Assembly: GCF_013410875.1 (NCBI RefSeq)
Contig: NZ_JACCCU010000004.1
Location: 1-64,000 of the forward strand
Direction: 5' to 3'
DNA from: Tunturiibacter empetritectus
GTDB taxonomy: Bacteria > Acidobacteriota > Terriglobia > Terriglobales > Acidobacteriaceae
Length of the DNA stretch: 64,000 nucleotides
A program made the position numbers and the translations under genes. Positions 1-64,000 of the stretch are shown here, piece after piece; the first letter of the stretch is position 1, and every line of letters begins with the position of its first letter. The notes under the pieces were generated by a model. That model was given only the letters and a program-made list of their open reading frames with translations. It was not told the DNA's origin and made no database searches.

Positions 1-3000
1 GGCGGTGACGGTGACGGCTGGGCCTACGGGGAGGACTCCGGCAGGGCTATAGGAGAAGCTGCCGGGGATGGAGGCGGTGGCCTTGATGCCGGTGGCGCCG
101 CCGATGGCGGTGCCGTAGACGATGGACTGGCTGGCCCAGGTGATGGTGTAGCTTCCCTTGTTGATGGTGAGGGAGCCGTTGACGTAGGTGAAGGTGTAGT
201 TGGTGGAGGCGAGTGTGCCTGGTGCGGCAGTGATGGTGTAAGTGTTAGCGGCTGCGGGAGCTGCCGGGGTGGTGGTCAAGGACGGAGCGCCGGTGGTGGC
301 TGAGGCAGCGGTGTCACCGTTGACGAAGCCGGTGATGGTTGCCGTATAGGTTGGGTCGGCGGTGCCGTAGGTAATGGTGTAGCTGTTGGCGGTGACCGTG
401 AGGTTGACTGCAGTGACAGTGAGGGTTCCGTTGACGTAGACGACGTTGTAATTGCCGATGTTGGTGCCCGAAGCAGTAGGAACGATATTGTAGGTTCCGG
501 CTGGGCTGGTCGTCGTGGCGGTGGTGGTCTCGGAGAAGGTGAAGGTATCACCGCTCGCGGCGCCTGTGGCGGTTGCGGAGAAGGTTGGATTCGCTGCTCC
601 GTAGGCGCGGGTGGCGTTGCCTGCGGTGACGGTGAGAGTGCCCTTGGTGATGGTGAGGGTTCCGGGGGCGTAGGTGAAGGTGTAGTTCGTAGAGGCGAGG
701 GTTCCCGCTGCAGCGGTGATGGTGTAGGTGTTAGCGGCTGATGGGGCTGCGGGGGTAGTGGTGAGGGATGGAGTGCCAGTGGTGGCTGTGGCAGTCGTGT
801 CTCCGTTGACGAAGCCGGTGATCGTGGCGGTGTAGGTCGGATCTGTGGTGCCGTATGGGATGGTGTAGCTGTTCGCCGTTACCGTGAGGCTGGCCTTGGT
901 GACGGTGAGGGTTCCGTTGATGTAGACGACGTTGTAGTTTGCGAGGTTGGTGCCTGAGGCAGTCGGAACGATGTTGTAGGGGCCGGCTGGCGAGGTCGCG
1001 GTGGCGGTGGTGGTCTCGGAGAAGGTGAAGGAGTCACCGTTTACAGCGCCGGTGGCGGAGGCGGTGAAGGGTGGGTTAGCTTGTCCGTATACGCGGGTGG
1101 CGTTGCCGGCGGTGACGGTGAGAGTGCCCTTGGTGATGGTGAGGGTTCCAGGGGCGTAGGTGAAGGTGTAGTTCGTAGAGGCGAGGGTCCCGGGTGCAGC
1201 GGTGATGGTGTAGGTATTCGGAGCAGAGGGAGCCGCGGGATTGGTGGTCAGAGACGGAGTGCCGGTGGTGGCTGTGGCAGCGGTGTCGCCGTTGACGAAG
1301 CCGGTAATGGTTGCGGTGTAGGCCGGGTCTGCGGTGCCGTAGGGGATGGTGTAGCTGCTGGCGGTGACCGTGAGGTTAGCCGCGGTGACGGTGAGGGTGC
1401 CGTTGACGTAGACGACGTTGTAGTTGGCGAGGTTGGTGCCTGAGGCGGTGGGGACGATGTTGTAGGGACCCACTGGCGAGGTGGCGGTGGCGGCGGTGGT
1501 CTCTGAGAAGGTGAAGCTGTCACCATTCATGGCGCCAGTGGCGGAGGCGGTGAACGTGGGGTTAGCTGCGCCGTAAACGCGGGTGGCATTGCCTGCGGTG
1601 ACGGTGAGAGTGCCCTTGGTGATGGTGAGGGAGCCGGCGACGTAGGTGAAGCTGTAGTTCGTGGAGGCGAGGGTTCCCGGTGCAGCGGTAATGGTGTAGG
1701 TGTTCGGAGCCGAGGGAGCCGCTGGGGTGGTTGTCAGCGACGGAGTGCCGGTGGTGGCGGTGGCGGTGGTGTCTCCGTTGACGAAGCCGGTGATCGTGGC
1801 GGCATAGGTTGGGTCAGCGGTGCCATACGGGATCGTGTAGCTGCTGGCTGTTACGACGAGGGGGGCCTTGGTGACGGTGAGGGTTCCGTTGATGTAGGTG
1901 ACGTTGTAGTTTGCGAGGTTGGTGCCTGAGGCAGTCGGAACGATGTTGTAGGGGCCGACTGGGCTGGTCGCGGTGGCGGTGGTGGTCTCAGCGAAGGTGA
2001 AGGTATCGCTGTTCACGGCTCCGGTCGCGGTGGCGGAGAAGGTGGGATTAGCCGATCCGTAAACGCGGGTGGCGTTGCCGGCGGTGACGGTGAGAGTGCC
2101 CTTGGTGATGGTGAGGGTTCCGGGGGCGTAGGTGAAGGTGTAGTTCGTAGAGGCGAGGGTCCCGGGTGCAGCGGTGATGGTGTAGGTGTTCGGAGCCGAG
2201 GGAGCCGCGGGATTGGTGGTCAGAGACGGAGTGCCGGTGGTGGAGTTGGCTTGCGTGTCGCCAGTGGCGAAGCCTGTGATGGTGGCCGCGTAGGCGGGGT
2301 CAGCCGTGCCATACGGGATGGTGTAGCTGCTGGCAGTAACCGTCAGGTTGCGTTGATTGACGATTATTTGAACGGAAGCAGTTGCCGTGGTGTAGTCGGT
2401 GGTGTCAGTCGGAGTAAAGGTGACGGTGAGGGTTTGGGGGCCGGCAGGGAGTACGGTGCCCGCGGCTGGGCTGTAAGAGAAGGTACCTGGGATCGACCCG
2501 GAGACGGTAGCGTTCAGCTGGCCCGTGCTGCTTTGGACGAGGGCCGTACCATACGTGATGTTGGCCGGGTTCGACCAGTTGATCCCCGGTGTGGCTTTCG
2601 TGATGGTGAGCGATCCGGTGGCGAAGGTCAGACTATAGTTTGAGGACGCGAGGGAGCCGGTGGCGGGCGTGATGGTGTAGGTGCCTGCGGCTGTGGGAGC
2701 TGCCGGGGTCGTCGTCAGAGAAGGATTTCCGGTGAAGGCTGTCGCGGCGGTGTCGCCGTTGACGTAGCCCGTGACCGAGTAGGTATAGGGGGGAACTGCC
2801 GTTCCGTAGACCACAGTCTCATTGTTGGCGGTGAAGAGAAGCGCCTGTTTGGTGACGACGAGGTTGACGGTCTTTGTTGCTGTCCCGAAGTTCGGGTTGG
2901 TCGGGGTAAACACAACTTTGAGTGGAATGGTACCGACCGCAGGAACCACTCCGGCAGCCGGAGTGTAGGCGTAGGTGCCTGGCACTACCGTTGGAGTAGA

Positions 3001-6000
3001 CGATGTGTTGAGTCCCATCGCCACAATGACGACGTTGCGATTGTTCGGGAGGGTGATGCTTTGTACGGTCCTCGTGTTATCGAGGGCTATTTGATATCCG
3101 TACAGGTCGGCTTGTTGTCCTGTTACTCGACCTCCGCTGCCATTGTTGTAGTATCCGGTGACCGCAACAAAGGATTCGCCAGGGTAACCTTGATTAACCA
3201 GCCAACTGCTGAGGCTGATCTTTGTGGTTGCGGTGGTGCCATCCGTATAGGTAATTGTGAAAGGCTGCGCGGTCTGTCCCCCTGTGGTCGCCGCACCAAT
3301 CAGTGACAAGCTAACAAAATTCCCTTGAGGCAAGGCAATCGTCGTGCTCGTGACGGCATCCGGAACATTCGCGGGACCTAGTGCATACGTCTGCCCGTTC
3401 CACACAACGGAAGAGCCAAGGAGGGTGGCTGAGTAGGCATTTCCACCGTTATCGAAGCCTCCAGTAGAGAAGGTCGATCCATCGGTCTCAAAGGCGTTGA
3501 CGCGATAGTAGGACGAGAGCGAAACGGAGGTCGTTCCTGGTGTTGTCTGTGCGACTGCATTAAGTTGTGTCGCACTGAGTGCTGTTCCGTAGACGATGGG
3601 TGCGGGCGTAGGCCAGACCAGCGTTGTGGCGTTCGAGGGATTAACGAGTAGTTGCACACTCGCGGAAGCGCCCGTGTAATCGGTCTGGTCCGTGGGAGTG
3701 AATGTGGCTGAAAGAGTATTTTCTCCAGTTGGAAGTACCGCGCCCAGAGCTGGGTTGTAGACCAGCGCGCCTGGCACCGGCGGGGAGACAAGATCCATGG
3801 CGAGGATCGAGACATCTCCTGGTCCCTGCCATGCGGGGAGCGTGACACTCTGAACAATCTTTGAGCTATTAAGCGGGATCTGATAGCCATAGACGCAGGT
3901 CAAGTGGGCGTCCTGGCCACCAGTGGAGGTGTTGCGGAACGGGACGCAGGTGACTTCCGTTTCGCCAGGCCAGTTCAACGGATAGACCCAGTCGCTCAGG
4001 CTCTGCGTATAGGTCGAGGTTGTTCCGTCGGTATACGTTATGATGAATGGGTTCGCCGCGGTCGTGTTGTTGACCATCGCGCCAAGCATATTGAGGCTGG
4101 CGTAGTATCCAGCCGGAAGAGGGATGGTCACGGTCGTTCCTGTGCTGCTTAGACCGGCGACTCCATCGAGTGCGTTGGCGGGTCCCAACTGGTAGGTGAT
4201 GTTGTTCCAGGTGACGGACGTTCCCAGCAGATTCGACGAGTAAGCATTCCCGCTTTGATCAAAGCCACTGGCAAAGTGCGTGCCATTGCTGTAGATCGCG
4301 TTGATGTTGTAGTACGAGGTCAACGGGACCGGCGTGTAGACAGCCACCGTCGCGTCGAGCTGGATATTGCTCAACGGCGTGGGATAGGTTATGGCCGCGG
4401 GCGAGGGCCAACTGATCTGAGGATTCGCTGGGTTTACCGTGAGGGTGACAGTGGTGGTCAACGGAGTGTAGTTCGTGTTGCTCGGAGTGAAGGTGGCAGT
4501 CAGCGTATAGTTGCCGACTGCGAGCAGGGTGTAAGGAGCTGGATTGTAGGAGAAGGTTCCGGGTGCCGTCGTCGTAGCGTTGAGTTGTGTAGAGGACAGC
4601 AGGGTGCCATAGCTGATGGCCGCTGGAGTAGCCCAGATGATGACTGGAGTTGCCGGACCCACGGTTATGACGAGAGGGGTAACAGCGGCGCTGGCGACAA
4701 AATTAGTGTCGCCCGAGTAGGACGCCGTGATGTTGTTCACGCCGATTGTGAGGCTTGCAGTGGACAACGTCGCGACGCCGCCGGACACGGTGATGGCGGT
4801 GCCAAGGGTGTTGCCGTTGTCTTTGAAGGTGACGGTTCCACCCGGAGTCAGCGCTCCCACCAAAGAAGGCTGAATCATTGCAGTGATGACGATCTGTTGA
4901 CCAAAAGCCGGCGCTGAGTTGGTGGCGCTGAGCAGGGTCGAGGTAGAGATCTTCGTCGCTGCCAGGGACAGGGTGGCGGACTTGCTTGCGGCAAAGTCCA
5001 GATTAGTCGGGAAGGAAGCAAGGATATTGTGGTTGCCGCTGCCGGGAATGGTGACGCCGGTGAAAGAGACACTCGCCGTGTCGGTGACCTGATTGAGCAA
5101 AATGCTCACGCTCTTGCTGCCGTTGTTGGCGATTGCGAGGTCACTGGTACCGTCGCCATTAAAGTCTGCCGAGGCGACGGCGATAGGGGTCTTCGCTACG
5201 GTAGGAGTCGTCGGCGTCTGAAAGGTGAAGTCACCGTTTCCAAGGAACAGACTCGCTGTGGTCTGTCCGGAGTTGGCAACAGCGAGGTCGACATTTCCAT
5301 CGGCGTTGAAGTCTCCTGCGACGATCGAGGTGGGGGTGGTTCCGGTGGAAAGCAAGGTAGCCTGCACGGCGAAGGCGCCTGCTCCGTTGCCGCGGAAGAT
5401 CCCGATCTTCTTTGTGCTGCTGTAGGTCACCGCAAGGTCCAGTTTGCCATCGCCATTGATATCCGCGGCAACGAGCGAGTTAGGAGCGGTTCCATTTCCG
5501 GTGGAGATTGGCGACCCTGTGGCCTGGGTGAAGCTGCTGCCGTTTCCGTTGCCGAGCATGACGCTGATGGTGTTGCTCGATTTGTTAGTAACGGCAAAGT
5601 CAAGATTGCCGCCGGCGTTAAAGTAGCCAGCGACGATCGCGGTTGGATTGGTTCCGACGTTGACTTGAGAGACGTTCGCAGCAGGAAATGCGCCGGACCC
5701 ATCTCCCAGCATGATGTCCACGACACCGTTTACCGGGACCAGATCAAGAAGCGTGGCGCTCTGGGCTACCGCGAGGTCAGGCTTTCCGTCTCCGTCGAAG
5801 TCTCCAACTACCAACGAGGTTGGGGTGGTGACTTCGAGGAAGACGCCTGGGATGGAATAGGTTGAAGGGGCGCTGAATGTACCGTTAATTCCACCGAGAT
5901 AGATGGCGACGGCTCCGTCTGCGCTGTTGACGACAGCCAGATCGAGTTTGCCATCCTGATTAAAGTCGGCTGCGACGATGGCGACGGGACCGTTGCCGGT

Positions 6001-6810
6001 AGTCAGCTTGGTTGGGGAAGCGGTGAACCCGCCTGCACCGTCACCGAAGAGAATCCAGACAGTTCTATCGTTGCTGTTCAGAACTGCGAGATCGATGAAG
6101 CCATCGCCGTTGAAGTCGCCAGAAGCGATGCTCTGAGGGCCGCTGCCTACCGTTACCGGCGAAGTGCTGCCCGCTACAGTCTGCTGCCCGGACACGCCTG
6201 CGCCAAGGGCAGGAGGGGGAGTGACGATGAGATAGTTGGCGTTTGACGTGTCCAGGAGGGAGATATTTCCGACGGGGAAGCTGTTGGTGCTCCCTGTTCC
6301 TGTCACGGTTGCGGTAAGCGAAAACGGTGGAGTGGTTCCGGCCGAGGTCTGAACGAGACTGGTGGTTGTGGGATAAGTTCCTGTAATAGTTACACTTTGA
6401 ACATCAGACGAAGACGAATAGGCCTGGATCGCACCGAAGACCGCCATGATGGAGTGACTGCCAACTCCGCCAAACTCCTGCTGCAAAACGGCGGTGCCCG
6501 ACACGGATTGCACCTGGACGCTGCCAAGTACTCTGCTGATGCTGTTGTAGGTGTCCAGGAAGGTAACTACTCCGCCTGAGACCGGTGTCGCACCCGCTTT
6601 GACCGTCGCCGTCATGGCCAGTACGGATCCGTTCGCGGCGCTAATCGGCGTCACCGAGAGCGACGTCGTCGTGGCACTCTGGGCAAACGCAAGAGAAGCA
6701 GACATCGCCAAAGAGAAAGCCGTCAAAGCCGTGAAAGACTTTGAGAAGGAACGGAAGCTGGACTTGACGATTGCCAGGCAGCTTTTGACTTTGGCGCGGT
6801 GTGACGACAT
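1..6810 (-). CDS. Giant secreted FG-GAP / Ig-like / MBG repeat protein, 3' end outside the window
   Basis: The minus-strand frame starting at ATG 6808-6810 has no stop down to base 1, so at least 2270 residues are encoded and the C-terminus lies outside the window. GGAG sits six bases before the ATG. A signal peptide of about 43 residues ends in LAFAQS. In order: two Ig-like repeats (about 48-210); about seven FG-GAP/VCBS repeats with calcium-loop motifs such as DFNGDGFIDLAV and DFNQDGKLDLAV (about 211-595); Ig-like repeats (about 597-825); two copies of a 160-185 residue beta-rich module (about 827-990 and 1071-1254) separated by an Ig-like repeat; then Ig-like and MBG (YGX-type) repeats, with motifs like VYGAANP and IPYGTADP, to the edge. 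Such proteins are surface or secreted adhesin-like stalks; the ligand is unknown. Reading frame and architecture are seen directly; the role is inferred. Confidence 0.9.
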   Translation of the reverse strand, partial: MSSHRAKVKSCLAIVKSSFRSFSKSFTALTAFSLAMSASLAFAQSATTTSLSVTPISAANGSVLAMTATVKAGATPVSGGVVTFLDTYNSISRVLGSVQVQSVSGTAVLQQEFGGVGSHSIMAVFGAIQAYSSSSDVQSVTITGTYPTTTSLVQTSAGTTPPFSLTATVTGTGSTNSFPVGNISLLDTSNANYLIVTPPPALGAGVSGQQTVAGSTSPVTVGSGPQSIASGDFNGDGFIDLAVLNSNDRTVWILFGDGAGGFTASPTKLTTGNGPVAIVAADFNQDGKLDLAVVNSADGAVAIYLGGINGTFSAPSTYSIPGVFLEVTTPTSLVVGDFDGDGKPDLAVAQSATLLDLVPVNGVVDIMLGDGSGAFPAANVSQVNVGTNPTAIVAGYFNAGGNLDFAVTNKSSNTISVMLGNGNGSSFTQATGSPISTGNGTAPNSLVAADINGDGKLDLAVTYSSTKKIGIFRGNGAGAFAVQATLLSTGTTPTSIVAGDFNADGNVDLAVANSGQTTASLFLGNGDFTFQTPTTPTVAKTPIAVASADFNGDGTSDLAIANNGSKSVSILLNQVTDTASVSFTGVTIPGSGNHNILASFPTNLDFAASKSATLSLAATKISTSTLLSATNSAPAFGQQIVITAMIQPSLVGALTPGGTVTFKDNGNTLGTAITVSGGVATLSTASLTIGVNNITASYSGDTNFVASAAVTPLVITVGPATPVIIWATPAAISYGTLLSSTQLNATTTAPGTFSYNPAPYTLLAVGNYTLTATFTPSNTNYTPLTTTVTLTVNPANPQISWPSPAAITYPTPLSNIQLDATVAVYTPVPLTSYYNINAIYSNGTHFASGFDQSGNAYSSNLLGTSVTWNNITYQLGPANALDGVAGLSSTGTTVTIPLPAGYYASLNMLGAMVNNTTAANPFIITYTDGTTSTYTQSLSDWVYPLNWPGETEVTCVPFRNTSTGGQDAHLTCVYGYQIPLNSSKIVQSVTLPAWQGPGDVSILAMDLVSPPVPGALVYNPALGAVLPTGENTLSATFTPTDQTDYTGASASVQLLVNPSNATTLVWPTPAPIVYGTALSATQLNAVAQTTPGTTSVSLSSYYRVNAFETDGSTFSTGGFDNGGNAYSATLLGSSVVWNGQTYALGPANVPDAVTSTTIALPQGNFVSLSLIGAATTGGQTAQPFTITYTDGTTATTKISLSSWLVNQGYPGESFVAVTGYYNNGSGGRVTGQQADLYGYQIALDNTRTVQSITLPNNRNVVIVAMGLNTSSTPTVVPGTYAYTPAAGVVPAVGTIPLKVVFTPTNPNFGTATKTVNLVVTKQALLFTANNETVVYGTAVPPYTYSVTGYVNGDTAATAFTGNPSLTTTPAAPTAAGTYTITPATGSLASSNYSLTFATGSLTITKATPGINWSNPANITYGTALVQSSTGQLNATVSGSIPGTFSYSPAAGTVLPAGPQTLTVTFTPTDTTDYTTATASVQIIVNQRNLTVTASSYTIPYGTADPAYAATITGFATGDTQANSTTGTPSLTTNPAAPSAPNTYTITAAPGTLASTNYTFTYAPGTLTITKGTLTVTAGNATRVYGSANPTFSATATGAVNSDTFTFAETTTATATSPVGPYNIVPTASGTNLANYNVTYINGTLTVTKAPLVVTASSYTIPYGTADPTYAATITGFVNGDTTATATTGTPSLTTTPAAPSAPNTYTITAAPGTLASTNYSFTYVAGSLTITKGTLTVTAGNATRVYGAANPTFTASATGAMNGDSFTFSETTAATATSPVGPYNIVPTASGTNLANYNVVYVNGTLTVTAANLTVTASSYTIPYGTADPAYTATITGFVNGDTAATATTGTPSLTTNPAAPSAPNTYTITAAPGTLASTNYTFTYAPGTLTITKGTLTVTAGNATRVYGQANPPFTASATGAVNGDSFTFSETTTATATSPAGPYNIVPTASGTNLANYNVVYINGTLTVTKASLTVTANSYTIPYGTTDPTYTATITGFVNGDTTATATTGTPSLTTTPAAPSAANTYTITAAAGTLASTNYTFTYAPGTLTITKGTLTVTAGNATRAYGAANPTFSATATGAASGDTFTFSETTTATTTSPAGTYNIVPTASGTNIGNYNVVYVNGTLTVTAVNLTVTANSYTITYGTADPTYTATITGFVNGDTAASATTGAPSLTTTPAAPAAANTYTITAAPGTLASTNYTFTYVNGSLTINKGSYTITWASQSIVYGTAIGGATGIKATASIPGSFSYSPAGVLPVGPAVTVTA
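150..2340 (-). repeat. 486-bp in-frame tandem repeat (162 aa, two MBG domains per unit), about 4.5 units
   Basis: The string cgcgggtgg plus flanking bases recurs at 606, 1092, 1578 and 2064, exactly 486 bp apart. A second anchor, gccggtggtgg, recurs at 289, 1261, 1747 and 2233, a 486-bp lattice; the copy at 775 has one substitution. The unit is divisible by three, so the frame of the giant gene is kept. Each 162-residue unit holds two MBG-type repeats of about 81 residues. Copies are very similar by eye, differing by scattered substitutions, which points to recent amplification or gene conversion. Confidence 0.92.
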
Positions 6811-7492
6811 GCTTATCTCCGTGACGACTAGTGACGTGACAAGAAGCTTCCAGGCAGACAGGTGCGCCTTACGCAGAAGGGTGGGTGGATGGTGGCCACT
6901 TTCGACTCCTGCGCTGGTTTTCTGCTAAGAACTTCCTGAGGCGAGAACTATGTTGGTACTGCTAGGACTCCGAAGAGACCAGGAACTCTCGTGACGCTCT
7001 CATCAGGCCTGCATCTTCGCTGATAGAGAATGGAACTGCATGAGAGAGTTATTGGCCTCCTTTGCTCCTCACTAGCATCACTTAGCCGAGGCTTCTCATC
7101 CATAGTCCAAAGGTGGCAGCATAAACCCCGCAAAATGCAGGCATTTTTACCCAAAACATGGAAATGTTTCCAGCTACTGACACAGAAGTGTCAGAGGCGC
7201 GAAGCCATGGACGCCAGTGTTGGTCTGCGGAATGCCATCGAAGCTTTGAGCGGCCCGGGTTTTTGTTAGAACCTGCAACGTAGTCCCCGGAGATCCGTTG
7301 GAGATTTGTCGCAAGACTGCGCGGTCGCATCTGTATTAGAGAGCCAAAAAATCTAACTGCGTCCGACAGATGAGCGCTTAAAAGTCCACGGCTCTTCCGG
7401 GGCCGGTTCTAGCGGCTTCCTTATCAGCGATCCCAATTGTCGCTGGCCGAGATCTCGTGATTCTTTGTGGCCGTTTTCAGCGTCTTTGGTAT
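6811..7492. other. Intergenic region upstream of the giant repeat gene; no gene recognised
   Basis: About 680 bp lie between the start of the giant gene and the end of the dehydrogenase gene. No frame gives a recognisable protein. Two short perfect inverted repeats lie close together: AAACAT/ATGTTT around a GGAA loop near 7154-7169, and CTGACAC (7177-7183)/GTGTCAG (7188-7194) around AGAA. They could be an operator or part of an untranslated leader, but they are too short to assign. Confidence 0.4.
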
Positions 7493-8392
7493 CTATGTCT
7501 TGGGACGGCTTGCCACTGTGGTGCCTGTGATGTCTTCCAGCAGCCGGATGGAGCCGCAGATGTCGTCCTCGCCGAAGCCCTTGGCGATTGCGGCGCGATA
7601 GAGCTGCCGCGAGAGCGAGGTCAAGGGCGCCGGGACGTTGAGCTCAGCCGCAGACTCCAGCATCAGCTCCATATCTTTCTCGAGCCACTTGACGGAGAAG
7701 TTGGTGGTGAAGTTTCTGGCGAAGACCATAGGGGCTTTTGCGGTGAGCAGGCCAGATTTAGCCGCGCTGTTGTTAAGGATATCGAGCATCATCTCGGGAT
7801 CGACGCCGGCTTTTGTGCTCAGGACGATGCTCTCATTGAAGGCCTGGAGCAGGTTGCCAAGGATCATATTTTGCGACAGCTTGGCGTGAAGTCCCATGCC
7901 TGCTTCTCCGCAGTAGTACAAAAGCTTTCCCATCACCTCAAAGTACGGGCGGACTTTTTCGAAGATATCCTTTGGCCCACCGACCATAAAAGTCAGTGTG
8001 CCCCCTTCTGCTCCGGCTTTGGAGCCGGTACAGGGCGCGTCGAGAAAGCTGATGTCCTTTTTGGCCAGTTCGGCGGCGATAGCGCGGCTTGCAGAGGGGG
8101 CAATGGTGCTGCAGTCGACGATGATCGACCTGGCGGCTGCTCCTTCGGCCAGACCATCTGCGCCGAGGATGACACTGCGGGACATCTCGGTATCGCCTAC
8201 GCAGAGGAAGGTACAGTCGCTCTGGCGCGCAACGTCGGCCGGAGTGGAGCATGCGATGCCGCCTTTGTTAACCAAAGCAGCAACTTTTCCCTCGCTGAAC
8301 GACCAAAGAGCCACCTGATGATCGGCCTCGATCAGACGAAGAGCCATTGGGCCACCCATAATCCCCAATCCTAAAAAGCCAAGCTTTGCCAT
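7493..8392 (-). CDS. NAD(P)-dependent beta-hydroxyacid dehydrogenase (3-hydroxyisobutyrate dehydrogenase / GLYR family)
   Basis: The 299-residue length fits the family. The N-terminal Rossmann motif GLGIMG is at residues 8-13. The substrate signature DAPCTGSKAGAEGG (118-131) corresponds to the family DAPVSGG motif. The catalytic lysine is K171 in HAKLSQN. The C-terminal all-helical domain contains the usual FSVKWLEKDMEL segment. Family members oxidise 3-hydroxyisobutyrate, tartronate semialdehyde, succinic semialdehyde or related short beta-hydroxyacids in the cytoplasm; the substrate cannot be told from sequence. It stands alone, with about 100 bp to the next minus-strand gene and no obvious operon partner. 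Confidence 0.88.
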   Translation of the reverse strand: MAKLGFLGLGIMGGPMALRLIEADHQVALWSFSEGKVAALVNKGGIACSTPADVARQSDCTFLCVGDTEMSRSVILGADGLAEGAAARSIIVDCSTIAPSASRAIAAELAKKDISFLDAPCTGSKAGAEGGTLTFMVGGPKDIFEKVRPYFEVMGKLLYYCGEAGMGLHAKLSQNMILGNLLQAFNESIVLSTKAGVDPEMMLDILNNSAAKSGLLTAKAPMVFARNFTTNFSVKWLEKDMELMLESAAELNVPAPLTSLSRQLYRAAIAKGFGEDDICGSIRLLEDITGTTVASRPKT

Positions 8393-8504
8393 TTGTGTTG
8401 GACTCCCTTTAAACGATGTTAGAAGTGAAAGGCGCAGGTGTACAGGAGCGCTATCAAGCCACGAAGGCGGCTAGCAGCACGCGGCTCCCAAGTTTCAACT
8501 CGCT

Positions 8505-9002
8505 TTAGTCGAACGACTCCCAGGCGCGAAGTGCGTGTTCAAAAAGTTCCATATTGACGAGTTTGCCGCGGAACTTGACGCCTTCCATCTTCAATCGCGC
8601 TCGCTGTTCGATTGCGGGTTCCCCGCGAAGTTTGATCTCACCGCCAGCGCCGAGCACTCGGTGCCATGGAAGATGATCTGGCGGATCGGTGCGCAGGAGT
8701 CTTGCCACAGCGCGATGGTAGAGCGGATAGCCAGCCGCTGCCGCAACCTGTCCGTAGGTGCTGACCTTTCCTGCAGGAATGGAAAGAATGATGCGACGAA
8801 ATGCTGTGTCACGGAGTTCGTTCGCACGAGCCCCATCCCGTAGAATTCTGCGTTTCGCCTGGGATGTGGGGACAGTCGGGATAGCCCCTGGAAAGGGAGG
8901 ACGAACGGGCTTGTCATTCTTCCTTCGCGTGCTCATCGTCATCCGGTCTTCTAAAGCTCTCTCTGACTTTTGCCTGCTCTGGAAATCAGAGTTCGGGATC
9001 AT
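8505..9002 (-). CDS. Alkyltransferase-like (ATL) DNA damage-recognition protein
   Basis: The C-terminal half matches the DNA-binding domain of O6-methylguanine-DNA methyltransferases: RRIILSIPAGKVSTYGQVA, then the active-site region PWHRVLGAGGEI. The acceptor cysteine of the PCHRV motif is replaced by tryptophan, as in the alkyltransferase-like proteins (for example E. coli YbaZ/eAtl), which bind alkylated guanines without repairing them and hand them to nucleotide excision repair. The 165 residues include a basic, low-complexity N-terminal extension of about 60 residues. The start is uncertain: ATG 9002 has a weak GAGAT site, and the MTM pair at 8942/8936 is an alternative. No operon partner. 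Confidence 0.85.
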   Translation of the reverse strand: MIPNSDFQSRQKSERALEDRMTMSTRRKNDKPVRPPFPGAIPTVPTSQAKRRILRDGARANELRDTAFRRIILSIPAGKVSTYGQVAAAAGYPLYHRAVARLLRTDPPDHLPWHRVLGAGGEIKLRGEPAIEQRARLKMEGVKFRGKLVNMELFEHALRAWESFD

Positions 9003-9341
9003 GATATCTCGTTCGTCATTAGTTCAAACTGCATGAGCGCTCCGCGAAGGAGAAGATGCACCCGTTCGAGATAATGGCGGCTAGCTAGAACGGCGGAGAG
9101 CCGCTACTAAGGAAGGCGAACTCATTCGTCTTTCGTCCGGAACCATGATCACCCAGACGTATCTGGACCCGTCTAAGACCAGTGAGCCGAGAGACTTAGG
9201 TAAAGACGGACCAACCGAGAGATACTGCGACCGTGCACGGGGATTCTCATCTGACTAAGTGCACTATCTTTCAACCTTATTTCGGTTAGGCTTGGATCAA
9301 CAAGAGGAAAGTCAGTTCGTTGAATGGAGCCTTAGCTTTTC

Positions 9342-10580
9342 GTGGTCGCCTTCCTTAGTCGCATCTTTCGAGCGTTTCGGTACCGTGATTTTCGGATCAT
9401 GTGGCTGGGAGCGTGTGTTTCCACCATTGGGACCTTTGTGCAGCAGTTCGCGCAAAGCTGGCTTGTCTATGACCTGACCAAAGACCCTTTTTACCTTGGG
9501 CTCGATCTCTTTCTGGGACAACTGCCGATTATGCTCTTTTCTCTTGTCGGTGGTGTTTTTGCGGACCGTTTGGATCGAAAGAAGATGCTGCTCTCTTCGC
9601 AGTACATCCAGATGATCTGCGCCTTCGTGCTGGCAACATTATTCGCTACCCATGCGGTCAAGGTCTGGCACATCCTGACCTTGTCTTTCGTCGTTGGGGT
9701 TGGGCAATCGTTTGGCGGACCCGCCTATTCAGCCCTGTTGCCCACGCTGGTGGAACCTGAAGACCTTGCCAATGCAATTTCGATGAATTCAATTCAGTTT
9801 AACCTTGCGCGCATTATTGGTCCGACCCTTGGAGGTCTCGCGTATACCGTCTTCGGCGCGACGTGGTGTTTTGCACTGAACGGCTTCTCCTATGTCGCGG
9901 TCATCATTTCACTCTTTGTGATCAGGGCGCAGTTCGTTGCACCCAAGACTCAGATGTCCGTTTTGAAGAGCATGAAGGAGGGAATCACCTTCATCAGAGA
10001 TCGTGAAGGTTTGACTCCGCTCGTCGTGCTGGCGTTTTGCACAACCCTGTTTGGCTTTTCTCTGACTGGATTTCTTCCTGTGATTGTACGGACGATCTTT
10101 CACAGAGGTCCAGGAACCTATGAGCTTTTGCTGGTTTTCTCAGGTGCTGGATCGATCTGTGGAGCGCTATTGGTCGCGGCGATGGAGAAGTTGAAAGGAC
10201 AGGGTCGTATGGCAGTGCTCGCCTTGTTCGCACTTGGGCTTACGACGGCTGGATTCGCATTCTCGAAGTGGCTCCCGATCTCCTGCATTCTGATTTTTCT
10301 TGCCGGCATGGCCGTAATGGCGTCCGCTTCTCTTATGTTGTCGGTGGTGCAACTTATTGTGGTTGACTCAATGCGAGGGAGGGTGATGAGCGTCTACAAC
10401 CTGGCATTTCGCGCTGGAATACCGCTAGGGGCGCTGATTCTAGGGAAGTTGATTCCGATTCTCGGCATTTCGACCGCTGTTGCGGGATTCGGATTGTCTC
10501 TTGTGGGTGTTGCGGGTTATTTCCTAATCGTCATGACCAAGGCGCCTACCTTTCAGCGGCAGGTCAAGTCAGGTGTGTGA
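9342..10580 (+). CDS. MFS transporter of the transmembrane secretion effector (MFS_3 / EntS-like) type
   Basis: A 412-residue integral membrane protein with about 12 hydrophobic segments. The N-terminus FRAFRYRDFRIMWLG and the loop GGVFADRLDRKKML are typical of the MFS_3 group, which includes the enterobactin exporter EntS. Such proteins export siderophores or other small molecules; the substrate is unknown. An in-frame TAG at 9333 means translation must start at GTG 9342 or further in; GGAG at 9326-9329 is about 12 bases upstream of the GTG. The gene converges on the P450 gene, with 49 bp between them. Confidence 0.88.
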   Translation: MVAFLSRIFRAFRYRDFRIMWLGACVSTIGTFVQQFAQSWLVYDLTKDPFYLGLDLFLGQLPIMLFSLVGGVFADRLDRKKMLLSSQYIQMICAFVLATLFATHAVKVWHILTLSFVVGVGQSFGGPAYSALLPTLVEPEDLANAISMNSIQFNLARIIGPTLGGLAYTVFGATWCFALNGFSYVAVIISLFVIRAQFVAPKTQMSVLKSMKEGITFIRDREGLTPLVVLAFCTTLFGFSLTGFLPVIVRTIFHRGPGTYELLLVFSGAGSICGALLVAAMEKLKGQGRMAVLALFALGLTTAGFAFSKWLPISCILIFLAGMAVMASASLMLSVVQLIVVDSMRGRVMSVYNLAFRAGIPLGALILGKLIPILGISTAVAGFGLSLVGVAGYFLIVMTKAPTFQRQVKSGV

Positions 10581-10629
10581 CACGGGTAGACGCCAAGGAA
10601 TGCTTGCAGTAATAGATTGACGCCGGACT

Positions 10630-12000
10630 TTATTTTGATACCGGGACTTCGCGTGCGACTGCCTTGGTGAAGGTCATGCGGATTCCGTGCTTGGGACGCA
10701 GGATGACCATTGGACGCGCTTCGATCGTCTGGTCCGGGACCAGCTGAAAATCGTAGGTTCTGAGGAGTTCGCTCAGAATCATGAGAATCTGCAGCATGGC
10801 ATAGTGATTGCCAATGCAGACCCGGGGTCCACCTCCGAAAGGCAGGTAGGTGAATGGCGTTCGCAACTTCTCATTTGCTTTGAGGAAACGCTCCGGGTCG
10901 AAGCTCTCCGGGCTTGGCCAGTAGTGGGGCGTATGGTGCGCGCCGTAGACGAACACAATGACAGTCGATCCTTGAGGAATGGCGATGTCGCCTACGCGGT
11001 CGTCCGCGATAGCCATGCGATCGACCATCCAGAACGGTGGGTAGAGTCGGAGCGCCTCGTAGATGACCTGAGTCGTGAACTCGAGCCTGGTGACGTCGCC
11101 GAAGCTCAGAGACGCATCGCCCAAGACGGAATCGAACTCCTGACGTACTCGCTCGAGAGTATCCGGACGCGAGCTTAGAAGATAGAGAAGCCACGATAGA
11201 GCATTCGACGAGGTTTCATGGCCGGCAACTAGAAGTTGCATGCTCTCGCTCAGAACCATCTCGTCGCTCATGCCTTCGCCATCACTGTAGCGAGCGTCCA
11301 TCAAGGTCTGCAGCAGATCGTTGCCGGGTGCCTGCTGGCGACGTGTCTTGATGTAGTCCATCAGAATGGCGTCGGCGTGGGTCCGCATCTCTTCGTGTCT
11401 GCGGAGTTCGCCGGAGACCTCAAACCAGGGATTCAGGTAGGGCTGAATGGTCTGCCTAACGATAAATTCCTGGACGGTGCAGATGGTATGGCTTACGGTG
11501 TCGATGTCTTCGTCCTTCAGCTTGGCGCCAAAGAGCGAACGGGCGACCATGGCGAAGGTCATCTTCATCAGATGGGGGTAGATATCGACAGGGCCGAGCT
11601 GGATTTGCCGGTTGAAGTCCAGCATCGACTCGGCGAGGGAGTCCTGCATGATCGCGGACAGGGCCTCAAGCTGCTTTCGGTCAAAACCTTTCTGAATGAG
11701 ACGCCGCTGTGTGCGCCAGGGGTCCCCGTGGGTGGTGAGAAGACCCTTGCCAAGGAAGTGGCCCATCCGCTTTACTTGAATTTCGGACTTCTGATAATTT
11801 TCCGAGTTGGTCTTCAATACATGCTGCATGACGGCGGGATTGGTCGTAACGATGGCCTCTTTAATGCCGCCTAAATAGAAGCGAAACGTGTCGCCGAAGA
11901 GTTCGGTGTACTTTGACAAGACCTGCACAGGATTGGCGGCCATGGCACGCGAATCTGCGAAAGAGCGAAGTCGTGAGACAGCAGGTATGGGTGTGGGCAA
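10630..12000 (-). CDS. Cytochrome P450 monooxygenase
   Basis: A 456-residue soluble-type P450. The oxygen-activation motif AGHETS is at 259-264 in the I-helix, the ExxR motif EALR at 315-318, the PERF region (DPERF) at 368-372, and the heme-binding loop FGGGPRVCIG at 388-397 with C395 as thiolate ligand. It resembles the CYP4/CYP102-like fatty acid hydroxylase branch, but the substrate is not settled by sequence. The assigned start is TTG 12000 because no ATG precedes the conserved N-terminus; ATG 11943 would cut into it. The gene lies 103 bp downstream of the desaturase gene on the same strand, probably co-transcribed, and is divergent from the acyl-AMP ligase/ACP/reductase gene, suggesting a tailoring oxidation of a fatty acyl substrate. 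Confidence 0.92.
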   Translation of the reverse strand: MPTPIPAVSRLRSFADSRAMAANPVQVLSKYTELFGDTFRFYLGGIKEAIVTTNPAVMQHVLKTNSENYQKSEIQVKRMGHFLGKGLLTTHGDPWRTQRRLIQKGFDRKQLEALSAIMQDSLAESMLDFNRQIQLGPVDIYPHLMKMTFAMVARSLFGAKLKDEDIDTVSHTICTVQEFIVRQTIQPYLNPWFEVSGELRRHEEMRTHADAILMDYIKTRRQQAPGNDLLQTLMDARYSDGEGMSDEMVLSESMQLLVAGHETSSNALSWLLYLLSSRPDTLERVRQEFDSVLGDASLSFGDVTRLEFTTQVIYEALRLYPPFWMVDRMAIADDRVGDIAIPQGSTVIVFVYGAHHTPHYWPSPESFDPERFLKANEKLRTPFTYLPFGGGPRVCIGNHYAMLQILMILSELLRTYDFQLVPDQTIEARPMVILRPKHGIRMTFTKAVAREVPVSK

Positions 12001-12103
12001 CGTTACGTCTCGCTTCCGAGGTGCTTCAGGAGAACAGTAGGAGATCTCATGTGGTTTGTCTGAAGTAGTGGGCCTGGTTAGTTCCAGGCGAGGACCGAGG
12101 CGG

Positions 12104-13240
12104 TCACCCTTCGGTTCCCAGTTGCTTCAAAAGTATCAGATGATGCCAGACTGCACGAGTCATCGTGGGATGTTGCCGGTAGGGAACGCCAAACTCTTCC
12201 GCGGTTTCTTTCACAATTTGGGTGAGCGGTGCGTAGTGGGTGTGGCAGACGAAAGGACATAGATGATGTGCAATGTGATGATTGAGGCCGCCCGTGAGCC
12301 AGCCGACGATCGGATTGCTGGTCGCATAATCGGCCGTTGTCGCGAAGATGTGATAGACGCCGTTGTCGAACTCACTGCGGTCCGAGGGAAAGTAAGTGCT
12401 GTCAATGGTGTGGGTTGTCTGGAATACCAGGGATACGGTCAAACCGATGATCAGATGGACCAGCACAAACGATCCGGCGACCAACCAAGGCGATTTTCCC
12501 ATCAGCAGCACCGGCAAGATGAGCATGTAAGTGAAGTAGAACGCCTTGCCTGCAAAGAGGATGGTGTACTCGCGGTTGGGATGGTTGATGCGTCTCAGGT
12601 AGTCGTGGGTAGGTAAGAAGAACGCCTCAAAGTCCCTGACGAAGACGTAATCGAGAGAGAACATCGCGTAGAAGAACAGCGCATAGATGTGTTGGAACCG
12701 ATGCCAGCGTGCGCGGGGCTCGTGGGGCGTGAACCGAAAGATGCCACGTCCCGTAAGAGCATCGTCTTCACCATGGAGATTGATGCAGGAGTGGTGGCCT
12801 CGATGATGGAGGATGCGCCACATGTATGAGTTGATTCCGCAGACATCGAAGACGTAGTTCAGGCTTTTGTTGATGGACGATACAGACGAGATGGCGTTGT
12901 GGTTGCTGTCGTGGGCGATGTTCAGCAAAAGGAATGCCTGGGCAAGACCGCTCAAAACGTAAAGAGCGACGAACTTCCATGAATCCGGCTTGAACGCATA
13001 GAGAGCAATCCATGCGCCCACGAGCACTGCCAGCCCCGCGGCGATCTTGGTCCACATGGTGAGGTCGGCTTTGGGCGAAAGATTCTGATCGGCAAAGAAC
13101 TTGTCGAGGCGACGGCGTAGAACTTTTGGGAAAGAAGACGGGCCGGTCGCGCCGACGGACTGCCGTGCCGAAGCCTCAGAAGGTACCAGATCATCTATAT
13201 CGGGCTTTAGGGTGATTACCGCTTCGATTTCAGACGTCAC
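12104..13240 (-). CDS. Membrane fatty acid desaturase (acyl-CoA/acyl-lipid FADS type)
   Basis: A 378-residue membrane diiron desaturase with the three histidine boxes: HDSNH (110-114), HHRGHH (145-150) and HHIAHH (321-326). Hydrophobic segments lie around 64-83, 87-108, 186-203 and 228-275. There is no cytochrome b5 domain. Family members insert double bonds into acyl-CoA, acyl-lipid or acyl-ACP substrates, and relatives in terminal alkyne pathways (JamB type) make alkenes and alkynes on ACP. Translation most likely starts at GTG 13240, with GGAGG five bases upstream. First gene of a probable desaturase-P450 operon, divergent from the ligase/ACP/reductase gene across 419 bp, which suggests it modifies the acyl chain that the ligase activates. 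Confidence 0.9.
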   Translation of the reverse strand: MTSEIEAVITLKPDIDDLVPSEASARQSVGATGPSSFPKVLRRRLDKFFADQNLSPKADLTMWTKIAAGLAVLVGAWIALYAFKPDSWKFVALYVLSGLAQAFLLLNIAHDSNHNAISSVSSINKSLNYVFDVCGINSYMWRILHHRGHHSCINLHGEDDALTGRGIFRFTPHEPRARWHRFQHIYALFFYAMFSLDYVFVRDFEAFFLPTHDYLRRINHPNREYTILFAGKAFYFTYMLILPVLLMGKSPWLVAGSFVLVHLIIGLTVSLVFQTTHTIDSTYFPSDRSEFDNGVYHIFATTADYATSNPIVGWLTGGLNHHIAHHLCPFVCHTHYAPLTQIVKETAEEFGVPYRQHPTMTRAVWHHLILLKQLGTEG

Positions 13241-13659
13241 CGGAGCCTCCGCATCTTATTAAGTCGGCCCGGCGCACCCCGGTCGGTCGCATCAGCGGAC
13301 CAGGCCAGCAGCGTATCTGTGGCATCTGGTACACCATCTTCTGCGTCAACATCTCATGGTAACGCGAGGATTTATTGAGAATCAAGGAAATTCGGATTAG
13401 GCGAGGGGAGCTTATGACGGCTCGTGCTGAAAGTGGAGATCCATTGGATTGGGTCATTGCTCTGCTAACATAAACCGATCGACCGATGAATCGGCACAGA
13501 ATCTTTTAGGCCTTCCATTGTCACACTCGGCCTACACTGTAATTTCATATTCCGAGACTCAGTTGCATCACCTGACCAGGATACTGGCACGCCGTAACAT
13601 GTTTCGTGTTTTTCGTACTGAGTTTTGCTATTCAACCTCGGGGGTATTGCTGATTTATT
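13241..13659. promoter_or_regulatory. Divergent promoter region between desaturase-P450 and FAAL-ACP-reductase genes
   Basis: A 419-bp non-coding stretch from which both lipid transcription units must start. No regulator gene or clear operator was recognised. One TGGCACG match near 13584 lacks a proper TTGC partner, so it is not a sigma-54 promoter. The stretch 13490-13600 is relatively AT-rich, as expected of a promoter. Confidence 0.5.
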
Positions 13660-16600
13660 ATGGCGTCGATTTTAGACCAACTGGATAGGCTGGGAGAGCA
13701 ACACCCGCACAAACTCCTTTATTCGTATCTTGACCTGAACGGCAATACACTCGAATGCTATTCCTACGCGTCGTTTCTTAAACGGACGAAGGCCATAGCC
13801 GGTCACTTGCTAAAGGATGGTTGTTTCGCGGCGGAGGACCGGGTTCTGCTCGCTTATCCGCCGGGGCTTGAGATGATCTGCGCGTTTTTTGGTTGTGTGC
13901 GTGCGGGATTGATCCCTGTGCCCGTCTACCCTCCGAGTTCTCGTGGCTTCCAGAGCGCTCTGTACAAGATGGTCCACATCGCGAAAGATTGTCAGGCGTC
14001 CGGGATTTTGACCAGCGCAGACTACCATGCGTCTTTGAAGACAAATCTCACTCGAAGTGGAGTCTCGGCGTCGGGCGTAGACGTCGACTACATCTCCGGT
14101 CTTCCTTGGATTGTCACGGAAAAGTTCGTGGATCCGATTTCGGACGAACTTTTTTTCGGCACTTCAAAGATATTGTTTCTCCAGTACACGTCGGGATCGA
14201 CGATGGATCCCAAGGGTGTAATGGTGACGCACGAAAACATCCTGCAGACCTGTCCTCTTGTGATCGACCATCCTGACCCGGTCGTCGTATCCTGGCTCCC
14301 GCAGTATCACGATATGGGGTTGATTGGGTGCTACCTTTATCCCGCCCTGAGAGGCGGTACAACGTACGGCTTCTCTTCCATGGACTTCATCCAGCGGCCG
14401 ATTCTGTGGTTTGACACGATAACAACCTATCGTGCTACCGCGACGGCAGCCCCCAACTTCGCCTACGACTATTGCCTGCGCGCTGGGAGGTTGTCCAAGG
14501 AGAGCCTGGAAGGCTGCGATCTCAGCTCCCTGCGGGTGTTGATGTGCGCTGCGGAACCGGTAAAACCGGATACGTTCACACGGTTTCTGGAGAAGTTTCA
14601 GAGTTGCGGACTAAAGTCGGAGAGCTTTTATGCCGCTTTCGGGCTGGCTGAAAATACTCTTGCCGTTTCACTCGGCGGCCGCAATATTGTGTCCGTTAAT
14701 AAGCGTGCCCTCGCGTTGGGGAAGGCGCGTATGACGACGGAGGTCTCCGAAATCGACGGGGCTACTCAGATTGTCAGCTGCGGAACTCCGCTCGCGGGTA
14801 TAGACGTTAAGATCGTGGACCCGGAACAACACGTCGCTTTAGATTTAGGCCACATCGGTGAGATCTGGATTGCGGGAAGCGGCAAGTGTCTGGGTTACTG
14901 GAATAATCCGGAGCTTACGCTGAAGCAGTTCCGTGCACGGCTGGTGGACGATAGTCCCTATGACGATGGCTATCTTCGGACTGGCGATATGGGGTTTTTC
15001 CATGACGGCGAACTCTACGTGTGCGGTCGCATCAAGGACATGATTATCCTGCGCGGGCAGAACTATTATCCGCAGGATATCGAGAACGTCGTAGAGAGAG
15101 CGTCCGGGATAATCCGGAATAATTGCGTGGCTGCGTTCCAGATTCATGAAGACAGTGAACCGGCGCTGGCAATCGTGGCAGAAGTGAAGAACCCTAAGAT
15201 TCTTCCGGATGCGCGAAAGATAGCCGCCGCAATTCGGAGTTATCTGAACGTAGAAGTGGCATTGATCACCTTCATCGCTCCTCGAGCGATCCCGCGAACT
15301 AGTTCGGGCAAGATCATGCGTCATAAGACCAAGCACATGTGGCTGGAAGGCGAGTTTACTGTTCTCTCCGAGTTTTCGCGGGAGAAAGACGCCGGGTGCT
15401 CTGAGTCTGATTCTGATGTGAAGTCGTCTTTCGACGAGTTGAAGGCCCGGTACAACCTGACGGGCATGGAAACGTACAACCTGGTGGAAGCGGGACTGGA
15501 TTCGCTGGATCTTGTCGTCTTCATGCATGAGCTGAAGGAGCTTTTGAAGGAAAAAGGCGCGGACATGCTGGCGCGTCAGGTCGATATCGGTGTCATTCAG
15601 CAGGTCAGCGTAGCCGATTTGTTTCAACTGGCGCAACAGTTGGAGCATGCACCTGAAGAAGCATTGGTTCAGCTGCGTCATTCCATTGGGGCTTTCCGAG
15701 ATGAGCAGCGCAGAGCGGAAAAAGAGATGATGAGCAACGATAGAAATCTCATCTTCGCACCTCCGGTACCTGCACCTTTGCCTGAGCTTCCAGTCCCGAA
15801 TCATGTCCTGCTGACGGGTGGCACCGGTTTCATCGGACCGTTCCTGATGAAGAGCCTGCTGGAACAGACGCGGGCGAAGATCTACGTTCTCGTCAGGGCT
15901 TCCGACGACGATCAGGGCAGGCAGAGGCTGCGAGCGGCGATGGAGTCGATGGGGCCTTGCCCGGCAAGGCTGATGCAGATGTTTGAGGCTCGCGTTATTC
16001 CCATCTGCGGCGATCTTGGGCAGCCAATGTTGGGCCTGACGCAGGACGTCTGGGATTTTCTCGCAAGTGAAATGGACACCGTGTTTCACAATGGCGCGAC
16101 CGTAAACTACTTATTCAACTACGACCGCATGCGTGACGCGAACGTGATGGGGACCAACGAGGTCTTGAGGCTGGCATTTGAGGGACGGTCCAAGGAATTC
16201 AATTACGTCTCGACTACCTTCGTGTTCGGATGGGCTGTCAAATCGGTTTTGTACGAGACCGATTTCAACAAGAATATGGAGCTTCTCGACTTCGGATACA
16301 GCCAGTCCAAATGGGTTGCTGAACAAGTGGTTGCAGATGCCCGTAACCGAGGGCTCTCCACTCGGATCTTCCGCCCCGCTCTGGTGAGTCCCTCGGTTAC
16401 GGGCGGAGGCAACAACTTTGATATTGCCGTTCGTCTGGTAGCGTTCATGGTGAATCACGGTATAGGAGTCGATGCTCTAAACCAAGTTAGTTTTGTTCCT
16501 GCGGACATCGTGGCGAACAATATCGTTGCCATCTCCACTACTCCCGGCACGGCGAATAAGACCTATCACGTGGTGCGGGACGATTATGCGAACATGCTGG

Positions 16601-16956
16601 ATATTACGGGGCTCATTACCAAATCGACCGGGCGGCAATTCGAAATATTCAGCATTTCGGAGTTTGTTCCCGAACTGATCCGAAGATGCCGTAAGGAAGA
16701 CCTACTCTTTCCTCTGCTGGATTTTCTGGTGGGCTCGGTGGACAACATCTCGGCGATGGAGTTCAAACGGTATGACAGTTCTACTTATCAAGAGGCTCGC
16801 GATGCCTCTACATGGGGCATCGCCGATCCTTCGCTTGAGGATACGGTCGACGGCATTTTGAAATTCATGCACCGCAAGGGGATTATTTCGGTTGCGGCTC
16901 GTGAGTCTAGTACTGTTCCATCGCTCGCCGAGCCTCTTGCCTTCACGGATGCATAG
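13660..16956 (+). CDS. Single-chain fatty acyl-AMP ligase - acyl carrier protein - thioester reductase
   Basis: The 1098-residue protein has three domains. (1) An adenylation domain (about 1-575) of the FAAL class: P-loop YTSGSTMDPKGV (176-187), LRVLMCAAEPV followed by FGLAENTLAVS, and GQNYYPQDIENVV. (2) A carrier domain (about 585-680) with the phosphopantetheine serine S615 in GLDSLD. (3) A thioester reductase of the extended SDR type (about 710-1075): TGGTGFIG at 719-726, VSTTFVFG, and the catalytic pair Y880/K884 in YSQSK. By analogy with carboxylic acid reductases it should activate a fatty acid with ATP, load it on its own carrier domain and release it reductively with NADPH as an aldehyde, or as an alcohol after two rounds. 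ATG 13660 has only a weak ribosome site. The divergent desaturase and P450 are likely tailoring enzymes. The stop lies 3 bp from the end of the convergent next gene. Confidence 0.92.
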   Translation: MASILDQLDRLGEQHPHKLLYSYLDLNGNTLECYSYASFLKRTKAIAGHLLKDGCFAAEDRVLLAYPPGLEMICAFFGCVRAGLIPVPVYPPSSRGFQSALYKMVHIAKDCQASGILTSADYHASLKTNLTRSGVSASGVDVDYISGLPWIVTEKFVDPISDELFFGTSKILFLQYTSGSTMDPKGVMVTHENILQTCPLVIDHPDPVVVSWLPQYHDMGLIGCYLYPALRGGTTYGFSSMDFIQRPILWFDTITTYRATATAAPNFAYDYCLRAGRLSKESLEGCDLSSLRVLMCAAEPVKPDTFTRFLEKFQSCGLKSESFYAAFGLAENTLAVSLGGRNIVSVNKRALALGKARMTTEVSEIDGATQIVSCGTPLAGIDVKIVDPEQHVALDLGHIGEIWIAGSGKCLGYWNNPELTLKQFRARLVDDSPYDDGYLRTGDMGFFHDGELYVCGRIKDMIILRGQNYYPQDIENVVERASGIIRNNCVAAFQIHEDSEPALAIVAEVKNPKILPDARKIAAAIRSYLNVEVALITFIAPRAIPRTSSGKIMRHKTKHMWLEGEFTVLSEFSREKDAGCSESDSDVKSSFDELKARYNLTGMETYNLVEAGLDSLDLVVFMHELKELLKEKGADMLARQVDIGVIQQVSVADLFQLAQQLEHAPEEALVQLRHSIGAFRDEQRRAEKEMMSNDRNLIFAPPVPAPLPELPVPNHVLLTGGTGFIGPFLMKSLLEQTRAKIYVLVRASDDDQGRQRLRAAMESMGPCPARLMQMFEARVIPICGDLGQPMLGLTQDVWDFLASEMDTVFHNGATVNYLFNYDRMRDANVMGTNEVLRLAFEGRSKEFNYVSTTFVFGWAVKSVLYETDFNKNMELLDFGYSQSKWVAEQVVADARNRGLSTRIFRPALVSPSVTGGGNNFDIAVRLVAFMVNHGIGVDALNQVSFVPADIVANNIVAISTTPGTANKTYHVVRDDYANMLDITGLITKSTGRQFEIFSISEFVPELIRRCRKEDLLFPLLDFLVGSVDNISAMEFKRYDSSTYQEARDASTWGIADPSLEDTVDGILKFMHRKGIISVAARESSTVPSLAEPLAFTDA

Positions 16957-16959
16957 TCG

Positions 16960-17724
16960 CTATTGCTTTTTGAACACCAGCTTCTCGGTTAGGTGCTGGC
17001 CTGTCTCCAATGTCCCTGTGGTGGTTAGCGTCATCTGCTGACCATCCGCGGAGACCACCCACCGGTCCTTTTGAGTCACTTGATCGTCTCGCCGGTAAAT
17101 TGAATCTACTGTGTGTGGATCGATAAGCTGAAGCATGATGGAGTCGTTGCGGGAGTTCGCAAGAACATACTGCTTTCCGTCGAAACGGGCGGTGTAGCTG
17201 AACTCACCTGAAAAACGAACCCCACCGTTTCCGTCTGTTTCAATCTTGAGCGCCAAGCCTTGTCTCAAACGGGTCTTACTGAGATCCTGGGTCCACTCGC
17301 CGGCGAGAAGGTCCCCGGCAGTTTTTTTGCCTCCGCTTCGCGTCCACAAGGTGATCTGGTCGGCGTGGCCAGCGCTCGTAGTCGTGATCGTTAGCTCATT
17401 CCCATCTTTCGAGAGCTTTTCGCGAACCGTTGCCACGACAGCTCCATCTTTTTTTTCCTTAACCTCGGCCTGCTTTTTGTCGATCCTGCGCAATTCGACT
17501 TGATTGAACGCCAGATTGCCTGGAACTGGCGTCTCATGTCCGTCTGACTTGGCAGTGAAATCGAGGTGGGTTTCGCCGGTCATCACTACGTGCACTGCGT
17601 TATGTAGAGCCGTGACGGAGAGTTTGTTGGGAGGATTCAGGCTCGACTGCGCAGAAAAGAGCGTCCAGGAGCCAAGACGTGGATCGGCGGTTCCAGGTTG
17701 AAAGGCGGCAAGTAGTGCGAGCAA
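16960..17724 (-). CDS. Exported beta-rich protein of unknown function (two lipocalin-like repeats)
   Basis: About 254 residues, nearly all predicted beta-strand. Two similar halves each begin with a G-x-W motif (LGSWTLFSAQSSLNPP and LAGEWTQDLSKTRLRQG), a pattern common in small acidobacterial exported proteins. The function is not known. The start is odd: no ATG exists in frame. TTG 17724 begins inside a hydrophobic stretch. Extending to ATT 17739 gives LKFALLALLAAFQPGTA, a proper signal peptide, with GGAGGA (17743-17748) three bases upstream and an in-frame TGA just before it. A rare ATT start or a mutated ATG is therefore likely. It sits between the reductase and the MmpL transporter genes, suggesting an envelope or lipid-carrier role (inference). 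Confidence 0.75.
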   Translation of the reverse strand: MLALLAAFQPGTADPRLGSWTLFSAQSSLNPPNKLSVTALHNAVHVVMTGETHLDFTAKSDGHETPVPGNLAFNQVELRRIDKKQAEVKEKKDGAVVATVREKLSKDGNELTITTTSAGHADQITLWTRSGGKKTAGDLLAGEWTQDLSKTRLRQGLALKIETDGNGGVRFSGEFSYTARFDGKQYVLANSRNDSIMLQLIDPHTVDSIYRRDDQVTQKDRWVVSADGQQMTLTTTGTLETGQHLTEKLVFKKQ

Positions 17725-17827
17725 CGCGAATTTAAGAATTGATCCTCCTCATCAGACGGAACCAATTTAGCAGATTCAGAGAGCCGGGCAGGCTACCCAT
17801 CGGGTACCTGTTCGACCTCCGATCTGT

Positions 17828-20119
17828 TTGATGCAGGCAAAGAATGGCATATTTGCCCCTGCTCGCAATTATTTGTATGACATCATGGGTCTCATGCATG
17901 TGCGCCGTTTCTGGGTAGCCGGAGTGATCCTTATCGCTGTCGTTGCCCTTCTTCCATTCTCTTTTCATTCTGAGCGTCATCTGGAGACGGCAACCCGCGT
18001 TGAAGGTAGCGAAGCGGAGACTGTCCGTCAGGAGCTTGTCAGTCGCTTTCATTCGCCATTTGTGGATCGCGTGGTCCTGGTCGTTCAGGGACTGCCTCCC
18101 GCCGATTCGGTGGAGGGTGAGCAGGCGTTAGCAACTATTGTGGCGGGTCTGAGAGAAGAACCTGGCGTGTCTGGCGTCGTCTCTCATCTCGACCTTCGCG
18201 ATCCTGTCTTTGTGGGCAAGGGCGGTGGAACGTTTGTCCTGGTGGGCCTGTCGTCGACCGGGGGGCCGGTGGAGTTGCTGGTCCCTAAGCTTCACGAGCG
18301 GATAAACACTCTCGCCAATCAATTGCGAGGCCGCTATCCTGCAGTCAAGATCGAACTGACGGGCGAGATTCCACTTAACTTTGACATCCGGAAAGCGAGC
18401 GCGGACGATGTACGGCACGGCGAAAGCCTGGTGATTCCTGCGACCCTTGTACTTTTGCTGGTGGCTTTCGGCAGTCTGGTCGCTGCTGTAATTCCGTTGG
18501 CCGTTGGTCAGCTTGCCATCGCAGCCACCCTGGCAATTACAGGGTTGCTGGCCCACCGCTTCCACTTGTCGATTCTGGTTCAAAATCTGGCTACCATGCT
18601 TGGATTAGGCTTAGGAATCGATTATGCGCTCCTGATGGTCAGCCGCTTCCGGGAAGCGATCTCCGCTGGCCACGAGGGATCTGTAGCCTCCGTCATGGCG
18701 GCACGTCAGGCCGGTCATACGCTTTTGATTTCAGCATCGACAGTAGCAATCGGCTTTTTAGCACTGTTGACGGTTCCCATCAGCGAGATCCGCTCCATCG
18801 GCGTCGCGGGATTTTTGGTAGCAGGGATCAGCGTGTTGCTTACCAATACTCTGGTTCCGGCCGTGCTGGGGTTGCTCGGCCCGCGGATTGATGCTGGCCG
18901 AATGCCGTTTACTCCGAAACTGGATGCGCAGCGGGCCGCACATACGGGAAACCGCTGGAGGAGATGGGGAAAGGTGATTGTTGCCCACCCGTTGCTTGCC
19001 CTGTTTCTTGCAGGCACCCCTCTGCTTCTGCTTGCATGGCAAGCAACGCATCTTGATACAAGTGTCCCCAAAGGGGATTGGCTTCCGGAGTCCGCGGAAT
19101 CAGTGCATGCGCTGCATACCCTTGAACAGATGGATCGGGCTGGCGTGGTGTATTCACTTCGCGTCATTGTCCAACTGCCAGCGGATTCGATTGCGCAAAC
19201 CGACGCGGGATGGAACGCGCTCGATCGCCTCAGCAAGCGCATCGCGAGCGATCCTCGTTGTGCAAGAGTCATATCAATCATAACAATTGCGGAGGGTAAC
19301 CGTGCCTCGCTCACAGACATCTCGCGGGAGACGCGGCGCACGTTTCTGAGTAGTGACGGACACGAGGCGCTGCTTGAGGTACTACCCGCGACTTCGGTCT
19401 CATTGCGGGATCAAGTCGACTGGGTTCGTGAACTCCGCAAGACCGGCGCGGCAACTCTTACCGGTGTGCCCGGAGCAACGCTGCAGATTGGTGGTATTCC
19501 GGCACTCAACGCCGACTATCAGACGATTGTTACGAAGCATTTTGTGCCGGTAGTGGCGATGGTGGTGGTGGCCACGCTTCTGGCGCTTCTGGTCGGGTTC
19601 CGATCGCTCTTCGCCGCGGTGAAGGCAATCGTATTGAACCTGCTCTCGGTTGCGGCATCCTTTGGAGCCTTGGTCTTAATCTTTCAAGATGGGCACGGGA
19701 GTAGCCTGCTGGGAGTACCTGGGGGAACGGGCAGCGTATTCCCCCTTGTTCCTATCGTTGCCTTTGCCATCGTCTTCGGCCTAAGCATGGACTACGAAGT
19801 GTTCCTGGTCGCGCGAGTTCTTGAGGCCAGGAGGAGCGGGCTAAGTGAAGTGGATGCAATTCCGGAGGGGATGGCCAGGACTGCGGGTCTGATTACGAGC
19901 GCCGCAGCGATCATGATCGTGGTGTTCGCGGCATTCACCTTCGGCAACTTCCTGGTGGTCAAGATGATTGGATTTACGCTTGCAATCGCCGTGCTGATTG
20001 ACGCGACACTGGTGCGTATTGTGATCGGTCCCGCACTCCTTCGCATTGCCGGCGATTGGAACTGGTGGCCTGGCGGACTTGCCGCGCCACGCAAGGCGCC
20101 CGTAGAGAGCTGCGAATGA
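17828..20119 (+). CDS. MmpL-family RND transporter, probable lipid exporter
   Basis: Up to 763 residues with the duplicated RND fold: TM1 at about 26-46, a periplasmic domain to about 205, a bundle of five or six TM segments, a second TM and periplasmic domain from about 375, and a final bundle. The paired motifs GLGIDYALLMVSRFREA and GLSMDYEVFLVARVLE, with the aspartates used for proton coupling, are diagnostic of the MmpL group, which moves lipids and hydrophobic metabolites across the inner membrane. The start is uncertain: TTG 17828, ATG 17831, ATG 17885 and ATG 17897 are all in frame and none has a strong ribosome site; 17885 or 17897 puts TM1 right at the N-terminus. Location beside the acyl-AMP ligase/reductase locus suggests it exports that product. 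Confidence 0.9.
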   Translation: MMQAKNGIFAPARNYLYDIMGLMHVRRFWVAGVILIAVVALLPFSFHSERHLETATRVEGSEAETVRQELVSRFHSPFVDRVVLVVQGLPPADSVEGEQALATIVAGLREEPGVSGVVSHLDLRDPVFVGKGGGTFVLVGLSSTGGPVELLVPKLHERINTLANQLRGRYPAVKIELTGEIPLNFDIRKASADDVRHGESLVIPATLVLLLVAFGSLVAAVIPLAVGQLAIAATLAITGLLAHRFHLSILVQNLATMLGLGLGIDYALLMVSRFREAISAGHEGSVASVMAARQAGHTLLISASTVAIGFLALLTVPISEIRSIGVAGFLVAGISVLLTNTLVPAVLGLLGPRIDAGRMPFTPKLDAQRAAHTGNRWRRWGKVIVAHPLLALFLAGTPLLLLAWQATHLDTSVPKGDWLPESAESVHALHTLEQMDRAGVVYSLRVIVQLPADSIAQTDAGWNALDRLSKRIASDPRCARVISIITIAEGNRASLTDISRETRRTFLSSDGHEALLEVLPATSVSLRDQVDWVRELRKTGAATLTGVPGATLQIGGIPALNADYQTIVTKHFVPVVAMVVVATLLALLVGFRSLFAAVKAIVLNLLSVAASFGALVLIFQDGHGSSLLGVPGGTGSVFPLVPIVAFAIVFGLSMDYEVFLVARVLEARRSGLSEVDAIPEGMARTAGLITSAAAIMIVVFAAFTFGNFLVVKMIGFTLAIAVLIDATLVRIVIGPALLRIAGDWNWWPGGLAAPRKAPVESCE

Positions 20120-20273
20120 TCCGAACGCGTCTCGCCGCCTATCTATATCTTTTCAGGTTCGATCTGAGGACCTCGTTCGATGTCTCTATTGGTCTTGATG
20201 CAGACAGAACTGAATGCTTGCTGCCAATCTCTTCAATCTCGGGTCTGGGCATACGCATAGGCATCCGGTTGAA

Positions 20274-20969
20274 CTATTCTTCACGGAAGCGATAGCCGAT
20301 GTGGCTCTCGGTCAAGATATAAACGGGGTGAGCAGGGTCGTCTTCAATTTTCTTTCGTAGTTGATTGATGACAACGCGTAAATATTCACGCTCGTTGCAG
20401 TAAACCGGTCCCCAAATGGATCGCAGCAGATTTTCGTGCCTGACGGGTCTACCAGCATGCTCCATCAAACAACGGAGGGTCTCGTATTCTTTTGGAGCGA
20501 GATGTATCGGTTCGCCCTTCTTCTCTACGAGGCGGCGATTGGCGTCGAGCGTAATATCACCCACTATGCTGACCAGATCTGGTTCTCCAATCGGGGCATG
20601 GCGGCGCCGAATGACTCCTCGCAGTCTCGCGGTCAGCTCCCGGATCTGAAATGGCTTTGTGACATAGTCGAAAGCGCCCGCGTTTAGCGATTCGACGACA
20701 TCCTCTTCATCGTCACGAACGGTGAGCATAATGATCGGTAGCCCGGGAAAAGTTTGACAGATTCTTCGGCACGTTTCCTTACCGCCCATGCCTGGCATAT
20801 TGATATCGAGGATGACTGCGTCATAGTTCACCATGCGCAGTTGAACGAGGGCATCCTCGCCGTTGTGAGCCTCCCCGATCGCAAATCCTAGCGCCCCCAA
20901 TGTTTCAAACAGGCTCTGGCGGATTCCTGCATCGTCTTCAACGACTAGCACCTTACTCTTCTGGTTCAC
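20274..20969 (-). CDS. KdpE-like OmpR-family response regulator
   Basis: 231 residues. The receiver domain has the acidic pair E11/D12, phosphoacceptor D55 in VILDINMPG and the lysine of VTKPF. The C-terminal winged helix ends with EYLRVVINQLRKKIEDDP and ILTESHIGYRF, closely matching KdpE. KdpE controls the high-affinity potassium pump, but no kdpFABC genes are present here, so the target is open. The ATG overlaps the stop of the kinase gene in the arrangement ATGA (20966-20969), so the two are translationally coupled. It is convergent with the MmpL gene. Confidence 0.9.
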   Translation of the reverse strand: MNQKSKVLVVEDDAGIRQSLFETLGALGFAIGEAHNGEDALVQLRMVNYDAVILDINMPGMGGKETCRRICQTFPGLPIIMLTVRDDEEDVVESLNAGAFDYVTKPFQIRELTARLRGVIRRRHAPIGEPDLVSIVGDITLDANRRLVEKKGEPIHLAPKEYETLRCLMEHAGRPVRHENLLRSIWGPVYCNEREYLRVVINQLRKKIEDDPAHPVYILTESHIGYRFREE

Positions 20970-22411
20970 ACCTTCTCCTTTGCCATGCGAGGTAGCGCGA
21001 TTGCAAACGTAGTTCCATTGATGTAATCACTTTCAACCCATGTTCGGCCGCGATGTGCTTCGGCGATGCGCCTAACTACAGAGAGTCCGATCCCGGTACC
21101 GGAAATTGACTTTACTGATTCGGAACAGCGATAAAAGCGTTGGAATACCTTTTCTCTTTCGTAGTCAGGAATGAACGAGCCTTCATTCCTGATGCTGATG
21201 ATCAGTTCCGCTTCTTCTTCTCGCAGGGCAATGATCACTTGCGACTTAGGACGGCTATACTTTGCCGCGTTGTCGAGGACCTGAAAGAGAGCCATCTGAA
21301 GCAGCTTCCTGTCTGCGTATACTGCGTTGCAGAACGCACTCGACTGAAAGTCGATGGAATGCCCATCAAGCTCTTGCGACGATTCGGCTATGGTGTTTCG
21401 AATCAGTTGAGCCACGTCGACCTGTTCGCGCTTGACCTTCAGATCACCGCTATCCAGTTTCGCGGTCAGGAGGAGATGATTCGCAAGATCGCTAAGGTGC
21501 CCAGCGTGGCGATCGATTAGGCTAACCAATCGTTCTTCGGCACCCGATAACGTATTCATCGCGAGCAAACCCGAGCTTGAGGCTCTGATCGTCGTAAGTG
21601 GACTCTTGAAAGCGTGGGCTAATCCGTCCAATATGGCTGAGCGCAATTGCTCACTTTGTTTTGCAGCTTCTGCATTTGCTTCGGTCGAGAAGGAGCGTGC
21701 CCTTTCGATTGCAACTGCGGCAAGCGAGGAGGCCGCATTGATAGAGGCTGAGTCTAGCGAATGCCCGCAGAGGAAGAGGGATCCTATAGGCCGGGTTCCT
21801 AGTCGAAGGACACGCCGAGAAACACCTGTGATCAAGTCATCGTCATTTGTTTCGAGAAAATAAGCGGAGCGTACCTCGTCATCGGAGAAATCACAATCTC
21901 CACTCTTCCATTGATGCATCTCATAGGCATTCCAAAGGGCTACTCCTTTCACGCGCAGGCTGGACCGCATGAGATCGACGAGCTGCTGATCGACCGCCGC
22001 TTCCCGATTGAGGAGCAAAATATGCTGGCTGAGTTCGTAAAGCTTCTGTTGTTGAGCCTGCCGTCGCTCTAGCTCGCGAGCGTGGTGACTCACTCGGTCT
22101 GAGAGGCTGCTGACGACCAAGGCCGTTGCTTCAAAGACCAGCAGAGCGATCCAGTCGTGCGAATCCGTGATGTAGAACTGGAACAAAGGCTGGGTGAAAA
22201 AGTAGTCGAGGCAGGCAACAGACAGAATTGAAACTACGCTCGCTTCGAATAATCCCCAGCGAAGCGCGATGACGACCACCAAAAAGAGGTGGATGGAGGT
22301 TGCGGCGGAGAGATTAAAGTGAAGGCGGTAGGAGAGAAGCGTCAACAGCATTCCAGCGGCACAGCCGCCGGCAATCCTGCACAGGACCCCCTGGATTGAT
22401 TTGGCAATCAT
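20966..22411 (-). CDS. KdpD-like sensor histidine kinase lacking the KdpD N-terminal domain
   Basis: 481 residues. The N-terminal membrane part, with about four TM segments within 8-105 (RWGLFEASVVSILSVACLDYF), matches the KdpD/DUF4118 membrane domain. A GAF-like region follows (about 130-235). The HisKA domain carries H266 in AHAFKSPLTTI, and the ATPase domain has VLDNAAKYS and GTGIGLSVV. Full KdpD has an N-terminal region of about 350 residues, containing KdpD and Usp domains that sense cyclic-di-AMP and potassium; it is absent here, so the signal must differ or come through the membrane domain. First gene of the kinase-regulator operon, divergent from the TonB receptor gene across 130 bp. 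Confidence 0.9.
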   Translation of the reverse strand: MIAKSIQGVLCRIAGGCAAGMLLTLLSYRLHFNLSAATSIHLFLVVVIALRWGLFEASVVSILSVACLDYFFTQPLFQFYITDSHDWIALLVFEATALVVSSLSDRVSHHARELERRQAQQQKLYELSQHILLLNREAAVDQQLVDLMRSSLRVKGVALWNAYEMHQWKSGDCDFSDDEVRSAYFLETNDDDLITGVSRRVLRLGTRPIGSLFLCGHSLDSASINAASSLAAVAIERARSFSTEANAEAAKQSEQLRSAILDGLAHAFKSPLTTIRASSSGLLAMNTLSGAEERLVSLIDRHAGHLSDLANHLLLTAKLDSGDLKVKREQVDVAQLIRNTIAESSQELDGHSIDFQSSAFCNAVYADRKLLQMALFQVLDNAAKYSRPKSQVIIALREEEAELIISIRNEGSFIPDYEREKVFQRFYRCSESVKSISGTGIGLSVVRRIAEAHRGRTWVESDYINGTTFAIALPRMAKEKV

Positions 22412-22541
22412 TCGGTTGCCCCTGCCGGAACTATAGCGATTCAGGCATAAACAAACCGTTAAGAAGAAGCTTATGCCTTACTAACGTCGGTCACGATTCA
22501 CTGAAGGTGTCGGCCTTTTCCGGCATATGAGGTGATTCGAC

Positions 22542-25500
22542 ATGAACTTACTTAGAGGCCTACCTTCAGCACGTACGTCCCTTTTAGAGGATACGACCGT
22601 GTCGCTTCAACAGAAGCAAAACGGGATTCGACAAACTCACGGGCGTGGGGAACGGTTTGTTCTGAGGCGTATTTTATGGGGCGTCGTCTCCGTGATTATT
22701 TGCTGTCTGTTGTTTGCCGCGGGATCGTTTGCCCATGCCCAATCTACGTTTGGGAGCGTTAGAGGCCAGGTGCAGGACGCTAGCGGCTCGGCGATTCCAG
22801 GCGCACAGATTGTGCTGCACAGTACAGATGAAAACACAGAGCGCACAGTCGATACCGATACTTCAGGTACCTTCATCCTTGAAAATGTAAAGGCGGGCAA
22901 GTACTCGTTGCGCGCTCATCGCGATGGCTTTGCCGATACCGTTGTATCGGGGATCTCAGTCGAAGCACGACAGGATTTGAGACTTGAAGCTACGCTCAAT
23001 GTTGCGGCACAGATGACAACCGTGGAGGTATCGGGAGCAGCCGACCAGATCAATACGGAAAATGGAACGATAAGCGATTCAAAAACGAATATCGAAATGA
23101 CGCAGTTGCCCCTGAATAACCGCGCTACCACCACGAGCCCGCTAGGCGCGCTTGGCCTGTCTCCAAACGTTCAGACAGACAGTTCCGGCAATATCGCTCT
23201 TGGAGGAGCGAGTTCTTCGATGGTAAATTTTTCCGTCGACGGCATTTCGACTGCCAACGTGCGGCAGAATGGAGCGCTCCAGGACGCCTATCCTTCACAG
23301 GAAGGCATCGCTGCAGTGAAAGTGACCGCATTCAACAATAGTGCGGAGTTTTCGCAGGTGGGCGATGTGACATTTACGACCAAGAATGGGACAAGCCAGT
23401 ATCACGGGAGTGTCTTCGAGTATCTACAAAACCAGGCGCTGGACGCCGATCCGTATGGCTCCAGCGGCAAAGCCCCCAAGAAGTTCAATACGTTTGGGTT
23501 CTCGTTGAGCGGGCCGATTGTGATTCCGCATCTATATGACGGACACAGTAAGACGTTTTTCTTTGCGGACTATGAGGGCAACCGGCGCAGCACTGCGGTG
23601 TTCCAGCAATATGTCGTTCCGACGGCCGCGGACAGGAGCGGAAACCTTTCAGATATAGGTGGTCCTACGATTCCATCTGCCCAGATCAACCAGACAGCAA
23701 AGGCGCTGCTCGCCTATTATCCATTGCCGAATGTGGCTGGAGCTATTGACCAGGCACAGGCCATCAACTATCAGAACTTTCAAGCGACTCCGGCACGCAC
23801 CGACGGTGCGGATATCCGGGTAGATCAGACGATATCATCCAAGCAATCGGCTTACGCGCGCTTCAGCCGCAAGAACATTACCACAGACTTTGCGAACCCT
23901 TTTCTGCCGAATGATTCGGATTCCATTCACAATCGGAGCCTGCTGATTTCGCACACTTACACGATTACCTCAAGGCTGCTGAATGAGTTCCGCTACGGCT
24001 TCACAAACGTTACGACCAACGTCAACTTCCCGATTCAAGGCTCCACTGCGCTGAGTCAGTTGGATCTGACTGGTGTGGATATCAGTCAGCACCCGCTAAC
24101 CTATGCATTCCCCACCTTCAATTTCAGTGCGGGAACTCCGTTTCCAGTCGTTGGAAGAGACAAAGCAGGCGTAACCCAGTCGAAGACGACGCAGTTCAGC
24201 GATAACCTGACTTACAGCTTCGGCAAGCACACGGTGAAGGGTGGGATCGATATCCGTCGCGTTCGGTACTTCGATTTGGAGAGCTTTGCGCCACAGTTCG
24301 CCTCGGACGACTTCGGAGCATTCATATTTCAACCATCTTACGGAAACGCCCCAAGCGATCAGTTTATTGGCAATGCCTTTGGCGACTTCCTCGAAGGCGC
24401 GCCAACTACACTTTACTTCGCTGTCTCGAGCCCAGATGTTGGAGGAACCGCCACGCAATATAGTTTCTTCGCTCAGGACGAATTCCAAGTTAATAGTCGT
24501 CTAACGCTTAGCTACGGCCTCCGCTGGCAGATTCTCCCCGGTTTCCAGGAGGACGGCGGCAATCTGGCAAACTTCGATCAACGGAATAACTCGATTGTCG
24601 TTCCTGATGCTTTGGCGGGATACCTCACGCGTCAGAACATCACTTCTTCCAACACCGCTTTCCTGCAGTCCTTCAATGCGTGCCCGTCCGGCACGGCGGC
24701 TGGGTCGACCGTTCACGGGTTACCGTGCACCGGATACATCACGGCCAGCCAGGATGGATTGCCGCAAAGTCTGCGTCAGACCTATAAAGGTGACTTCCAG
24801 CCGCGCCTCGCGATTGCCTATCGTCCGTTCAACGACACGAAGACGGTGGTGCGTGCCGGATTTGGCATCTATACGATGACCAACCTCGGACCGTTATCGT
24901 TCAATAACAGCGGCAATCCAACTTCGAATCTGCACACCTATTCCAACTCCAACACCGCCGGACCGAATACGCCACAAATTGTCTTTCCGAACACGGCTCC
25001 TGCCACCTCCGGCGGTTCAATATTTGGCGGTGGCGGACTGGACCAGGGAGTTGATCCCAACTTCCGCGACCCCCAGTCAAACCAATGGAACGTGACCGTA
25101 GAGCGCCAACTCACGAACGCAACGTCGCTTCGTGCGAGCTATGTCGGCATGCACACCTACCGGCTGAGCATTACCGAGGACCTGAACCAGATTCCCGCCA
25201 GCACGATTCCGTACAACATGGGAGCAACGGCTGGAGCTTTCGTGGATTCCCGCGCACCATATCAGAACTGGACGACGCTGCTCAGCACGTTCAATGCAGG
25301 TGAGGCAAACTATCACGCGTTCGAGTTGCAGGCGACGCATCGTTTGGAGCATGGGCTCTACGTGGATGCAAACTACACCTACGCTAAGAGTGCGGCCGAC
25401 AATCAGGGTGATGCTCCGAGCGCGTTCGCCGGCGAGGTCAACTACGGACTTCCCATCGCTGATCGGTTTCATATCAAAGAAAACCTCGGCAATGTTTCCG

Positions 25501-26063
25501 GTACTCGTCGCAACCGCATGCTACTCACGGGGATGTATCAACTGCCTTTTGGTAAGGGCCGACAGTACATGAGTACCAGCACAGCCAAGGATATATTTCT
25601 CGGTGGTTGGGATCTTACAACTATCACACTGCTTGAGACGGGCCCCTGGCTTACCCCCAGCATCAGCGGTTCTGCCGATCAGTCGAACACGAACGTCGTC
25701 AATCGCAGCGCTGTGCTGCGTCCGGATCTGGTGCCGAGGGGTACTGCCGGAGCAGTGACCTACAACAAGCTGTCCTTCCTGGCGACACCCGCAGGAGCAG
25801 GTCGCTTCGGGAACGCAGGAGTTGGGATCATTCAGGGCCCGGGGACGGCCGCAGTGAGCCTTGGCGTGGCAAAGCGGTTCGCTATCACCGAGAAGGTGAA
25901 TGCACGGTTCGAGACGACTTTTACAAACGTTCTGAACCATACCAACTTTGCGCCACCCGTGACGGCAATCGATAACTCGCTATTCGGTCAGCTGACTGGC
26001 CCGCAAACGGCGGAGAACGCGGGAAATCGGACGGGACAGGCGGCGCTCAGGATCGACTTCTAG
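22542..26063 (+). CDS. Oar-like TonB-dependent outer-membrane receptor with carboxypeptidase-regulatory domain
   Basis: 1173 residues. An unusually long N-terminal leader precedes a signal peptide ending at about residue 67 (SFAHAQS). A carboxypeptidase-regulatory/Ig-like domain follows (about 68-155: GSVRGQVQDASGSAIPGAQI), then a plug (about 160-290) and a large beta-barrel ending in GQAALRIDF with a terminal aromatic residue. This is the architecture of the large receptor families expanded in Acidobacteria and related to Myxococcus Oar; they import oligosaccharides or other large nutrients in an energised way, or act in adhesion. The substrate is not apparent. GAGGTG lies seven bases before ATG 22542. 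A strong terminator follows the stop, so the gene is probably monocistronic. Confidence 0.9.
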   Translation: MNLLRGLPSARTSLLEDTTVSLQQKQNGIRQTHGRGERFVLRRILWGVVSVIICCLLFAAGSFAHAQSTFGSVRGQVQDASGSAIPGAQIVLHSTDENTERTVDTDTSGTFILENVKAGKYSLRAHRDGFADTVVSGISVEARQDLRLEATLNVAAQMTTVEVSGAADQINTENGTISDSKTNIEMTQLPLNNRATTTSPLGALGLSPNVQTDSSGNIALGGASSSMVNFSVDGISTANVRQNGALQDAYPSQEGIAAVKVTAFNNSAEFSQVGDVTFTTKNGTSQYHGSVFEYLQNQALDADPYGSSGKAPKKFNTFGFSLSGPIVIPHLYDGHSKTFFFADYEGNRRSTAVFQQYVVPTAADRSGNLSDIGGPTIPSAQINQTAKALLAYYPLPNVAGAIDQAQAINYQNFQATPARTDGADIRVDQTISSKQSAYARFSRKNITTDFANPFLPNDSDSIHNRSLLISHTYTITSRLLNEFRYGFTNVTTNVNFPIQGSTALSQLDLTGVDISQHPLTYAFPTFNFSAGTPFPVVGRDKAGVTQSKTTQFSDNLTYSFGKHTVKGGIDIRRVRYFDLESFAPQFASDDFGAFIFQPSYGNAPSDQFIGNAFGDFLEGAPTTLYFAVSSPDVGGTATQYSFFAQDEFQVNSRLTLSYGLRWQILPGFQEDGGNLANFDQRNNSIVVPDALAGYLTRQNITSSNTAFLQSFNACPSGTAAGSTVHGLPCTGYITASQDGLPQSLRQTYKGDFQPRLAIAYRPFNDTKTVVRAGFGIYTMTNLGPLSFNNSGNPTSNLHTYSNSNTAGPNTPQIVFPNTAPATSGGSIFGGGGLDQGVDPNFRDPQSNQWNVTVERQLTNATSLRASYVGMHTYRLSITEDLNQIPASTIPYNMGATAGAFVDSRAPYQNWTTLLSTFNAGEANYHAFELQATHRLEHGLYVDANYTYAKSAADNQGDAPSAFAGEVNYGLPIADRFHIKENLGNVSGTRRNRMLLTGMYQLPFGKGRQYMSTSTAKDIFLGGWDLTTITLLETGPWLTPSISGSADQSNTNVVNRSAVLRPDLVPRGTAGAVTYNKLSFLATPAGAGRFGNAGVGIIQGPGTAAVSLGVAKRFAITEKVNARFETTFTNVLNHTNFAPPVTAIDNSLFGQLTGPQTAENAGNRTGQAALRIDF

Positions 26064-26080
26064 TTCGATTGCCAACCTTC

Positions 26081-26111
26081 GGGAGGCGAGAAGATCTCTT
26101 TCTCGCCTCCC
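26081..26111 (+). terminator. Intrinsic terminator after the TonB receptor gene
   Basis: GGGAGGCGAGAA (26081-26092) pairs perfectly with TTCTCGCCTCCC (26100-26111) around a 7-base loop, giving a 12-bp stem, followed by a pyrimidine-rich TCTTATTCC tail. It begins 18 bp after the receptor stop codon. Confidence 0.85.
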
Positions 26112-26349
26112 TCTTATTCCTATCTCAGTATGCGGAAGTGCCTAGGGCGCCTGGTTCACATTTCCGGTAGCATTCCCGCCCAACAAATCGATCGATTTCA
26201 CTCGCGCATGCAAAAGACGTTCTCGCTTATACGCAATTCCAATGTAGTCACAAATCTGATCTACGGCTCACGGTACCTTTACGGCGGTCCTTTCCTTGGT
26301 CTACGACAAAGTGGCGATTCACTCATTGAACCCGGATTGGTAACGCCGC

Positions 26350-27756
26350 CTAAAGCATTCCAAATTGGGTGAGTTTTTCGTAGAGCAGCCGTCGATGAAT
26401 TCCGAGTCGACGAGCGGCGTCCGACTTGTTGCCGTGGGCTGCCTTCAGCGCCTGCTCGATGAGATGTCGCTCCCAACTCCCGACCGCCTCATGAAATAAA
26501 AGTCCCGTTGCTGCCTGGACATCGAATATGCCTGGTGCTGGAGTTTTTGCTTTGGTCAATTCCTCCTGTATCTGTTCGCCTGTTATGGCTCGTCCGCCTG
26601 CTTTGACGGCGGCGCGTTCGATCAGGTGCTCTAGTTCCCGCACGTTGCCCGGGAACGAATAGCCTTGTAAGGCTGATACGGCGTCTGCGGCGAGCCCGGT
26701 TTCGATGGCCTGATTTCGTTTGGCATATCGCGTGAGGAAATACTCCGCTAAGGGCAGGATGTCGGACTGGCGCTCCCGCAGTGGTGGCAGGCAGACGGTA
26801 AACGCATTGAGCCGATAGAACAGGTCGGCACGGAAGGTCTTTTGTTCCACATCGTCTTCCAATGGACGGTTTGTTGCAGCGATTACCCGAACATCCGTAT
26901 GGACGGAGGCTGTTCCTCCGACTCTCTCGAAGGTGTGTTCCTGAAGGACACGCAGCAGCTTCGGTTGAAGAGAAAGCGGCAACTCGCCGATTTCATCCAG
27001 AAAGATAGTGCCTCCGTCGGCGGCTTCGAATTTCCCGCGTTTTTGGGCGATTGCTCCGGTGAATGCCCCGCGTTCATGTCCGAAGAGTTCTGACTCTAAC
27101 AACTCGGGCGGCAAAGCTGCACAGTTGAGGATGATGAAGGGACGACGGCATCGTGCGCTGTTTTTGTGGATCGTGCGGGCAATAACCTCCTTACCCGTTC
27201 CCGATTCTCCCAACAGCAGAATGCCGACATCGGTAGAAGCAACCCTACCAATGTTCTTGAAGATTTCGATCCATGCCGGCGAGTTACCGATGAGCTGAGG
27301 CTTCGAGTCTTCTTCTGGCCCACTGATGTCTTCAATAGAGCGATCTCTGAACCGCTGTTGTCGCAGCAACTCTACCTCGCGCTGCAGTTCCATGTGCCGG
27401 ATGGCGCGCGCAACCGTCGCGAGGGCCAGGTCGATGTCGAGCGGCTTGGTAATGAAGTCGTAGGCTCCAAGTTGCATCGCTTGCATCGCATTCGGGCCGG
27501 TGCCGTGGGCGGTGAGAATGATGACAGGCATGGTAGTCAGTAGCCCTTCCGATTGGAGGCTCTTGAGAAACTGCTCTCCTCCTCCGCCAGGCATCTTCCA
27601 ATCGCACAACGTAAGGTCGGGTGTTGCGGTCTGAAGTGAGGTGATCGCGTCCTCAGCATTCGTCGCGACGAGGGTCTTGTAACCTGCATCCGTCAGCAGT
27701 TCCCGGAGCGTCTCGCGAAAGTTGCGGTCGTCGTCCACGATGAGTACTTCAGCCAT
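26350..27756 (-). CDS. NtrC-family sigma-54-dependent response regulator
   Basis: About 468 residues from ATG 27756. The receiver domain has phosphoacceptor D52 in TLCDWKMPGG. The AAA+ domain has Walker A GESGTGKE (183-190), the sigma-54 contact loop GAFTGA (230-235) and Walker B TIFLDEIGELP. A C-terminal Fis-type helix-turn-helix contains NKSDAARRLGIHRRLLYEKL. It activates RNA polymerase carrying sigma-54 after phosphorylation. ATG 27756 (MAEVLIVDDD) overlaps the end of the kinase gene; an in-frame ATG at 27774 would add six residues. Two sigma-54 promoter matches lie just upstream of this operon and of the divergent exported-protein gene, so those are the likely targets, including autoregulation. 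Confidence 0.93.
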   Translation of the reverse strand: MAEVLIVDDDRNFRETLRELLTDAGYKTLVATNAEDAITSLQTATPDLTLCDWKMPGGGGEQFLKSLQSEGLLTTMPVIILTAHGTGPNAMQAMQLGAYDFITKPLDIDLALATVARAIRHMELQREVELLRQQRFRDRSIEDISGPEEDSKPQLIGNSPAWIEIFKNIGRVASTDVGILLLGESGTGKEVIARTIHKNSARCRRPFIILNCAALPPELLESELFGHERGAFTGAIAQKRGKFEAADGGTIFLDEIGELPLSLQPKLLRVLQEHTFERVGGTASVHTDVRVIAATNRPLEDDVEQKTFRADLFYRLNAFTVCLPPLRERQSDILPLAEYFLTRYAKRNQAIETGLAADAVSALQGYSFPGNVRELEHLIERAAVKAGGRAITGEQIQEELTKAKTPAPGIFDVQAATGLLFHEAVGSWERHLIEQALKAAHGNKSDAARRLGIHRRLLYEKLTQFGML

Positions 27757-29413
27757 CTTGCGTTGCCTCTTCATTCACCTGTCTTAGGGTATCGCGCTCA
27801 TCACGATTCAACGGTAATCGGAGTGAAGCAATGGCTCCTCCACCCTCATCATTGGCGAGAAGCAACTCGCCTCCGTGAGACTGAACGATCTCGAAGGATA
27901 TAGAGAGGCCGAGACCCGTTCCGTTGTCTTTGGTCGTGTAGAACGGGTCCATTGCATGGTTTAGAGCCGCTGGAGTGAAGCCTCGTCCATCGTCCATGAC
28001 GTCGATACGCGCAAAGCCATTCTCCACCGCAGTGCTGATCGTGACGACCGCTCCTTCCGAGCTGCGATATGCCGCTGAATACACGGCATTTTCCATCAGG
28101 TTATCGAGCACCTGGATCAATCGCCCTCGATCTGCTATGACGATGTTCTTAGATGTAGCCTTGCAAACGATTTGGACACCTTTTGCCGCTGCTTTCTCTG
28201 CCCATGTCGAGGCTGTGGCCGTGCACAGATCATCCAGCGAGACAGCTTGAAGTTGAAGCTGAATCGGTCTGGCAAAGTAGAGGAGACGGCTGATGATCGT
28301 GTCCAGGCGGTCAATCTCTTCGAGAATGACCGTGCTGCTCCGCATGGCTGCTTCGGGATCGGCGGAGCGTTGCCACATCTGCGTCCGCATCCTGATAGTG
28401 CCCAGCGGATTGCGCAGCTCATGTGCAATACCGGCCGCAAACTGGCCCAGCGCGGAGAGCCGTTCGTTGTGACGTACCTGAGACTCCAGTGTCCGCTCAT
28501 TTTCGATCTTTTCGTGCAACGCGAGTGCCAGGGAGTCAATGCCGTGGAGTACGCGACTGAACTCCTCCAAAGGCGGACGCTCTGTACTTTGAGGACCAGA
28601 CGCCGTGAGGCCGCCCTCCATCGAGCCCAAACGCTCAAGAACGGTGTTCACTCCGCTCCGAATTTCCGTTGTAACGAAAACTGCAAGCAACGCTGTCATC
28701 AGTGCGGCGATGCCGAATCCAATGCTTCCAAACAGGAGCTGGCGACTCTGTCCGCCTTCGATTCCGGGAATACGCTCCATAAGCCACACGGCACCCGTGA
28801 TTTCATCCGTAGTCCCAGTCGTCCGGTCTCCACCGGATTGCTCATGGATTGGAACCGCTACAAAGAGGATGGCGTCATGCGGCCCTTCAAAGCGAAGTGT
28901 CTTGATGGTGTTTGCCGCAACGGCTTCACGCGCAAGATTCTCAATCGTAGGCCGCTCGCGGTCTGGCATACCCTTCTCCGGCCCCGGCCCCTCATGGGTG
29001 GGAAAGGCGTATCCAATCAGAGCGTCGGCTCTGGCAGCGTAGAAGCCACCCTCGATGCCTTCCTCGTGCTGCAATGTTTCTGCCGTGATCTCTTTGAGCA
29101 GATCGGGCTTGGGGTGACGTGGCTCGCCGCGTTCAGAGCGTGGCGGCGGAGGAGCGGCGGGAGGAAACGGAGGCGGTGGTGGCCCCGGCTCAATCGTTCG
29201 CAGGGAGTTATCCGCAGTCCGATCGTCGGCATAGTTCCGTGCGAGATTGGAGGCTACGCTGACTAGATGATGCTCCGTGAGTGCGAGCGTCTCCGCGTGG
29301 CGGTTGCGAAGGAAGGTAAACAGACTGATTGCCGCGGCGGCGAGGAAAAGAAATGTCAGAACGACGAGCAATAAGATGCGTGAACGAAGGCTTCTCCAAA
29401 AGATCTTCGGCAT
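27749..29413 (-). CDS. Membrane sensor histidine kinase with proline-rich periplasmic sensor (NtrB-type partner)
   Basis: 555 residues from ATG 29413, chosen because AGGAG lies five bases upstream and TM1 follows directly; the in-frame extension to 29722 has no coding character. TM1 at about 12-34; a periplasmic domain of about 190 residues with a proline-rich segment (about 76-92, GPPPPPFPPAAPPPP); TM2 at about 228-248; a HAMP-like linker; HisKA with H331 in GIAHELRNPLGT; and an ATPase domain ending with DNGTGLGLSIS. It phosphorylates the regulator encoded immediately downstream, with an 8-bp overlap of the genes. The signal is unknown; the periplasmic domain lies on the same side of the membrane as the proline-rich exported protein encoded divergently. 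Confidence 0.92.
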   Translation of the reverse strand: MPKIFWRSLRSRILLLVVLTFLFLAAAAISLFTFLRNRHAETLALTEHHLVSVASNLARNYADDRTADNSLRTIEPGPPPPPFPPAAPPPPRSERGEPRHPKPDLLKEITAETLQHEEGIEGGFYAARADALIGYAFPTHEGPGPEKGMPDRERPTIENLAREAVAANTIKTLRFEGPHDAILFVAVPIHEQSGGDRTTGTTDEITGAVWLMERIPGIEGGQSRQLLFGSIGFGIAALMTALLAVFVTTEIRSGVNTVLERLGSMEGGLTASGPQSTERPPLEEFSRVLHGIDSLALALHEKIENERTLESQVRHNERLSALGQFAAGIAHELRNPLGTIRMRTQMWQRSADPEAAMRSSTVILEEIDRLDTIISRLLYFARPIQLQLQAVSLDDLCTATASTWAEKAAAKGVQIVCKATSKNIVIADRGRLIQVLDNLMENAVYSAAYRSSEGAVVTISTAVENGFARIDVMDDGRGFTPAALNHAMDPFYTTKDNGTGLGLSISFEIVQSHGGELLLANDEGGGAIASLRLPLNRDERDTLRQVNEEATQDG

Positions 29414-29471
29414 TCGGCTCCTCTCGTCATCTTCTAGTACAGCTTTTATCGAGCATCTATCGCTATGGTAT

Positions 29472-29486
29472 GCAACTTGGCTGCCA
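29472..29486 (-). promoter_or_regulatory. Sigma-54 promoter for the kinase-regulator operon
   Basis: Read on the minus strand: TGGCAG (29486-29481), five bases, TTGC (29475-29472) followed by A. The invariant GG and GC are exactly ten bases apart, as the -24/-12 consensus requires. Transcription would start near 29460, about 47 bases before the kinase ATG. This suggests autoregulation by the NtrC-family regulator. Confidence 0.7.
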
Positions 29487-29562
29487 TCGGTGGCGTGCCC
29501 GATATTGATGGCTGCTACAGGGATCAGATGCCACAGCCTCTCCGATACGGAACCCAACTGTA

Positions 29563-29593
29563 CGCAATCCGCACACAACCTGAGGGGATTGCG
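29563..29593. promoter_or_regulatory. Candidate enhancer site: perfect 8-bp inverted repeat between two sigma-54 promoters
   Basis: CGCAATCC (29563-29570) and GGATTGCG (29586-29593) form a perfect inverted repeat with a 15-base spacer. It lies about 80 bp from each of the divergent sigma-54 promoters, a distance typical of upstream activating sites for NtrC-family regulators. The assignment is inferred from position and symmetry. Confidence 0.45.
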
Positions 29594-29669
29594 GTCGGGT
29601 AAAGATGCTGTCGATGTCTCCGAACCACTAAGTGTGCTGCGATTGAAAGACTTCGGTCGTTTCGATGAA

Positions 29670-29684
29670 TGGCACACCGCTTGC
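29670..29684 (+). promoter_or_regulatory. Sigma-54 promoter for the proline-rich exported protein
   Basis: TGGCAC (29670-29675), five bases, TTGC (29681-29684): a near-perfect -24/-12 element with GG and GC ten bases apart. Transcription would start near 29696, only about 14 bases before ATG 29710. Confidence 0.8.
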
Positions 29685-29709
29685 CTTACTGCGGGCAGAG
29701 GTACTGCCG

Positions 29710-30363
29710 ATGAACATTCCATCTTCCCTGCGAATCACCGCTCTTGGGCTCGCATTTAGCCCTCTGGCGTTTGCACAGAGTCCGCCTCCCGGTCCGTCAA
29801 TTTCGCCCGCAGACGGGCCGCCGAGTATGCCTGCTGCACCTGCGGCGTCTTCACAACTCTCCGTAGTGACCCAATCCTCTCGCGTCCGCGCCTTTAACGC
29901 AGGTCCAGGCGGAGAGGTACGCAGTCTGTACCTTCAGAATGGCAGCGTCGTTGATTTGGCACCCTCCATCGGCGAACAACTTGGCTCGGCAGTTCGCAAG
30001 GGCGAAAAGATTACCGTGATCGGCACGAAATCGGAGATCAATGGACAATCTTTAGTCGAAGCGGCGAGTGTCCGGCTGAACGATCAGACGTTCTCTGCGA
30101 ACCTGCCCTCCGGCATTCCTCTCGCCCCTGGCGTAGTTGCTGAAGGTGCGGCCCCGCCACCACCAACACCACAAGCACCGCCGCTTGCACCTTCATCACG
30201 ACGCAAGAATAAAGCTGCTTCACCCCCGCCCTGTGTCGGGTCGGCTGACACACCTCCACCCCCGCCCGATTTTGGTGGGCCTCCTCCTCCGCCACCGGCC
30301 GGAATGGCTCCACCACCACCGCCCGACGGAATGGCCCCCCCGCCACCGCCGCCCCAAGACTGA
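29710..30363 (+). CDS. Proline-rich exported protein with OB-fold-like domain
   Basis: 217 residues from ATG 29710, chosen because a clean signal peptide (ending LAFAQS) and an AGAGG site eight bases upstream fit it; an in-frame ATG at 29665 lies before the sigma-54 promoter. A domain at about 45-125 (VRSLYLQNGSVVDLAPSIG, then GEKITVIGT) resembles small DUF5666/OB-fold beta-barrels. The C-terminal third is a proline-rich tail with repeated GMAPPPPPDGM-like blocks, likely an extended periplasmic or surface segment. Function unknown. It is divergent from a sigma-54 two-component system and has its own sigma-54 promoter, so it is probably an output of that system. The sensor kinase also has a proline-rich periplasmic stretch. 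Confidence 0.8.
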   Translation: MNIPSSLRITALGLAFSPLAFAQSPPPGPSISPADGPPSMPAAPAASSQLSVVTQSSRVRAFNAGPGGEVRSLYLQNGSVVDLAPSIGEQLGSAVRKGEKITVIGTKSEINGQSLVEAASVRLNDQTFSANLPSGIPLAPGVVAEGAAPPPPTPQAPPLAPSSRRKNKAASPPPCVGSADTPPPPPDFGGPPPPPPAGMAPPPPPDGMAPPPPPPQD

Positions 30364-30529
30364 AAACTGTCTTATGCGCCATGCCGCTCCTGACCGGATG
30401 TGCAGGCCGTGTGAGTCTGCCATCCGAGGGGAGGCAGTCTATTTTTCGATGCACTGATCTCATCCGTTCGGTGGTGACAACTCTTCTTGCATCGAACTCT
30501 TAACCAGAGGAAAGAAAGGACTATGTTTT

Positions 30530-31105
30530 ATGCTCCCGCCCAAAAAAGCCGCGAAGAAAGCTGTAAAGAAGGCCGCCAAGAAACCGGCAGGTCGCCACCA
30601 CGATAAGCATCACCAGGCGAACGATCTGCGCCGCGCCTATGAACATATGGGCCGTTTGGAGATTCTCCGAAAGTCCCATAAATCATTAACGGCGGACGCT
30701 GTTGGCGAACTTACCAAGCTAGCCCAGAAAGAGATAGAAGGTGGACATCACAAAGATGCTGCCGATCTTTTAAGGGCGTCAGAACACCTGAGCTTCGCCG
30801 CTCTTGCCGGCGATAGTCATGGGAGTACTCGTATCTCTGCCGAACTTGAACAGTCCATCACAGAACACTTCGATGAACTGACGCGAAGAGCAGACGAGCA
30901 CTGGGAAGGTCATACGGGGCAATCCAGCATTTTGGATGCACTCTATCAAAGCTCTCGCAGGAGTGCAGTGAGGGCGTTCAAGGATCGTGACTATCACCAG
31001 GCCCTCGAGTTTGCGCGTGCTGCGGAGGCCCTCGCTCATGTAAAGCAGGGTGGGCCACTCAAGCTTGAGAGAGGGCACAAGGACCTGCAGCTCAAAGGCG
31101 CATAG
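30530..31105 (+). CDS. Small basic protein with lysine/alanine-rich (histone H1-like) N-terminus, unknown function
   Basis: 191 residues. The first 20 are PPKKAAKKAVKKAAKKPAG, like bacterial histone H1-like tails. The rest is predicted helical, with paired repeat-like segments (AYEHMGRLEILRKSHKS, AADLLRASEHLSF, ALEFARAAEALAHV) reminiscent of TPR-type helices. An AAAGGA site lies upstream. ATG 30530 is preferred, as another ATG at 30523 is in a different frame. Possibly a nucleoid-associated or scaffold protein, but I do not recognise the family. It follows the proline-rich exported protein by 166 bp on the same strand and may share its sigma-54 transcript. Confidence 0.75.
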   Translation: MLPPKKAAKKAVKKAAKKPAGRHHDKHHQANDLRRAYEHMGRLEILRKSHKSLTADAVGELTKLAQKEIEGGHHKDAADLLRASEHLSFAALAGDSHGSTRISAELEQSITEHFDELTRRADEHWEGHTGQSSILDALYQSSRRSAVRAFKDRDYHQALEFARAAEALAHVKQGGPLKLERGHKDLQLKGA

Positions 31106-31183
31106 CACCGCGAGTAGCCCTCGCTACTTGCTGCCTAAATCGGACTGCTGCTGTAGTGACTCGAGGATTACCAGAAAGAACGG

Positions 31184-32467
31184 ATGGTCAATGCTATGGA
31201 TATCGATTCCGGCAAGAAGCAGAGTGTCCATGCTCTGGAAGCGACAAACTTCTTTCTCGCCGATGTGCAGACCGGCCTCGGTCCATTTCTCGCAGCGTAT
31301 CTGGCTGGAGCAGGATGGGAGCCGGGACGCGTCGGGATGGCGTTGACCCTCGCCGGCATCATCACGGTTGTACTGCAGGCTCCTGCTGGTGCCATCGTCG
31401 ATCAACTTAGGTCAAAAAGGTTGATTCTCGTTCTCGCCTCTGCTGTCCTCGCTTTGGGAGCGGTTCTGCTCAGTATCACTGCCGCTCCCTGGGCGGTGTA
31501 CACATCTCAGGCTCTGATTGGCGGAGCGGGGCCATTTCTGGGTCCAACACTCGCCGCAGTCACGATGGGAATAGTCGGCGTTACCTTCTTCGACCGCCAG
31601 TTTGGCAAGAACCAGTCCTTCAACTCCGCCGGTAACGTGGCCTGTGCGCTCCTGATTGCGGGCGTGAGCCACCTGTTCGGCAATCGCGCCATCTTCATTA
31701 CGGCAGCGGTGCTGACTGTCCCCACAGTGCTCGCCGTCCGTGCGATCAAAAGTAGCGACATCGACTATGACCTCGCACGCGGTGGTGCGAAACAAGTAGA
31801 TGGGAAAGAAGTTCCTGCGAGAGCGTCCGTGATGAAAACGTTGGTTGGAGACCGGACCCTCCTATTCTTTCTTGCCTGCGCTTTTCTCTTCCACTTTGCG
31901 AATGCGGCCATGCTGCCACAGCTCGGCGAGATGCTATCGCACGGCGCGCGGGCCACTGCCGCCCCATTCATGTCGGCCTGCATCATCGTCACGCAGGTCG
32001 TCATCATGTGCTTCGCCCCGGCCATTGGACGCTTCGCGAACTTGCACGGACGAAAGCCGCTTCTGATGCTTGGGTTCGGCGTTCTTCCCATCCGCGCAGT
32101 TCTTTATACCCTCACCCACAACACGGAAAGCCTGATCGCTATCCAACTACTGGACGGCGTCGCCAATGCGATCTTTGGTGTTGTCTCGATCCTCGTGGTC
32201 GCAGACCGCACGCGCGCTACAGGCCGCTTCAATCTTGTGCAGGGTAGTCTCGCAACGGCAGTCGGGTTAGGCGCAGCTCTCAGTACGACGTTCGGCGGAA
32301 AGCTGATTCAGCACTTCAGCTATCGCATCTCTTTTCTATCTCTGGGAGCCATCGCTGCACTCGCATTTCTCTTGTTATGGACGGCGATTCCAGAGACGCT
32401 TCCGGAGCGCCACAAACCTGATAGCGATCCCTCTTCCCCAGCCATTACACAGGAGCTTCCAGCATGA
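31184..32467 (+). CDS. MFS transporter
   Basis: 427 residues with about 12 hydrophobic segments. The loop AGAIVDQLRSKRLIL after TM2 and GRFANLHGRKPLLML near the middle are MFS signatures. The overall sequence resembles small-molecule or drug/metabolite exporters of the MFS_1 group; the substrate is unknown. The stop overlaps the next ATG (ATGA at 32464-32467), so it is translationally coupled to the phosphoesterase gene. First gene of a tight transporter/phosphoesterase cluster running to 35375. Confidence 0.87.
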   Translation: MVNAMDIDSGKKQSVHALEATNFFLADVQTGLGPFLAAYLAGAGWEPGRVGMALTLAGIITVVLQAPAGAIVDQLRSKRLILVLASAVLALGAVLLSITAAPWAVYTSQALIGGAGPFLGPTLAAVTMGIVGVTFFDRQFGKNQSFNSAGNVACALLIAGVSHLFGNRAIFITAAVLTVPTVLAVRAIKSSDIDYDLARGGAKQVDGKEVPARASVMKTLVGDRTLLFFLACAFLFHFANAAMLPQLGEMLSHGARATAAPFMSACIIVTQVVIMCFAPAIGRFANLHGRKPLLMLGFGVLPIRAVLYTLTHNTESLIAIQLLDGVANAIFGVVSILVVADRTRATGRFNLVQGSLATAVGLGAALSTTFGGKLIQHFSYRISFLSLGAIAALAFLLLWTAIPETLPERHKPDSDPSSPAITQELPA

Positions 32468-33606
32468 AAACTATTGAATCGAAGAGTCCCTTTCAACCGC
32501 ACTTACCCGATGCTGCTGGCATTATTAGCTGGGTCCATCTCGGCGACCTGCACATGACGAAAGCCGGCGAGCAAAACCATCTCGATCTGGCAGAGATCGT
32601 CAACGGGGTCAATCGAGCGTTTGCCGATTCGTTGAGCTTTGTCTTCCTGCCTGGAGACGTAGCAGAGGACGGCAGCCGTGCCGCCTACGCGGTGGTGCGT
32701 GGAGAACTCGATCGCCTCAACGTCCCATGGTGCGCCATCATTGGCGATCACGATGTTCATGAGAAGAGCTTTACGAATTTTCTGGAAGCGATGTCGGAGC
32801 GAACGCACTATGCATTCACGGTCGGCTCCGTTCGATTTGTGGCGATGAATGCGTTCGATGTACCGGAGCCCGGATCGTTCGCTGTGAGCGGGGATCAGCT
32901 TGCCTGGGTGAAGCGCGAGTTGCAGACTGCGACGGAGGCAGAACAGTCCAGCGTTCTTCTGCTCCACTGCTACCCAAGTGATCTAAAGGTCGGGGGTGGC
33001 GAACTCAAGGATGCTGTTCGCAACTTTGGCGTGCGACTCATCGACATGGGTCACACGCACTACAACGAGATTGCCAACGACGGAAGGACGCTTTACTCCG
33101 CCACCCGGTCTACCGGACAGATTGAAGAGGGCCCGGTCGGTTACTCTGTAATCAACATCGATGGCGATGTTGTGAGCTGGCGATTTGTTGAGTTGGGGAA
33201 GCTGCCAGTCGTGGTGATTACCTCGCCGAGTGATGAACGCTTACAGACAAATAGGGCCGAAAGTCCGAAAGAAAATCTGAAGGTTCGAGCGAAATTCTGG
33301 GGCGAGGCTGAGGCCTTGAAAGCAACAGCCTATCTGGACGGGCATGCTGTCCCTATGAAGCGGATCGACAATAGCCACGTCTGGGAGGCAAATATTTCTA
33401 CTCCCCATGAGGGCATCTCTTCCTTGAAGGTCTCAATCGAGGATGCACGCGGGGAAGTCGCAACCGATGAGATTCGTGTTGTGATCGGAGATCTCGCGGA
33501 ACGACAGCGCGTGGAACGCGATCAGGATAACGCGCTGGAGGCGTGGCCGGAGCATGGACTGCTTGGCACGCAGCTCGGACCCAATAAGAACGGGAAGAAG
33601 TGGTGA
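32464..33606 (+). CDS. Calcineurin-like metallophosphoesterase with C-terminal beta domain
   Basis: 380 residues. Metal-site motifs appear in order: GDLHMT (D28, H30), GDVAEDG (D65), GDHDVH (94-99, where the usual GNHD asparagine is aspartate), LLHCYP and GHTHYNE. About 130 C-terminal residues form a predicted beta-sandwich. No signal peptide, so probably cytoplasmic. Family members hydrolyse phosphomonoesters, diesters or nucleotides; the substrate is unknown. The N-to-D change in the third motif may alter activity. Overlaps the MFS gene upstream by four bases and the permease gene downstream by one. Confidence 0.87.
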   Translation: MKTIESKSPFQPHLPDAAGIISWVHLGDLHMTKAGEQNHLDLAEIVNGVNRAFADSLSFVFLPGDVAEDGSRAAYAVVRGELDRLNVPWCAIIGDHDVHEKSFTNFLEAMSERTHYAFTVGSVRFVAMNAFDVPEPGSFAVSGDQLAWVKRELQTATEAEQSSVLLLHCYPSDLKVGGGELKDAVRNFGVRLIDMGHTHYNEIANDGRTLYSATRSTGQIEEGPVGYSVINIDGDVVSWRFVELGKLPVVVITSPSDERLQTNRAESPKENLKVRAKFWGEAEALKATAYLDGHAVPMKRIDNSHVWEANISTPHEGISSLKVSIEDARGEVATDEIRVVIGDLAERQRVERDQDNALEAWPEHGLLGTQLGPNKNGKKW

Positions 33607-34910
33607 TGATCCCTGCACAAATAGCGCACGTTGTTCTACCTTGTATCGTCGCCGTTAGCATCGTGCTTATGCTGATCCGCCCGCGCGGAATTCCCGAAGT
33701 CTGGTGGATATCGGGCGGAGCGTTCATTTTGATCGCGCTCCGCTTGATACCACTCAAGCTGGCCGGGCAAGCTGTTGCGAAAGGTAGCGATGTTTACCTG
33801 TTCCTGATCGGCATGATGCTTCTGAGTGAACTGGCGCGGGAACAAGGCGTCTTCGACTGGGTGGCCTCGGTAGCAGTACGCGGCGCAAATGGCAGTTGCT
33901 CGCGTCTGTTCCTGCTCGTCTATGTTGTGGGAACTCTCGTGACGATCTTCATGTCGAACGATGCTACTGCGGTCGTACTAACGCCAGCCATTCTGACAGC
34001 GGTGCGTAAGGCAAGAGTCTCACCTCTTCCATACTTGTTCGTCTGTGCGTTGATTGCAAATGCCGCGAGCTTTGTGCTGCCCATCTCGAACCCGGCTAAT
34101 CTGGTGGTCTTTCATACCGGTATGCCGCCTTTAGGGACATGGCTGGCAGACTTCGGTGTCCCATCGCTGCTTTCGATAGTTGTGACGTTTGTCGTCATGC
34201 GCCTTATGTTTCGCAAGGAACTCTGCAAGACCATTGAGTGCGAGGTAGAAGATACGAAGCTCAGCGCAAACGGCAAACTTGTTCTCGCTGGTCTCGCGCT
34301 GATGATCGTTGTTCTGCTCACCGCCTCTGCCATGAAGAAGGACCTGGGGCTGCCGACCTGCCTTGCGGCGCTGGTGATTACCGCTGTTGTCTCCATCAAA
34401 TCGAAGAGCAATCCCATCACACTCGCGAAAGAGGTTAGTTGGGGAACACTGCTGCTGGTCGCAGGATTGTTTGTCATGGTCGATGCAGTGGAAAGTCAAG
34501 GGGCCTTGGACCTGACGCAACGATGGCTCGCCTGGGCATCAAGTCTCGGCCAGAACGTGGGCGCAATGGTTGTCGGCTTCGCCGTCGGTGTAGCAAACAA
34601 CCTCGTAAACAACCTGCCGCTGGGGCTTATCGCGGGCGGGACAATCCAAGCTGCCCATGCCACGGGACCGATAGCGAATGCAGTCCTAATTGGGGTAGAC
34701 CTTGGGCCCAACCTCTCCGTAACCGGGTCATTGGCTACGATCCTTTGGCTACTGGCCCTACGTAAGGATTCTGGTGGTGAGACAGGGGAAGGAAACCTCG
34801 ATGTCAGCTTCTGGCAGTTCCTGAAGATCGGTGCCATCGCGATGCCGGTAGCGCTCTTCGCCGCCTTGGGAGGAGCGATCTTGATGCAGATCCTCGTTGG
34901 ACAACGTTAA
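33606..34910 (+). CDS. ArsB/NhaD-type (ion transporter superfamily) permease
   Basis: 434 residues from ATG 33606, which overlaps the preceding TGA by one base (TGATG); an in-frame GTG 33600 would add two residues. About 11 TM segments. The motifs SNDATAVVLTPAI and VANNLVNNLPLGL are the duplicated signature of the ArsB/CitM/NhaD superfamily. It most resembles ArsB arsenite permeases, but no arsR, arsC or arsA lies nearby, so another anion or a sodium/proton function is possible. Confidence 0.85.
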   Translation: MIPAQIAHVVLPCIVAVSIVLMLIRPRGIPEVWWISGGAFILIALRLIPLKLAGQAVAKGSDVYLFLIGMMLLSELAREQGVFDWVASVAVRGANGSCSRLFLLVYVVGTLVTIFMSNDATAVVLTPAILTAVRKARVSPLPYLFVCALIANAASFVLPISNPANLVVFHTGMPPLGTWLADFGVPSLLSIVVTFVVMRLMFRKELCKTIECEVEDTKLSANGKLVLAGLALMIVVLLTASAMKKDLGLPTCLAALVITAVVSIKSKSNPITLAKEVSWGTLLLVAGLFVMVDAVESQGALDLTQRWLAWASSLGQNVGAMVVGFAVGVANNLVNNLPLGLIAGGTIQAAHATGPIANAVLIGVDLGPNLSVTGSLATILWLLALRKDSGGETGEGNLDVSFWQFLKIGAIAMPVALFAALGGAILMQILVGQR

Positions 34911-34928
34911 AACATAAAGGAGAGCCGT

Positions 34929-35375
34929 ATGAATGCCGGATGGATTATCCCTTTCATCATCTTTGGAGGCGCGTTACAGAGTTGCGGCGCAGCCATGAAC
35001 GGTCAACTTAACAAGCATGTCGTGAACCCATGGCTGGCTTCGGCCATCTCGTTTGCGCTAATTACCTTCTTTTTCGCGGGAGCCTCGCTGATTCATCCGC
35101 ACCCGCTGCCCACTCAGAATGACTTGGCCGAAATGCCTTGGTGGGCAGTCGTCGGCGGTTTGGTCGGAGCGGTACAAGTTTATGCTGGCCTTACGTTGGT
35201 CAACAAAGTGGGGGCGGGGCCATTCGTCGGCTTTACCGTAACAGCTGCACTCATCACCTCACTGCTGATCGATCACTTTGGGTGGTTCAGAATGCAGCCA
35301 CATCCTTTGAACGTGGGTCGCATCATCGGTGGCGTGCTGTTGGTTGGCGGAATCAGCCTCATCGCCAAGTTCTGA
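34929..35375 (+). CDS. Small DMT-superfamily membrane protein (YdcZ/DUF606 type)
   Basis: 148 residues with five hydrophobic segments and the motifs GGALQSCGAAMNGQLNKHV and GAVQVYAGLTLVNKVGAGPFVG, typical of YdcZ-like half-size drug/metabolite transporters, which act as dimers. AAAGGAG lies seven bases before the ATG. Last gene of the cluster that starts at 31184; separated from the permease by 18 bp. Confidence 0.85.
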   Translation: MNAGWIIPFIIFGGALQSCGAAMNGQLNKHVVNPWLASAISFALITFFFAGASLIHPHPLPTQNDLAEMPWWAVVGGLVGAVQVYAGLTLVNKVGAGPFVGFTVTAALITSLLIDHFGWFRMQPHPLNVGRIIGGVLLVGGISLIAKF

Positions 35376-35425
35376 CACTATTCCTTTTAAACTAGAACCG
35401 GGCGCGATGGTCCCGGCACGGTATT

Positions 35426-35743
35426 TCAGGAGATCGACGTTCGTCCTAGACGTAAATTCCAAATTGCTGCCACAAGCCTGTCGATGTCTTCATTAGTGTT
35501 GTACAAGGCCAGCGAGGCACGAACCGTACTCTCCAGCCCGAAGCGACGCAGAATGGGTTGTGCGCAATGATGACCTGAGCGGACAGCGATGCCGTTCTGG
35601 TTGAGGTAATCACCGACTTCCTCGGTGCGGAAGCCATCGAGCACAAACGACAACACACCGGCTTTTTCTTTCGCTGTTCCGATGATATGCAGTCCGGGGA
35701 TACAAGCAAGTTCGCTCGTAGCATCTCGAAACATGAGCATGAA
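35426..35743 (-). pseudogene. C-terminal fragment of a SufS-type cysteine desulfurase
   Basis: The minus-strand frame ends with about 105 residues that match the SufS C-terminus: AIPGL-like CIPGLHIIGTAKEKAGVLSF, the active-site cysteine loop RSGHHCAQP and the final SLALYNTNEDIDRLVAAI. The PLP-lysine domain (about 300 residues) is missing; upstream in this frame the sequence no longer matches and runs into the sedolisin promoter. A remnant of a deletion or rearrangement. Confidence 0.8.
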
Positions 35744-35874
35744 CTGCTCGTCTATGCTTTGCGCAAAGCTGTACTTGATTCCCCTCACTTTGTAAATAGC
35801 ACCTTCGCTCGCCGGCAGTTTATTGCAGCGGACGCAGCCGAACTCTGTCTGTCCAACGGAATTGGAGATATCGC

Positions 35875-38800
35875 ATGGGTAAGGGCATTTCACTCGCTGC
35901 AGTTCGTGGCCTCCTCGCCGTGATCGTGTCGTTTTCCTTGCCGGCGCTCGCCATCGGGCAAGTGACCCCGCAGATCACGCAGCGGGTTGATGCAAGCGTT
36001 CGAACACAGATCTCCGGCACGGTACACCCATTGGCTAATACGCAGAATGACCGTGGGCGGGTGGATGCATCTTTGGCCATGAAGGATATGGTTCTAACTC
36101 TTCACGCCAGCGCGACACAAAAAGCTCAGCTCAAACAGTTGGCGGATGATCTCCACAACGCCAGTTCGGCAAGTTATCACCACTGGCTGACGCCCGCACA
36201 GTTTGGCGCGCAATATGGTGCCGCCGATAGTGACGTAAAGGCTGCGAGTGACTGGCTGACCACCAATGGCTTCAAGATCGAGGAGGTCTCTGCGGCGAAG
36301 ACCTGGATTCGTTTTTCCGGGGTGGCACAGCAGGTAGAGCAGGCCTTCGGGACAGAGATTCACAAGTACTCCGTAGAGGATGTTACTCACTACGCAAACG
36401 CCACAGCGCTATCTCTGCCCGCCGCGCTCGCACCGGCAGTCTCCGGGGTAGTCAGCATCAATAACTTCTTGAAGCATCCGCAGCATGTCACTCCAGGTAC
36501 CGTCGCACGGAGTGAAGACGGCAAGCTGGTGCGGGTGAAAGGTAGTACTGCGGCACCCTCTACCGCTGGTGTCGACACAATGCTCGCGGCTGGCCCAGCC
36601 TTCACGTCGACCGGTTCGCAGGAAGAGAACTACCTTGCGCCGGGTGATTTTGCGAAGCTCTACAATACAACCTCACTGATCAACGCGGGAGTGAATGGCG
36701 AAGGTGTCTCGATCGCTATCGTCGGACGCTCCGATATCAGCCTGTCGGACGTCGAGGCTTTTCGCAAGCTCTTCAAACTTCCATTCAATGACCCAAAGAT
36801 CACCTACGCGACAACTGATCCCGGTGTAATCTCGGGGGACGACGAAGAGGCAATTCTCGACGTGGAATGGTCCGGAGCCGTCGCTCCGAAGGCGAACATC
36901 AACTTCGTAATCGGTGCCAGCACACTTACAACCGACGGCGTCGATATCTCCGCCGCCTACATCGTTGACCACGCCCTCGCGCCCATCATGTCGATCAGCT
37001 TCGGCGAATGTGAGTCTGAGATAGGCGCAACGGAGATGGCCTTCTATCACGATCTCTGGCAGCAGGCGTCGGTTGAAGGAATCACGGTTCTAGTCTCATC
37101 GGGTGACGGTGGATCGAGTGGTTGTGTCATTCCAAGCGAATACCGTGCCAGTCCTTTTGGCCTGGGCGTAAACGGCCTTGCCTCGACGCCGTACAACGTG
37201 GCGGTGGGAGGAACGGAGCTCAACGACGTCGACACGAATACTTATTGGAATATCGCAAACGGTCCAAACCTGTCTTCGATCAAGGGCTATGTGCCTGAAA
37301 CTGTTTGGAACGAGAGCTGCAACGTCTTTCTTCCAATCTCTGCGACAAATTGCTACTACAGTCCTAGCAATGAGAGCACCTATGCCGGAGGTGGCGGAGC
37401 TAGCTACTGCGCTACAACGACCACAGACCAAAACGGCAACGTCACTTGCGCAGCCGGTTATCCAAAACCCTCATGGCAGACAGGAGTAGGTGTTCCAAAG
37501 GATGCCGTTCGCGATCTGCCGGATGTGGCGCTTGCGGCAGCAGGCGGGCATGATGGGTTTCTGCTCTGCTATAACGGCTCGTGTCAGTGGACTACAAACT
37601 CGGATGGAAGTTTGACTCTGACGCAGGCCTCTGTGATCGGCGGAACCTCAGCGGCTTCGCCTTCATTCGCTGGCCTCATGGCGTTAGTGGAACAGAAAAA
37701 TGGCACCTACCAGGGCCAGGCAAACTATCAGCTCTACAAGATCGCCGCACAGCAGACTCCCTCCGCCTGCAATTCGAGCGCGGAGACAAATCCTACCCAG
37801 CCGACGTCCTGCGTCTTTCACGACGTGACCGCCGGTTCGAATGCGATCAGCTGCCCTCTTCGTGATCCCAACTGCACGGTTTCGATTGCAGGCAGTACCG
37901 TGTTTGGCGATCTGAGCGGATATTCGGCCACAAAAGGCTACGACCAGGCCAGCGGCCTTGGTTCCGTTGATGCCGCGAAACTCGTTGGCGCGTGGGAGAA
38001 GGTCAAACTCCTCGGTTCTGCGACGAACCTCGCGCTTTCGAAGACCACCTTTCCCCACGGAACGTCAGTCACGGTTACGGCAGATGTGCAAGCTCTAGTC
38101 GGTAATGGAACACCGAGCGGTTCGATCGTGCTGCGTAGCAACGAACAGCCTCTTCTCAATCCGGAGGTCTTGACCGGGGGCACCTACTCGGGCGCGATCA
38201 ATAACCTTCCTGGTGGCACCTATCGCATTAGCGCAGAGTACGGTGGTGACGCCACCTTCACAGGCAGCACCTCCAGTCCCGTCACACTTACGGTTTCGCC
38301 TGAAGGCAGCACCGCGACCGGTACAACATATACCGCCTCCCGCTTCTATATTCTGGGGAAGCGGCCGATCGTCGAAGCGTCCTCGGCGCAGCTTGCAAAC
38401 AGCTTCTACGTCCAGTTCCAGATCTCTGGGCAATCCGGCAAAGGCGTACCGACGGGAACGATTGCGCTGAGTATGGGCTCGCAATCAATCGGCAAGTTTC
38501 CGCTCGATTCTACCGGGAAGATCTATGTTCCGTGCGGCCCCTACACAAACTGTGATTACGGGCTAGGTACTTATAGTTTCGTCGCCTCCTACTCCGGAGA
38601 CAGCAGCTTTGATCCGAGCACGTCGAGCGTGCCTTTCACCATCACGAAGGGATCGTTGGAATATGGCGTAGCGCTAAACAACCAGACGCCGCCTCCCGGT
38701 GGTGAAGTTGTGGGCACGGTCTTCTTCAACAACGATCCGGCTGTGTTGCCGACAGGGCTGGTGACGCTTACACGTGACGATACCGGCGCAATCCTCGCCA

Positions 38801-39597
38801 CAGGCACCATCAGCAAGAACGGTACGGCTGTGATTCCATTCCTCGCCCCAGCGGGCACATATAACGTCCTCGCAAGCTGGAAGGGCGATGCAAACTATCT
38901 CCCTGGGTTTCTCTTCTCCTATGAGCAGATCATCACTACGTCATCCGGGACATCGGCAACCAGGACGACCCTATCGGCGAGTGCCAGCACGGCTGCGATG
39001 GGCCAGGAGACCCAATTCATAGTGCATGTTGGAGCGACTGGAAAGACCACCAAGCTTCTAAGTGGAACGGTCACTCTCTACTCAGCGGAAGGTCAACTGG
39101 CTGGCTCCATGAACCTCGTGGGCGGTCAGGCCACGGGATTCGTTCAGTGGGGTCATGTTGCGGTCGAGAAGGTCTACGCTGTCTACTCTGGAGATGCGAA
39201 CTTCTCCGCCAGCAGCAGCTCTTCGTTCACCATCACAGTCACACGAGCGACGGCGACTCTTGCGCTCAAGGCAAATGCCATCAAAGTGGTTGCGGGAACC
39301 GAGAGCAGTCTCACCGCTATCCTGAGCAGCGGACTTTCTTCAACCAACGTGTTGGCCCCAACCGGAACCATCCAGTTCTATGATTCCGTCAACGGAGCAG
39401 CAGAAAAAGCAATTGGCCACGCTCAGGCACTGAACACTGGCAACGGGGGAACCACCCTGGCAACTCTTGCTCCGGTGCTACCTGAAGGGCGAAATGTGAT
39501 TACGGCTAAATACAGTGGCGATACAAATTGGAACGCCGTATTCTCGCTATCTTCAGCCGTGATCGATGTGACGGCTGCGAACGCAACAAGAAAGTAA
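35875..39597 (+). CDS. Sedolisin (S53, kumamolisin-like) protease with Ig-like repeat tail
   Basis: 1240 residues. Signal peptide ending at about 27 (ALAIGQ). Pro-domain at about 35-205, with HHWLTPAQFGAQYG as in the S53 activation domain. Catalytic domain at about 255-700: E325 and D329 in DEEAILDVEW, oxyanion-hole D411 in VSSGDGG, and nucleophile S592 in GGTSAASPSFAG. Several cysteine pairs lie in inserts. From about 705 to the end come about five Ig-like (Big_3-type) repeats with motifs such as YGGDATFTGSTS and YSGDSSFDPSTS. A secreted acid-active endopeptidase is expected. GGAG lies seven bases before the ATG. This combination is typical of acidobacterial secreted proteases. Confidence 0.93.
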   Translation: MGKGISLAAVRGLLAVIVSFSLPALAIGQVTPQITQRVDASVRTQISGTVHPLANTQNDRGRVDASLAMKDMVLTLHASATQKAQLKQLADDLHNASSASYHHWLTPAQFGAQYGAADSDVKAASDWLTTNGFKIEEVSAAKTWIRFSGVAQQVEQAFGTEIHKYSVEDVTHYANATALSLPAALAPAVSGVVSINNFLKHPQHVTPGTVARSEDGKLVRVKGSTAAPSTAGVDTMLAAGPAFTSTGSQEENYLAPGDFAKLYNTTSLINAGVNGEGVSIAIVGRSDISLSDVEAFRKLFKLPFNDPKITYATTDPGVISGDDEEAILDVEWSGAVAPKANINFVIGASTLTTDGVDISAAYIVDHALAPIMSISFGECESEIGATEMAFYHDLWQQASVEGITVLVSSGDGGSSGCVIPSEYRASPFGLGVNGLASTPYNVAVGGTELNDVDTNTYWNIANGPNLSSIKGYVPETVWNESCNVFLPISATNCYYSPSNESTYAGGGGASYCATTTTDQNGNVTCAAGYPKPSWQTGVGVPKDAVRDLPDVALAAAGGHDGFLLCYNGSCQWTTNSDGSLTLTQASVIGGTSAASPSFAGLMALVEQKNGTYQGQANYQLYKIAAQQTPSACNSSAETNPTQPTSCVFHDVTAGSNAISCPLRDPNCTVSIAGSTVFGDLSGYSATKGYDQASGLGSVDAAKLVGAWEKVKLLGSATNLALSKTTFPHGTSVTVTADVQALVGNGTPSGSIVLRSNEQPLLNPEVLTGGTYSGAINNLPGGTYRISAEYGGDATFTGSTSSPVTLTVSPEGSTATGTTYTASRFYILGKRPIVEASSAQLANSFYVQFQISGQSGKGVPTGTIALSMGSQSIGKFPLDSTGKIYVPCGPYTNCDYGLGTYSFVASYSGDSSFDPSTSSVPFTITKGSLEYGVALNNQTPPPGGEVVGTVFFNNDPAVLPTGLVTLTRDDTGAILATGTISKNGTAVIPFLAPAGTYNVLASWKGDANYLPGFLFSYEQIITTSSGTSATRTTLSASASTAAMGQETQFIVHVGATGKTTKLLSGTVTLYSAEGQLAGSMNLVGGQATGFVQWGHVAVEKVYAVYSGDANFSASSSSSFTITVTRATATLALKANAIKVVAGTESSLTAILSSGLSSTNVLAPTGTIQFYDSVNGAAEKAIGHAQALNTGNGGTTLATLAPVLPEGRNVITAKYSGDTNWNAVFSLSSAVIDVTAANATRK

Positions 39598-39707
39598 GTG
39601 TCGATGCTATCTCCACAGTCTTCTCGGTAAATGTGCGCTCTTATCACGAACTTGTCTACTTTCCGTTTGTTGGCAATTCGTATGAGTTGTAGTGCATTTG
39701 ACGGAGA

Positions 39708-40066
39708 TTTGTTCTGCCGACCTACATGCCGTCTCGATTAGCGATCGCACGCGAGGAAGATCGCAGAGTGTCGACAAGCCGATCTTCAGCGTTTGTTTTT
39801 TCTGACGCCTGAGGAAACGTACCAGCGAAGCTGCACTGAGACGGTGTTCGAGTGCTTTGCGCCTCTTTCTGGAAGATACCGCCGGCATTGGTCAAACGAA
39901 ATCCGCGTGGAAGATGTTCCAGAAGTTTCTCCTCTAGACGAACCTCTACATTGCGGTTCTGTCTCGATAGCGATGACTGTGCGACGTGGCATCGCGTTGC
40001 AGCCCGAGTGAAGCTGCGCTCCTCGGCGATCGCCAGGACCTGATCAACGTAAGCGAAAAAGACGTG
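39708..40066 (-). pseudogene. Frameshifted N-terminal part of a LysR-type regulator
   Basis: One frame gives the LysR helix-turn-helix (FAYVDQVLAIAEERSFTRAA, HVAQSSLSRQ, LLEHLPRGFRLTNAG). Near 39840 it shifts frame and continues as RLSAASLVRFLRRQKKQTLKIGL, the start of the effector domain. It then ends. About 110 of the usual 300 residues remain, with at least one frameshift. Confidence 0.8.
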
Positions 40067-40241
40067 CCGATTATTGCTTTTTCGAGCAGATTGTTTCATC
40101 TGAGGCAATAATCGGGAAATGTGGCCAAGTTATGATTCTTCTTTAGATAGGGCCAATTATCGAAATATGCCGACGATTGTGTGTCAATTCCGACACTAAG
40201 GCGTGTCTAATCTCGTTCTTCCCAAAACCACCCACGCATTT

Positions 40242-40436
40242 GCCGGCGCTCAGCCGAGATCCACCGGCTCCGGTGGTCCGACGTGATGGATAACGAAGGA
40301 TTGCTGGCGGCTCGGGCAAAGCTGAAGAAGGGCAAGGTGCGTTACGTCCCTATGCCGTCGGAGTTGGCCGCGGAAGTTCGGCGCTATCCTGCGGTGATCG
40401 ATGAGGATCGGATCACCCTCTCAATTAGAGAGAAAG
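40242..40436 (+). pseudogene. Tyrosine recombinase (phage-type integrase) fragment
   Basis: About 60 residues match the catalytic core start of tyrosine recombinases: SAEIHRLRWSDV, then LKKGKVRYVPMPSELAAEVRRY. The N-terminal domain and the C-terminal HxxR/Y box are missing. It marks a former integrated element in this degraded stretch. Confidence 0.72.
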
Positions 40437-40442
40437 GTATAC

Positions 40443-40788
40443 ATGAGCGACACAATTATTACTGAATCAACGTCCGCCGCCATCATCAATGCTCCGATTG
40501 ATTTCGTAGACATTGCAGACTGGGTATTTACTCTTCCCGATAAGGAATATCAGCGCTGTTCCCCAACGCACATCGCTGCTGGCTTCACCACCAGCGATGA
40601 GGGCAAACGCATGTCATCGGAAAGACGACCCCGAGTACTGGGAGAATCTGAATCGCAATGGAATACCGTTCGAGTTAGCCAAGCAGGCTCAGAACATTGC
40701 TTCGGCAGCTCACAACGCTCAAGAGACACCACTCTTCGCCAACAGCATCGAGAAGAAAGCTCTCAAGCGAATGGAAAAGAAGAACTAA
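40443..40788 (+). pseudogene. Broken small gene of unknown function (frameshift/deletion)
   Basis: An ATG at 40443 opens MSDTIITESTSAAI and runs about 55 residues to DEGKRM near 40613. Coding character then switches frame to KDDPEYWENLNRNGIPF and continues to KRMEKKN at 40788. Both halves look like real protein, and the join suggests an internal deletion with frameshift. The family is not recognised. Confidence 0.5.
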
Positions 40789-40923
40789 AGGTTGGGCGCT
40801 CAGGTATGACCTGGGCGCCATCTTGGTTCAGGGCACTGGATCTCATAGCAATGTGTTCCATGCGAGCTTAAGCCCTCATCATCAGAGCGCCCTTACAAAG
40901 ACTGAGTATCCGGAAGGAACGAA

Positions 40924-41634
40924 ATGCAAAGACTTCAAGACAAAATAGCACTTGTGACAGGCGCATCGAAGGGCATAGGCGCAGCGACCGCGAAGCAACT
41001 CGCTGCCGCTGGTGCATCTGTAGTGGTCAACTTTCACACCAGTGCCGATAGTGCTGACCAGGTTGTGAACAAAATCATCAAGTCGGGAGGAACCGCAGTT
41101 GCTGTCAAGGCCGACGTCTCTAACGAAGATGACATAGCGCGCCTTATGTTCCAAATCAAAGAGATCTACGGTCGTATCGATATTCTTGTCAATAATGCAG
41201 GGGTCTATGCCTTCGGACCGCTCGAAGCAATTACGGCTGCAAGCTACCATCATGAGTACGACCTGAACGTGTTATGGCTTCTCCTGACGACAAAGACAGC
41301 ATTACACCTATTTCCTGCTGATGGAGGAAGCATCATCAACATCGGTTCAAGAGTCAACTCTATCGCCCCCGCCAACTCAGTCATCTCGTCAGCCAGCAAA
41401 GCAGCGGTCAATGCGATTAAGATGGTGCTTGCCAAGGAGCTTGGGCCTCGCGAGATACGTGTTAACTCACTCAATCCTGGCATCATCATGACCGAGGGTT
41501 TGTATCTGGCGGTCTGGCAGACATTCCGATGCGAAAGCACTATGAATCCATAACGCCCCTCGGGAGAATGGGCGAACCCGACGATGTTGCTCTTCCAGTC
41601 ATCTTCTTTGCTTCGGATGATGCGTGGTGGATCC
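40924..41634 (+). pseudogene. Short-chain dehydrogenase/reductase, frameshifted and truncated
   Basis: The first 195 residues are a classical SDR: TGASKGIGAATA, NNAG (ILVNNAGVY), INIGS. Near 41505 the frame shifts; the correct continuation (SGGLADIPMRKHYESITPLGRMGEPDDVALP, split over two frames) ends at DDAWWI near 41634, where the glycine-rich C-terminus is missing. The catalytic tyrosine of YxxxK is serine (SSASK). The open frame closes at 41553, so a 209-residue product could still be made, but it should be inactive. AAGGAA lies upstream of the ATG. Confidence 0.8.
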
Positions 41635-41638
41635 CCAT

Positions 41639-41830
41639 ACAAAGATCGGATCTCATCTCCTGAGTTCGCGGCTTCGGCGCTTGGAACGTGATGGCATTAT
41701 CGAGCGCAGACTATATTGCGATCATCCCCCACTCTTTGAATATTTTGCCACGAACAAAGGAAGAGAACTCGACGAAGTTCTCTTTGCCGCAGCGAATTGG
41801 AATATCAAGTGGGACGAATCTGCAGACTAG
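41639..41830 (+). pseudogene. C-terminal fragment of an HxlR-family regulator, abutting the SDR remnant
   Basis: About 60 residues match the HxlR winged-helix second half: KIGSHLLSSRLRRLERDGII, PPLFEYFATNKGREL and ANWNIKWDES. The recognition-helix N-terminal half is missing. The match begins within a few bases of where the SDR match ends, so the two were joined by a deletion or recombination. Confidence 0.75.
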
Positions 41831-42105
41831 CCTTCGCTCGCGGTCTTCGACAAAGTGACCGGTGAGAGACTCGGAACCATACCGACTACGAAACGTCAGA
41901 AGAGCATTGCGTACTAGCAATCTGTCGGCATCGGTTATTCCCAGAGCTTACGGTCGATTCTGAACGCAAATATTAACAGCAGTTGTTTGACTGAATCGAG
42001 TCAGGTCGAACGATGAGGAGCACCGACCAATGAATGTACTTAAGGGAAAGAAGCAGCTTTTCCATTATAACCACCGAAAGCAGACCCAGCGGATGGACAA
42101 GGGGG

Positions 42106-42282
42106 GTTGTGGTTATGCATGTAGCTGCGCTGCTCATCTGGACTCTCCCGATATCGAGCGGTCTTGCGCAAGATCTGCGCGAATTCATTCGCCCTTATAT
42201 GCTTTGGACGGGGCTCTTTCAGTCGTGGGATACCTTCGCTCCTAATCCTCTGGCTGCCTTTCGCCTGTGCAACAGGTCATAG
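42106..42282 (+). pseudogene. Fragment of a membrane protein of unknown function
   Basis: One frame contains ALLIWTLPISSGLAQDLREF and the characteristic-looking IRPYMLWTGLFQSWDTFAPNPL, which I recall from acidobacterial membrane proteins of unknown function; the frame is lost after that. No complete gene is present between 41830 and 42643. Confidence 0.4.
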
Positions 42283-42642
42283 CCTTGCTGCCCTGATGGG
42301 CAAGTGTGCAGACCGCTTGGAACTTACGCACGAGATCAGAGACAGTTCCATAAACGGCATCGGCTCACCGTTGCCTGGGCAAGGCTCGCACTGCCGGCAG
42401 ATGGACCTAATTGTCCCAGTCATAAACTCCGGAGGCGCAATGGAACGGTAGGGAAGCTCCGCTCTGATAGCGCAGGATGGTCCCCGTCTGCCATCCTCCG
42501 ATAAAGGATCAGCGAGGCAGGCTGTCGTTCAGGAATGCGCGTGCTTTACCGAAGGGCAGCTCGTAGATCCCACTAAAACGAACATGTGCGGGTGTCTCGG
42601 CTGCTCAGGGCCCGCTCTTGTTGGTTGGTGGCTGACTCCAGT

Positions 42643-45600
42643 TTATTTTGTTTGTGCCTGCTCCAACGGATGCGGATAGTCGGCGCGGATGGTGAGTATC
42701 TCATAGGGGCGGATGGGAAGCGTGACCTCGTTAGCTTTTATGGGTAGGGGTTCGCCGAGCGGCTTCTCCATAAGGTTGGTGCATGTCACGGTTGTAGCTC
42801 CCGAGGGCAGGGTAAAGGTGACGTTGGATTGCTTGCCGGCCCACTCAACGACGCGGAAGATCAGGCCGTTCGCGTCTTCGGCTTTTTTCACGGCGGTAAG
42901 GACGACGTTCTCCGGTTCGACGGAGAGGTAGGAGTGCTCGGCGAGCTGGGTGCCAGTGTGGGCTTCGACCTGGACCGCCCACAACTTGTAGTTGTACTCG
43001 TAGCCCTGACGTTCGGTGAGCGCCTGCTGCCAAGTGCCGGCGTGCGGGTAGAGTTGATAGCCGAAGTGATGATGGCCGCGATCGGCTTCGGGGTCGGGCC
43101 ATGTTGGGGAGCGGAGCAGCGAGAGGCGGAGGAGGTTGTTTACGCCATCGTAGCCGTACTTTGATTCATTGATAAGGCTGAAGCCGTGTTGGGTGTCGCC
43201 AAGGTCGGCCCAGCGCATCGCGGGGACTTCGAACTTGGCTTGCTCCCAGGAGTTGTTACGGGTTGTGGGACGTTCGATGGTGCCATAGGGAATCTCGTAG
43301 GTCGCCATCGGTGCGGTGACGGCGAGCGGGAAAGCCGCCTTAAGGAGGATATGGGTCTCGTGCCAGTCGATGTCGTTGTCAACGCTGATGGTGTTCGCAT
43401 TAGCGTAGAGGGTTATGTCCTGAAGGAATTTCGAGCTTTGCCAGGTCCGGGTGACGCGCACGATGGCGCGCACCGCGTCGCTCTCAATGAGTTTGACTGA
43501 ATCGACGTTCTCAATGGGGGTCATACGATCGAGAGTACCCCGGTCGATGTTCCAGGCATCGAAATCCTTAGGTGTGTCCGTGAAGGTTTGTAGTTGATTG
43601 CCGCAGGCGCCCTTGGCGAGGCTTTCGAAATTTGATTTCTTGTCGAATAGGCTAGTGATGCAACCTGTTTTAGGATCGATCACAACACGCAGGGCGGCGT
43701 TTTCCATGGTGGTGCCGCTGGCTTTGAGATCGCTGGCGAAGCGCTTTCTGCCGGGAATTACGTGGAGAATTTCATAGCCCATAGAGGGGACGGACCTGGC
43801 TTCGATGAGGAGCTTATAGGTGTTGGTCTTCAAGTTTGATTCGAGGACGGTTGATGGCAGGACGTGGTCGCGCGCGTCAATGACTGAGACGCCGTTCGCG
43901 CTGGCTGCGGTAAGTTGGACGTCGGCCATTACGAGACCGTCACGCTGCCATGCAAGGGAATTGAACACGAGGATAGGAACGTCGCCGCCTACGCTGGTGT
44001 TGATTTCCGCAGAGAGCGTTTGCAGGGCCTTCGTTGAAATTTCGCTGGTGGCCCGGCGAACCTGCTCGTAGTCTTCTTGTGCGTCTTTATAGATGACGCC
44101 GATGCCTGAGCCGGCGGCGAGATCGTGGAACTGGTTGAACACGATTTTTTTCCAGGCTTCATTGAACCCATTATTAGGGTACGGGTCACCTTGCAGCCAT
44201 GCGAGGGAGGCGACTTTCTCAGAGTTCAGGGCCCACTCTTCGCTCTCGCGCATGTTGCGTTTGTGGTTAGCTTGGGTGGTCATGACACCGCGGGTGTACT
44301 CCAAGTACATTTCATCCTTCCAGGTGGGGATGACGATTTTACCTTCCTCTAGTTTGGGAAAAGTATAGCCTTTGGCGATGGACTCGTAGTTCCACTCGGG
44401 TGACGTGGTGGAGACTTTTTGTTCGGCGTCGGTGAAAAAAGACTGGGCGAGGCCGAAGTGCATTTTGGGTATAACCCTGTCCGGTTGTGCCCAGTGCTGG
44501 CCTTCATCGAGGATGACGCGAGTAGGTCCGCCGCCGTGGTCGCCGATGCCATAGAGATCCATCATGTCTTCCATTCCTGGTGAGCGCTGGCGCGAGATGG
44601 CGAGATCGGCGGAGAGGCGAAGGGGATTGAGGTTGTCGTTGTAATAGTCGTGAGGGAAATAAGTGAGGACCCTGCTGCCGTCGGGCGACTCCCACCAGAA
44701 GAGTTTGAAGGGGAGCTGGTTAGCGTCGTTCCAAGCCATCTTCTGGGTAACGAAGTAATCGATGCCGGAACGCTTATAGATCTGAGGAAGCTGCCAGTTG
44801 TAGCCGAAGGAGTCGGGGTTCCAGCCGATGCGTACATCGACGCCGTAGTGTTGCTGGTACCAGCGTTTGCCGATGAGGATGGAGCGTACGATGGATTCTC
44901 CGTCGGGCATGTTGAGGTCCGGTTCCACCCACATGCCGCCGACGACCTCCCATCTGCCTTCCTTGATGCGCTGTTTGATCTCGTCGTTCATCTGCGGGTA
45001 TTTGTCGGCCATCCAGGCGTTATATTGTGCGGCGGACTGGGTGTAGGTGTAGTCGGGATACTCGTTCATGAGTTGGAGTGCGGTGCTGAAGGTGCGCTTG
45101 ACGACGTCAACGGTTTCGGTCCAGGGCCAGAGCCAGGCGGCGTCGATGTGCGAGTTGCCGGCAAGGTGGAAAGTGACTTGTTGCAGCATGGGCTTAAGCT
45201 GCTCAAGTTCTTTGGTCGCCTGTGTGAGCGAGGCGTCGAACTTCGACTGGTCATTGGCGTTGAGCGCGGAGAGATCCACTGTGGTGATGGCATGTTGGAG
45301 AGTTGCCATGTCTTGTGTGGGATTTTTGGAGAGCGTTGGAATGAGAATGGAAGAGGTGAGAAACTCGATGCGAAGATCTTCGGGATTGGGGCGGTGGGGG
45401 GCGAAGTCAATCTTGAGCGTGGCGCCGGCAAAGGTCTTTTTGTCGACGGTGTGAAGAAGTTTGACGGCGATGAGGACTTTGTCACCGGGTTTGGCATGAT
45501 CGAAGAGGAAGATGGGTTCGATATCATCGCCAAGCGCCACGCGGCGGCCGTTGAAGTAAATGATCTGCGGCATGGGGCCGTTGGCGTTAGCATGGAAGCT

Positions 45601-45981
45601 GAACCAGATGCGCGCGTCGGTGAGGTCGTAGCCGTTGAGGGTTTTGGGGACTTCAACGACGCGTCGATACCAGACGGCTTCATTGGGGGCCTCGCTGCGG
45701 GCTTTGATCACAGGCCAGCTGGTGTCATCAAGGTCAAGAGCTTCGCCGTGAGGGACGTCGCCTGCGTGATAGCGCCACTCAGCGGCAGGAAGATTGTCGA
45801 AGTTCGAGAGACGTTCGATCACCGTTTGCGATTCAGGTGAGAGTGACTGAATTATCCTTGAGAGCTGCTCTGGAGATTGGGCCTTAGCAGACGAAGAGCA
45901 GGCAGGCGCGAGGAAGGCAGCGGCAAGGGTGAGGGTTATCGCTGTGCTAAACCCAGCCGCGAAACGCGGTAGAAAAGTCAT
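42643..45981 (-). CDS. Exported GH38 alpha-mannosidase
   Basis: About 1112 residues from ATG 45981 (AGGAAG eight bases upstream; a GTG 51 bases further up is less likely). Signal peptide ending at AKAQS. An N-terminal beta-domain precedes the GH38 core: zinc motif NSHIDAAWLW, the nucleophile D390 in GWNPDSFGY, TQKMAWND, and QFHDLAAGSG. C-terminal beta-sandwich domains follow. These enzymes release alpha-linked mannose from oligosaccharides or glycans with a zinc ion in the active site. The length is normal for bacterial secreted members. It sits at the edge of a carbohydrate region with a sugar porter and a D-lyxose/D-mannose isomerase-like cupin. Confidence 0.92.
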   Translation of the reverse strand: MTFLPRFAAGFSTAITLTLAAAFLAPACSSSAKAQSPEQLSRIIQSLSPESQTVIERLSNFDNLPAAEWRYHAGDVPHGEALDLDDTSWPVIKARSEAPNEAVWYRRVVEVPKTLNGYDLTDARIWFSFHANANGPMPQIIYFNGRRVALGDDIEPIFLFDHAKPGDKVLIAVKLLHTVDKKTFAGATLKIDFAPHRPNPEDLRIEFLTSSILIPTLSKNPTQDMATLQHAITTVDLSALNANDQSKFDASLTQATKELEQLKPMLQQVTFHLAGNSHIDAAWLWPWTETVDVVKRTFSTALQLMNEYPDYTYTQSAAQYNAWMADKYPQMNDEIKQRIKEGRWEVVGGMWVEPDLNMPDGESIVRSILIGKRWYQQHYGVDVRIGWNPDSFGYNWQLPQIYKRSGIDYFVTQKMAWNDANQLPFKLFWWESPDGSRVLTYFPHDYYNDNLNPLRLSADLAISRQRSPGMEDMMDLYGIGDHGGGPTRVILDEGQHWAQPDRVIPKMHFGLAQSFFTDAEQKVSTTSPEWNYESIAKGYTFPKLEEGKIVIPTWKDEMYLEYTRGVMTTQANHKRNMRESEEWALNSEKVASLAWLQGDPYPNNGFNEAWKKIVFNQFHDLAAGSGIGVIYKDAQEDYEQVRRATSEISTKALQTLSAEINTSVGGDVPILVFNSLAWQRDGLVMADVQLTAASANGVSVIDARDHVLPSTVLESNLKTNTYKLLIEARSVPSMGYEILHVIPGRKRFASDLKASGTTMENAALRVVIDPKTGCITSLFDKKSNFESLAKGACGNQLQTFTDTPKDFDAWNIDRGTLDRMTPIENVDSVKLIESDAVRAIVRVTRTWQSSKFLQDITLYANANTISVDNDIDWHETHILLKAAFPLAVTAPMATYEIPYGTIERPTTRNNSWEQAKFEVPAMRWADLGDTQHGFSLINESKYGYDGVNNLLRLSLLRSPTWPDPEADRGHHHFGYQLYPHAGTWQQALTERQGYEYNYKLWAVQVEAHTGTQLAEHSYLSVEPENVVLTAVKKAEDANGLIFRVVEWAGKQSNVTFTLPSGATTVTCTNLMEKPLGEPLPIKANEVTLPIRPYEILTIRADYPHPLEQAQTK

Positions 45982-46999
45982 TTGTAACTTCCTCTTAAGT
46001 TCGCACGAATTCAATTGAACTAATCTTTTCACAGGGTCGTCTCAGAGGTTGATAGCGCGTCGGGGACGTCCAAGATCTTCGATGCGTTTTCCCGAGAAAT
46101 GCCCGGGTCTCCAGAAAGAGCAGTGCAACGACGATAGATAAGCGACAGCTGGAACAAGAGATATAGGCATGCATGTAGCTGCACCCTGCAATCCTTCAGA
46201 TCTCTAAGACGTGCTTCTTCATTTCTCCTTTTTATCTAACCGCAAGAGCGCAGTGCCGATGCCTCTCCATCAATATCCAATATCAAATTGCGATTTTGCA
46301 ATACAGACAAGTGGAGACGACCCTTTGCGAGACTACGTAATTACTTTTGTTCCTCTTCCACGACGTGTGACAAAGCGATTGCGAGTAGTACTCATACGCT
46401 TTGAACGCGCGGCGAACTCCGAGGCCTCGGAGATAACGCCCGCAGCGACTTGCAATTTGAAAGCTAGAAGGATCAGTAGAAGTTAATCTTTCCACTGAAA
46501 CATAACCACCTCCTGTTAGCTGGGCAGCTTCGCCCTCTAGCCCATGAGTTGGGTTGATCAATAACCAGAGACTTCTGTGAGGACTTTGCGGATGCATATT
46601 TGGGAGAACTAGAAATTTAGCAGCGTGCGGCTGTCAACTGCCTGTCCAATATATTGAGGGCTTTCTGCGGTGGAGACAGGCCGCGCCTAAGCTGGCTGAT
46701 CACCATGTAGCCTTCTACGCTGGTTGGCTTCTGTAGCCGCCGAATGATTGCTCATGAGGTTTTTTTCCCTCCGAGAACACGATACGCTGCCCAACGATAT
46801 TCTTTGGAGCAAACGATCGAACAGTGATATTTGTCTAATCGAATCCTGATGAGAGAGCGTCAACGGCGCCATCTATTACCATCGCGGCTTTTCTGGTCTA
46901 ATTAAGTGTCGTCTCCCGAGTTGTGTTCAGTTGACTGGATTCATTGCAACGGGCAGTATAGTATCCTTCCGGTCCTGTAATAACTGAAGTGGTCCCTCC
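45982..46999. other. Intergenic region of about 1 kb between alpha-mannosidase and araC genes; no gene recognised
   Basis: Divergent promoters for the mannosidase and AraC genes must lie here. Short open frames at 46211-46486 (plus) and 46283-46597 (minus) have no recognisable sequence, no ribosome site and unusual composition. The region is more AT-rich than its neighbours and may hold degraded sequence. Confidence 0.4.
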
Positions 47000-47872
47000 A
47001 TGCGCGCTCGCTTTGAAAAGGTCGGAGGTGAAGAGCGGGTTCTCTACGCTTTTGAGCGCTCGGAGACTTCGTTTCCCTTCTACTGGCACTATCATCCCGA
47101 ATTTGAACTCACGCTCATCCTCGAAGGCTCAGGGCAACGTCTTGTTGGCGACTCGATCGAGGAATATGGCCCTGGAGATCTTGTCCTACTGGGACCGAAT
47201 TTGCCGCACACCTATCGTTCAGGTCTAGTAGGAGGCCCGAATCGCGCGTTTGTTCTCCAGTTTCGCCTCGAGCTTTTGGGGAACATATTCTTCTCCCTGC
47301 CTGAGATGCGTTCTTTGCGACGCTTTCTGGATCGTGCCACGCAAGGGTTTGCCTTCTCTTTTGCTAATGAGAGCAAAAAAGCCTTGCTGCATGCGCAAAT
47401 TCTTACTCTTCCGACACGATCTACTTCTGCTCAGATTCTAGTTTTGTTGGAGATACTGGACACACTCGCTAGCACGGCCACTGCCCATGCGCTCTCGCGC
47501 ACGCACGTTTTGCCGCCGGTTAAGGCGGAAGACCAGAAGCGCATCAATACCATCTGCCACTTTCTGTGTGAGCACTACGATCAAGAGATCGACTACGCGC
47601 GGCTTACGAAGAAGCTGCATATGAGTCAGGCTTCCATCTGCCGCTTCTTTCACCGCGCGACGGGCCGCACCATGACCGAATACGTGAACAACTACCGTAT
47701 CTCTGTCGCCGCACATCTGCTAAAGGAGACGGACAAATCGATCTTGGAGATTGCCTTCGAGGTCGGCTTCGGCAACTACTCACATTTCAACCGGCAGTTC
47801 CAACGCAGGAAAGGGAAGACTCCTCGACTCTTCCGTGCCACGTTTGGCAACACTGCCGTGCAGCTCAACTGA
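47000..47872 (+). CDS. AraC-family transcriptional regulator with cupin sensor domain
   Basis: 290 residues. An N-terminal cupin (about 15-95: FYWHYHPEFELTLILEGSG, GPGDLVLLGPNLPHTY) is the usual sugar-binding domain of AraC regulators. The C-terminal double helix-turn-helix (about 185-285) includes KLHMSQASICRFFHRATG and ILEIAFEVGFGNYSHFNRQFQRRKGKTP. It probably controls nearby sugar genes. The part from residue 91 on and about 270 bp downstream are present again, degraded, at 53118-53925; here araC is intact but the following sugar-porter copy is not. Confidence 0.9.
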   Translation: MRARFEKVGGEERVLYAFERSETSFPFYWHYHPEFELTLILEGSGQRLVGDSIEEYGPGDLVLLGPNLPHTYRSGLVGGPNRAFVLQFRLELLGNIFFSLPEMRSLRRFLDRATQGFAFSFANESKKALLHAQILTLPTRSTSAQILVLLEILDTLASTATAHALSRTHVLPPVKAEDQKRINTICHFLCEHYDQEIDYARLTKKLHMSQASICRFFHRATGRTMTEYVNNYRISVAAHLLKETDKSILEIAFEVGFGNYSHFNRQFQRRKGKTPRLFRATFGNTAVQLN

Positions 47873-48140
47873 GTACACATTTTCGTCAATCACATAGAGG
47901 GCATGTGCATGCCGCAACCGATACCTTTCTTTGTGAATGTTTTGCCGTTCCGACGGAGAATCACTACACGTGTCCATGACCTCTACTTCCTTTCGCCAGC
48001 CTCCAACGCGTTCACGGTGGACGCATCTGTCGTCGTCGACTCGGGTCGCCGCACTCGGTTGCAAGCTCGTTGGCCTCGATACGGCAGTCGCCTCTAGATC
48101 CACGGCTTCGCTGATCACTGCATTTCACCTAATGCTAGGT
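47270..48140 (+). repeat. Copy 1 of a duplicated araC/sugar-porter segment
   Basis: This stretch and 53118-53925 share the same order: the 3' two-thirds of araC, about 100 bp of intergenic DNA, and the first 50-55 codons of a sugar porter. Long near-identical runs include the end of araC and GTACACATT...CGTCAATCA...ATAGAGGGCATG. Identity looks about 80-90 percent by eye, with small indels in araC. Confidence 0.85.
47970..48131 (+). pseudogene. 5' remnant of a sugar-porter (MFS) gene
   Basis: The frame from GTG 47970 reads RSRWTHLSSSTRVAALGCKLVGLDTAVAS, then TASLITAFHL, mirroring RSRWTPLLLLSTLIAALGG and LFGLDTAVIS, TASLITAFHL of the intact porter at 53759. Its hydrophobic TM1 has been ruined by substitutions and one codon is lost. 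It then runs in frame into the DUF6351-like gene. The upstream GACGGAGA ribosome site is also conserved. Confidence 0.8.
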
Positions 48141-50333
48141 ACGGTTCGCCGACAAGGATCCAACAGTTACTTGGCGAAGACTTGCTGCTTTGCCGTGGCG
48201 TCGCTTTTCCTGAGCTCGACCGCGTTGTTCCCAGCTTTTGCCTTCGGTGATCCTGTGGTCGAAATCAGTGTTCTATCATCACGGCCTGACATGGTGAGCG
48301 GCGGAGATGCGCTGGTTCAAATCACGGGTCCGAAAGATGCCAAAGAAATAACCGTGTGGGACGACAATCGAAACGTCACAAGCGTCTTTCATTTGAACTC
48401 CCGTACCCAGACATTGATCGGTCTAGTCAAGGGGCTATCGGCGGGAGAGAACCATCTTAACGTGAAGTCAGGCCACAACGTCGTAGCTCACCTCACGATC
48501 GTGAATCACGCTATCGCGGGCCCTGTTTTCTCCGGCCTTCATCAAGCCCCCTTCGTTTGTGAGACGGAGAAATCCGGCTTGGGCGCGCCGATTGATTCCG
48601 ATTGCAGCGTGAAGACCAAAGTGATGTATCTGTACAAATCGACCGACCCTCCTGTCGCGGGACAGGAGGGTCGGCCTGCAGCGGACGCTATTCCTCCGGG
48701 ATTCAAGGTTTACGATTCAACAGCACCTCGGCCGAGTGACTTGGCTGAGGCCACCACAACAGAAGGTAAGAAGGTCCCGTATGTCGTGCGCTGGGAAAGA
48801 GGCACGATCAACCGGGCGATTTATGACATATCGTTCCTGCATGAACCAGGGACGCCCCTGCCCGATCCATGGACAAAAACGGCCGGGTGGAATGGGCGGT
48901 TGGTTTTTCACTTTGCCGGCGGATGTGGTGGCGGTTACCACCAAGGCCGCACTTTCGACGGTGTGAATCCGTTGTTTGTTTCGTTTGGTTACGCTGACGT
49001 CGTCACCTCGCTCAACGTGTTACAGAACAACTGCAATGATGTGATCTCTGCCGAGACTGCGGAGATGGTGAAAGAACACTTCATCAAGAGTTATGGTGTG
49101 CCCGTGCACACTATCGGATTTGGCGGATCCGGCGGATCCATTCAGCAGCATTTGATCGCCCAGGACTATCCCGGCGTGCTAGACGGCATTATTCCCATAG
49201 CAAGCTTTCCCGATGCCGCAACGATTTTGCCCGGTGTTGTGGATTGCAGCCTATTAGCGCACTTCTTTGATCACTCGTCGCATGCATGGTCCGATGAGAA
49301 GAAGACGGCTGTATCAGGATTTGCTACGTGGGGAAGTTGTACGAATCCGAATGACTCGTGGATCCAGCAGGGATTTTCACCCAAGCTTGTTGGGGCTGCG
49401 GCATGCAACGAAGCACTGCCGGCAGATCTGGTCTATGACCCAGTGAAGCATCCGAAGGGCGCTCGTTGCGATTACTACGACAATGCACTCAACGTGTTCG
49501 GCACTGACCCGGCCACGCATCTCGCTCGGCGAGCGCTCGATAACGTTGGTGTCCAATACGGTTTGGCAGCCCTCAACAAGGGGACCATCAGTGCGGACGA
49601 ATTCTTTGAATTGAACGCGGGCATCGGTGGTTTCAATGCTGACGGAAATGTGGTGAGTCAGCGAACGACCGCAGATCCAGGGGCATTGCATCTCGCATAC
49701 TTAACGGGACGGGTTGATACCGGCCACGGAGGTCTGGGCTCTATTCCGATTATTGATGTACGCCAATACACCGATACTCAACCGGATATCCACGATGAAT
49801 ACAGATCGTTTGCTACTCGGGCGCGTTTGATCGCGGCGAATGGCAGCGCCGAAAACCAAGTCATTATGACTATCCCGCTCGCATTGAGACCCACTGCAAA
49901 TCCATCTGCTTCCTTTGCTGGAGTGGGAGTGACGCTTGTTCCCAAGATGGATCAGTGGCTCGACGCTCTTTCGAAAGATACATCGCAACGAAATCTGATC
50001 GATAAGATCGCCGCCGCCAGGCCAGCAGATATTACGGATGCCTGTTGGTCTGATGAAGGGGAAAAAATTGTCGAGAAGAGAACATACGAAGGGGATGGAC
50101 GCTGCAATCGCCTGTATCCACCTCATGGAGATCCGAGAATCGCCGCAGGCGAACCGCTGCGGGAAGACATCCTGAAGTGCACCCTGAAGCCGATTGACCC
50201 CAAAGACTACGTGCGGCCATTCACTCACGGTGAGATGGCTCGCCTGGAATCGATCTTTCCATTGGGAGTATGCGATTACAGCGTACCGGGTGTTGGACAG
50301 AGTCCGCTAAAAGGGGTGTGGCAAAAATACTGA
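48132..50333 (+). CDS. Secreted DUF6351-like protein, probable alpha/beta hydrolase
   Basis: About 733 residues from ATG 48132, chosen because a signal peptide follows (residues 1-36, ending LFPAFAFG). An N-terminal Ig-like domain (EISVLSSRPDMVSGGDALVQI) precedes a hydrolase-like domain: FHFAGGCGGGYHQGR resembles an oxyanion region, and IGFGGSGGSIQQHL, followed by YPGVLDGIIPI, resembles a nucleophile elbow with the serine in GGSGG. I recall the family as DUF6351 from memory; the substrate is unknown, perhaps an ester or polymer. The frame is open upstream through the porter remnant, so an N-terminally extended chimera from GTG 47970 is possible. No clear ribosome site at 48132. Confidence 0.72.
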   Translation: MLGTVRRQGSNSYLAKTCCFAVASLFLSSTALFPAFAFGDPVVEISVLSSRPDMVSGGDALVQITGPKDAKEITVWDDNRNVTSVFHLNSRTQTLIGLVKGLSAGENHLNVKSGHNVVAHLTIVNHAIAGPVFSGLHQAPFVCETEKSGLGAPIDSDCSVKTKVMYLYKSTDPPVAGQEGRPAADAIPPGFKVYDSTAPRPSDLAEATTTEGKKVPYVVRWERGTINRAIYDISFLHEPGTPLPDPWTKTAGWNGRLVFHFAGGCGGGYHQGRTFDGVNPLFVSFGYADVVTSLNVLQNNCNDVISAETAEMVKEHFIKSYGVPVHTIGFGGSGGSIQQHLIAQDYPGVLDGIIPIASFPDAATILPGVVDCSLLAHFFDHSSHAWSDEKKTAVSGFATWGSCTNPNDSWIQQGFSPKLVGAAACNEALPADLVYDPVKHPKGARCDYYDNALNVFGTDPATHLARRALDNVGVQYGLAALNKGTISADEFFELNAGIGGFNADGNVVSQRTTADPGALHLAYLTGRVDTGHGGLGSIPIIDVRQYTDTQPDIHDEYRSFATRARLIAANGSAENQVIMTIPLALRPTANPSASFAGVGVTLVPKMDQWLDALSKDTSQRNLIDKIAAARPADITDACWSDEGEKIVEKRTYEGDGRCNRLYPPHGDPRIAAGEPLREDILKCTLKPIDPKDYVRPFTHGEMARLESIFPLGVCDYSVPGVGQSPLKGVWQKY
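48643..48674 (+). other. Perfect 14-bp stem-loop inside the DUF6351-like gene
   Basis: CCGACCCTCCTGTC (48643-48656) is followed by the loop GCGG (48657-48660) and the exact reverse complement (48661-48674). It is a very stable GC-rich hairpin within coding sequence and has no U-tract, so it is not a standard terminator. Confidence 0.85.
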
Positions 50334-50660
50334 CTTCAGCTTCAAAACGTAAGGTCACGAGTTTTGTTTTTCTTCTCTCATGATGGTCCTGCATTCTATG
50401 TTGTCCTATTCGCTTTCGTTACGACCAAAAGCGTCGCTCTCTCGAAGAAACGACAGCTTGCAATTACGGAAGTGAGAAAGATCGTAACCCTCGAGCACAA
50501 CAGTAGTAGAGATCACTCGAAGGAACGCGGCGTTATCGACCTGGGTGTTTGCCGGTGTACTGTAACGAACTGGTTATGGCACAGCCTCAGATGCCTGAAA
50601 TCCAACCATCGCACACGCCTCTACCGGGTGTTTGCGCTTGCCAAGAATTCAGGAGGATCT

Positions 50661-52367
50661 ATGTTCCGTTCATCAGGCTCTTCATCTTCTAGTAAAGTAT
50701 TGAGCAATCGGCTCTGCGATGTGTCAAGGTGGATGCAAAAGAATGGATTGAGGGTGCTACGCCTGTCTTTTGCCTCGCCACTGTTGGCTGTTTTCGTTTC
50801 GGGACTGCTTTTAACGTGCGCAACGGCAAACGCAACTACATATTACGTTGACTCAGTAAACGGCTCAGATACTTCATCGGGCACCAGTTTAATGACGCCT
50901 TGGCAAACTCTCGCGAAGGTAAGCGCTACTACGTTTTCACCCGGAGACTCTATCTTGTTTCGTGCGGGTGACACATTTGCAGGTCAACTGCATCCGTTGG
51001 GTTCTGGCTCGGCTGGTTTGCCCATTACGATTTCGAGCTATTCGACCGGACCGATGCCGATCATTAACGGAGCCTCTCTCAGTGGTGGCGGGGCCGTTTA
51101 CCTTCTTGCCCAGTCCTACTGGACGATCGAAAATCTGGAGGTCGTGAGCGACTCTGGAGTGAATAACTTCGGGACGCTGACTACACCGGGAGTCAATCGG
51201 AGCGGCATCTTCGTAGACAACGAGAGCGGGGTCATCATAAGCGGGATTACGATCCAGCACAACTATGTCCACGATGTGAATGGCTGCTTCAACTGTAACG
51301 GATATGACGCACATATGAATGGCGGTATTGTTGTCGTCGCTGACGGAGGTAATCCCCTCGCCCTTTTGTGGTTCGGATTCAGCAGCTATAACGGTGTTTA
51401 CATCGGATACAACAAAGTTGCGAACGTAGGTCGCACAGGCATCACATTTTATGATTATTCGACCGGGTACCTGCTGAACCTTGACGCTGCGCATCTCAGT
51501 ACAGGAGTAACGGTAGAGCAGAACACTGTGAACAACATCGACAGTGACGGCATTATAGTCGCCGGCGCGCTGGGAGGAATGATCGATCACAACGTTGTAG
51601 CGAATGCGGGGCAGAAGACCATCGTAGGTTCGACGGAACCAGCCTCGGCCGGACTCTGGCCTACGCGCTCGGAGAATACCATCGTGCAGTATAACGAGGT
51701 GTACGGCACTCTAACGCATTACACCGATGGGGAAGGGTATGACGTTGATGCCGCATCCGTCAACACCATCGTCCAATACAACTATAGTCACGATAATCAG
51801 GGTGGCTTCATTGTGATGGAAGACGCCAGCAGTTCAAACCTGATCGTGCGCTATAACCTGAGCGTCAACGACTCATATGGCGGTGTGAAGGGCGTCTTTA
51901 CTTTCTCTGACAGTGGGGTGATACCCAATACCTCGATCTACAACAACACCGTATATATCGCCTCGGGATTGCCATCTCAACCAATTTACTGTGATAGCTG
52001 CGGCACCAGCCCAAGTGGACAATACAGCTTTCAGAACAATATCATTGCCAATTTCGGCTCTGGAGGCTACTTGGTACCCACACCGACGGGAGGAGGCGTG
52101 ATCTCGAACAATTTATTTTATGGGAATCACCCCGCCACCGAGCCGGCCGACCTATCCAAGATCACAAGCGACCCACAGTTTGTGAGTGCATTGTCTACGG
52201 CGCCCGTTGGTATCGGATCGGTTACCGGGTATCAGGTGGAGAGCGCTTCGCCGGCTGTTGGCAGTGGTGCACTCATCACAAGCAATGGCGGGCAAGACTA
52301 CTTCGCCCGACCGGTATCTGCTACAGCAAACCCGACTCGTGGTTTCTTTGAAGAGCAGACCTTCTAG
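50661..52367 (+). CDS. Secreted parallel beta-helix repeat protein (pectate lyase-like fold)
   Basis: 568 residues from ATG 50661, preceded by AGGAGG at an ideal four-base spacing; the in-frame extension to 50364 is rejected. Signal peptide or anchor at about 32-57 (LLAVFVSGLLLTCATANA). TTYYVDSVNGSDTSSGTS and PWQTLAKV are the usual N-terminal cap of right-handed beta-helix (PbH1) proteins, and a series of N-rich rungs follows (YNKVANVGRTGITF, VEQNTVNNIDSDGIIV, VQYNEVYG, VQYNYSHDNQGG). Such proteins are polysaccharide lyases, hydrolases or surface binders; no specific catalytic residues can be assigned. Confidence 0.85.
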   Translation: MFRSSGSSSSSKVLSNRLCDVSRWMQKNGLRVLRLSFASPLLAVFVSGLLLTCATANATTYYVDSVNGSDTSSGTSLMTPWQTLAKVSATTFSPGDSILFRAGDTFAGQLHPLGSGSAGLPITISSYSTGPMPIINGASLSGGGAVYLLAQSYWTIENLEVVSDSGVNNFGTLTTPGVNRSGIFVDNESGVIISGITIQHNYVHDVNGCFNCNGYDAHMNGGIVVVADGGNPLALLWFGFSSYNGVYIGYNKVANVGRTGITFYDYSTGYLLNLDAAHLSTGVTVEQNTVNNIDSDGIIVAGALGGMIDHNVVANAGQKTIVGSTEPASAGLWPTRSENTIVQYNEVYGTLTHYTDGEGYDVDAASVNTIVQYNYSHDNQGGFIVMEDASSSNLIVRYNLSVNDSYGGVKGVFTFSDSGVIPNTSIYNNTVYIASGLPSQPIYCDSCGTSPSGQYSFQNNIIANFGSGGYLVPTPTGGGVISNNLFYGNHPATEPADLSKITSDPQFVSALSTAPVGIGSVTGYQVESASPAVGSGALITSNGGQDYFARPVSATANPTRGFFEEQTF

Positions 52368-52501
52368 TTTTGGAAGTCGGCTTCGGTAGGCGGCGTACTC
52401 AGTTTTTAACCTGGTGCGCCGCTGCCTAAGGAATTTTTGCAAGCGATTATGTCGTTTGAGCTGCTCGTTGTGAGCGGGCGGGACATATGGAAAGAGGTGC
52501 A

Positions 52502-53044
52502 ATGAAAAGAGATGAAGTGTTGGCTGCTCAGTCACGAGCTGCTCAGGTTCTAAACGAGGCCGGAATTGTGTTGACTGCTTCGGAGGCAGCAAACATTGAA
52601 GTGGCTGATTTGGGATTGAACCATTTAGAAGTCGAAGGTCTCGAACTTGTGACTTATATCAACACGTCTCGCTATTGTGCGAAAGAGTTGGTGCTCTTTG
52701 CGAGGCAGACTTTTCCTGAGCATCGGCATCCTCCGTTTGGAGACAATCCCGGCAAAGATGAAACCTTTCGGTGCCTCCAAGGGTTGGTCTGGCTTTATGT
52801 CGAGGGGGTTGCGGCCGAAACGATTCAGTCTCAGGTTCCGAAAGAAAGTGCTCCGTACTATACCGTGTTTCACGAGGTTGAGCTTCGACCTGGTGAACAA
52901 TATACGATCCCACACAATACGCTGCATTGGTTTCAGGGTGGTCCTGAGGGTGCAGTCGTGTCTGAATTCTCTAGCGCCAGCCGTGACGAGTTCGACATCT
53001 TCACGGATCCTCGTATTCAACGCGTTGCACAGATAGGCGATTAA
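52502..53044 (+). CDS. D-lyxose ketol-isomerase-like cupin
   Basis: 180 residues from ATG 52502 (AGAGG four bases upstream; ATG 52487 would add five residues). A single cupin domain with metal ligands in FPEHRHPPF, KDETF and HNTLHWF, as in the D-lyxose isomerase family (YdaE/PF07385), which interconverts D-lyxose and D-xylulose and often also D-mannose and D-fructose with manganese. Length fits the family. Its neighbours (sugar porter, AraC regulator, alpha-mannosidase) suggest a role in mannose or pentose use. A degraded copy of araC begins about 75 bp downstream. Confidence 0.82.
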   Translation: MKRDEVLAAQSRAAQVLNEAGIVLTASEAANIEVADLGLNHLEVEGLELVTYINTSRYCAKELVLFARQTFPEHRHPPFGDNPGKDETFRCLQGLVWLYVEGVAAETIQSQVPKESAPYYTVFHEVELRPGEQYTIPHNTLHWFQGGPEGAVVSEFSSASRDEFDIFTDPRIQRVAQIGD

Positions 53045-53117
53045 TGGTGCTGAGGAACGGGATGCGATGCCTGTAACTGGACCTTCCTCGAAAGCAAATA
53101 GTTCGAGACAAGTAGCT

Positions 53118-53662
53118 GAGCTTCTGGGGAACATATTCTTCTCCCTGCCGAGGTGCTTTCTTTGGCAGCTTTCTGCATCGTGCCACGCTGGATTTTGCTT
53201 TCTCTTTTGCTAGGTAGCAAAAAGACCTGCTCCATGGTAAATTCGCACTCTTCCAACGCGATCCGACTCGGTTCAAATCCTTGAACTGCTGGAGATATTG
53301 GAAGCGCTCGCCCACACAGCGACTGCTGAAGTACTCTTGCGTACACACATGCTACAGCCATAATGGCGGAAGACCAGAAGCTCATCAGTATCATCTGCAA
53401 CTTTCTGTGTGTGAAAGGCTGCGATGAGGAGGAGATTAACTAAGTGCGGTTTGCGCAGAAGCTGTATGTGAATAGCCTTCCATCTTCTCCGTTTCTTTCA
53501 ACGTGCCTAGGGCCGCACCATGAGCGTAAATGTGAACGGCTAACGTATCTCAGTTGCCGCGCATTTTGCATTTCACATTTCAACAAGTAGTTTCAGCGCA
53601 GGAAAGGGAAGTCCCGGCTCTTCTTTGAGATGTTCAGCAATGCTGCTGTACCGCTCAACTGA
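53118..53662 (+). pseudogene. Degraded second copy of the AraC regulator gene
   Basis: The nucleotide sequence follows the intact araC gene from its residue 91 to its stop: GAGCTTCTGGGGAACATATT at 53118 corresponds to 47270, and CTCAACTGAGTACACATT matches at the end. Many frameshifts and stops interrupt it. The cupin half is absent. Confidence 0.85.
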
Positions 53663-53925
53663 GTACACATTCCCGTCAATCAAATAGAGGGCATGCGCAT
53701 GCCGCAACCGATAACTTTCTCTGTGAACGGTTGACGTTCTGACGGAGACTCATTACACGTGTCAATTGTCCCTGCTTACTTCCCTCGACCGGCTACGCGA
53801 TCGCGGTGGACCCCTTTGCTGCTTCTCTCCACGCTGATCGCCGCTCTCGGGGGCCTGCTCTTCGGTCTCGATACAGCGGTCATCTCCGGCACGACGGCTT
53901 CGCTCATCACTGCATTTCATCTAAC
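53118..53925 (+). repeat. Copy 2 of the duplicated araC/sugar-porter segment
   Basis: Partner of 47270-48140. Here araC is ruined while the porter gene is intact, the opposite of copy 1. The copies are about 5.85 kb apart in the same orientation, flanking the DUF6351-like, beta-helix and isomerase genes. Confidence 0.85.
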
Positions 53926-55132
53926 GCCGATCACGTTGGGATTCACGGTTTCAAGCGCCCTTCTCGGCACGATCATCGGCACACTTCTGGCAGGCTTCGG
54001 CGCCGAACACTCCGGCAGGTCGTCTTGTTTGCGAATTTCGGCGCTCCTTTTCATTGTATCGGCCATCGGTTGCGCGTTGAGCTTCAGCTGGCCAGTGCTG
54101 ATTGTCTTCCGCATTGCAGGCGGCCTTGGCATCGGCGCCGCCAGTGTGCTGGCTCCAATGTACATTGCGGAGATCGCCCCAGCCGACCTCCGCGGACGGC
54201 TTGTCGCGATGTTTCAGATCAACATTGTCATCGGAATTCTGCTGGCTTACTTTTCGAATTATCTCGTTGGACTGCGTGGGCTGGGTGCGACGGAGTGGCG
54301 ATGGGAGCTTGGCGTGACTGCAATTCCGGCGGCTGCTTTTCTACTCGCACTTATCGCCATCCCAGAAAGTCCGCGCTGGCTTGTGAAACGTAATCGTCGT
54401 GATGAGGCTCTGGCAATTCTCCAACGCATCGGCGAGGCCGATCCGGCGGCGCAAATCGCCCGGATGGATGCGCTCTTGGCGGAGGAGGGCCGTCGGGGCT
54501 ACCGTGCTCGCCTATTTACAAGTTCTCATACGCGAGCCATCTTCCTTGCTCTGACGATGGGAACTTTCAACCAATTGACCGGGATCAACTCTGTTCTCTA
54601 TTTTCTGAACGATATTTTTTCGGCGTCGGGCCTTAGCTCGGTCTCGGGCTCGTTGCGCGGCGTTGCGATCGGAGCCACCAACCTTGTATTTACCGTGCTC
54701 GCCATGTTTTTCATTGACAGAGTTGGCCGACGCTTTCTCCTGATGATGGGCTCGGTTGCGATGGCAGGGGTGCTCGTACTCATCGGGTACTGTTTCCAAT
54801 TCGGTACTCACGCGAGTTGGCTGCTCTGGCTGCTGATCGCCTACTGCGGGTCGTTTTCATTCTCTGAGGGTGCCGTGACGTGGGTCTATATCTCCGAGCT
54901 CTTTCCGCTGGACGTTCGTGAGAAAGGGCAGGCGTTGGGTAGCAATGCGCATTGGATTACCAACGCCATCATCTCGGCGGCGTTCCCGGTTGTACTCAGC
55001 ATCTCTCGCTCGCTACCGTTCTACTTCTTCGCCGCCATGATGATGCTGCAGCTTTTCATCGTGTTTTTTGCCTTTCCGGAGACCAAAGGACGGTCGCTCG
55101 AGTCCGATGCGGCTGCCATTGCTCAGAGCTGA
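53759..55132 (+). CDS. MFS sugar porter (XylE/GLUT-like)
   Basis: 457 residues with 12 hydrophobic segments and sugar-porter signatures: GLDTAVISG in TM1, RGRLVAMFQ, PESPRWLVKRNR, FNQLTGINSVLYF (the QQxxGxN sugar-binding motif with N for the first Q), DRVGRRFLLM and PETKGRSLE. It imports a monosaccharide by proton symport; D-xylose, D-lyxose or D-mannose fit the neighbouring isomerase. GTG 53759 is the start, with GGAG about 12 bases upstream. Its first 55 codons are duplicated, in decayed form, before the DUF6351-like gene. Confidence 0.92.
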   Translation: MSIVPAYFPRPATRSRWTPLLLLSTLIAALGGLLFGLDTAVISGTTASLITAFHLTPITLGFTVSSALLGTIIGTLLAGFGAEHSGRSSCLRISALLFIVSAIGCALSFSWPVLIVFRIAGGLGIGAASVLAPMYIAEIAPADLRGRLVAMFQINIVIGILLAYFSNYLVGLRGLGATEWRWELGVTAIPAAAFLLALIAIPESPRWLVKRNRRDEALAILQRIGEADPAAQIARMDALLAEEGRRGYRARLFTSSHTRAIFLALTMGTFNQLTGINSVLYFLNDIFSASGLSSVSGSLRGVAIGATNLVFTVLAMFFIDRVGRRFLLMMGSVAMAGVLVLIGYCFQFGTHASWLLWLLIAYCGSFSFSEGAVTWVYISELFPLDVREKGQALGSNAHWITNAIISAAFPVVLSISRSLPFYFFAAMMMLQLFIVFFAFPETKGRSLESDAAAIAQS

Positions 55133-55187
55133 TTCTTCGGTGAGCTTGAGAGGTTCACGCCGACTGCCTCGTCAGCCTGAGAAGATT

Positions 55188-56000
55188 TCATTTGCTGAGG
55201 AGTGAGTGAAAGAAGCGCAATGTGCTTTCAATGTGTTGTCGCCAGTAGGACCATTCGTGTCCACCTGGAAAGGTCTCGTAGGTGTGCGGGATGCTAAGGT
55301 TGTCTAACTCGCGGTGAAGTATAGCGCTGGCGTTGAACAGCGAGTCGTCCGTTCCGCAGTCAAAGCGAACAGCCGGAAGCTGATCACGATGCTTGCGCGC
55401 CCAGTGAAGAATGTCGTGTTCATACACGGGCATGGCGGACAAGTTGAGGTCGCGGTCGCGGACAAGGTTGTGCATCTGCTCGGCATGCGTGATAGACGAG
55501 TGCGTGGAGATGCCCCGAAAGCGGTCGGAATATTTGAAGCCAATACGAAGAGCGCCGTAGCCACCCATCGAGAGGCCACAGAGAAAAGTCGGCCCGTGCG
55601 AGGAGAACTTTTCGCGGATGCAAGCTGGAACGTCGTGCGCTATCCATGCTTCAGCGTCGCGGCCGGGCATAGGCCAGTAACCTGAGCCATCCCCGCTGAG
55701 CCCGTCGGACGGTGCGGCCAGGAGCATAGGGCGAATTTCACCGCGGTCGATGAGATCTTGTGCCGTGCGGTGCGCGGCGCCTTTCAGGAACCAGGCCCAA
55801 TGACTGCCGTAGACGCCGTGGAGCAAGAGCACAAGGGGAAGCTCGGCTGGGAACGTAGAGCCTCGCGGGATGAAGAGGCTGACGTCACCGCGGCCGCGGA
55901 GAGCTGGCGAATGGAAAGTAAGGTGACGCAAGCCGTCATGCTCAAGCTCCGGATCGGATAGCTCGACTGGATCGAAGGGGCCGTGGAATTCAGGCGCCAT
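55188..56000 (-). CDS. Esterase of the putative esterase/esterase D family
   Basis: About 270 residues from ATG 56000 (AAGGAG about 12 bases upstream); an in-frame ATG at 56024 would add eight. Alpha/beta hydrolase fold: oxyanion region LLLHGVYGSHWAW, nucleophile elbow GLSMGGYGA, acid near FDCGTDDSLF, and histidine in FPGGHEWSYW. It resembles S-formylglutathione hydrolase/FrsA-type carboxylesterases, without a signal peptide. The start overlaps the end of the alcohol dehydrogenase gene, so it is the last gene of the diiron protein/ferredoxin/dehydrogenase/esterase operon and may hydrolyse an ester made or used there. Confidence 0.87.
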   Translation of the reverse strand: MAPEFHGPFDPVELSDPELEHDGLRHLTFHSPALRGRGDVSLFIPRGSTFPAELPLVLLLHGVYGSHWAWFLKGAAHRTAQDLIDRGEIRPMLLAAPSDGLSGDGSGYWPMPGRDAEAWIAHDVPACIREKFSSHGPTFLCGLSMGGYGALRIGFKYSDRFRGISTHSSITHAEQMHNLVRDRDLNLSAMPVYEHDILHWARKHRDQLPAVRFDCGTDDSLFNASAILHRELDNLSIPHTYETFPGGHEWSYWRQHIESTLRFFHSLLSK

Positions 56001-57063
56001 ACGGAAGAAGAACTCCTTTGGCATTGAGCCCGAGATGCATGTGCTCGAAGGCCTCGGCGAGCTCAGTGAGCGAGTAGGTGCGGGTAATCATCTCATCCAA
56101 TTTAAGAAAACCGGCGGCGTAGAGCGAGAGAAGCTTAGGAAAGTCGGCGAAGGGACGGCATTGGCCATAGAGCGGATTGATGTAGATCTTGTCCCACTCG
56201 AAAAGCTGCATATCGATTGAGACGAATTCCTCGATTCCACTGACGGCGACGGCGGTGCCTCCGTTGCGGACCATAGCCAGTGGCGCAGCGCCGAGTGCAG
56301 GGACGGCGGTGCACTCAAAGGCAAAATCGGCGCCGCGACCGGTGAGAGTGCGGACGCGTGCAGCGGCTTCCAGCAGACCTGTATCTTCGCGCAGAGACTG
56401 AACCGTATCGGTAGCGCCGATCCGACGCGCAAGCTCAAGGCGGTTGCTGTTGAGATCGACCGCGATGATCTTTGCGGCGCGCGCGTGAACGGCACCGAGA
56501 ATCACGCTCAAACCCACACCACCGCAGCCAAGGACGACGACGGAGTCTCCCTCTGGGACGCGTGCCACATTGATGACGGAGCCGAAGCCCGTCATGACGC
56601 AGCAGCCCAGGATGGCGGCCTGCGGGAACGGGATCGAGACATTGATTGGCACGACTGCTTGCGAAGGCACGATAGCGTGGGTGCTCATGGTGCCGAGGTG
56701 AAAACTGGAATTGAGATTGCCACCGTAGCGGGCATCGGGGACTACGGGCTGCTCTTCGCAGATGTTTTCCGCGCCGCGGCGGCATTGGAAGCATTGTCCG
56801 CAAGGGATGGCCCAGTTCAGCAGCACGCGGTCGCCGGGGCTGACGCGTGTGACGTCCGGACCAGTGGCAACGACAATACCCGCCCCTTCGTGGCCCAGGA
56901 TGATGCGACGTCCCCAGCTCATGGAGTCGAAATCGGTATGGCAGACACCGGAGGCGCGAATTTTTACGAGGACTTCGTTGCGCTCTGGATCATCCAACGT
57001 GACGTCTTCCAGCGCGAAGTGCCCGCGCCCGTCGGTAACAATGGCTTGAGCTTGGGTGGGCAT
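55990..57063 (-). CDS. Zinc-dependent alcohol dehydrogenase (MDR family)
   Basis: 357 residues. Catalytic zinc ligand C41 in GVCHTD and the GHEGAG motif (H58, E59); structural zinc cysteines C88, C91, C94 and C102 in CGQCFQCRRGAENIC. The Rossmann motif LGCGGVGLS, with an acidic residue after the second strand (AVDLNSNR), indicates NAD preference. It oxidises an alcohol to an aldehyde or the reverse; the sequence is near the aryl/benzyl and class III alcohol dehydrogenase group. The ATG overlaps the ferredoxin stop at 57063. Context with the diiron protein and ferredoxin suggests it oxidises a hydroxylated product. Confidence 0.92.
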   Translation of the reverse strand: MPTQAQAIVTDGRGHFALEDVTLDDPERNEVLVKIRASGVCHTDFDSMSWGRRIILGHEGAGIVVATGPDVTRVSPGDRVLLNWAIPCGQCFQCRRGAENICEEQPVVPDARYGGNLNSSFHLGTMSTHAIVPSQAVVPINVSIPFPQAAILGCCVMTGFGSVINVARVPEGDSVVVLGCGGVGLSVILGAVHARAAKIIAVDLNSNRLELARRIGATDTVQSLREDTGLLEAAARVRTLTGRGADFAFECTAVPALGAAPLAMVRNGGTAVAVSGIEEFVSIDMQLFEWDKIYINPLYGQCRPFADFPKLLSLYAAGFLKLDEMITRTYSLTELAEAFEHMHLGLNAKGVLLPYGA

Positions 57064-57329
57064 CAGGCGCGCAACTCCACGGAGGTTTTCGGACGGCAGG
57101 AGCAGGGCAGGCAGGTGCCGGGCTCGGGCGTAATGCCGGTGTTGTGCAGGTATTCGACTTCACCCGAGATAAGGTCAGTGAGACAGGTGCCGCAGTCGCC
57201 GTATTCGCAGCCGGCGCTGATAGCGATGTCGTGCGCCTCGGCGAGCTTGAGGATGGTCGGGTACTCGCCGGTCCAGGGCACAGTCTCGCCGGTGAAGGAG
57301 AAGGTAATGGTGATGGAAGTTGCAGACAT
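57063..57329 (-). CDS. Plant-type [2Fe-2S] ferredoxin
   Basis: 88 residues. Cluster ligands C41, C46 and C49 in CEYGDCGTC, with C76 in the LPC of TCLPCSCRP as the fourth. Length and spacing are those of stand-alone ferredoxins or the ferredoxin domain of oxygenase reductases; no flavin reductase domain is attached. It likely delivers electrons to the diiron protein encoded just upstream; its own reductase is not in the window. Start ATG 57329 lies 32 bp after the diiron gene and the stop overlaps the dehydrogenase ATG, so all are co-transcribed. Confidence 0.9.
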   Translation of the reverse strand: MSATSITITFSFTGETVPWTGEYPTILKLAEAHDIAISAGCEYGDCGTCLTDLISGEVEYLHNTGITPEPGTCLPCSCRPKTSVELRA

Positions 57330-57361
57330 TCGGTATTCGACGTTGTCCTTTTCTAAGAAAA

Positions 57362-58804
57362 TCAGGCACTGACTTCTTTCATGTCAGGGCGGAGGGATTC
57401 GTAGGTAGCGTTGTAGGCGAGGATATTTGGATCGGGCGCAATGCCCCAGTGTTCGCATGCCTTGCTATAGACCTCAGCCCACCAGTTGCGGTGATCGGTG
57501 AGTCTGTCTTCGCGCCACTTTGCCCAGTCAACTAGAGTGCGTGACCAGCTTTTGTCCCCGAAGGCAAGTGCTTCAGCCTGTGAACCGATCTGCGGAACGA
57601 GCCAGTCGCGGCCCACCTTTGCGTGGACAATCTCATCGGCCCAGTCATAGTCTTGGATGAGTTCGGACAGGCGATTGGCAGATGCGACGGCGACCTCCCA
57701 CTCGTACTCCTTGCCGTTCTTCTTGGGCATGAGCCCTTGCTCGATGGTGAAGAGAACGGCGTGTCGCTCAAGCGGTTCCAGCATAGTGTTGAGACCTAAC
57801 GACCAGGTGAAGTTGAAGGGGATGGCGCGCCAGTCGATGCCGAGCGAAACGAAGCCGACCTCACCCATCATGGCGTGACGGGCCTCGTCCCAGAGTTGGC
57901 GGGTCATGTCGCGGTAGTACTCCCACGGCTTGCCGGGAGTCTCGGCAAGGATGGAGGACATCATCTCCGGAACGTCGATCTCACGCATGCGTTTGAAGAA
58001 CAGCATGAGGGTCTTGGGTTGCGCCGGGATCTCGGGGTTGAAGAGCATAGCTTCGGCGTTGACGCCCATGTTGTAGGGATCGATGAAACGTTCGTCGCGC
58101 TGTGGGATGGAGTTGTAGTGAAAAGGCTGGGCGGAGAAAACACGCACCGGTTCGGCTGTGGCATGCGGCATAGTGCCGTCAAGACCGCCTGCGTGGGCGA
58201 GAATGCTTTGGAGAGATGTGGACCACCCGCCAAGCGTCGCGCGGTCAGTATTGGTGACCATAGCGTGGACGGCTGAGCCTGCATAATCGCAAATCTCGGA
58301 GAACTCGACTTGGGCGAAGCGAGCTGCGCGATAGGTGGGATGATCGAAGAGTCGGCTGGTGTCGCGGAGCAAGGCTTCAAGTGAGGAGTGAACAGCGGGG
58401 ATCGCGTGTTCGTAGAGGCCGAGGATGAGAGCGGGCGTGCTGGGAGCGGCGAGGATTTCATCGAAGAAGATGTCGAGCGACGGGTGCGGTGTGTTATCAA
58501 GACCGTAAGGAGGCTGACGCATTTCGCGGATGCGGCCGGCGAGGTGCAGAACATGTTCGGCACAGTAGTGTGCGTGGAGCGAAAAGGCCATCTTGAGTTC
58601 ATAGATGGGCATGGAGGCAAGGTGGGCGACGAAGATCCCGTGGAGACGCCGGAGCGCCCAGTGAAGACGTTTGAGGCGTTCGACGGATTCGGTGATAGTG
58701 AGGCCGTGGGTTGAGGCAGATTTCATATCCATCAGGCCGACGAGCGCTGGCAAGCCGCGGTAGCCGGCATAGTGATCGACAGGCATTGGGTTATCGGTAG
58801 ACAT
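57362..58804 (-). CDS. Ferritin-like diiron protein of unknown function, candidate oxygenase
   Basis: 480 residues from ATG 58804 (GAGGAA about ten bases upstream; an in-frame extension to 58897 has no coding character). Mostly helical. Two ExxH motifs, E307-H310 in WDEARHAMMG and E391-H394 in WADEIVHAKVG, together with E280 and E355, form the spacing of a four-helix ferritin-like diiron site. The second motif also resembles DUF455-type ferritin-like proteins. I do not recognise a named family. No signal peptide. Immediately downstream are a [2Fe-2S] ferredoxin, an alcohol dehydrogenase and an esterase, so an oxygen-dependent hydroxylation is a reasonable proposal; it is an inference from ligands and context. 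Confidence 0.75.
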   Translation of the reverse strand: MSTDNPMPVDHYAGYRGLPALVGLMDMKSASTHGLTITESVERLKRLHWALRRLHGIFVAHLASMPIYELKMAFSLHAHYCAEHVLHLAGRIREMRQPPYGLDNTPHPSLDIFFDEILAAPSTPALILGLYEHAIPAVHSSLEALLRDTSRLFDHPTYRAARFAQVEFSEICDYAGSAVHAMVTNTDRATLGGWSTSLQSILAHAGGLDGTMPHATAEPVRVFSAQPFHYNSIPQRDERFIDPYNMGVNAEAMLFNPEIPAQPKTLMLFFKRMREIDVPEMMSSILAETPGKPWEYYRDMTRQLWDEARHAMMGEVGFVSLGIDWRAIPFNFTWSLGLNTMLEPLERHAVLFTIEQGLMPKKNGKEYEWEVAVASANRLSELIQDYDWADEIVHAKVGRDWLVPQIGSQAEALAFGDKSWSRTLVDWAKWREDRLTDHRNWWAEVYSKACEHWGIAPDPNILAYNATYESLRPDMKEVSA

Positions 58805-59059
58805 GGTCTGGTGTTCCTCGTGTGAAGTGTAGGAGAGAGCGAAGCAGCACCGGAACGAGTGTATTTGCAGAATTAAGTACTGGATTGACCGGCGCACTGG
58901 CGTGGTGGTTCAGCGCCGAGGAGTGCCTTTGCCGCGGGTTTTGGGTTTGCGATCCTTTTCATTCCAAGGCGGAAGTGATATCTTTGCCAGTCTTCGCACC
59001 AGGTAATCCGTTTACGATTCGATGGTCACTTTGGGTTAGTCTTGGTGCCTGGAGATTAA

Positions 59060-59980
59060 CAGCGTCCAATTTAGTTGAGGGTACACCTATCGCGAAAGCA
59101 GCAACTCTTGACCGAACCGTCTTCGATGTCTTCCGCGAGGAATTGCCGGAGAGTGCTGTCGCCTCGGCGTTTCAGCTTACGGATTCGCTCCTGCGTGTAC
59201 TTCAGCGCGTGTGTCCATGCTCGTATGGCGAGCCCCAGCATCTGCTCGGAGATACCGATGCGGTTTCGTTCAGGGTTTCAATTGCGATTTTGTAGCCTTT
59301 ACCAACCTCTCCAAGCAGCGAGGAAGCGGGACCCGACAATCTTAAATATGAGCTCGCAAGTAGACGACGCTCTGATCCCCAGCTTGTCATCCTTGTGACG
59401 ACCGAGAAGCCCGGAGTATCCTGGTCACCAGGAATGTCGTAATTCTCTTATATCCAAGCAGCGAATCCACGGTCGTGAAAACAATGAACAGCTGCTTCAG
59501 CAGTGTTTGATATCCATAGCTTGCTTCCATTGAAAACGTAGTGCTCACCATCTTTGCGGGGCGTTGTTGTGAGTCGAAAGCATCCGATCCCGAACTCGCT
59601 TCGCTTAGCGCATAGAAACAGACCAGGTCAGTCACAATTCGAGGAAGGTGGTGTTGCTTCCGCGCGTTTTTAGAGTACTGCAAGAGTGCATTCACAGTCA
59701 GTGTGTTTTGTACGTCGGCCATCACTCCGACCGCAGGTCAACGGCGGAAATTTCCTGAATGGTGAGAATCGAACTAAAGAATGAAGCGCCCACACCGCCG
59801 AACTCTTCCGGCATTTCAATCCCCATCAGGCCTTGATCGAAGAGCTTTTTCACCAAGGCGGAATCAATCTTCTGTACCTCATCCATAGAATGCACCCAAA
59901 GGCGCTATCTCTTTCCGTGCGAAATTGCGCACGGACTCTTGAAGCAACTTCTCGTCCTCGCTCAAGACAGCCTTGAGTCG
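59060..59980 (-). pseudogene. Acyl-CoA dehydrogenase, broken by several frameshifts
   Basis: Pieces of an acyl-CoA dehydrogenase lie in order across three minus-strand frames: LKAVLSEDEKLLQESVRNFARKE (from about 59980), QKIDSALVKKLFDQGLMGIEMPEEFGG (about 59880), CYALSEASSGSD and LFIVF (59640-59470), LLGEVGKGYKIAIETLNE (about 59310) and MLGLAIRAWTHALKYTQER (about 59240). The C-terminal third is missing. It lies directly downstream of an intact acyl-CoA ligase gene, so the pair was probably once an operon. Confidence 0.85.
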
Positions 59981-60091
59981 TGTGTGTTGTCAATCATAGT
60001 GGCCTGCTTTCTTCTGAATTTGGTAGTGTCGAAGCTTCCGCTCAGGTGTGCTGACTAGATAGTTGCGATTTCGGGTCAATACTCTCCATCG

Positions 60092-61678
60092 CTAGCCCTG
60101 TATTCGCTTCTCTTTGCCATTCCAAAACTGCTCTCGGAGCTGATATTTCAGAATCTTACCCGTCCCTCCCTTTGGGAGTGGTTCCTTCTGGAGGACAAAC
60201 TGTTTCGGAAGCTTGAACTTAGCTACTTGCTTACCCGCCCACTCAAGCAATTGCTCCTCGGTGATCGTGGAGTTGTTTCGTGTAACAACGATTGCGACTG
60301 GCACCTCTCCCCACCGGGGGTCCGGAGCGGCGACTACGGCGCACTCGACGACGTCGGGATGTGCCTGAATCACATGTTCCAATTCAATTGATGCTATGTT
60401 TTCTCCACCACTGATGATGACGTCCTTCTTCCTGTCTACAACCTTAACGCAGCGTTCTTCGTTCCAAACTGCCATATCTCCGGTGCGTAACCAACCGTCC
60501 ACGATGGCATCTTGGGTCAGGTCGGGCTCGAGGAAGTAGCCATCCATGATGTTGTCTCCACGTACGACAATTTCTCCGACGGAAGTACTATCCTGCGGAA
60601 CATCAGTTCCAGCATTGTCGATGATGCGGACCTCTACGCCAAGACTCGGCCAGCCCGCCGATGCAGCAAATTGCCGCCGGCGTTCATCATCTGGAAACGT
60701 CATTGCGCTCTTCTGCCGTGCAATGCTGACGACGGGCGATGTCTCGGTTAAACCGTAGCCACCCATGATTGCGCAGCCAGGGAATAAGGCTTCGAGCTGC
60801 GCCACCAGTTCGGGCGATGCGGCTGCACCACCGATGATGATGTGTTTGAGGCTTGATAGATCGAACTTCGTGCGTTCGGGGCAAGCAACCAAAGTTGCCG
60901 CCATGGTGGGGACGAGGATCGTGAACGATGCTTGTTCTTCCTCCATGAGACCGAAGACAGCTAGTGGGTCGAAACGTCTAACCATGACGTGCTTGAAGCC
61001 GCACATCGTCGCGAAATGGGGGAAGCCCCAACCGTTCGCGTGAAATAACGGGATCGTGTGCAGAATGACCTGGTTATCGCTGTGGTCGAGGCAGCCCGCA
61101 AGAGCCAATGCATGCAGGTAGAGGGATCGATGAGATAACATGACGCCCTTTGGGCGGCCTGTGCTTCCACTTGTGTAAAAGAGTTCGGCAATACTTGTTT
61201 CGTCCAGAGACATGAGATTAGGTAGGGGCACAGGCTCCAATGCCATTAACGTCACAAGCGACGGACGGTCATCCAAGTCTTCGTCGATGGGGATGAAGCG
61301 GCAGGCGGGTATTGCTGTTCGAAGGAGCTCGATAGTAGGACTGAAATCTTGTTCATAGAACACTAACCGAGGTTGAGAATGCTTAAGAATGACTTCAAGC
61401 TCACTCCGATGAAGGCGAACGTTGAGAGGCATAACAACACCTCCTGCTAGGGGAACGGCAAAGTAACTCTCAAGCAATACGTTGCTATTGAAACTGAGAA
61501 ATCCTACACGGTCGCCCGGTTGTACTCCTTCGGCGAGGAGACCTGCGGCTATTCGACGACACCGCTCGACGAACTCCGCATAGGTATATCGGCCATCCCC
61601 GGAAACCACCCCAATCTTGTTGGGATACAAGTCCAAAGCCCGCAGTAGGCAACGAAGCGGTGTGAGTGGGATATGCAT
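60092..61678 (-). CDS. Acyl-CoA ligase (AMP-forming, medium/long-chain type)
   Basis: 528 residues. P-loop FYTSGSTGRPKGVMLSHR, the A5 motif GGYGLTETSPV, the A7 motif DGWLRTGDMAVW, the hinge VVDRKKDVIISGGENI and the C-terminal lysine in PKGGTGKILKYQLR. Unlike the FAAL domain at 13660, this is a standard CoA ligase. The sequence is close to acyl-CoA synthetases that take medium-chain, branched or aromatic acids; the exact substrate is not known. GAGGA lies 11 bases before ATG 61678. It is 76 bp downstream of the GH2 gene and upstream of a decayed acyl-CoA dehydrogenase, suggesting a partly lost acid-degradation pathway. Confidence 0.9.
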   Translation of the reverse strand: MHIPLTPLRCLLRALDLYPNKIGVVSGDGRYTYAEFVERCRRIAAGLLAEGVQPGDRVGFLSFNSNVLLESYFAVPLAGGVVMPLNVRLHRSELEVILKHSQPRLVFYEQDFSPTIELLRTAIPACRFIPIDEDLDDRPSLVTLMALEPVPLPNLMSLDETSIAELFYTSGSTGRPKGVMLSHRSLYLHALALAGCLDHSDNQVILHTIPLFHANGWGFPHFATMCGFKHVMVRRFDPLAVFGLMEEEQASFTILVPTMAATLVACPERTKFDLSSLKHIIIGGAAASPELVAQLEALFPGCAIMGGYGLTETSPVVSIARQKSAMTFPDDERRRQFAASAGWPSLGVEVRIIDNAGTDVPQDSTSVGEIVVRGDNIMDGYFLEPDLTQDAIVDGWLRTGDMAVWNEERCVKVVDRKKDVIISGGENIASIELEHVIQAHPDVVECAVVAAPDPRWGEVPVAIVVTRNNSTITEEQLLEWAGKQVAKFKLPKQFVLQKEPLPKGGTGKILKYQLREQFWNGKEKRIQG

Positions 61679-61754
61679 GTTGTTTGGGGTCCTCGGTCGT
61701 TCTTGTATTTACGGACAATATTTGCTCGCCCACTGGGTTCGAATCAAGTCAATT

Positions 61755-63845
61755 TCAGCTAAGGAGCTTCGCTAACTCAGCAACAACAGGCTTAGGGTTT
61801 CCGTCAAAATCGACGATGGAGGCATTTTCTGTGCACGGAAAAGAATCGTGCCCCATCCAGATAATCAAACCGCCGCAGGCCGGAAAGCGGGACAGCACCG
61901 ATCGTAGCGCGATCGTCAATGCCGCTTCCTGCCGGGCGTTCATCCATGCGACGAACTCTTCGAGATCTCGTGGTTCACGTCCTTTCTCTTTCGCGAACTT
62001 CGGCCAGTCGATCCACCAGGATTGGCGTGCCCATAGAGGATTTTCGCTCGTGCCCGGCACTTCAGGAAGATCTCCCTTATATTTCCGGATAATGCTGACG
62101 GGACTCGTCGAGGGCGCACCCATTTCGGAATGAAACATGGCGTCGTCTCTGGCCCATAGCGTCGTCCACTCCCCCTCCGGTAGGCCGTCGAGATTCCACG
62201 GTCCGTGCACATCCCAGAACACGCCCTTGCCACAATCCTGGAGACTAAACACACCCACGGGCCCATACGGGTTCGTCGCAAGAAAACGTCGGCCTGAGTC
62301 TTCGCGCGCGACAACTTCAGCCATTCTTACGACGGCTGGATGATTGCGGATGGTCAGCGTAGGCTGATTGCTCTTCACGCCATTTTTGTCATCCTGCAAT
62401 TCGTTACCACCGCACCAGAGAAGAAGCGATACATGATGCGCTCTGCGTTCTATATATGACTGAGCAATTTTGCCAAGTTCATCCACACTGGCCGGGTCGT
62501 CCGGCGGGTAATTATCCAGCCCTGAGCTTGAGAGAGGAAACTCCTGCCAAACTAACAGCCCTAGTTCGTCGCACAAGTTGTAGAAGTTTTCTTTCTCGAG
62601 AACGGCACCGCCCCAGACGCGTACCAGGTTCATACCGCAATCACGATAAATGTTCGCTCGCTTGCGGTAGTCTTCCTCTCGAACATCGGCAAAGTTAGGG
62701 CGGATCGGCGTCCAGTTAACGCCGAAGAGAAACACGGCTTTCCCGTTCACAACACAAAGATAGGGATCGGCCGTGTCTGGCGCCCCCTTCGTTCTCCGCC
62801 ACTCAATACTCTTAAAACCGACTCTTCTGGACTGACGCTCTAGCAAACGTCCGTGGTCATCTAATAACTCAACTTCCAAGTTGTAGAGCGATTGTGGACC
62901 CATACGATTCGGCCACCAGAGATCGACTGGTAGTTCATTCCATTGCAGGCCGCTACTGGAAAAGTCTGGAGCGTTGACCTCTACAGTTCTCAACTCGCGT
63001 GCGCGGTCCGTTAGCGTGATTCGAACCTTGCTGCCTCCATGAACACTGCCCCAGACCTTTAGCTTGCCTTTGCCGCTAGCAAGATCGACATCGGAAAAGC
63101 ATCGGAGTGTCTTAATCTCCGCGCCATGAGTGATTTCAAGCGTGACGGTGTCCCATATGGCCGTCTGCACGATGCGGTTGACCCAATCCCAACCAAAGTA
63201 GAATCGTGGTTTCCATTCGTTCATGCGCGACGTGTAGCCAACCTGTCCAAGCCAGCGAGGGCCCGGTGTCAGCCGAATGGAAAGCACATTGCCAGAAGGT
63301 TTGAGCGCAGAGGTCAGGTCGGCGACAACTGGAACAAACGAATTCCGGAAAGAAGCTACCGTTGTTTTGTTCAGGACTATATCGCCAGCATAGTCAAGGC
63401 CCGCGCAACGAACGCGTACTTGCTGACCGTTTTGCAGCCATTCATCAGGGATGGCTACCTCATAGATCCAGTCACGATTTTCAAGCCATTCGCACTTTCT
63501 CGCATTCAGGCCAACGTTCCAATCTTCGATGATGCCGGCTTTAAGCAAGGCGGCCTGCACGGATACCGGGATGGAAACGGTAAGTGGTCCAGCATCAGGC
63601 ACGGCAAAGCTAGCGTCATCGTGGGTCTGTGCAAAGTTGCTGTAAAACGGAGAAAGACCGATCAGTTTCCAGCTCAGTTGTGACAGATCGTAAGTGGTTT
63701 TCATGGAAGGCGACTGCGAAAGGGGCCGCTCCTGCAGAGCTTCGACCAGAGAAGCTGCGTGCGCAGAAACGCCGGCTGAAAGTGCGCCAATTGCACCCAA
63801 CTTCAACAACTCTCTTCGGCTTAGCTGAGATTCTTCGTGAGACAA
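61755..63845 (-). CDS. Tat-exported GH2 family enzyme, beta-mannosidase-like
   Basis: 696 residues. The start is TTG 63845: AAGGAG lies six bases upstream and the Tat signal (LSRRELLKLGAIGALSAG) follows at once. The sugar-binding domain (about 60-230), the Ig-like domain (about 240-350) and the TIM barrel (about 355-690) follow in the GH2 order. Acid/base E482 in LWCGGNELQ and nucleophile E574 in FHSEMG match the beta-mannosidase branch (NE and SE motifs). It probably releases terminal beta-mannose or a related sugar in the periplasm. Export as a folded protein may indicate an unusual assembly or cofactor need, though Tat signals are common on glycosidases in this group. Confidence 0.87.
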   Translation of the reverse strand: MSHEESQLSRRELLKLGAIGALSAGVSAHAASLVEALQERPLSQSPSMKTTYDLSQLSWKLIGLSPFYSNFAQTHDDASFAVPDAGPLTVSIPVSVQAALLKAGIIEDWNVGLNARKCEWLENRDWIYEVAIPDEWLQNGQQVRVRCAGLDYAGDIVLNKTTVASFRNSFVPVVADLTSALKPSGNVLSIRLTPGPRWLGQVGYTSRMNEWKPRFYFGWDWVNRIVQTAIWDTVTLEITHGAEIKTLRCFSDVDLASGKGKLKVWGSVHGGSKVRITLTDRARELRTVEVNAPDFSSSGLQWNELPVDLWWPNRMGPQSLYNLEVELLDDHGRLLERQSRRVGFKSIEWRRTKGAPDTADPYLCVVNGKAVFLFGVNWTPIRPNFADVREEDYRKRANIYRDCGMNLVRVWGGAVLEKENFYNLCDELGLLVWQEFPLSSSGLDNYPPDDPASVDELGKIAQSYIERRAHHVSLLLWCGGNELQDDKNGVKSNQPTLTIRNHPAVVRMAEVVAREDSGRRFLATNPYGPVGVFSLQDCGKGVFWDVHGPWNLDGLPEGEWTTLWARDDAMFHSEMGAPSTSPVSIIRKYKGDLPEVPGTSENPLWARQSWWIDWPKFAKEKGREPRDLEEFVAWMNARQEAALTIALRSVLSRFPACGGLIIWMGHDSFPCTENASIVDFDGNPKPVVAELAKLLS

Positions 63846-63908
63846 ATCAAACTCCTTGGTTTTTTGCTCCGGATTCGAAGGACCAGCATTTTCTGTGAGT
63901 CAGCTCTG

Positions 63909-64000
63909 TTACTGCGGAATAACTGGCAGAAGGATTGCCGAGGGATGTTCGCTGTCATGAAAGATCGCGTTCGTCGCCTTGATCGGATTCTTTTCCTGAT
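63909..64000 (-). CDS. 3' end of a gene continuing beyond the window
   Basis: The last 29 codons before TAA (63909-63911) read QEKNPIKATNAIFHD, then SEHPSAILLPVIPQ. The stop lies 63 bp upstream of the GH2 start, so this gene is probably the next one in the same operon. Too little is present to name it. Confidence 0.55.
   Translation of the reverse strand, partial: QEKNPIKATNAIFHDSEHPSAILLPVIPQ

Follow-up and report, generated by a model that had tools for sequence, protein, structure and literature searches.

A conserved five-gene cassette of Acidobacteriota built around a fused fatty acyl-AMP ligase, carrier, and reductase, and its probable role in fatty-acid tailoring and export

Five adjacent genes in the window (the whole analyzed stretch of 64,000 nucleotides from Tunturiibacter empetritectus) form a true cassette, the arrangement being far beyond chance. 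The list of open reading frames and Pfam matches place them at positions 10630–20119, where the sequence-only reading had put them, and they encode a cytochrome P450, a membrane fatty-acid desaturase, a fused fatty acyl-AMP ligase (FAAL)–acyl carrier protein (ACP)–reductase, a beta-rich protein (below, beta-protein), and an MmpL-family transporter. We consider it reasonably probable that the cassette encodes a fatty-acid tailoring pathway that is free of polyketide synthases (PKSs), ends in reductive release, and is coupled to export. The ligase domain would adenylate a free fatty acid and attach it to the phosphopantetheine of the ACP fused to it, at Ser615. A double bond and oxygen would then be added, most simply to the ACP-bound chain, by the desaturase, which is encoded divergently, and by the dedicated P450, and the C-terminal reductase, using NAD(P)H, would free the chain, giving a fatty aldehyde or a primary alcohol. 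The product, or a lipid derived from it, may in Acidobacteriota be moved to the outer envelope by MmpL and a calycin-type carrier protein. In this scheme we infer the substrate, the product (including the choice between aldehyde and alcohol), the timing and order of the carrier-bound oxidations, and the transported molecule.

Co-inheritance of the genes was observed directly. Among 250 genomes of the same family, the fused enzyme, the P450, and the desaturase each have orthologs in 22, and these are the same 22 genomes for all three; an MmpL ortholog is present in 21 of them, and a full-length beta-protein in 19, its gene being mostly lost in G119. In clade A (Acidobacteriota), the fused enzyme is adjoined by the desaturase in 42/42 loci, by the P450 in 37/37, by the beta-protein in 39/40, and by MmpL in 35/35, where the denominators are loci with enough contig around the fused gene to show the partner. 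This linkage survives insertions of 1.2–7.6 kb between the fused gene and the beta-protein gene (L069, L046, L067, and L049). The DNA similarity of the window to its relatives L158 and L159 ends at the cassette borders, and comparison of L118 with L053 reveals the stretch of three biosynthetic genes missing as one block. Hence the proposal of the sequence-only reading that these genes form a linked unit is borne out by the neighborhood comparison in Acidobacteriota, and the situation that it had named as pointing to chance neighbors, i.e., a fused enzyme found mostly without the desaturase, P450, or MmpL, is not observed in this phylum.

The fused enzyme (13660–16956, plus strand; 1098 aa; Pfam AMP-binding, E-value 4.9e-61, and NAD_binding_4, 3.1e-60) comprises a ligase domain (approximately residues 1–570), a carrier with Ser615, and a thioester reductase (approximately 714–1037). 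It is present in its own genome as a single full-length copy, along with two genes of the PPTase family. By sequence, the ligase resembles FAALs more than it does fatty acyl-CoA ligases: among NCBIfam models, it scores best with the FAAL model PRK05850 (332.8 bits, vs. 143.8 for the CoA-ligase model PRK06187), its scores being below the curated cut-offs of the FAAL models, and the 11 solved sequences that match it with E-values of 1e-60 or lower are all FAALs or FAAL-type acyl-CoA synthases, the best of them 7r7f and 3kxw. Residues 340–400, compared with the FAAL-specific insertion in view, align through these two structures with small gaps only, in a comparison made with FAALs alone. The ACP domain has no Pfam match at E 0.001, and its assignment is based on the GLDSLD motif, with Ser615 conserved in 74/74 aligned sequences. 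Equally invariant are Lys551, Tyr880, and Lys884 (74/74), while Thr852 is conserved in 73/74. The C-terminus exceeds the cut-off of the NCBIfam thioester-reductase model TIGR01746 (246.7 vs. 213.35) and retains the Thr, Tyr, and Lys residues of such a domain; its nearest solved relative is MxaA (4.9e-56).

Several known proteins share parts of this architecture. Carboxylic acid reductases (CARs) likewise combine adenylation, carrier, and reductase domains in one chain, and the reductase matches CAR structures (5msc, 2.2e-27); however, the adenylation domain of the fused enzyme is FAAL-like rather than CAR-like, and the protein scores far below the CAR family model NF041592 (138.2 bits, cut-off 1300). 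The lipid-making protein ElbD of Myxococcus, involved in ether lipid synthesis, also unites a ligase, an ACP, and a reductase-type domain, but, in the cited portions of its descriptions, the reductase-like domain is N-terminal and accompanied by an acyltransferase domain, and the neighboring genes differ (PMC9131029, PMC9426513). No acyltransferase family is detected in the fused enzyme by Pfam at E 0.001. FAAL-started olefin synthases and FAAL didomain starters resemble it in that the FAAL loads a fused ACP (PMC11837247, in the part cited), and a further likeness to olefin synthases is the sulfotransferase encoded next to clade C relatives of the cassette; the fused protein differs from both in having no ketosynthase or other PKS domain according to Pfam.

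The P450 gene (10630–12000, minus strand; 456 aa as called, with a TTG start; Pfam p450, 3.9e-87) encodes the motifs AGHETS, EALR, and FGGGPRVCIG. All 30 P450s sampled next to the fused enzyme fall, together with a single unlinked protein, L132, into one clade of the tree (support 100); the other sampled unlinked P450s, a partial sample hand-picked from search matches, are situated outside it. The tree thus assigns a common ancestry to the sampled linked P450s. Judged from the P450 and desaturase trees, no other partner has kept a single lineage as far across phyla as the P450. A P450 of at least 40% identity was found in 19 of 24 distant genomes encoding the fused enzyme. However, unlinked P450s of Saprospiraceae were rejected as evidence of co-inheritance, since in the Saprospiraceae-type family a P450 at E 1e-60 occurs in 93 of 170 genomes, and the fused enzyme in 5 of 170, and since the sampled unlinked P450s, L132 excepted, lie outside the linked clade. 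None of the cassette genes encodes a dedicated P450 redox partner.

The desaturase (12104–13240, minus strand; 378 aa, GTG start; FA_desaturase, 3.7e-27) has the histidine-rich motifs HDSNH, HHRGHH, and HHIAHH at positions 110, 145, and 321. Cluster desaturases of clades A and B form one lineage (support 98). Overall, the desaturases linked to the fused enzyme come from two different lineages and, according to the tree, joined it at least twice (row L198, with its very long branch, is unreliable, and L059 and L063 were left out, as the set of open reading frames lacked their desaturases). The cluster desaturase of Flavobacteriales belongs to a separate lineage and was therefore rejected as an ortholog of the window desaturase; in several Flavobacteriales genomes an unlinked desaturase scores above the cluster one. 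The predicted structural model (pLDDT 78.1) has its best matches to chains of the Orf2971/Ycf2-FtsHi complexes (Z 21.2 and 20.4; the titles leave the chain unnamed), followed by the named matches AlkB (Z 12.7) and stearoyl-CoA desaturase (Z 7.2); the fold does not single out one specificity. In most clade B loci the desaturase is linked and the P450 is not (0/5 loci with room), and six of the 24 distant genomes encoding the fused enzyme yielded no relative of the window desaturase; therefore, neither oxidation is universal.

Alternatively, the desaturase and P450 might act on other pools, such as phospholipid, free acid, or released alcohol, rather than on the ACP-bound chain, with the fused enzyme supplying wax or ether lipid synthesis with aldehydes or alcohols. 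The fused reductase would suffice for a fatty alcohol, lipids or acyl-CoA are frequent substrates of membrane desaturases of the FA_desaturase family, and locus L116 contains a fused enzyme (45% identity) without any partner gene; in addition, ElbD, a ligase–ACP protein that also has a FAR-like domain, works in ether lipid synthesis, as far as the cited portions describe it. Yet the strict co-inheritance of the trio (22/22 genomes) and the single lineage of linked P450s suggest that the three have a substrate or product in common, and the fused enzyme has no acyltransferase domain, so that we regard this supply of fatty alcohols as unlikely and prefer tailoring of the carrier-bound chain.

A more specific version of carrier-bound chemistry is suggested by JamABC, to which the cassette had been compared from the outset, and by the polyyne clusters (cepacin, caryoynencin, collimonin, ergoyne, and protegencin). 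As described in the cited part of PMC8406139, these also have a FAAL, an ACP, and a membrane desaturase acting on acyl-ACP, and some actinobacterial polyyne clusters include a P450, which in ten genomes replaces the thioesterase and rubredoxin genes. The same functional triad is indeed encoded together in the cassette, and the desaturase could accordingly be an acetylenase yielding an alkynyl fatty alcohol or aldehyde. The parallel, however, is functional at best; what the desaturase is seen to have in common with JamB is its Pfam family. Unlike in these systems, the ACP and a reductase acting as release domain are fused to the FAAL, MmpL and a calycin protein are present, no PKS is adjacent, there is one desaturase, the five genes include neither thioesterase nor rubredoxin, and the phyla are different. 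Two further desaturases, a thioesterase, and a rubredoxin were likewise not found when the flanking transporter and two-component system genes were included. The JamABC carrier survey, in the portion cited, lists no Acidobacteriota or Bacteroidota (PMC8406139). We see no sign of triple-bond formation in the cassette genes and hold an alkyne product to be very improbable, the introduction of a double bond being preferred.

The transporter (17828–20119, plus strand; 763 aa) is an MmpL-family RND protein (MMPL, 3.8e-74, 250 bits with a Pfam cut-off of 20.5). Its nearest solved relatives are MmpL3 (1.4e-58), and its score with the NCBIfam MmpL3 model is below the cut-off (253.2 vs. 1400). The beta-protein (16960–17724, minus strand; 254 aa) has no Pfam family. 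Its predicted model (pLDDT 90.7) is a two-barrel calycin with the antiparallel beta-barrel of fatty-acid-binding proteins: the best 50 matches by VIA-align (Z 13.2–14.3) are mostly such proteins, e.g., 8wkh (Z 14.3) and 2wut (Z 13.7), each aligned over 115 residues with rmsd 2.6 and 2.8, respectively, at 10–12% identity, while Foldseek matches are weak (best E 3.8e-4). The protein is a candidate lipid carrier; its export is probable, the hydrophobic N-terminus being the one feature that points to it. The start is uncertain: eight further codons are open upstream of the TTG called as start, and none of them is ATG, GTG, or TTG. PDIM synthesis is started by FAALs. In mycobacterial PDIM export, an RND/MmpL transporter and an extracytoplasmic protein (MmpL7 and LppX) are both needed (PMC11539658, in the part cited); the cassette differs in having no PKS and no ABC transporter, and in the predicted calycin fold of the partner.

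MmpL and the beta-protein adjoin the fused enzyme in the Acidobacteriota clade alone: they are linked to it in 0/5 clade B and 0/9 clade C loci with room, the trio core standing without the pair in all 14, and two genomes (G116 and G137) have the pair without the fused enzyme. For these reasons, the pair looks like an Acidobacteriota add-on, and the single coherent pathway proposed by the sequence-only reading, while supported by the linkage of its genes in Acidobacteriota, has to be corrected in this respect. Both observations would also fit a separate transport unit that merely neighbors the trio in this phylum. We find this quite unlikely, since clade A keeps both genes nearly without exception, even across the insertions described above, and the pair in G116 may be a remnant left after loss of the trio. 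Export of the pathway product in Acidobacteriota therefore remains our preferred role for the pair.

The fused enzyme extends well beyond this phylum, at 45–57% identity, to Bacteroidota, Gemmatimonadota, Planctomycetota, Verrucomicrobiota, and Calditrichota, and within Acidobacteriota is found in named records of Edaphobacter, Granulicella, Terracidiphilus, and Bryocella. Among plasmids, 144 records match it at E 1e-60, and none covers 80% of it in one place. In clade C, PPTase and sulfotransferase genes adjoin the fused gene. Tentatively, and with somewhat more doubt than confidence, we suggest a class of PKS-free lipid pathways in at least six phyla, in which an ACP-held chain would be rewritten by a dedicated P450 lineage and repeatedly recruited desaturases before reductive release, giving a fatty alcohol or aldehyde both unsaturated and oxygenated; Flavobacteriales would sulfate it, and Acidobacteriota would export it via MmpL and a carrier resembling fatty-acid-binding proteins.

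The known role of FAALs is chiefly to start polyketide and peptide assembly lines. In the cassette, the FAAL seems to stand alone as an assembly-line element, the chain being passed to oxidizing enzymes and a reductase. If true, this would give soil Acidobacteria and Bacteroidota a route to modified fatty alcohols that depends on acyl-ACP. It would also offer a P450 lineage possibly active on ACP-bound chains and an example, outside Actinobacteria, of an MmpL that has a calycin partner. Among the papers listed in literature searches, none describes the cassette in its title or the opening of its abstract, in line with the earlier remark that a FAAL–ACP fused to a reductase and accompanied by a P450 and MmpL was unfamiliar. 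A 2025 review of FAALs names no reductase or P450, its main text does not contain the term Acidobacteri, and its Table 2, in the part cited, includes one Bacteroidetes product (PMC11837247).

The cassette is flanked by an MFS transporter gene (9342–10580) and a two-component system (20274–22411). The latter and a TonB-dependent-receptor-like gene, which together span 20274–26063, were rejected as parts of the cassette, since these genes are located on other contigs in the cassette carriers G209 and G168, and the histidine kinase and response regulator pair occurs in other genomes of the genus with no cassette gene within 1.5 kb. The divergent intergenic region between the desaturase and the fused gene (13241–13659) is the presumed promoter region. 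In an alignment of eight intergenic regions of this type, AATCAAG and a stretch of GCTNTGNTANCAT are each kept in all eight rows.

All five genes of the cassette at 10630–20119 (P450, desaturase, fused enzyme, beta-protein, and MmpL), proposed by the sequence-only reading as a locus for lipid biosynthesis and export, were confirmed in the window. By domain matches, the fused protein combines a fatty acyl-AMP ligase (FAAL) with a carrier domain and a thioester reductase, in line with that reading's FAAL-ACP-reductase; the carrier domain itself had no Pfam match at E 0.001. In an alignment restricted to sequences covering 85% or more of the full length, the carrier Ser615, the ligase Lys551, and the reductase Tyr880 and Lys884 are invariant (74/74, window counted), and Thr852 is retained in 73/74. 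The window desaturase retains its histidine-rich motifs and the P450 its motifs of the haem site and the I-helix.

A scan of genome contigs yielded 167 relatives of the fused enzyme. By record title, identity, and a 50-row tree, the best 80 of these were sorted into clade A (48 loci; Acidobacteriota and one record titled Verrucomicrobia), clade B (11 loci; Saprospiraceae and kin), and clade C (20 loci; Flavobacteriales and kin, Gemmatimonadota, Planctomycetota, Verrucomicrobiota, Calditrichota, and one Acidobacteriota MAG). The remaining locus, L116, has none of the four partner genes beside the fused enzyme. Among loci with enough contig, the expected linkage to all partners holds in clade A, for the desaturase (42/42), the P450 (37/37), the beta-protein (39/40, the exception being L051), and MmpL (35/35). 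It does not extend to MmpL and the beta-protein in the other clades, where neither was found near the fused enzyme (0/5 in clade B, 0/9 in clade C). The desaturase is linked at 5/5 and the P450 at 0/5 clade B loci, and on a shorter contig of this clade (L088) the desaturase, P450, and fused genes are consecutive on a single strand. In clade C, the P450 is linked at 8/9 loci and a desaturase at 7/9. The record titled Verrucomicrobia (L079, Tous-C9LFEB) carries all five genes of the Acidobacteriota-type cassette and falls within clade A; it may reflect transfer or a mislabelled bin. At another locus, an insert between the fused gene and the beta-protein gene (L049:6319-13627) encodes an AMP-binding ligase, a spermine-synthase-like protein, an FkbM methyltransferase, and an ACP-like small protein without a Pfam match.

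Each cassette protein was also searched against one common set of 250 genomes from the window's family, in which the distribution is patchy. Fused-enzyme orthologues (at least 77% identity) occur in 22/250 genomes, with partial or split copies in four of the 22 (G002, G036, G206, G226) and a match in two pieces in G177. Orthologues of the P450 (at least 71%; next best 36%) and of the desaturase (at least 69%; next best 33%) occupy the identical set of 22. MmpL (at least 67%) is present in 21 of them, the exception being the fragmented genome G036, and the beta-protein (at least 55%) is full length in 19; the search found none in G002 or G036, both fragmented, and a 31-residue remnant is left in G119. 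Both additionally occur in G116 and G137, outside the 22. Comparison of locus L053 with L118, a stretch of G116, shows that both flanks match, while the P450–desaturase–fused-gene stretch, with one further gene, is missing from L118, which keeps the beta-protein and MmpL genes; hence the biosynthetic genes come or go together. Window DNA matches two further loci, L158 and L159, from 10649 to about 20100–20121 and not beyond, bounded by the P450 gene end on one side and the MmpL gene end on the other.

The ancestry of the partners was assessed in quick tree searches without bootstrap. Among 57 P450s, the 30 adjoining a fused enzyme and a single unlinked one form one clade (SH-aLRT 100); the latter, L132, comes from a Calditrichia genome that also carries a fused enzyme (L099). 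The remaining 26 P450s, all unlinked and chosen among the top matches in Acidobacteriota and Saprospiraceae-type genomes, fall outside. Because Saprospiraceae-type genomes that lack the fused enzyme commonly encode P450s of 40% identity, mere co-occurrence there says little, and only linkage and the tree inform on the P450 tie. In the 51-row desaturase tree, the cluster desaturases of clades A and B form one group (98) and those of clade C another (100); the two are not joined, and desaturases were therefore recruited to the fused enzyme on at least two occasions. In six of 24 distant fused-enzyme genomes, the search at E 1e-10 gave no relative of the window desaturase; a P450 at E 1e-40 is missing from three of the 24, and a further two carry distant P450s only.

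We consider it moderately probable that, as a whole, the ligase would load a fatty acid onto the fused ACP, the P450 and desaturase would modify it, the reductase would release it as an aldehyde or alcohol, and export would rely on MmpL and the calycin beta-protein. That the genes work together is the strongest part of this model. Oxidation of the chain while on the carrier is a weaker part, which we infer because the P450 is tied to the fused enzyme even in genomes that yielded no relative of the window desaturase (L093, L096, L098, L105). The identity of the product is the weakest.

Clade C has additional partners, of which one representative each was run against Pfam: a 4'-phosphopantetheinyl transferase (PPTase) gene sits immediately before the fused gene at 10 loci, a sulfotransferase gene is nearby at 9, and a second desaturase and an unnamed membrane protein are encoded at 10 each. 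The PPTase and sulfotransferase are also present at the Verrucomicrobiota locus L098; a sulfotransferase would fit a hydroxylated or alcohol product. Genes for a short-chain dehydrogenase and a flavin monooxygenase lie upstream at L093 and L105. The window's own genome has two PPTase-family genes, which could serve to activate the fused ACP. An Sfp-size PPTase-family gene there adjoins AMP-binding matches, one within a 2759-aa open frame, in a possible NRPS-type cluster (G000:C1:2430042-2440711).

The beta-protein matched no Pfam family. Its predicted structure (pLDDT 90.7) is a two-barrel calycin, and the 50 VIA-align matches listed (Z 13.2–14.3 over 107–121 residues) are mostly fatty-acid-binding proteins, e.g., palmitate-bound myelin P2 (2wut, Z 13.7). 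The aligned ranges span the whole protein, and hence the barrels may share strands. Foldseek by itself was weak (E 3.8e-4 to a DUF3598 protein). The nearest solved structure to the window MmpL is MmpL3. The pairing resembles the export of PDIM by MmpL7 with LppX, as described in PMC11539658, by analogy and not by homology. A second MmpL group (L119–L122, L124), 55–60% identical to the window MmpL, occurs in other family genomes, where its neighbours differ and the stretches examined contain no fused enzyme.

The cassette is composed of known enzyme types in a combination that was not found described among the literature matches listed, whose coverage is thin for subscription papers and preprints. 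A term search of a 2025 FAAL review (PMC11837247) gave no occurrence of "reductase" as a word start, "P450", or "Acidobacteri". ElbD differs from the fused enzyme in domain order and in having an acyltransferase domain. Outside Proteobacteria, an alkyne survey places the alkyne cassette in Cyanobacteria, Planctomycetes, and Entotheonella (PMC8406139).

In the divergent intergenic region at 13241–13659, AATCAAG and GCTNTGNTANCAT are retained in 8/8 aligned regions and are candidate promoter or operator elements. A two-component system and a TonB-dependent-receptor-like gene at 20274–26063 form a separate block, which was rejected as part of the cassette since it occurs elsewhere in the genus apart from it. 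On the minus strand at 1–6810, an open reading frame of at least 2270 codons runs off the left end of the window, which is the contig start; it is surface-adhesin-like, contains numerous copies of a motif resembling LTVTASSYTIPYGTADPTYTATITGF, and coincides with a GC skew of 0.43 at 1–2000.
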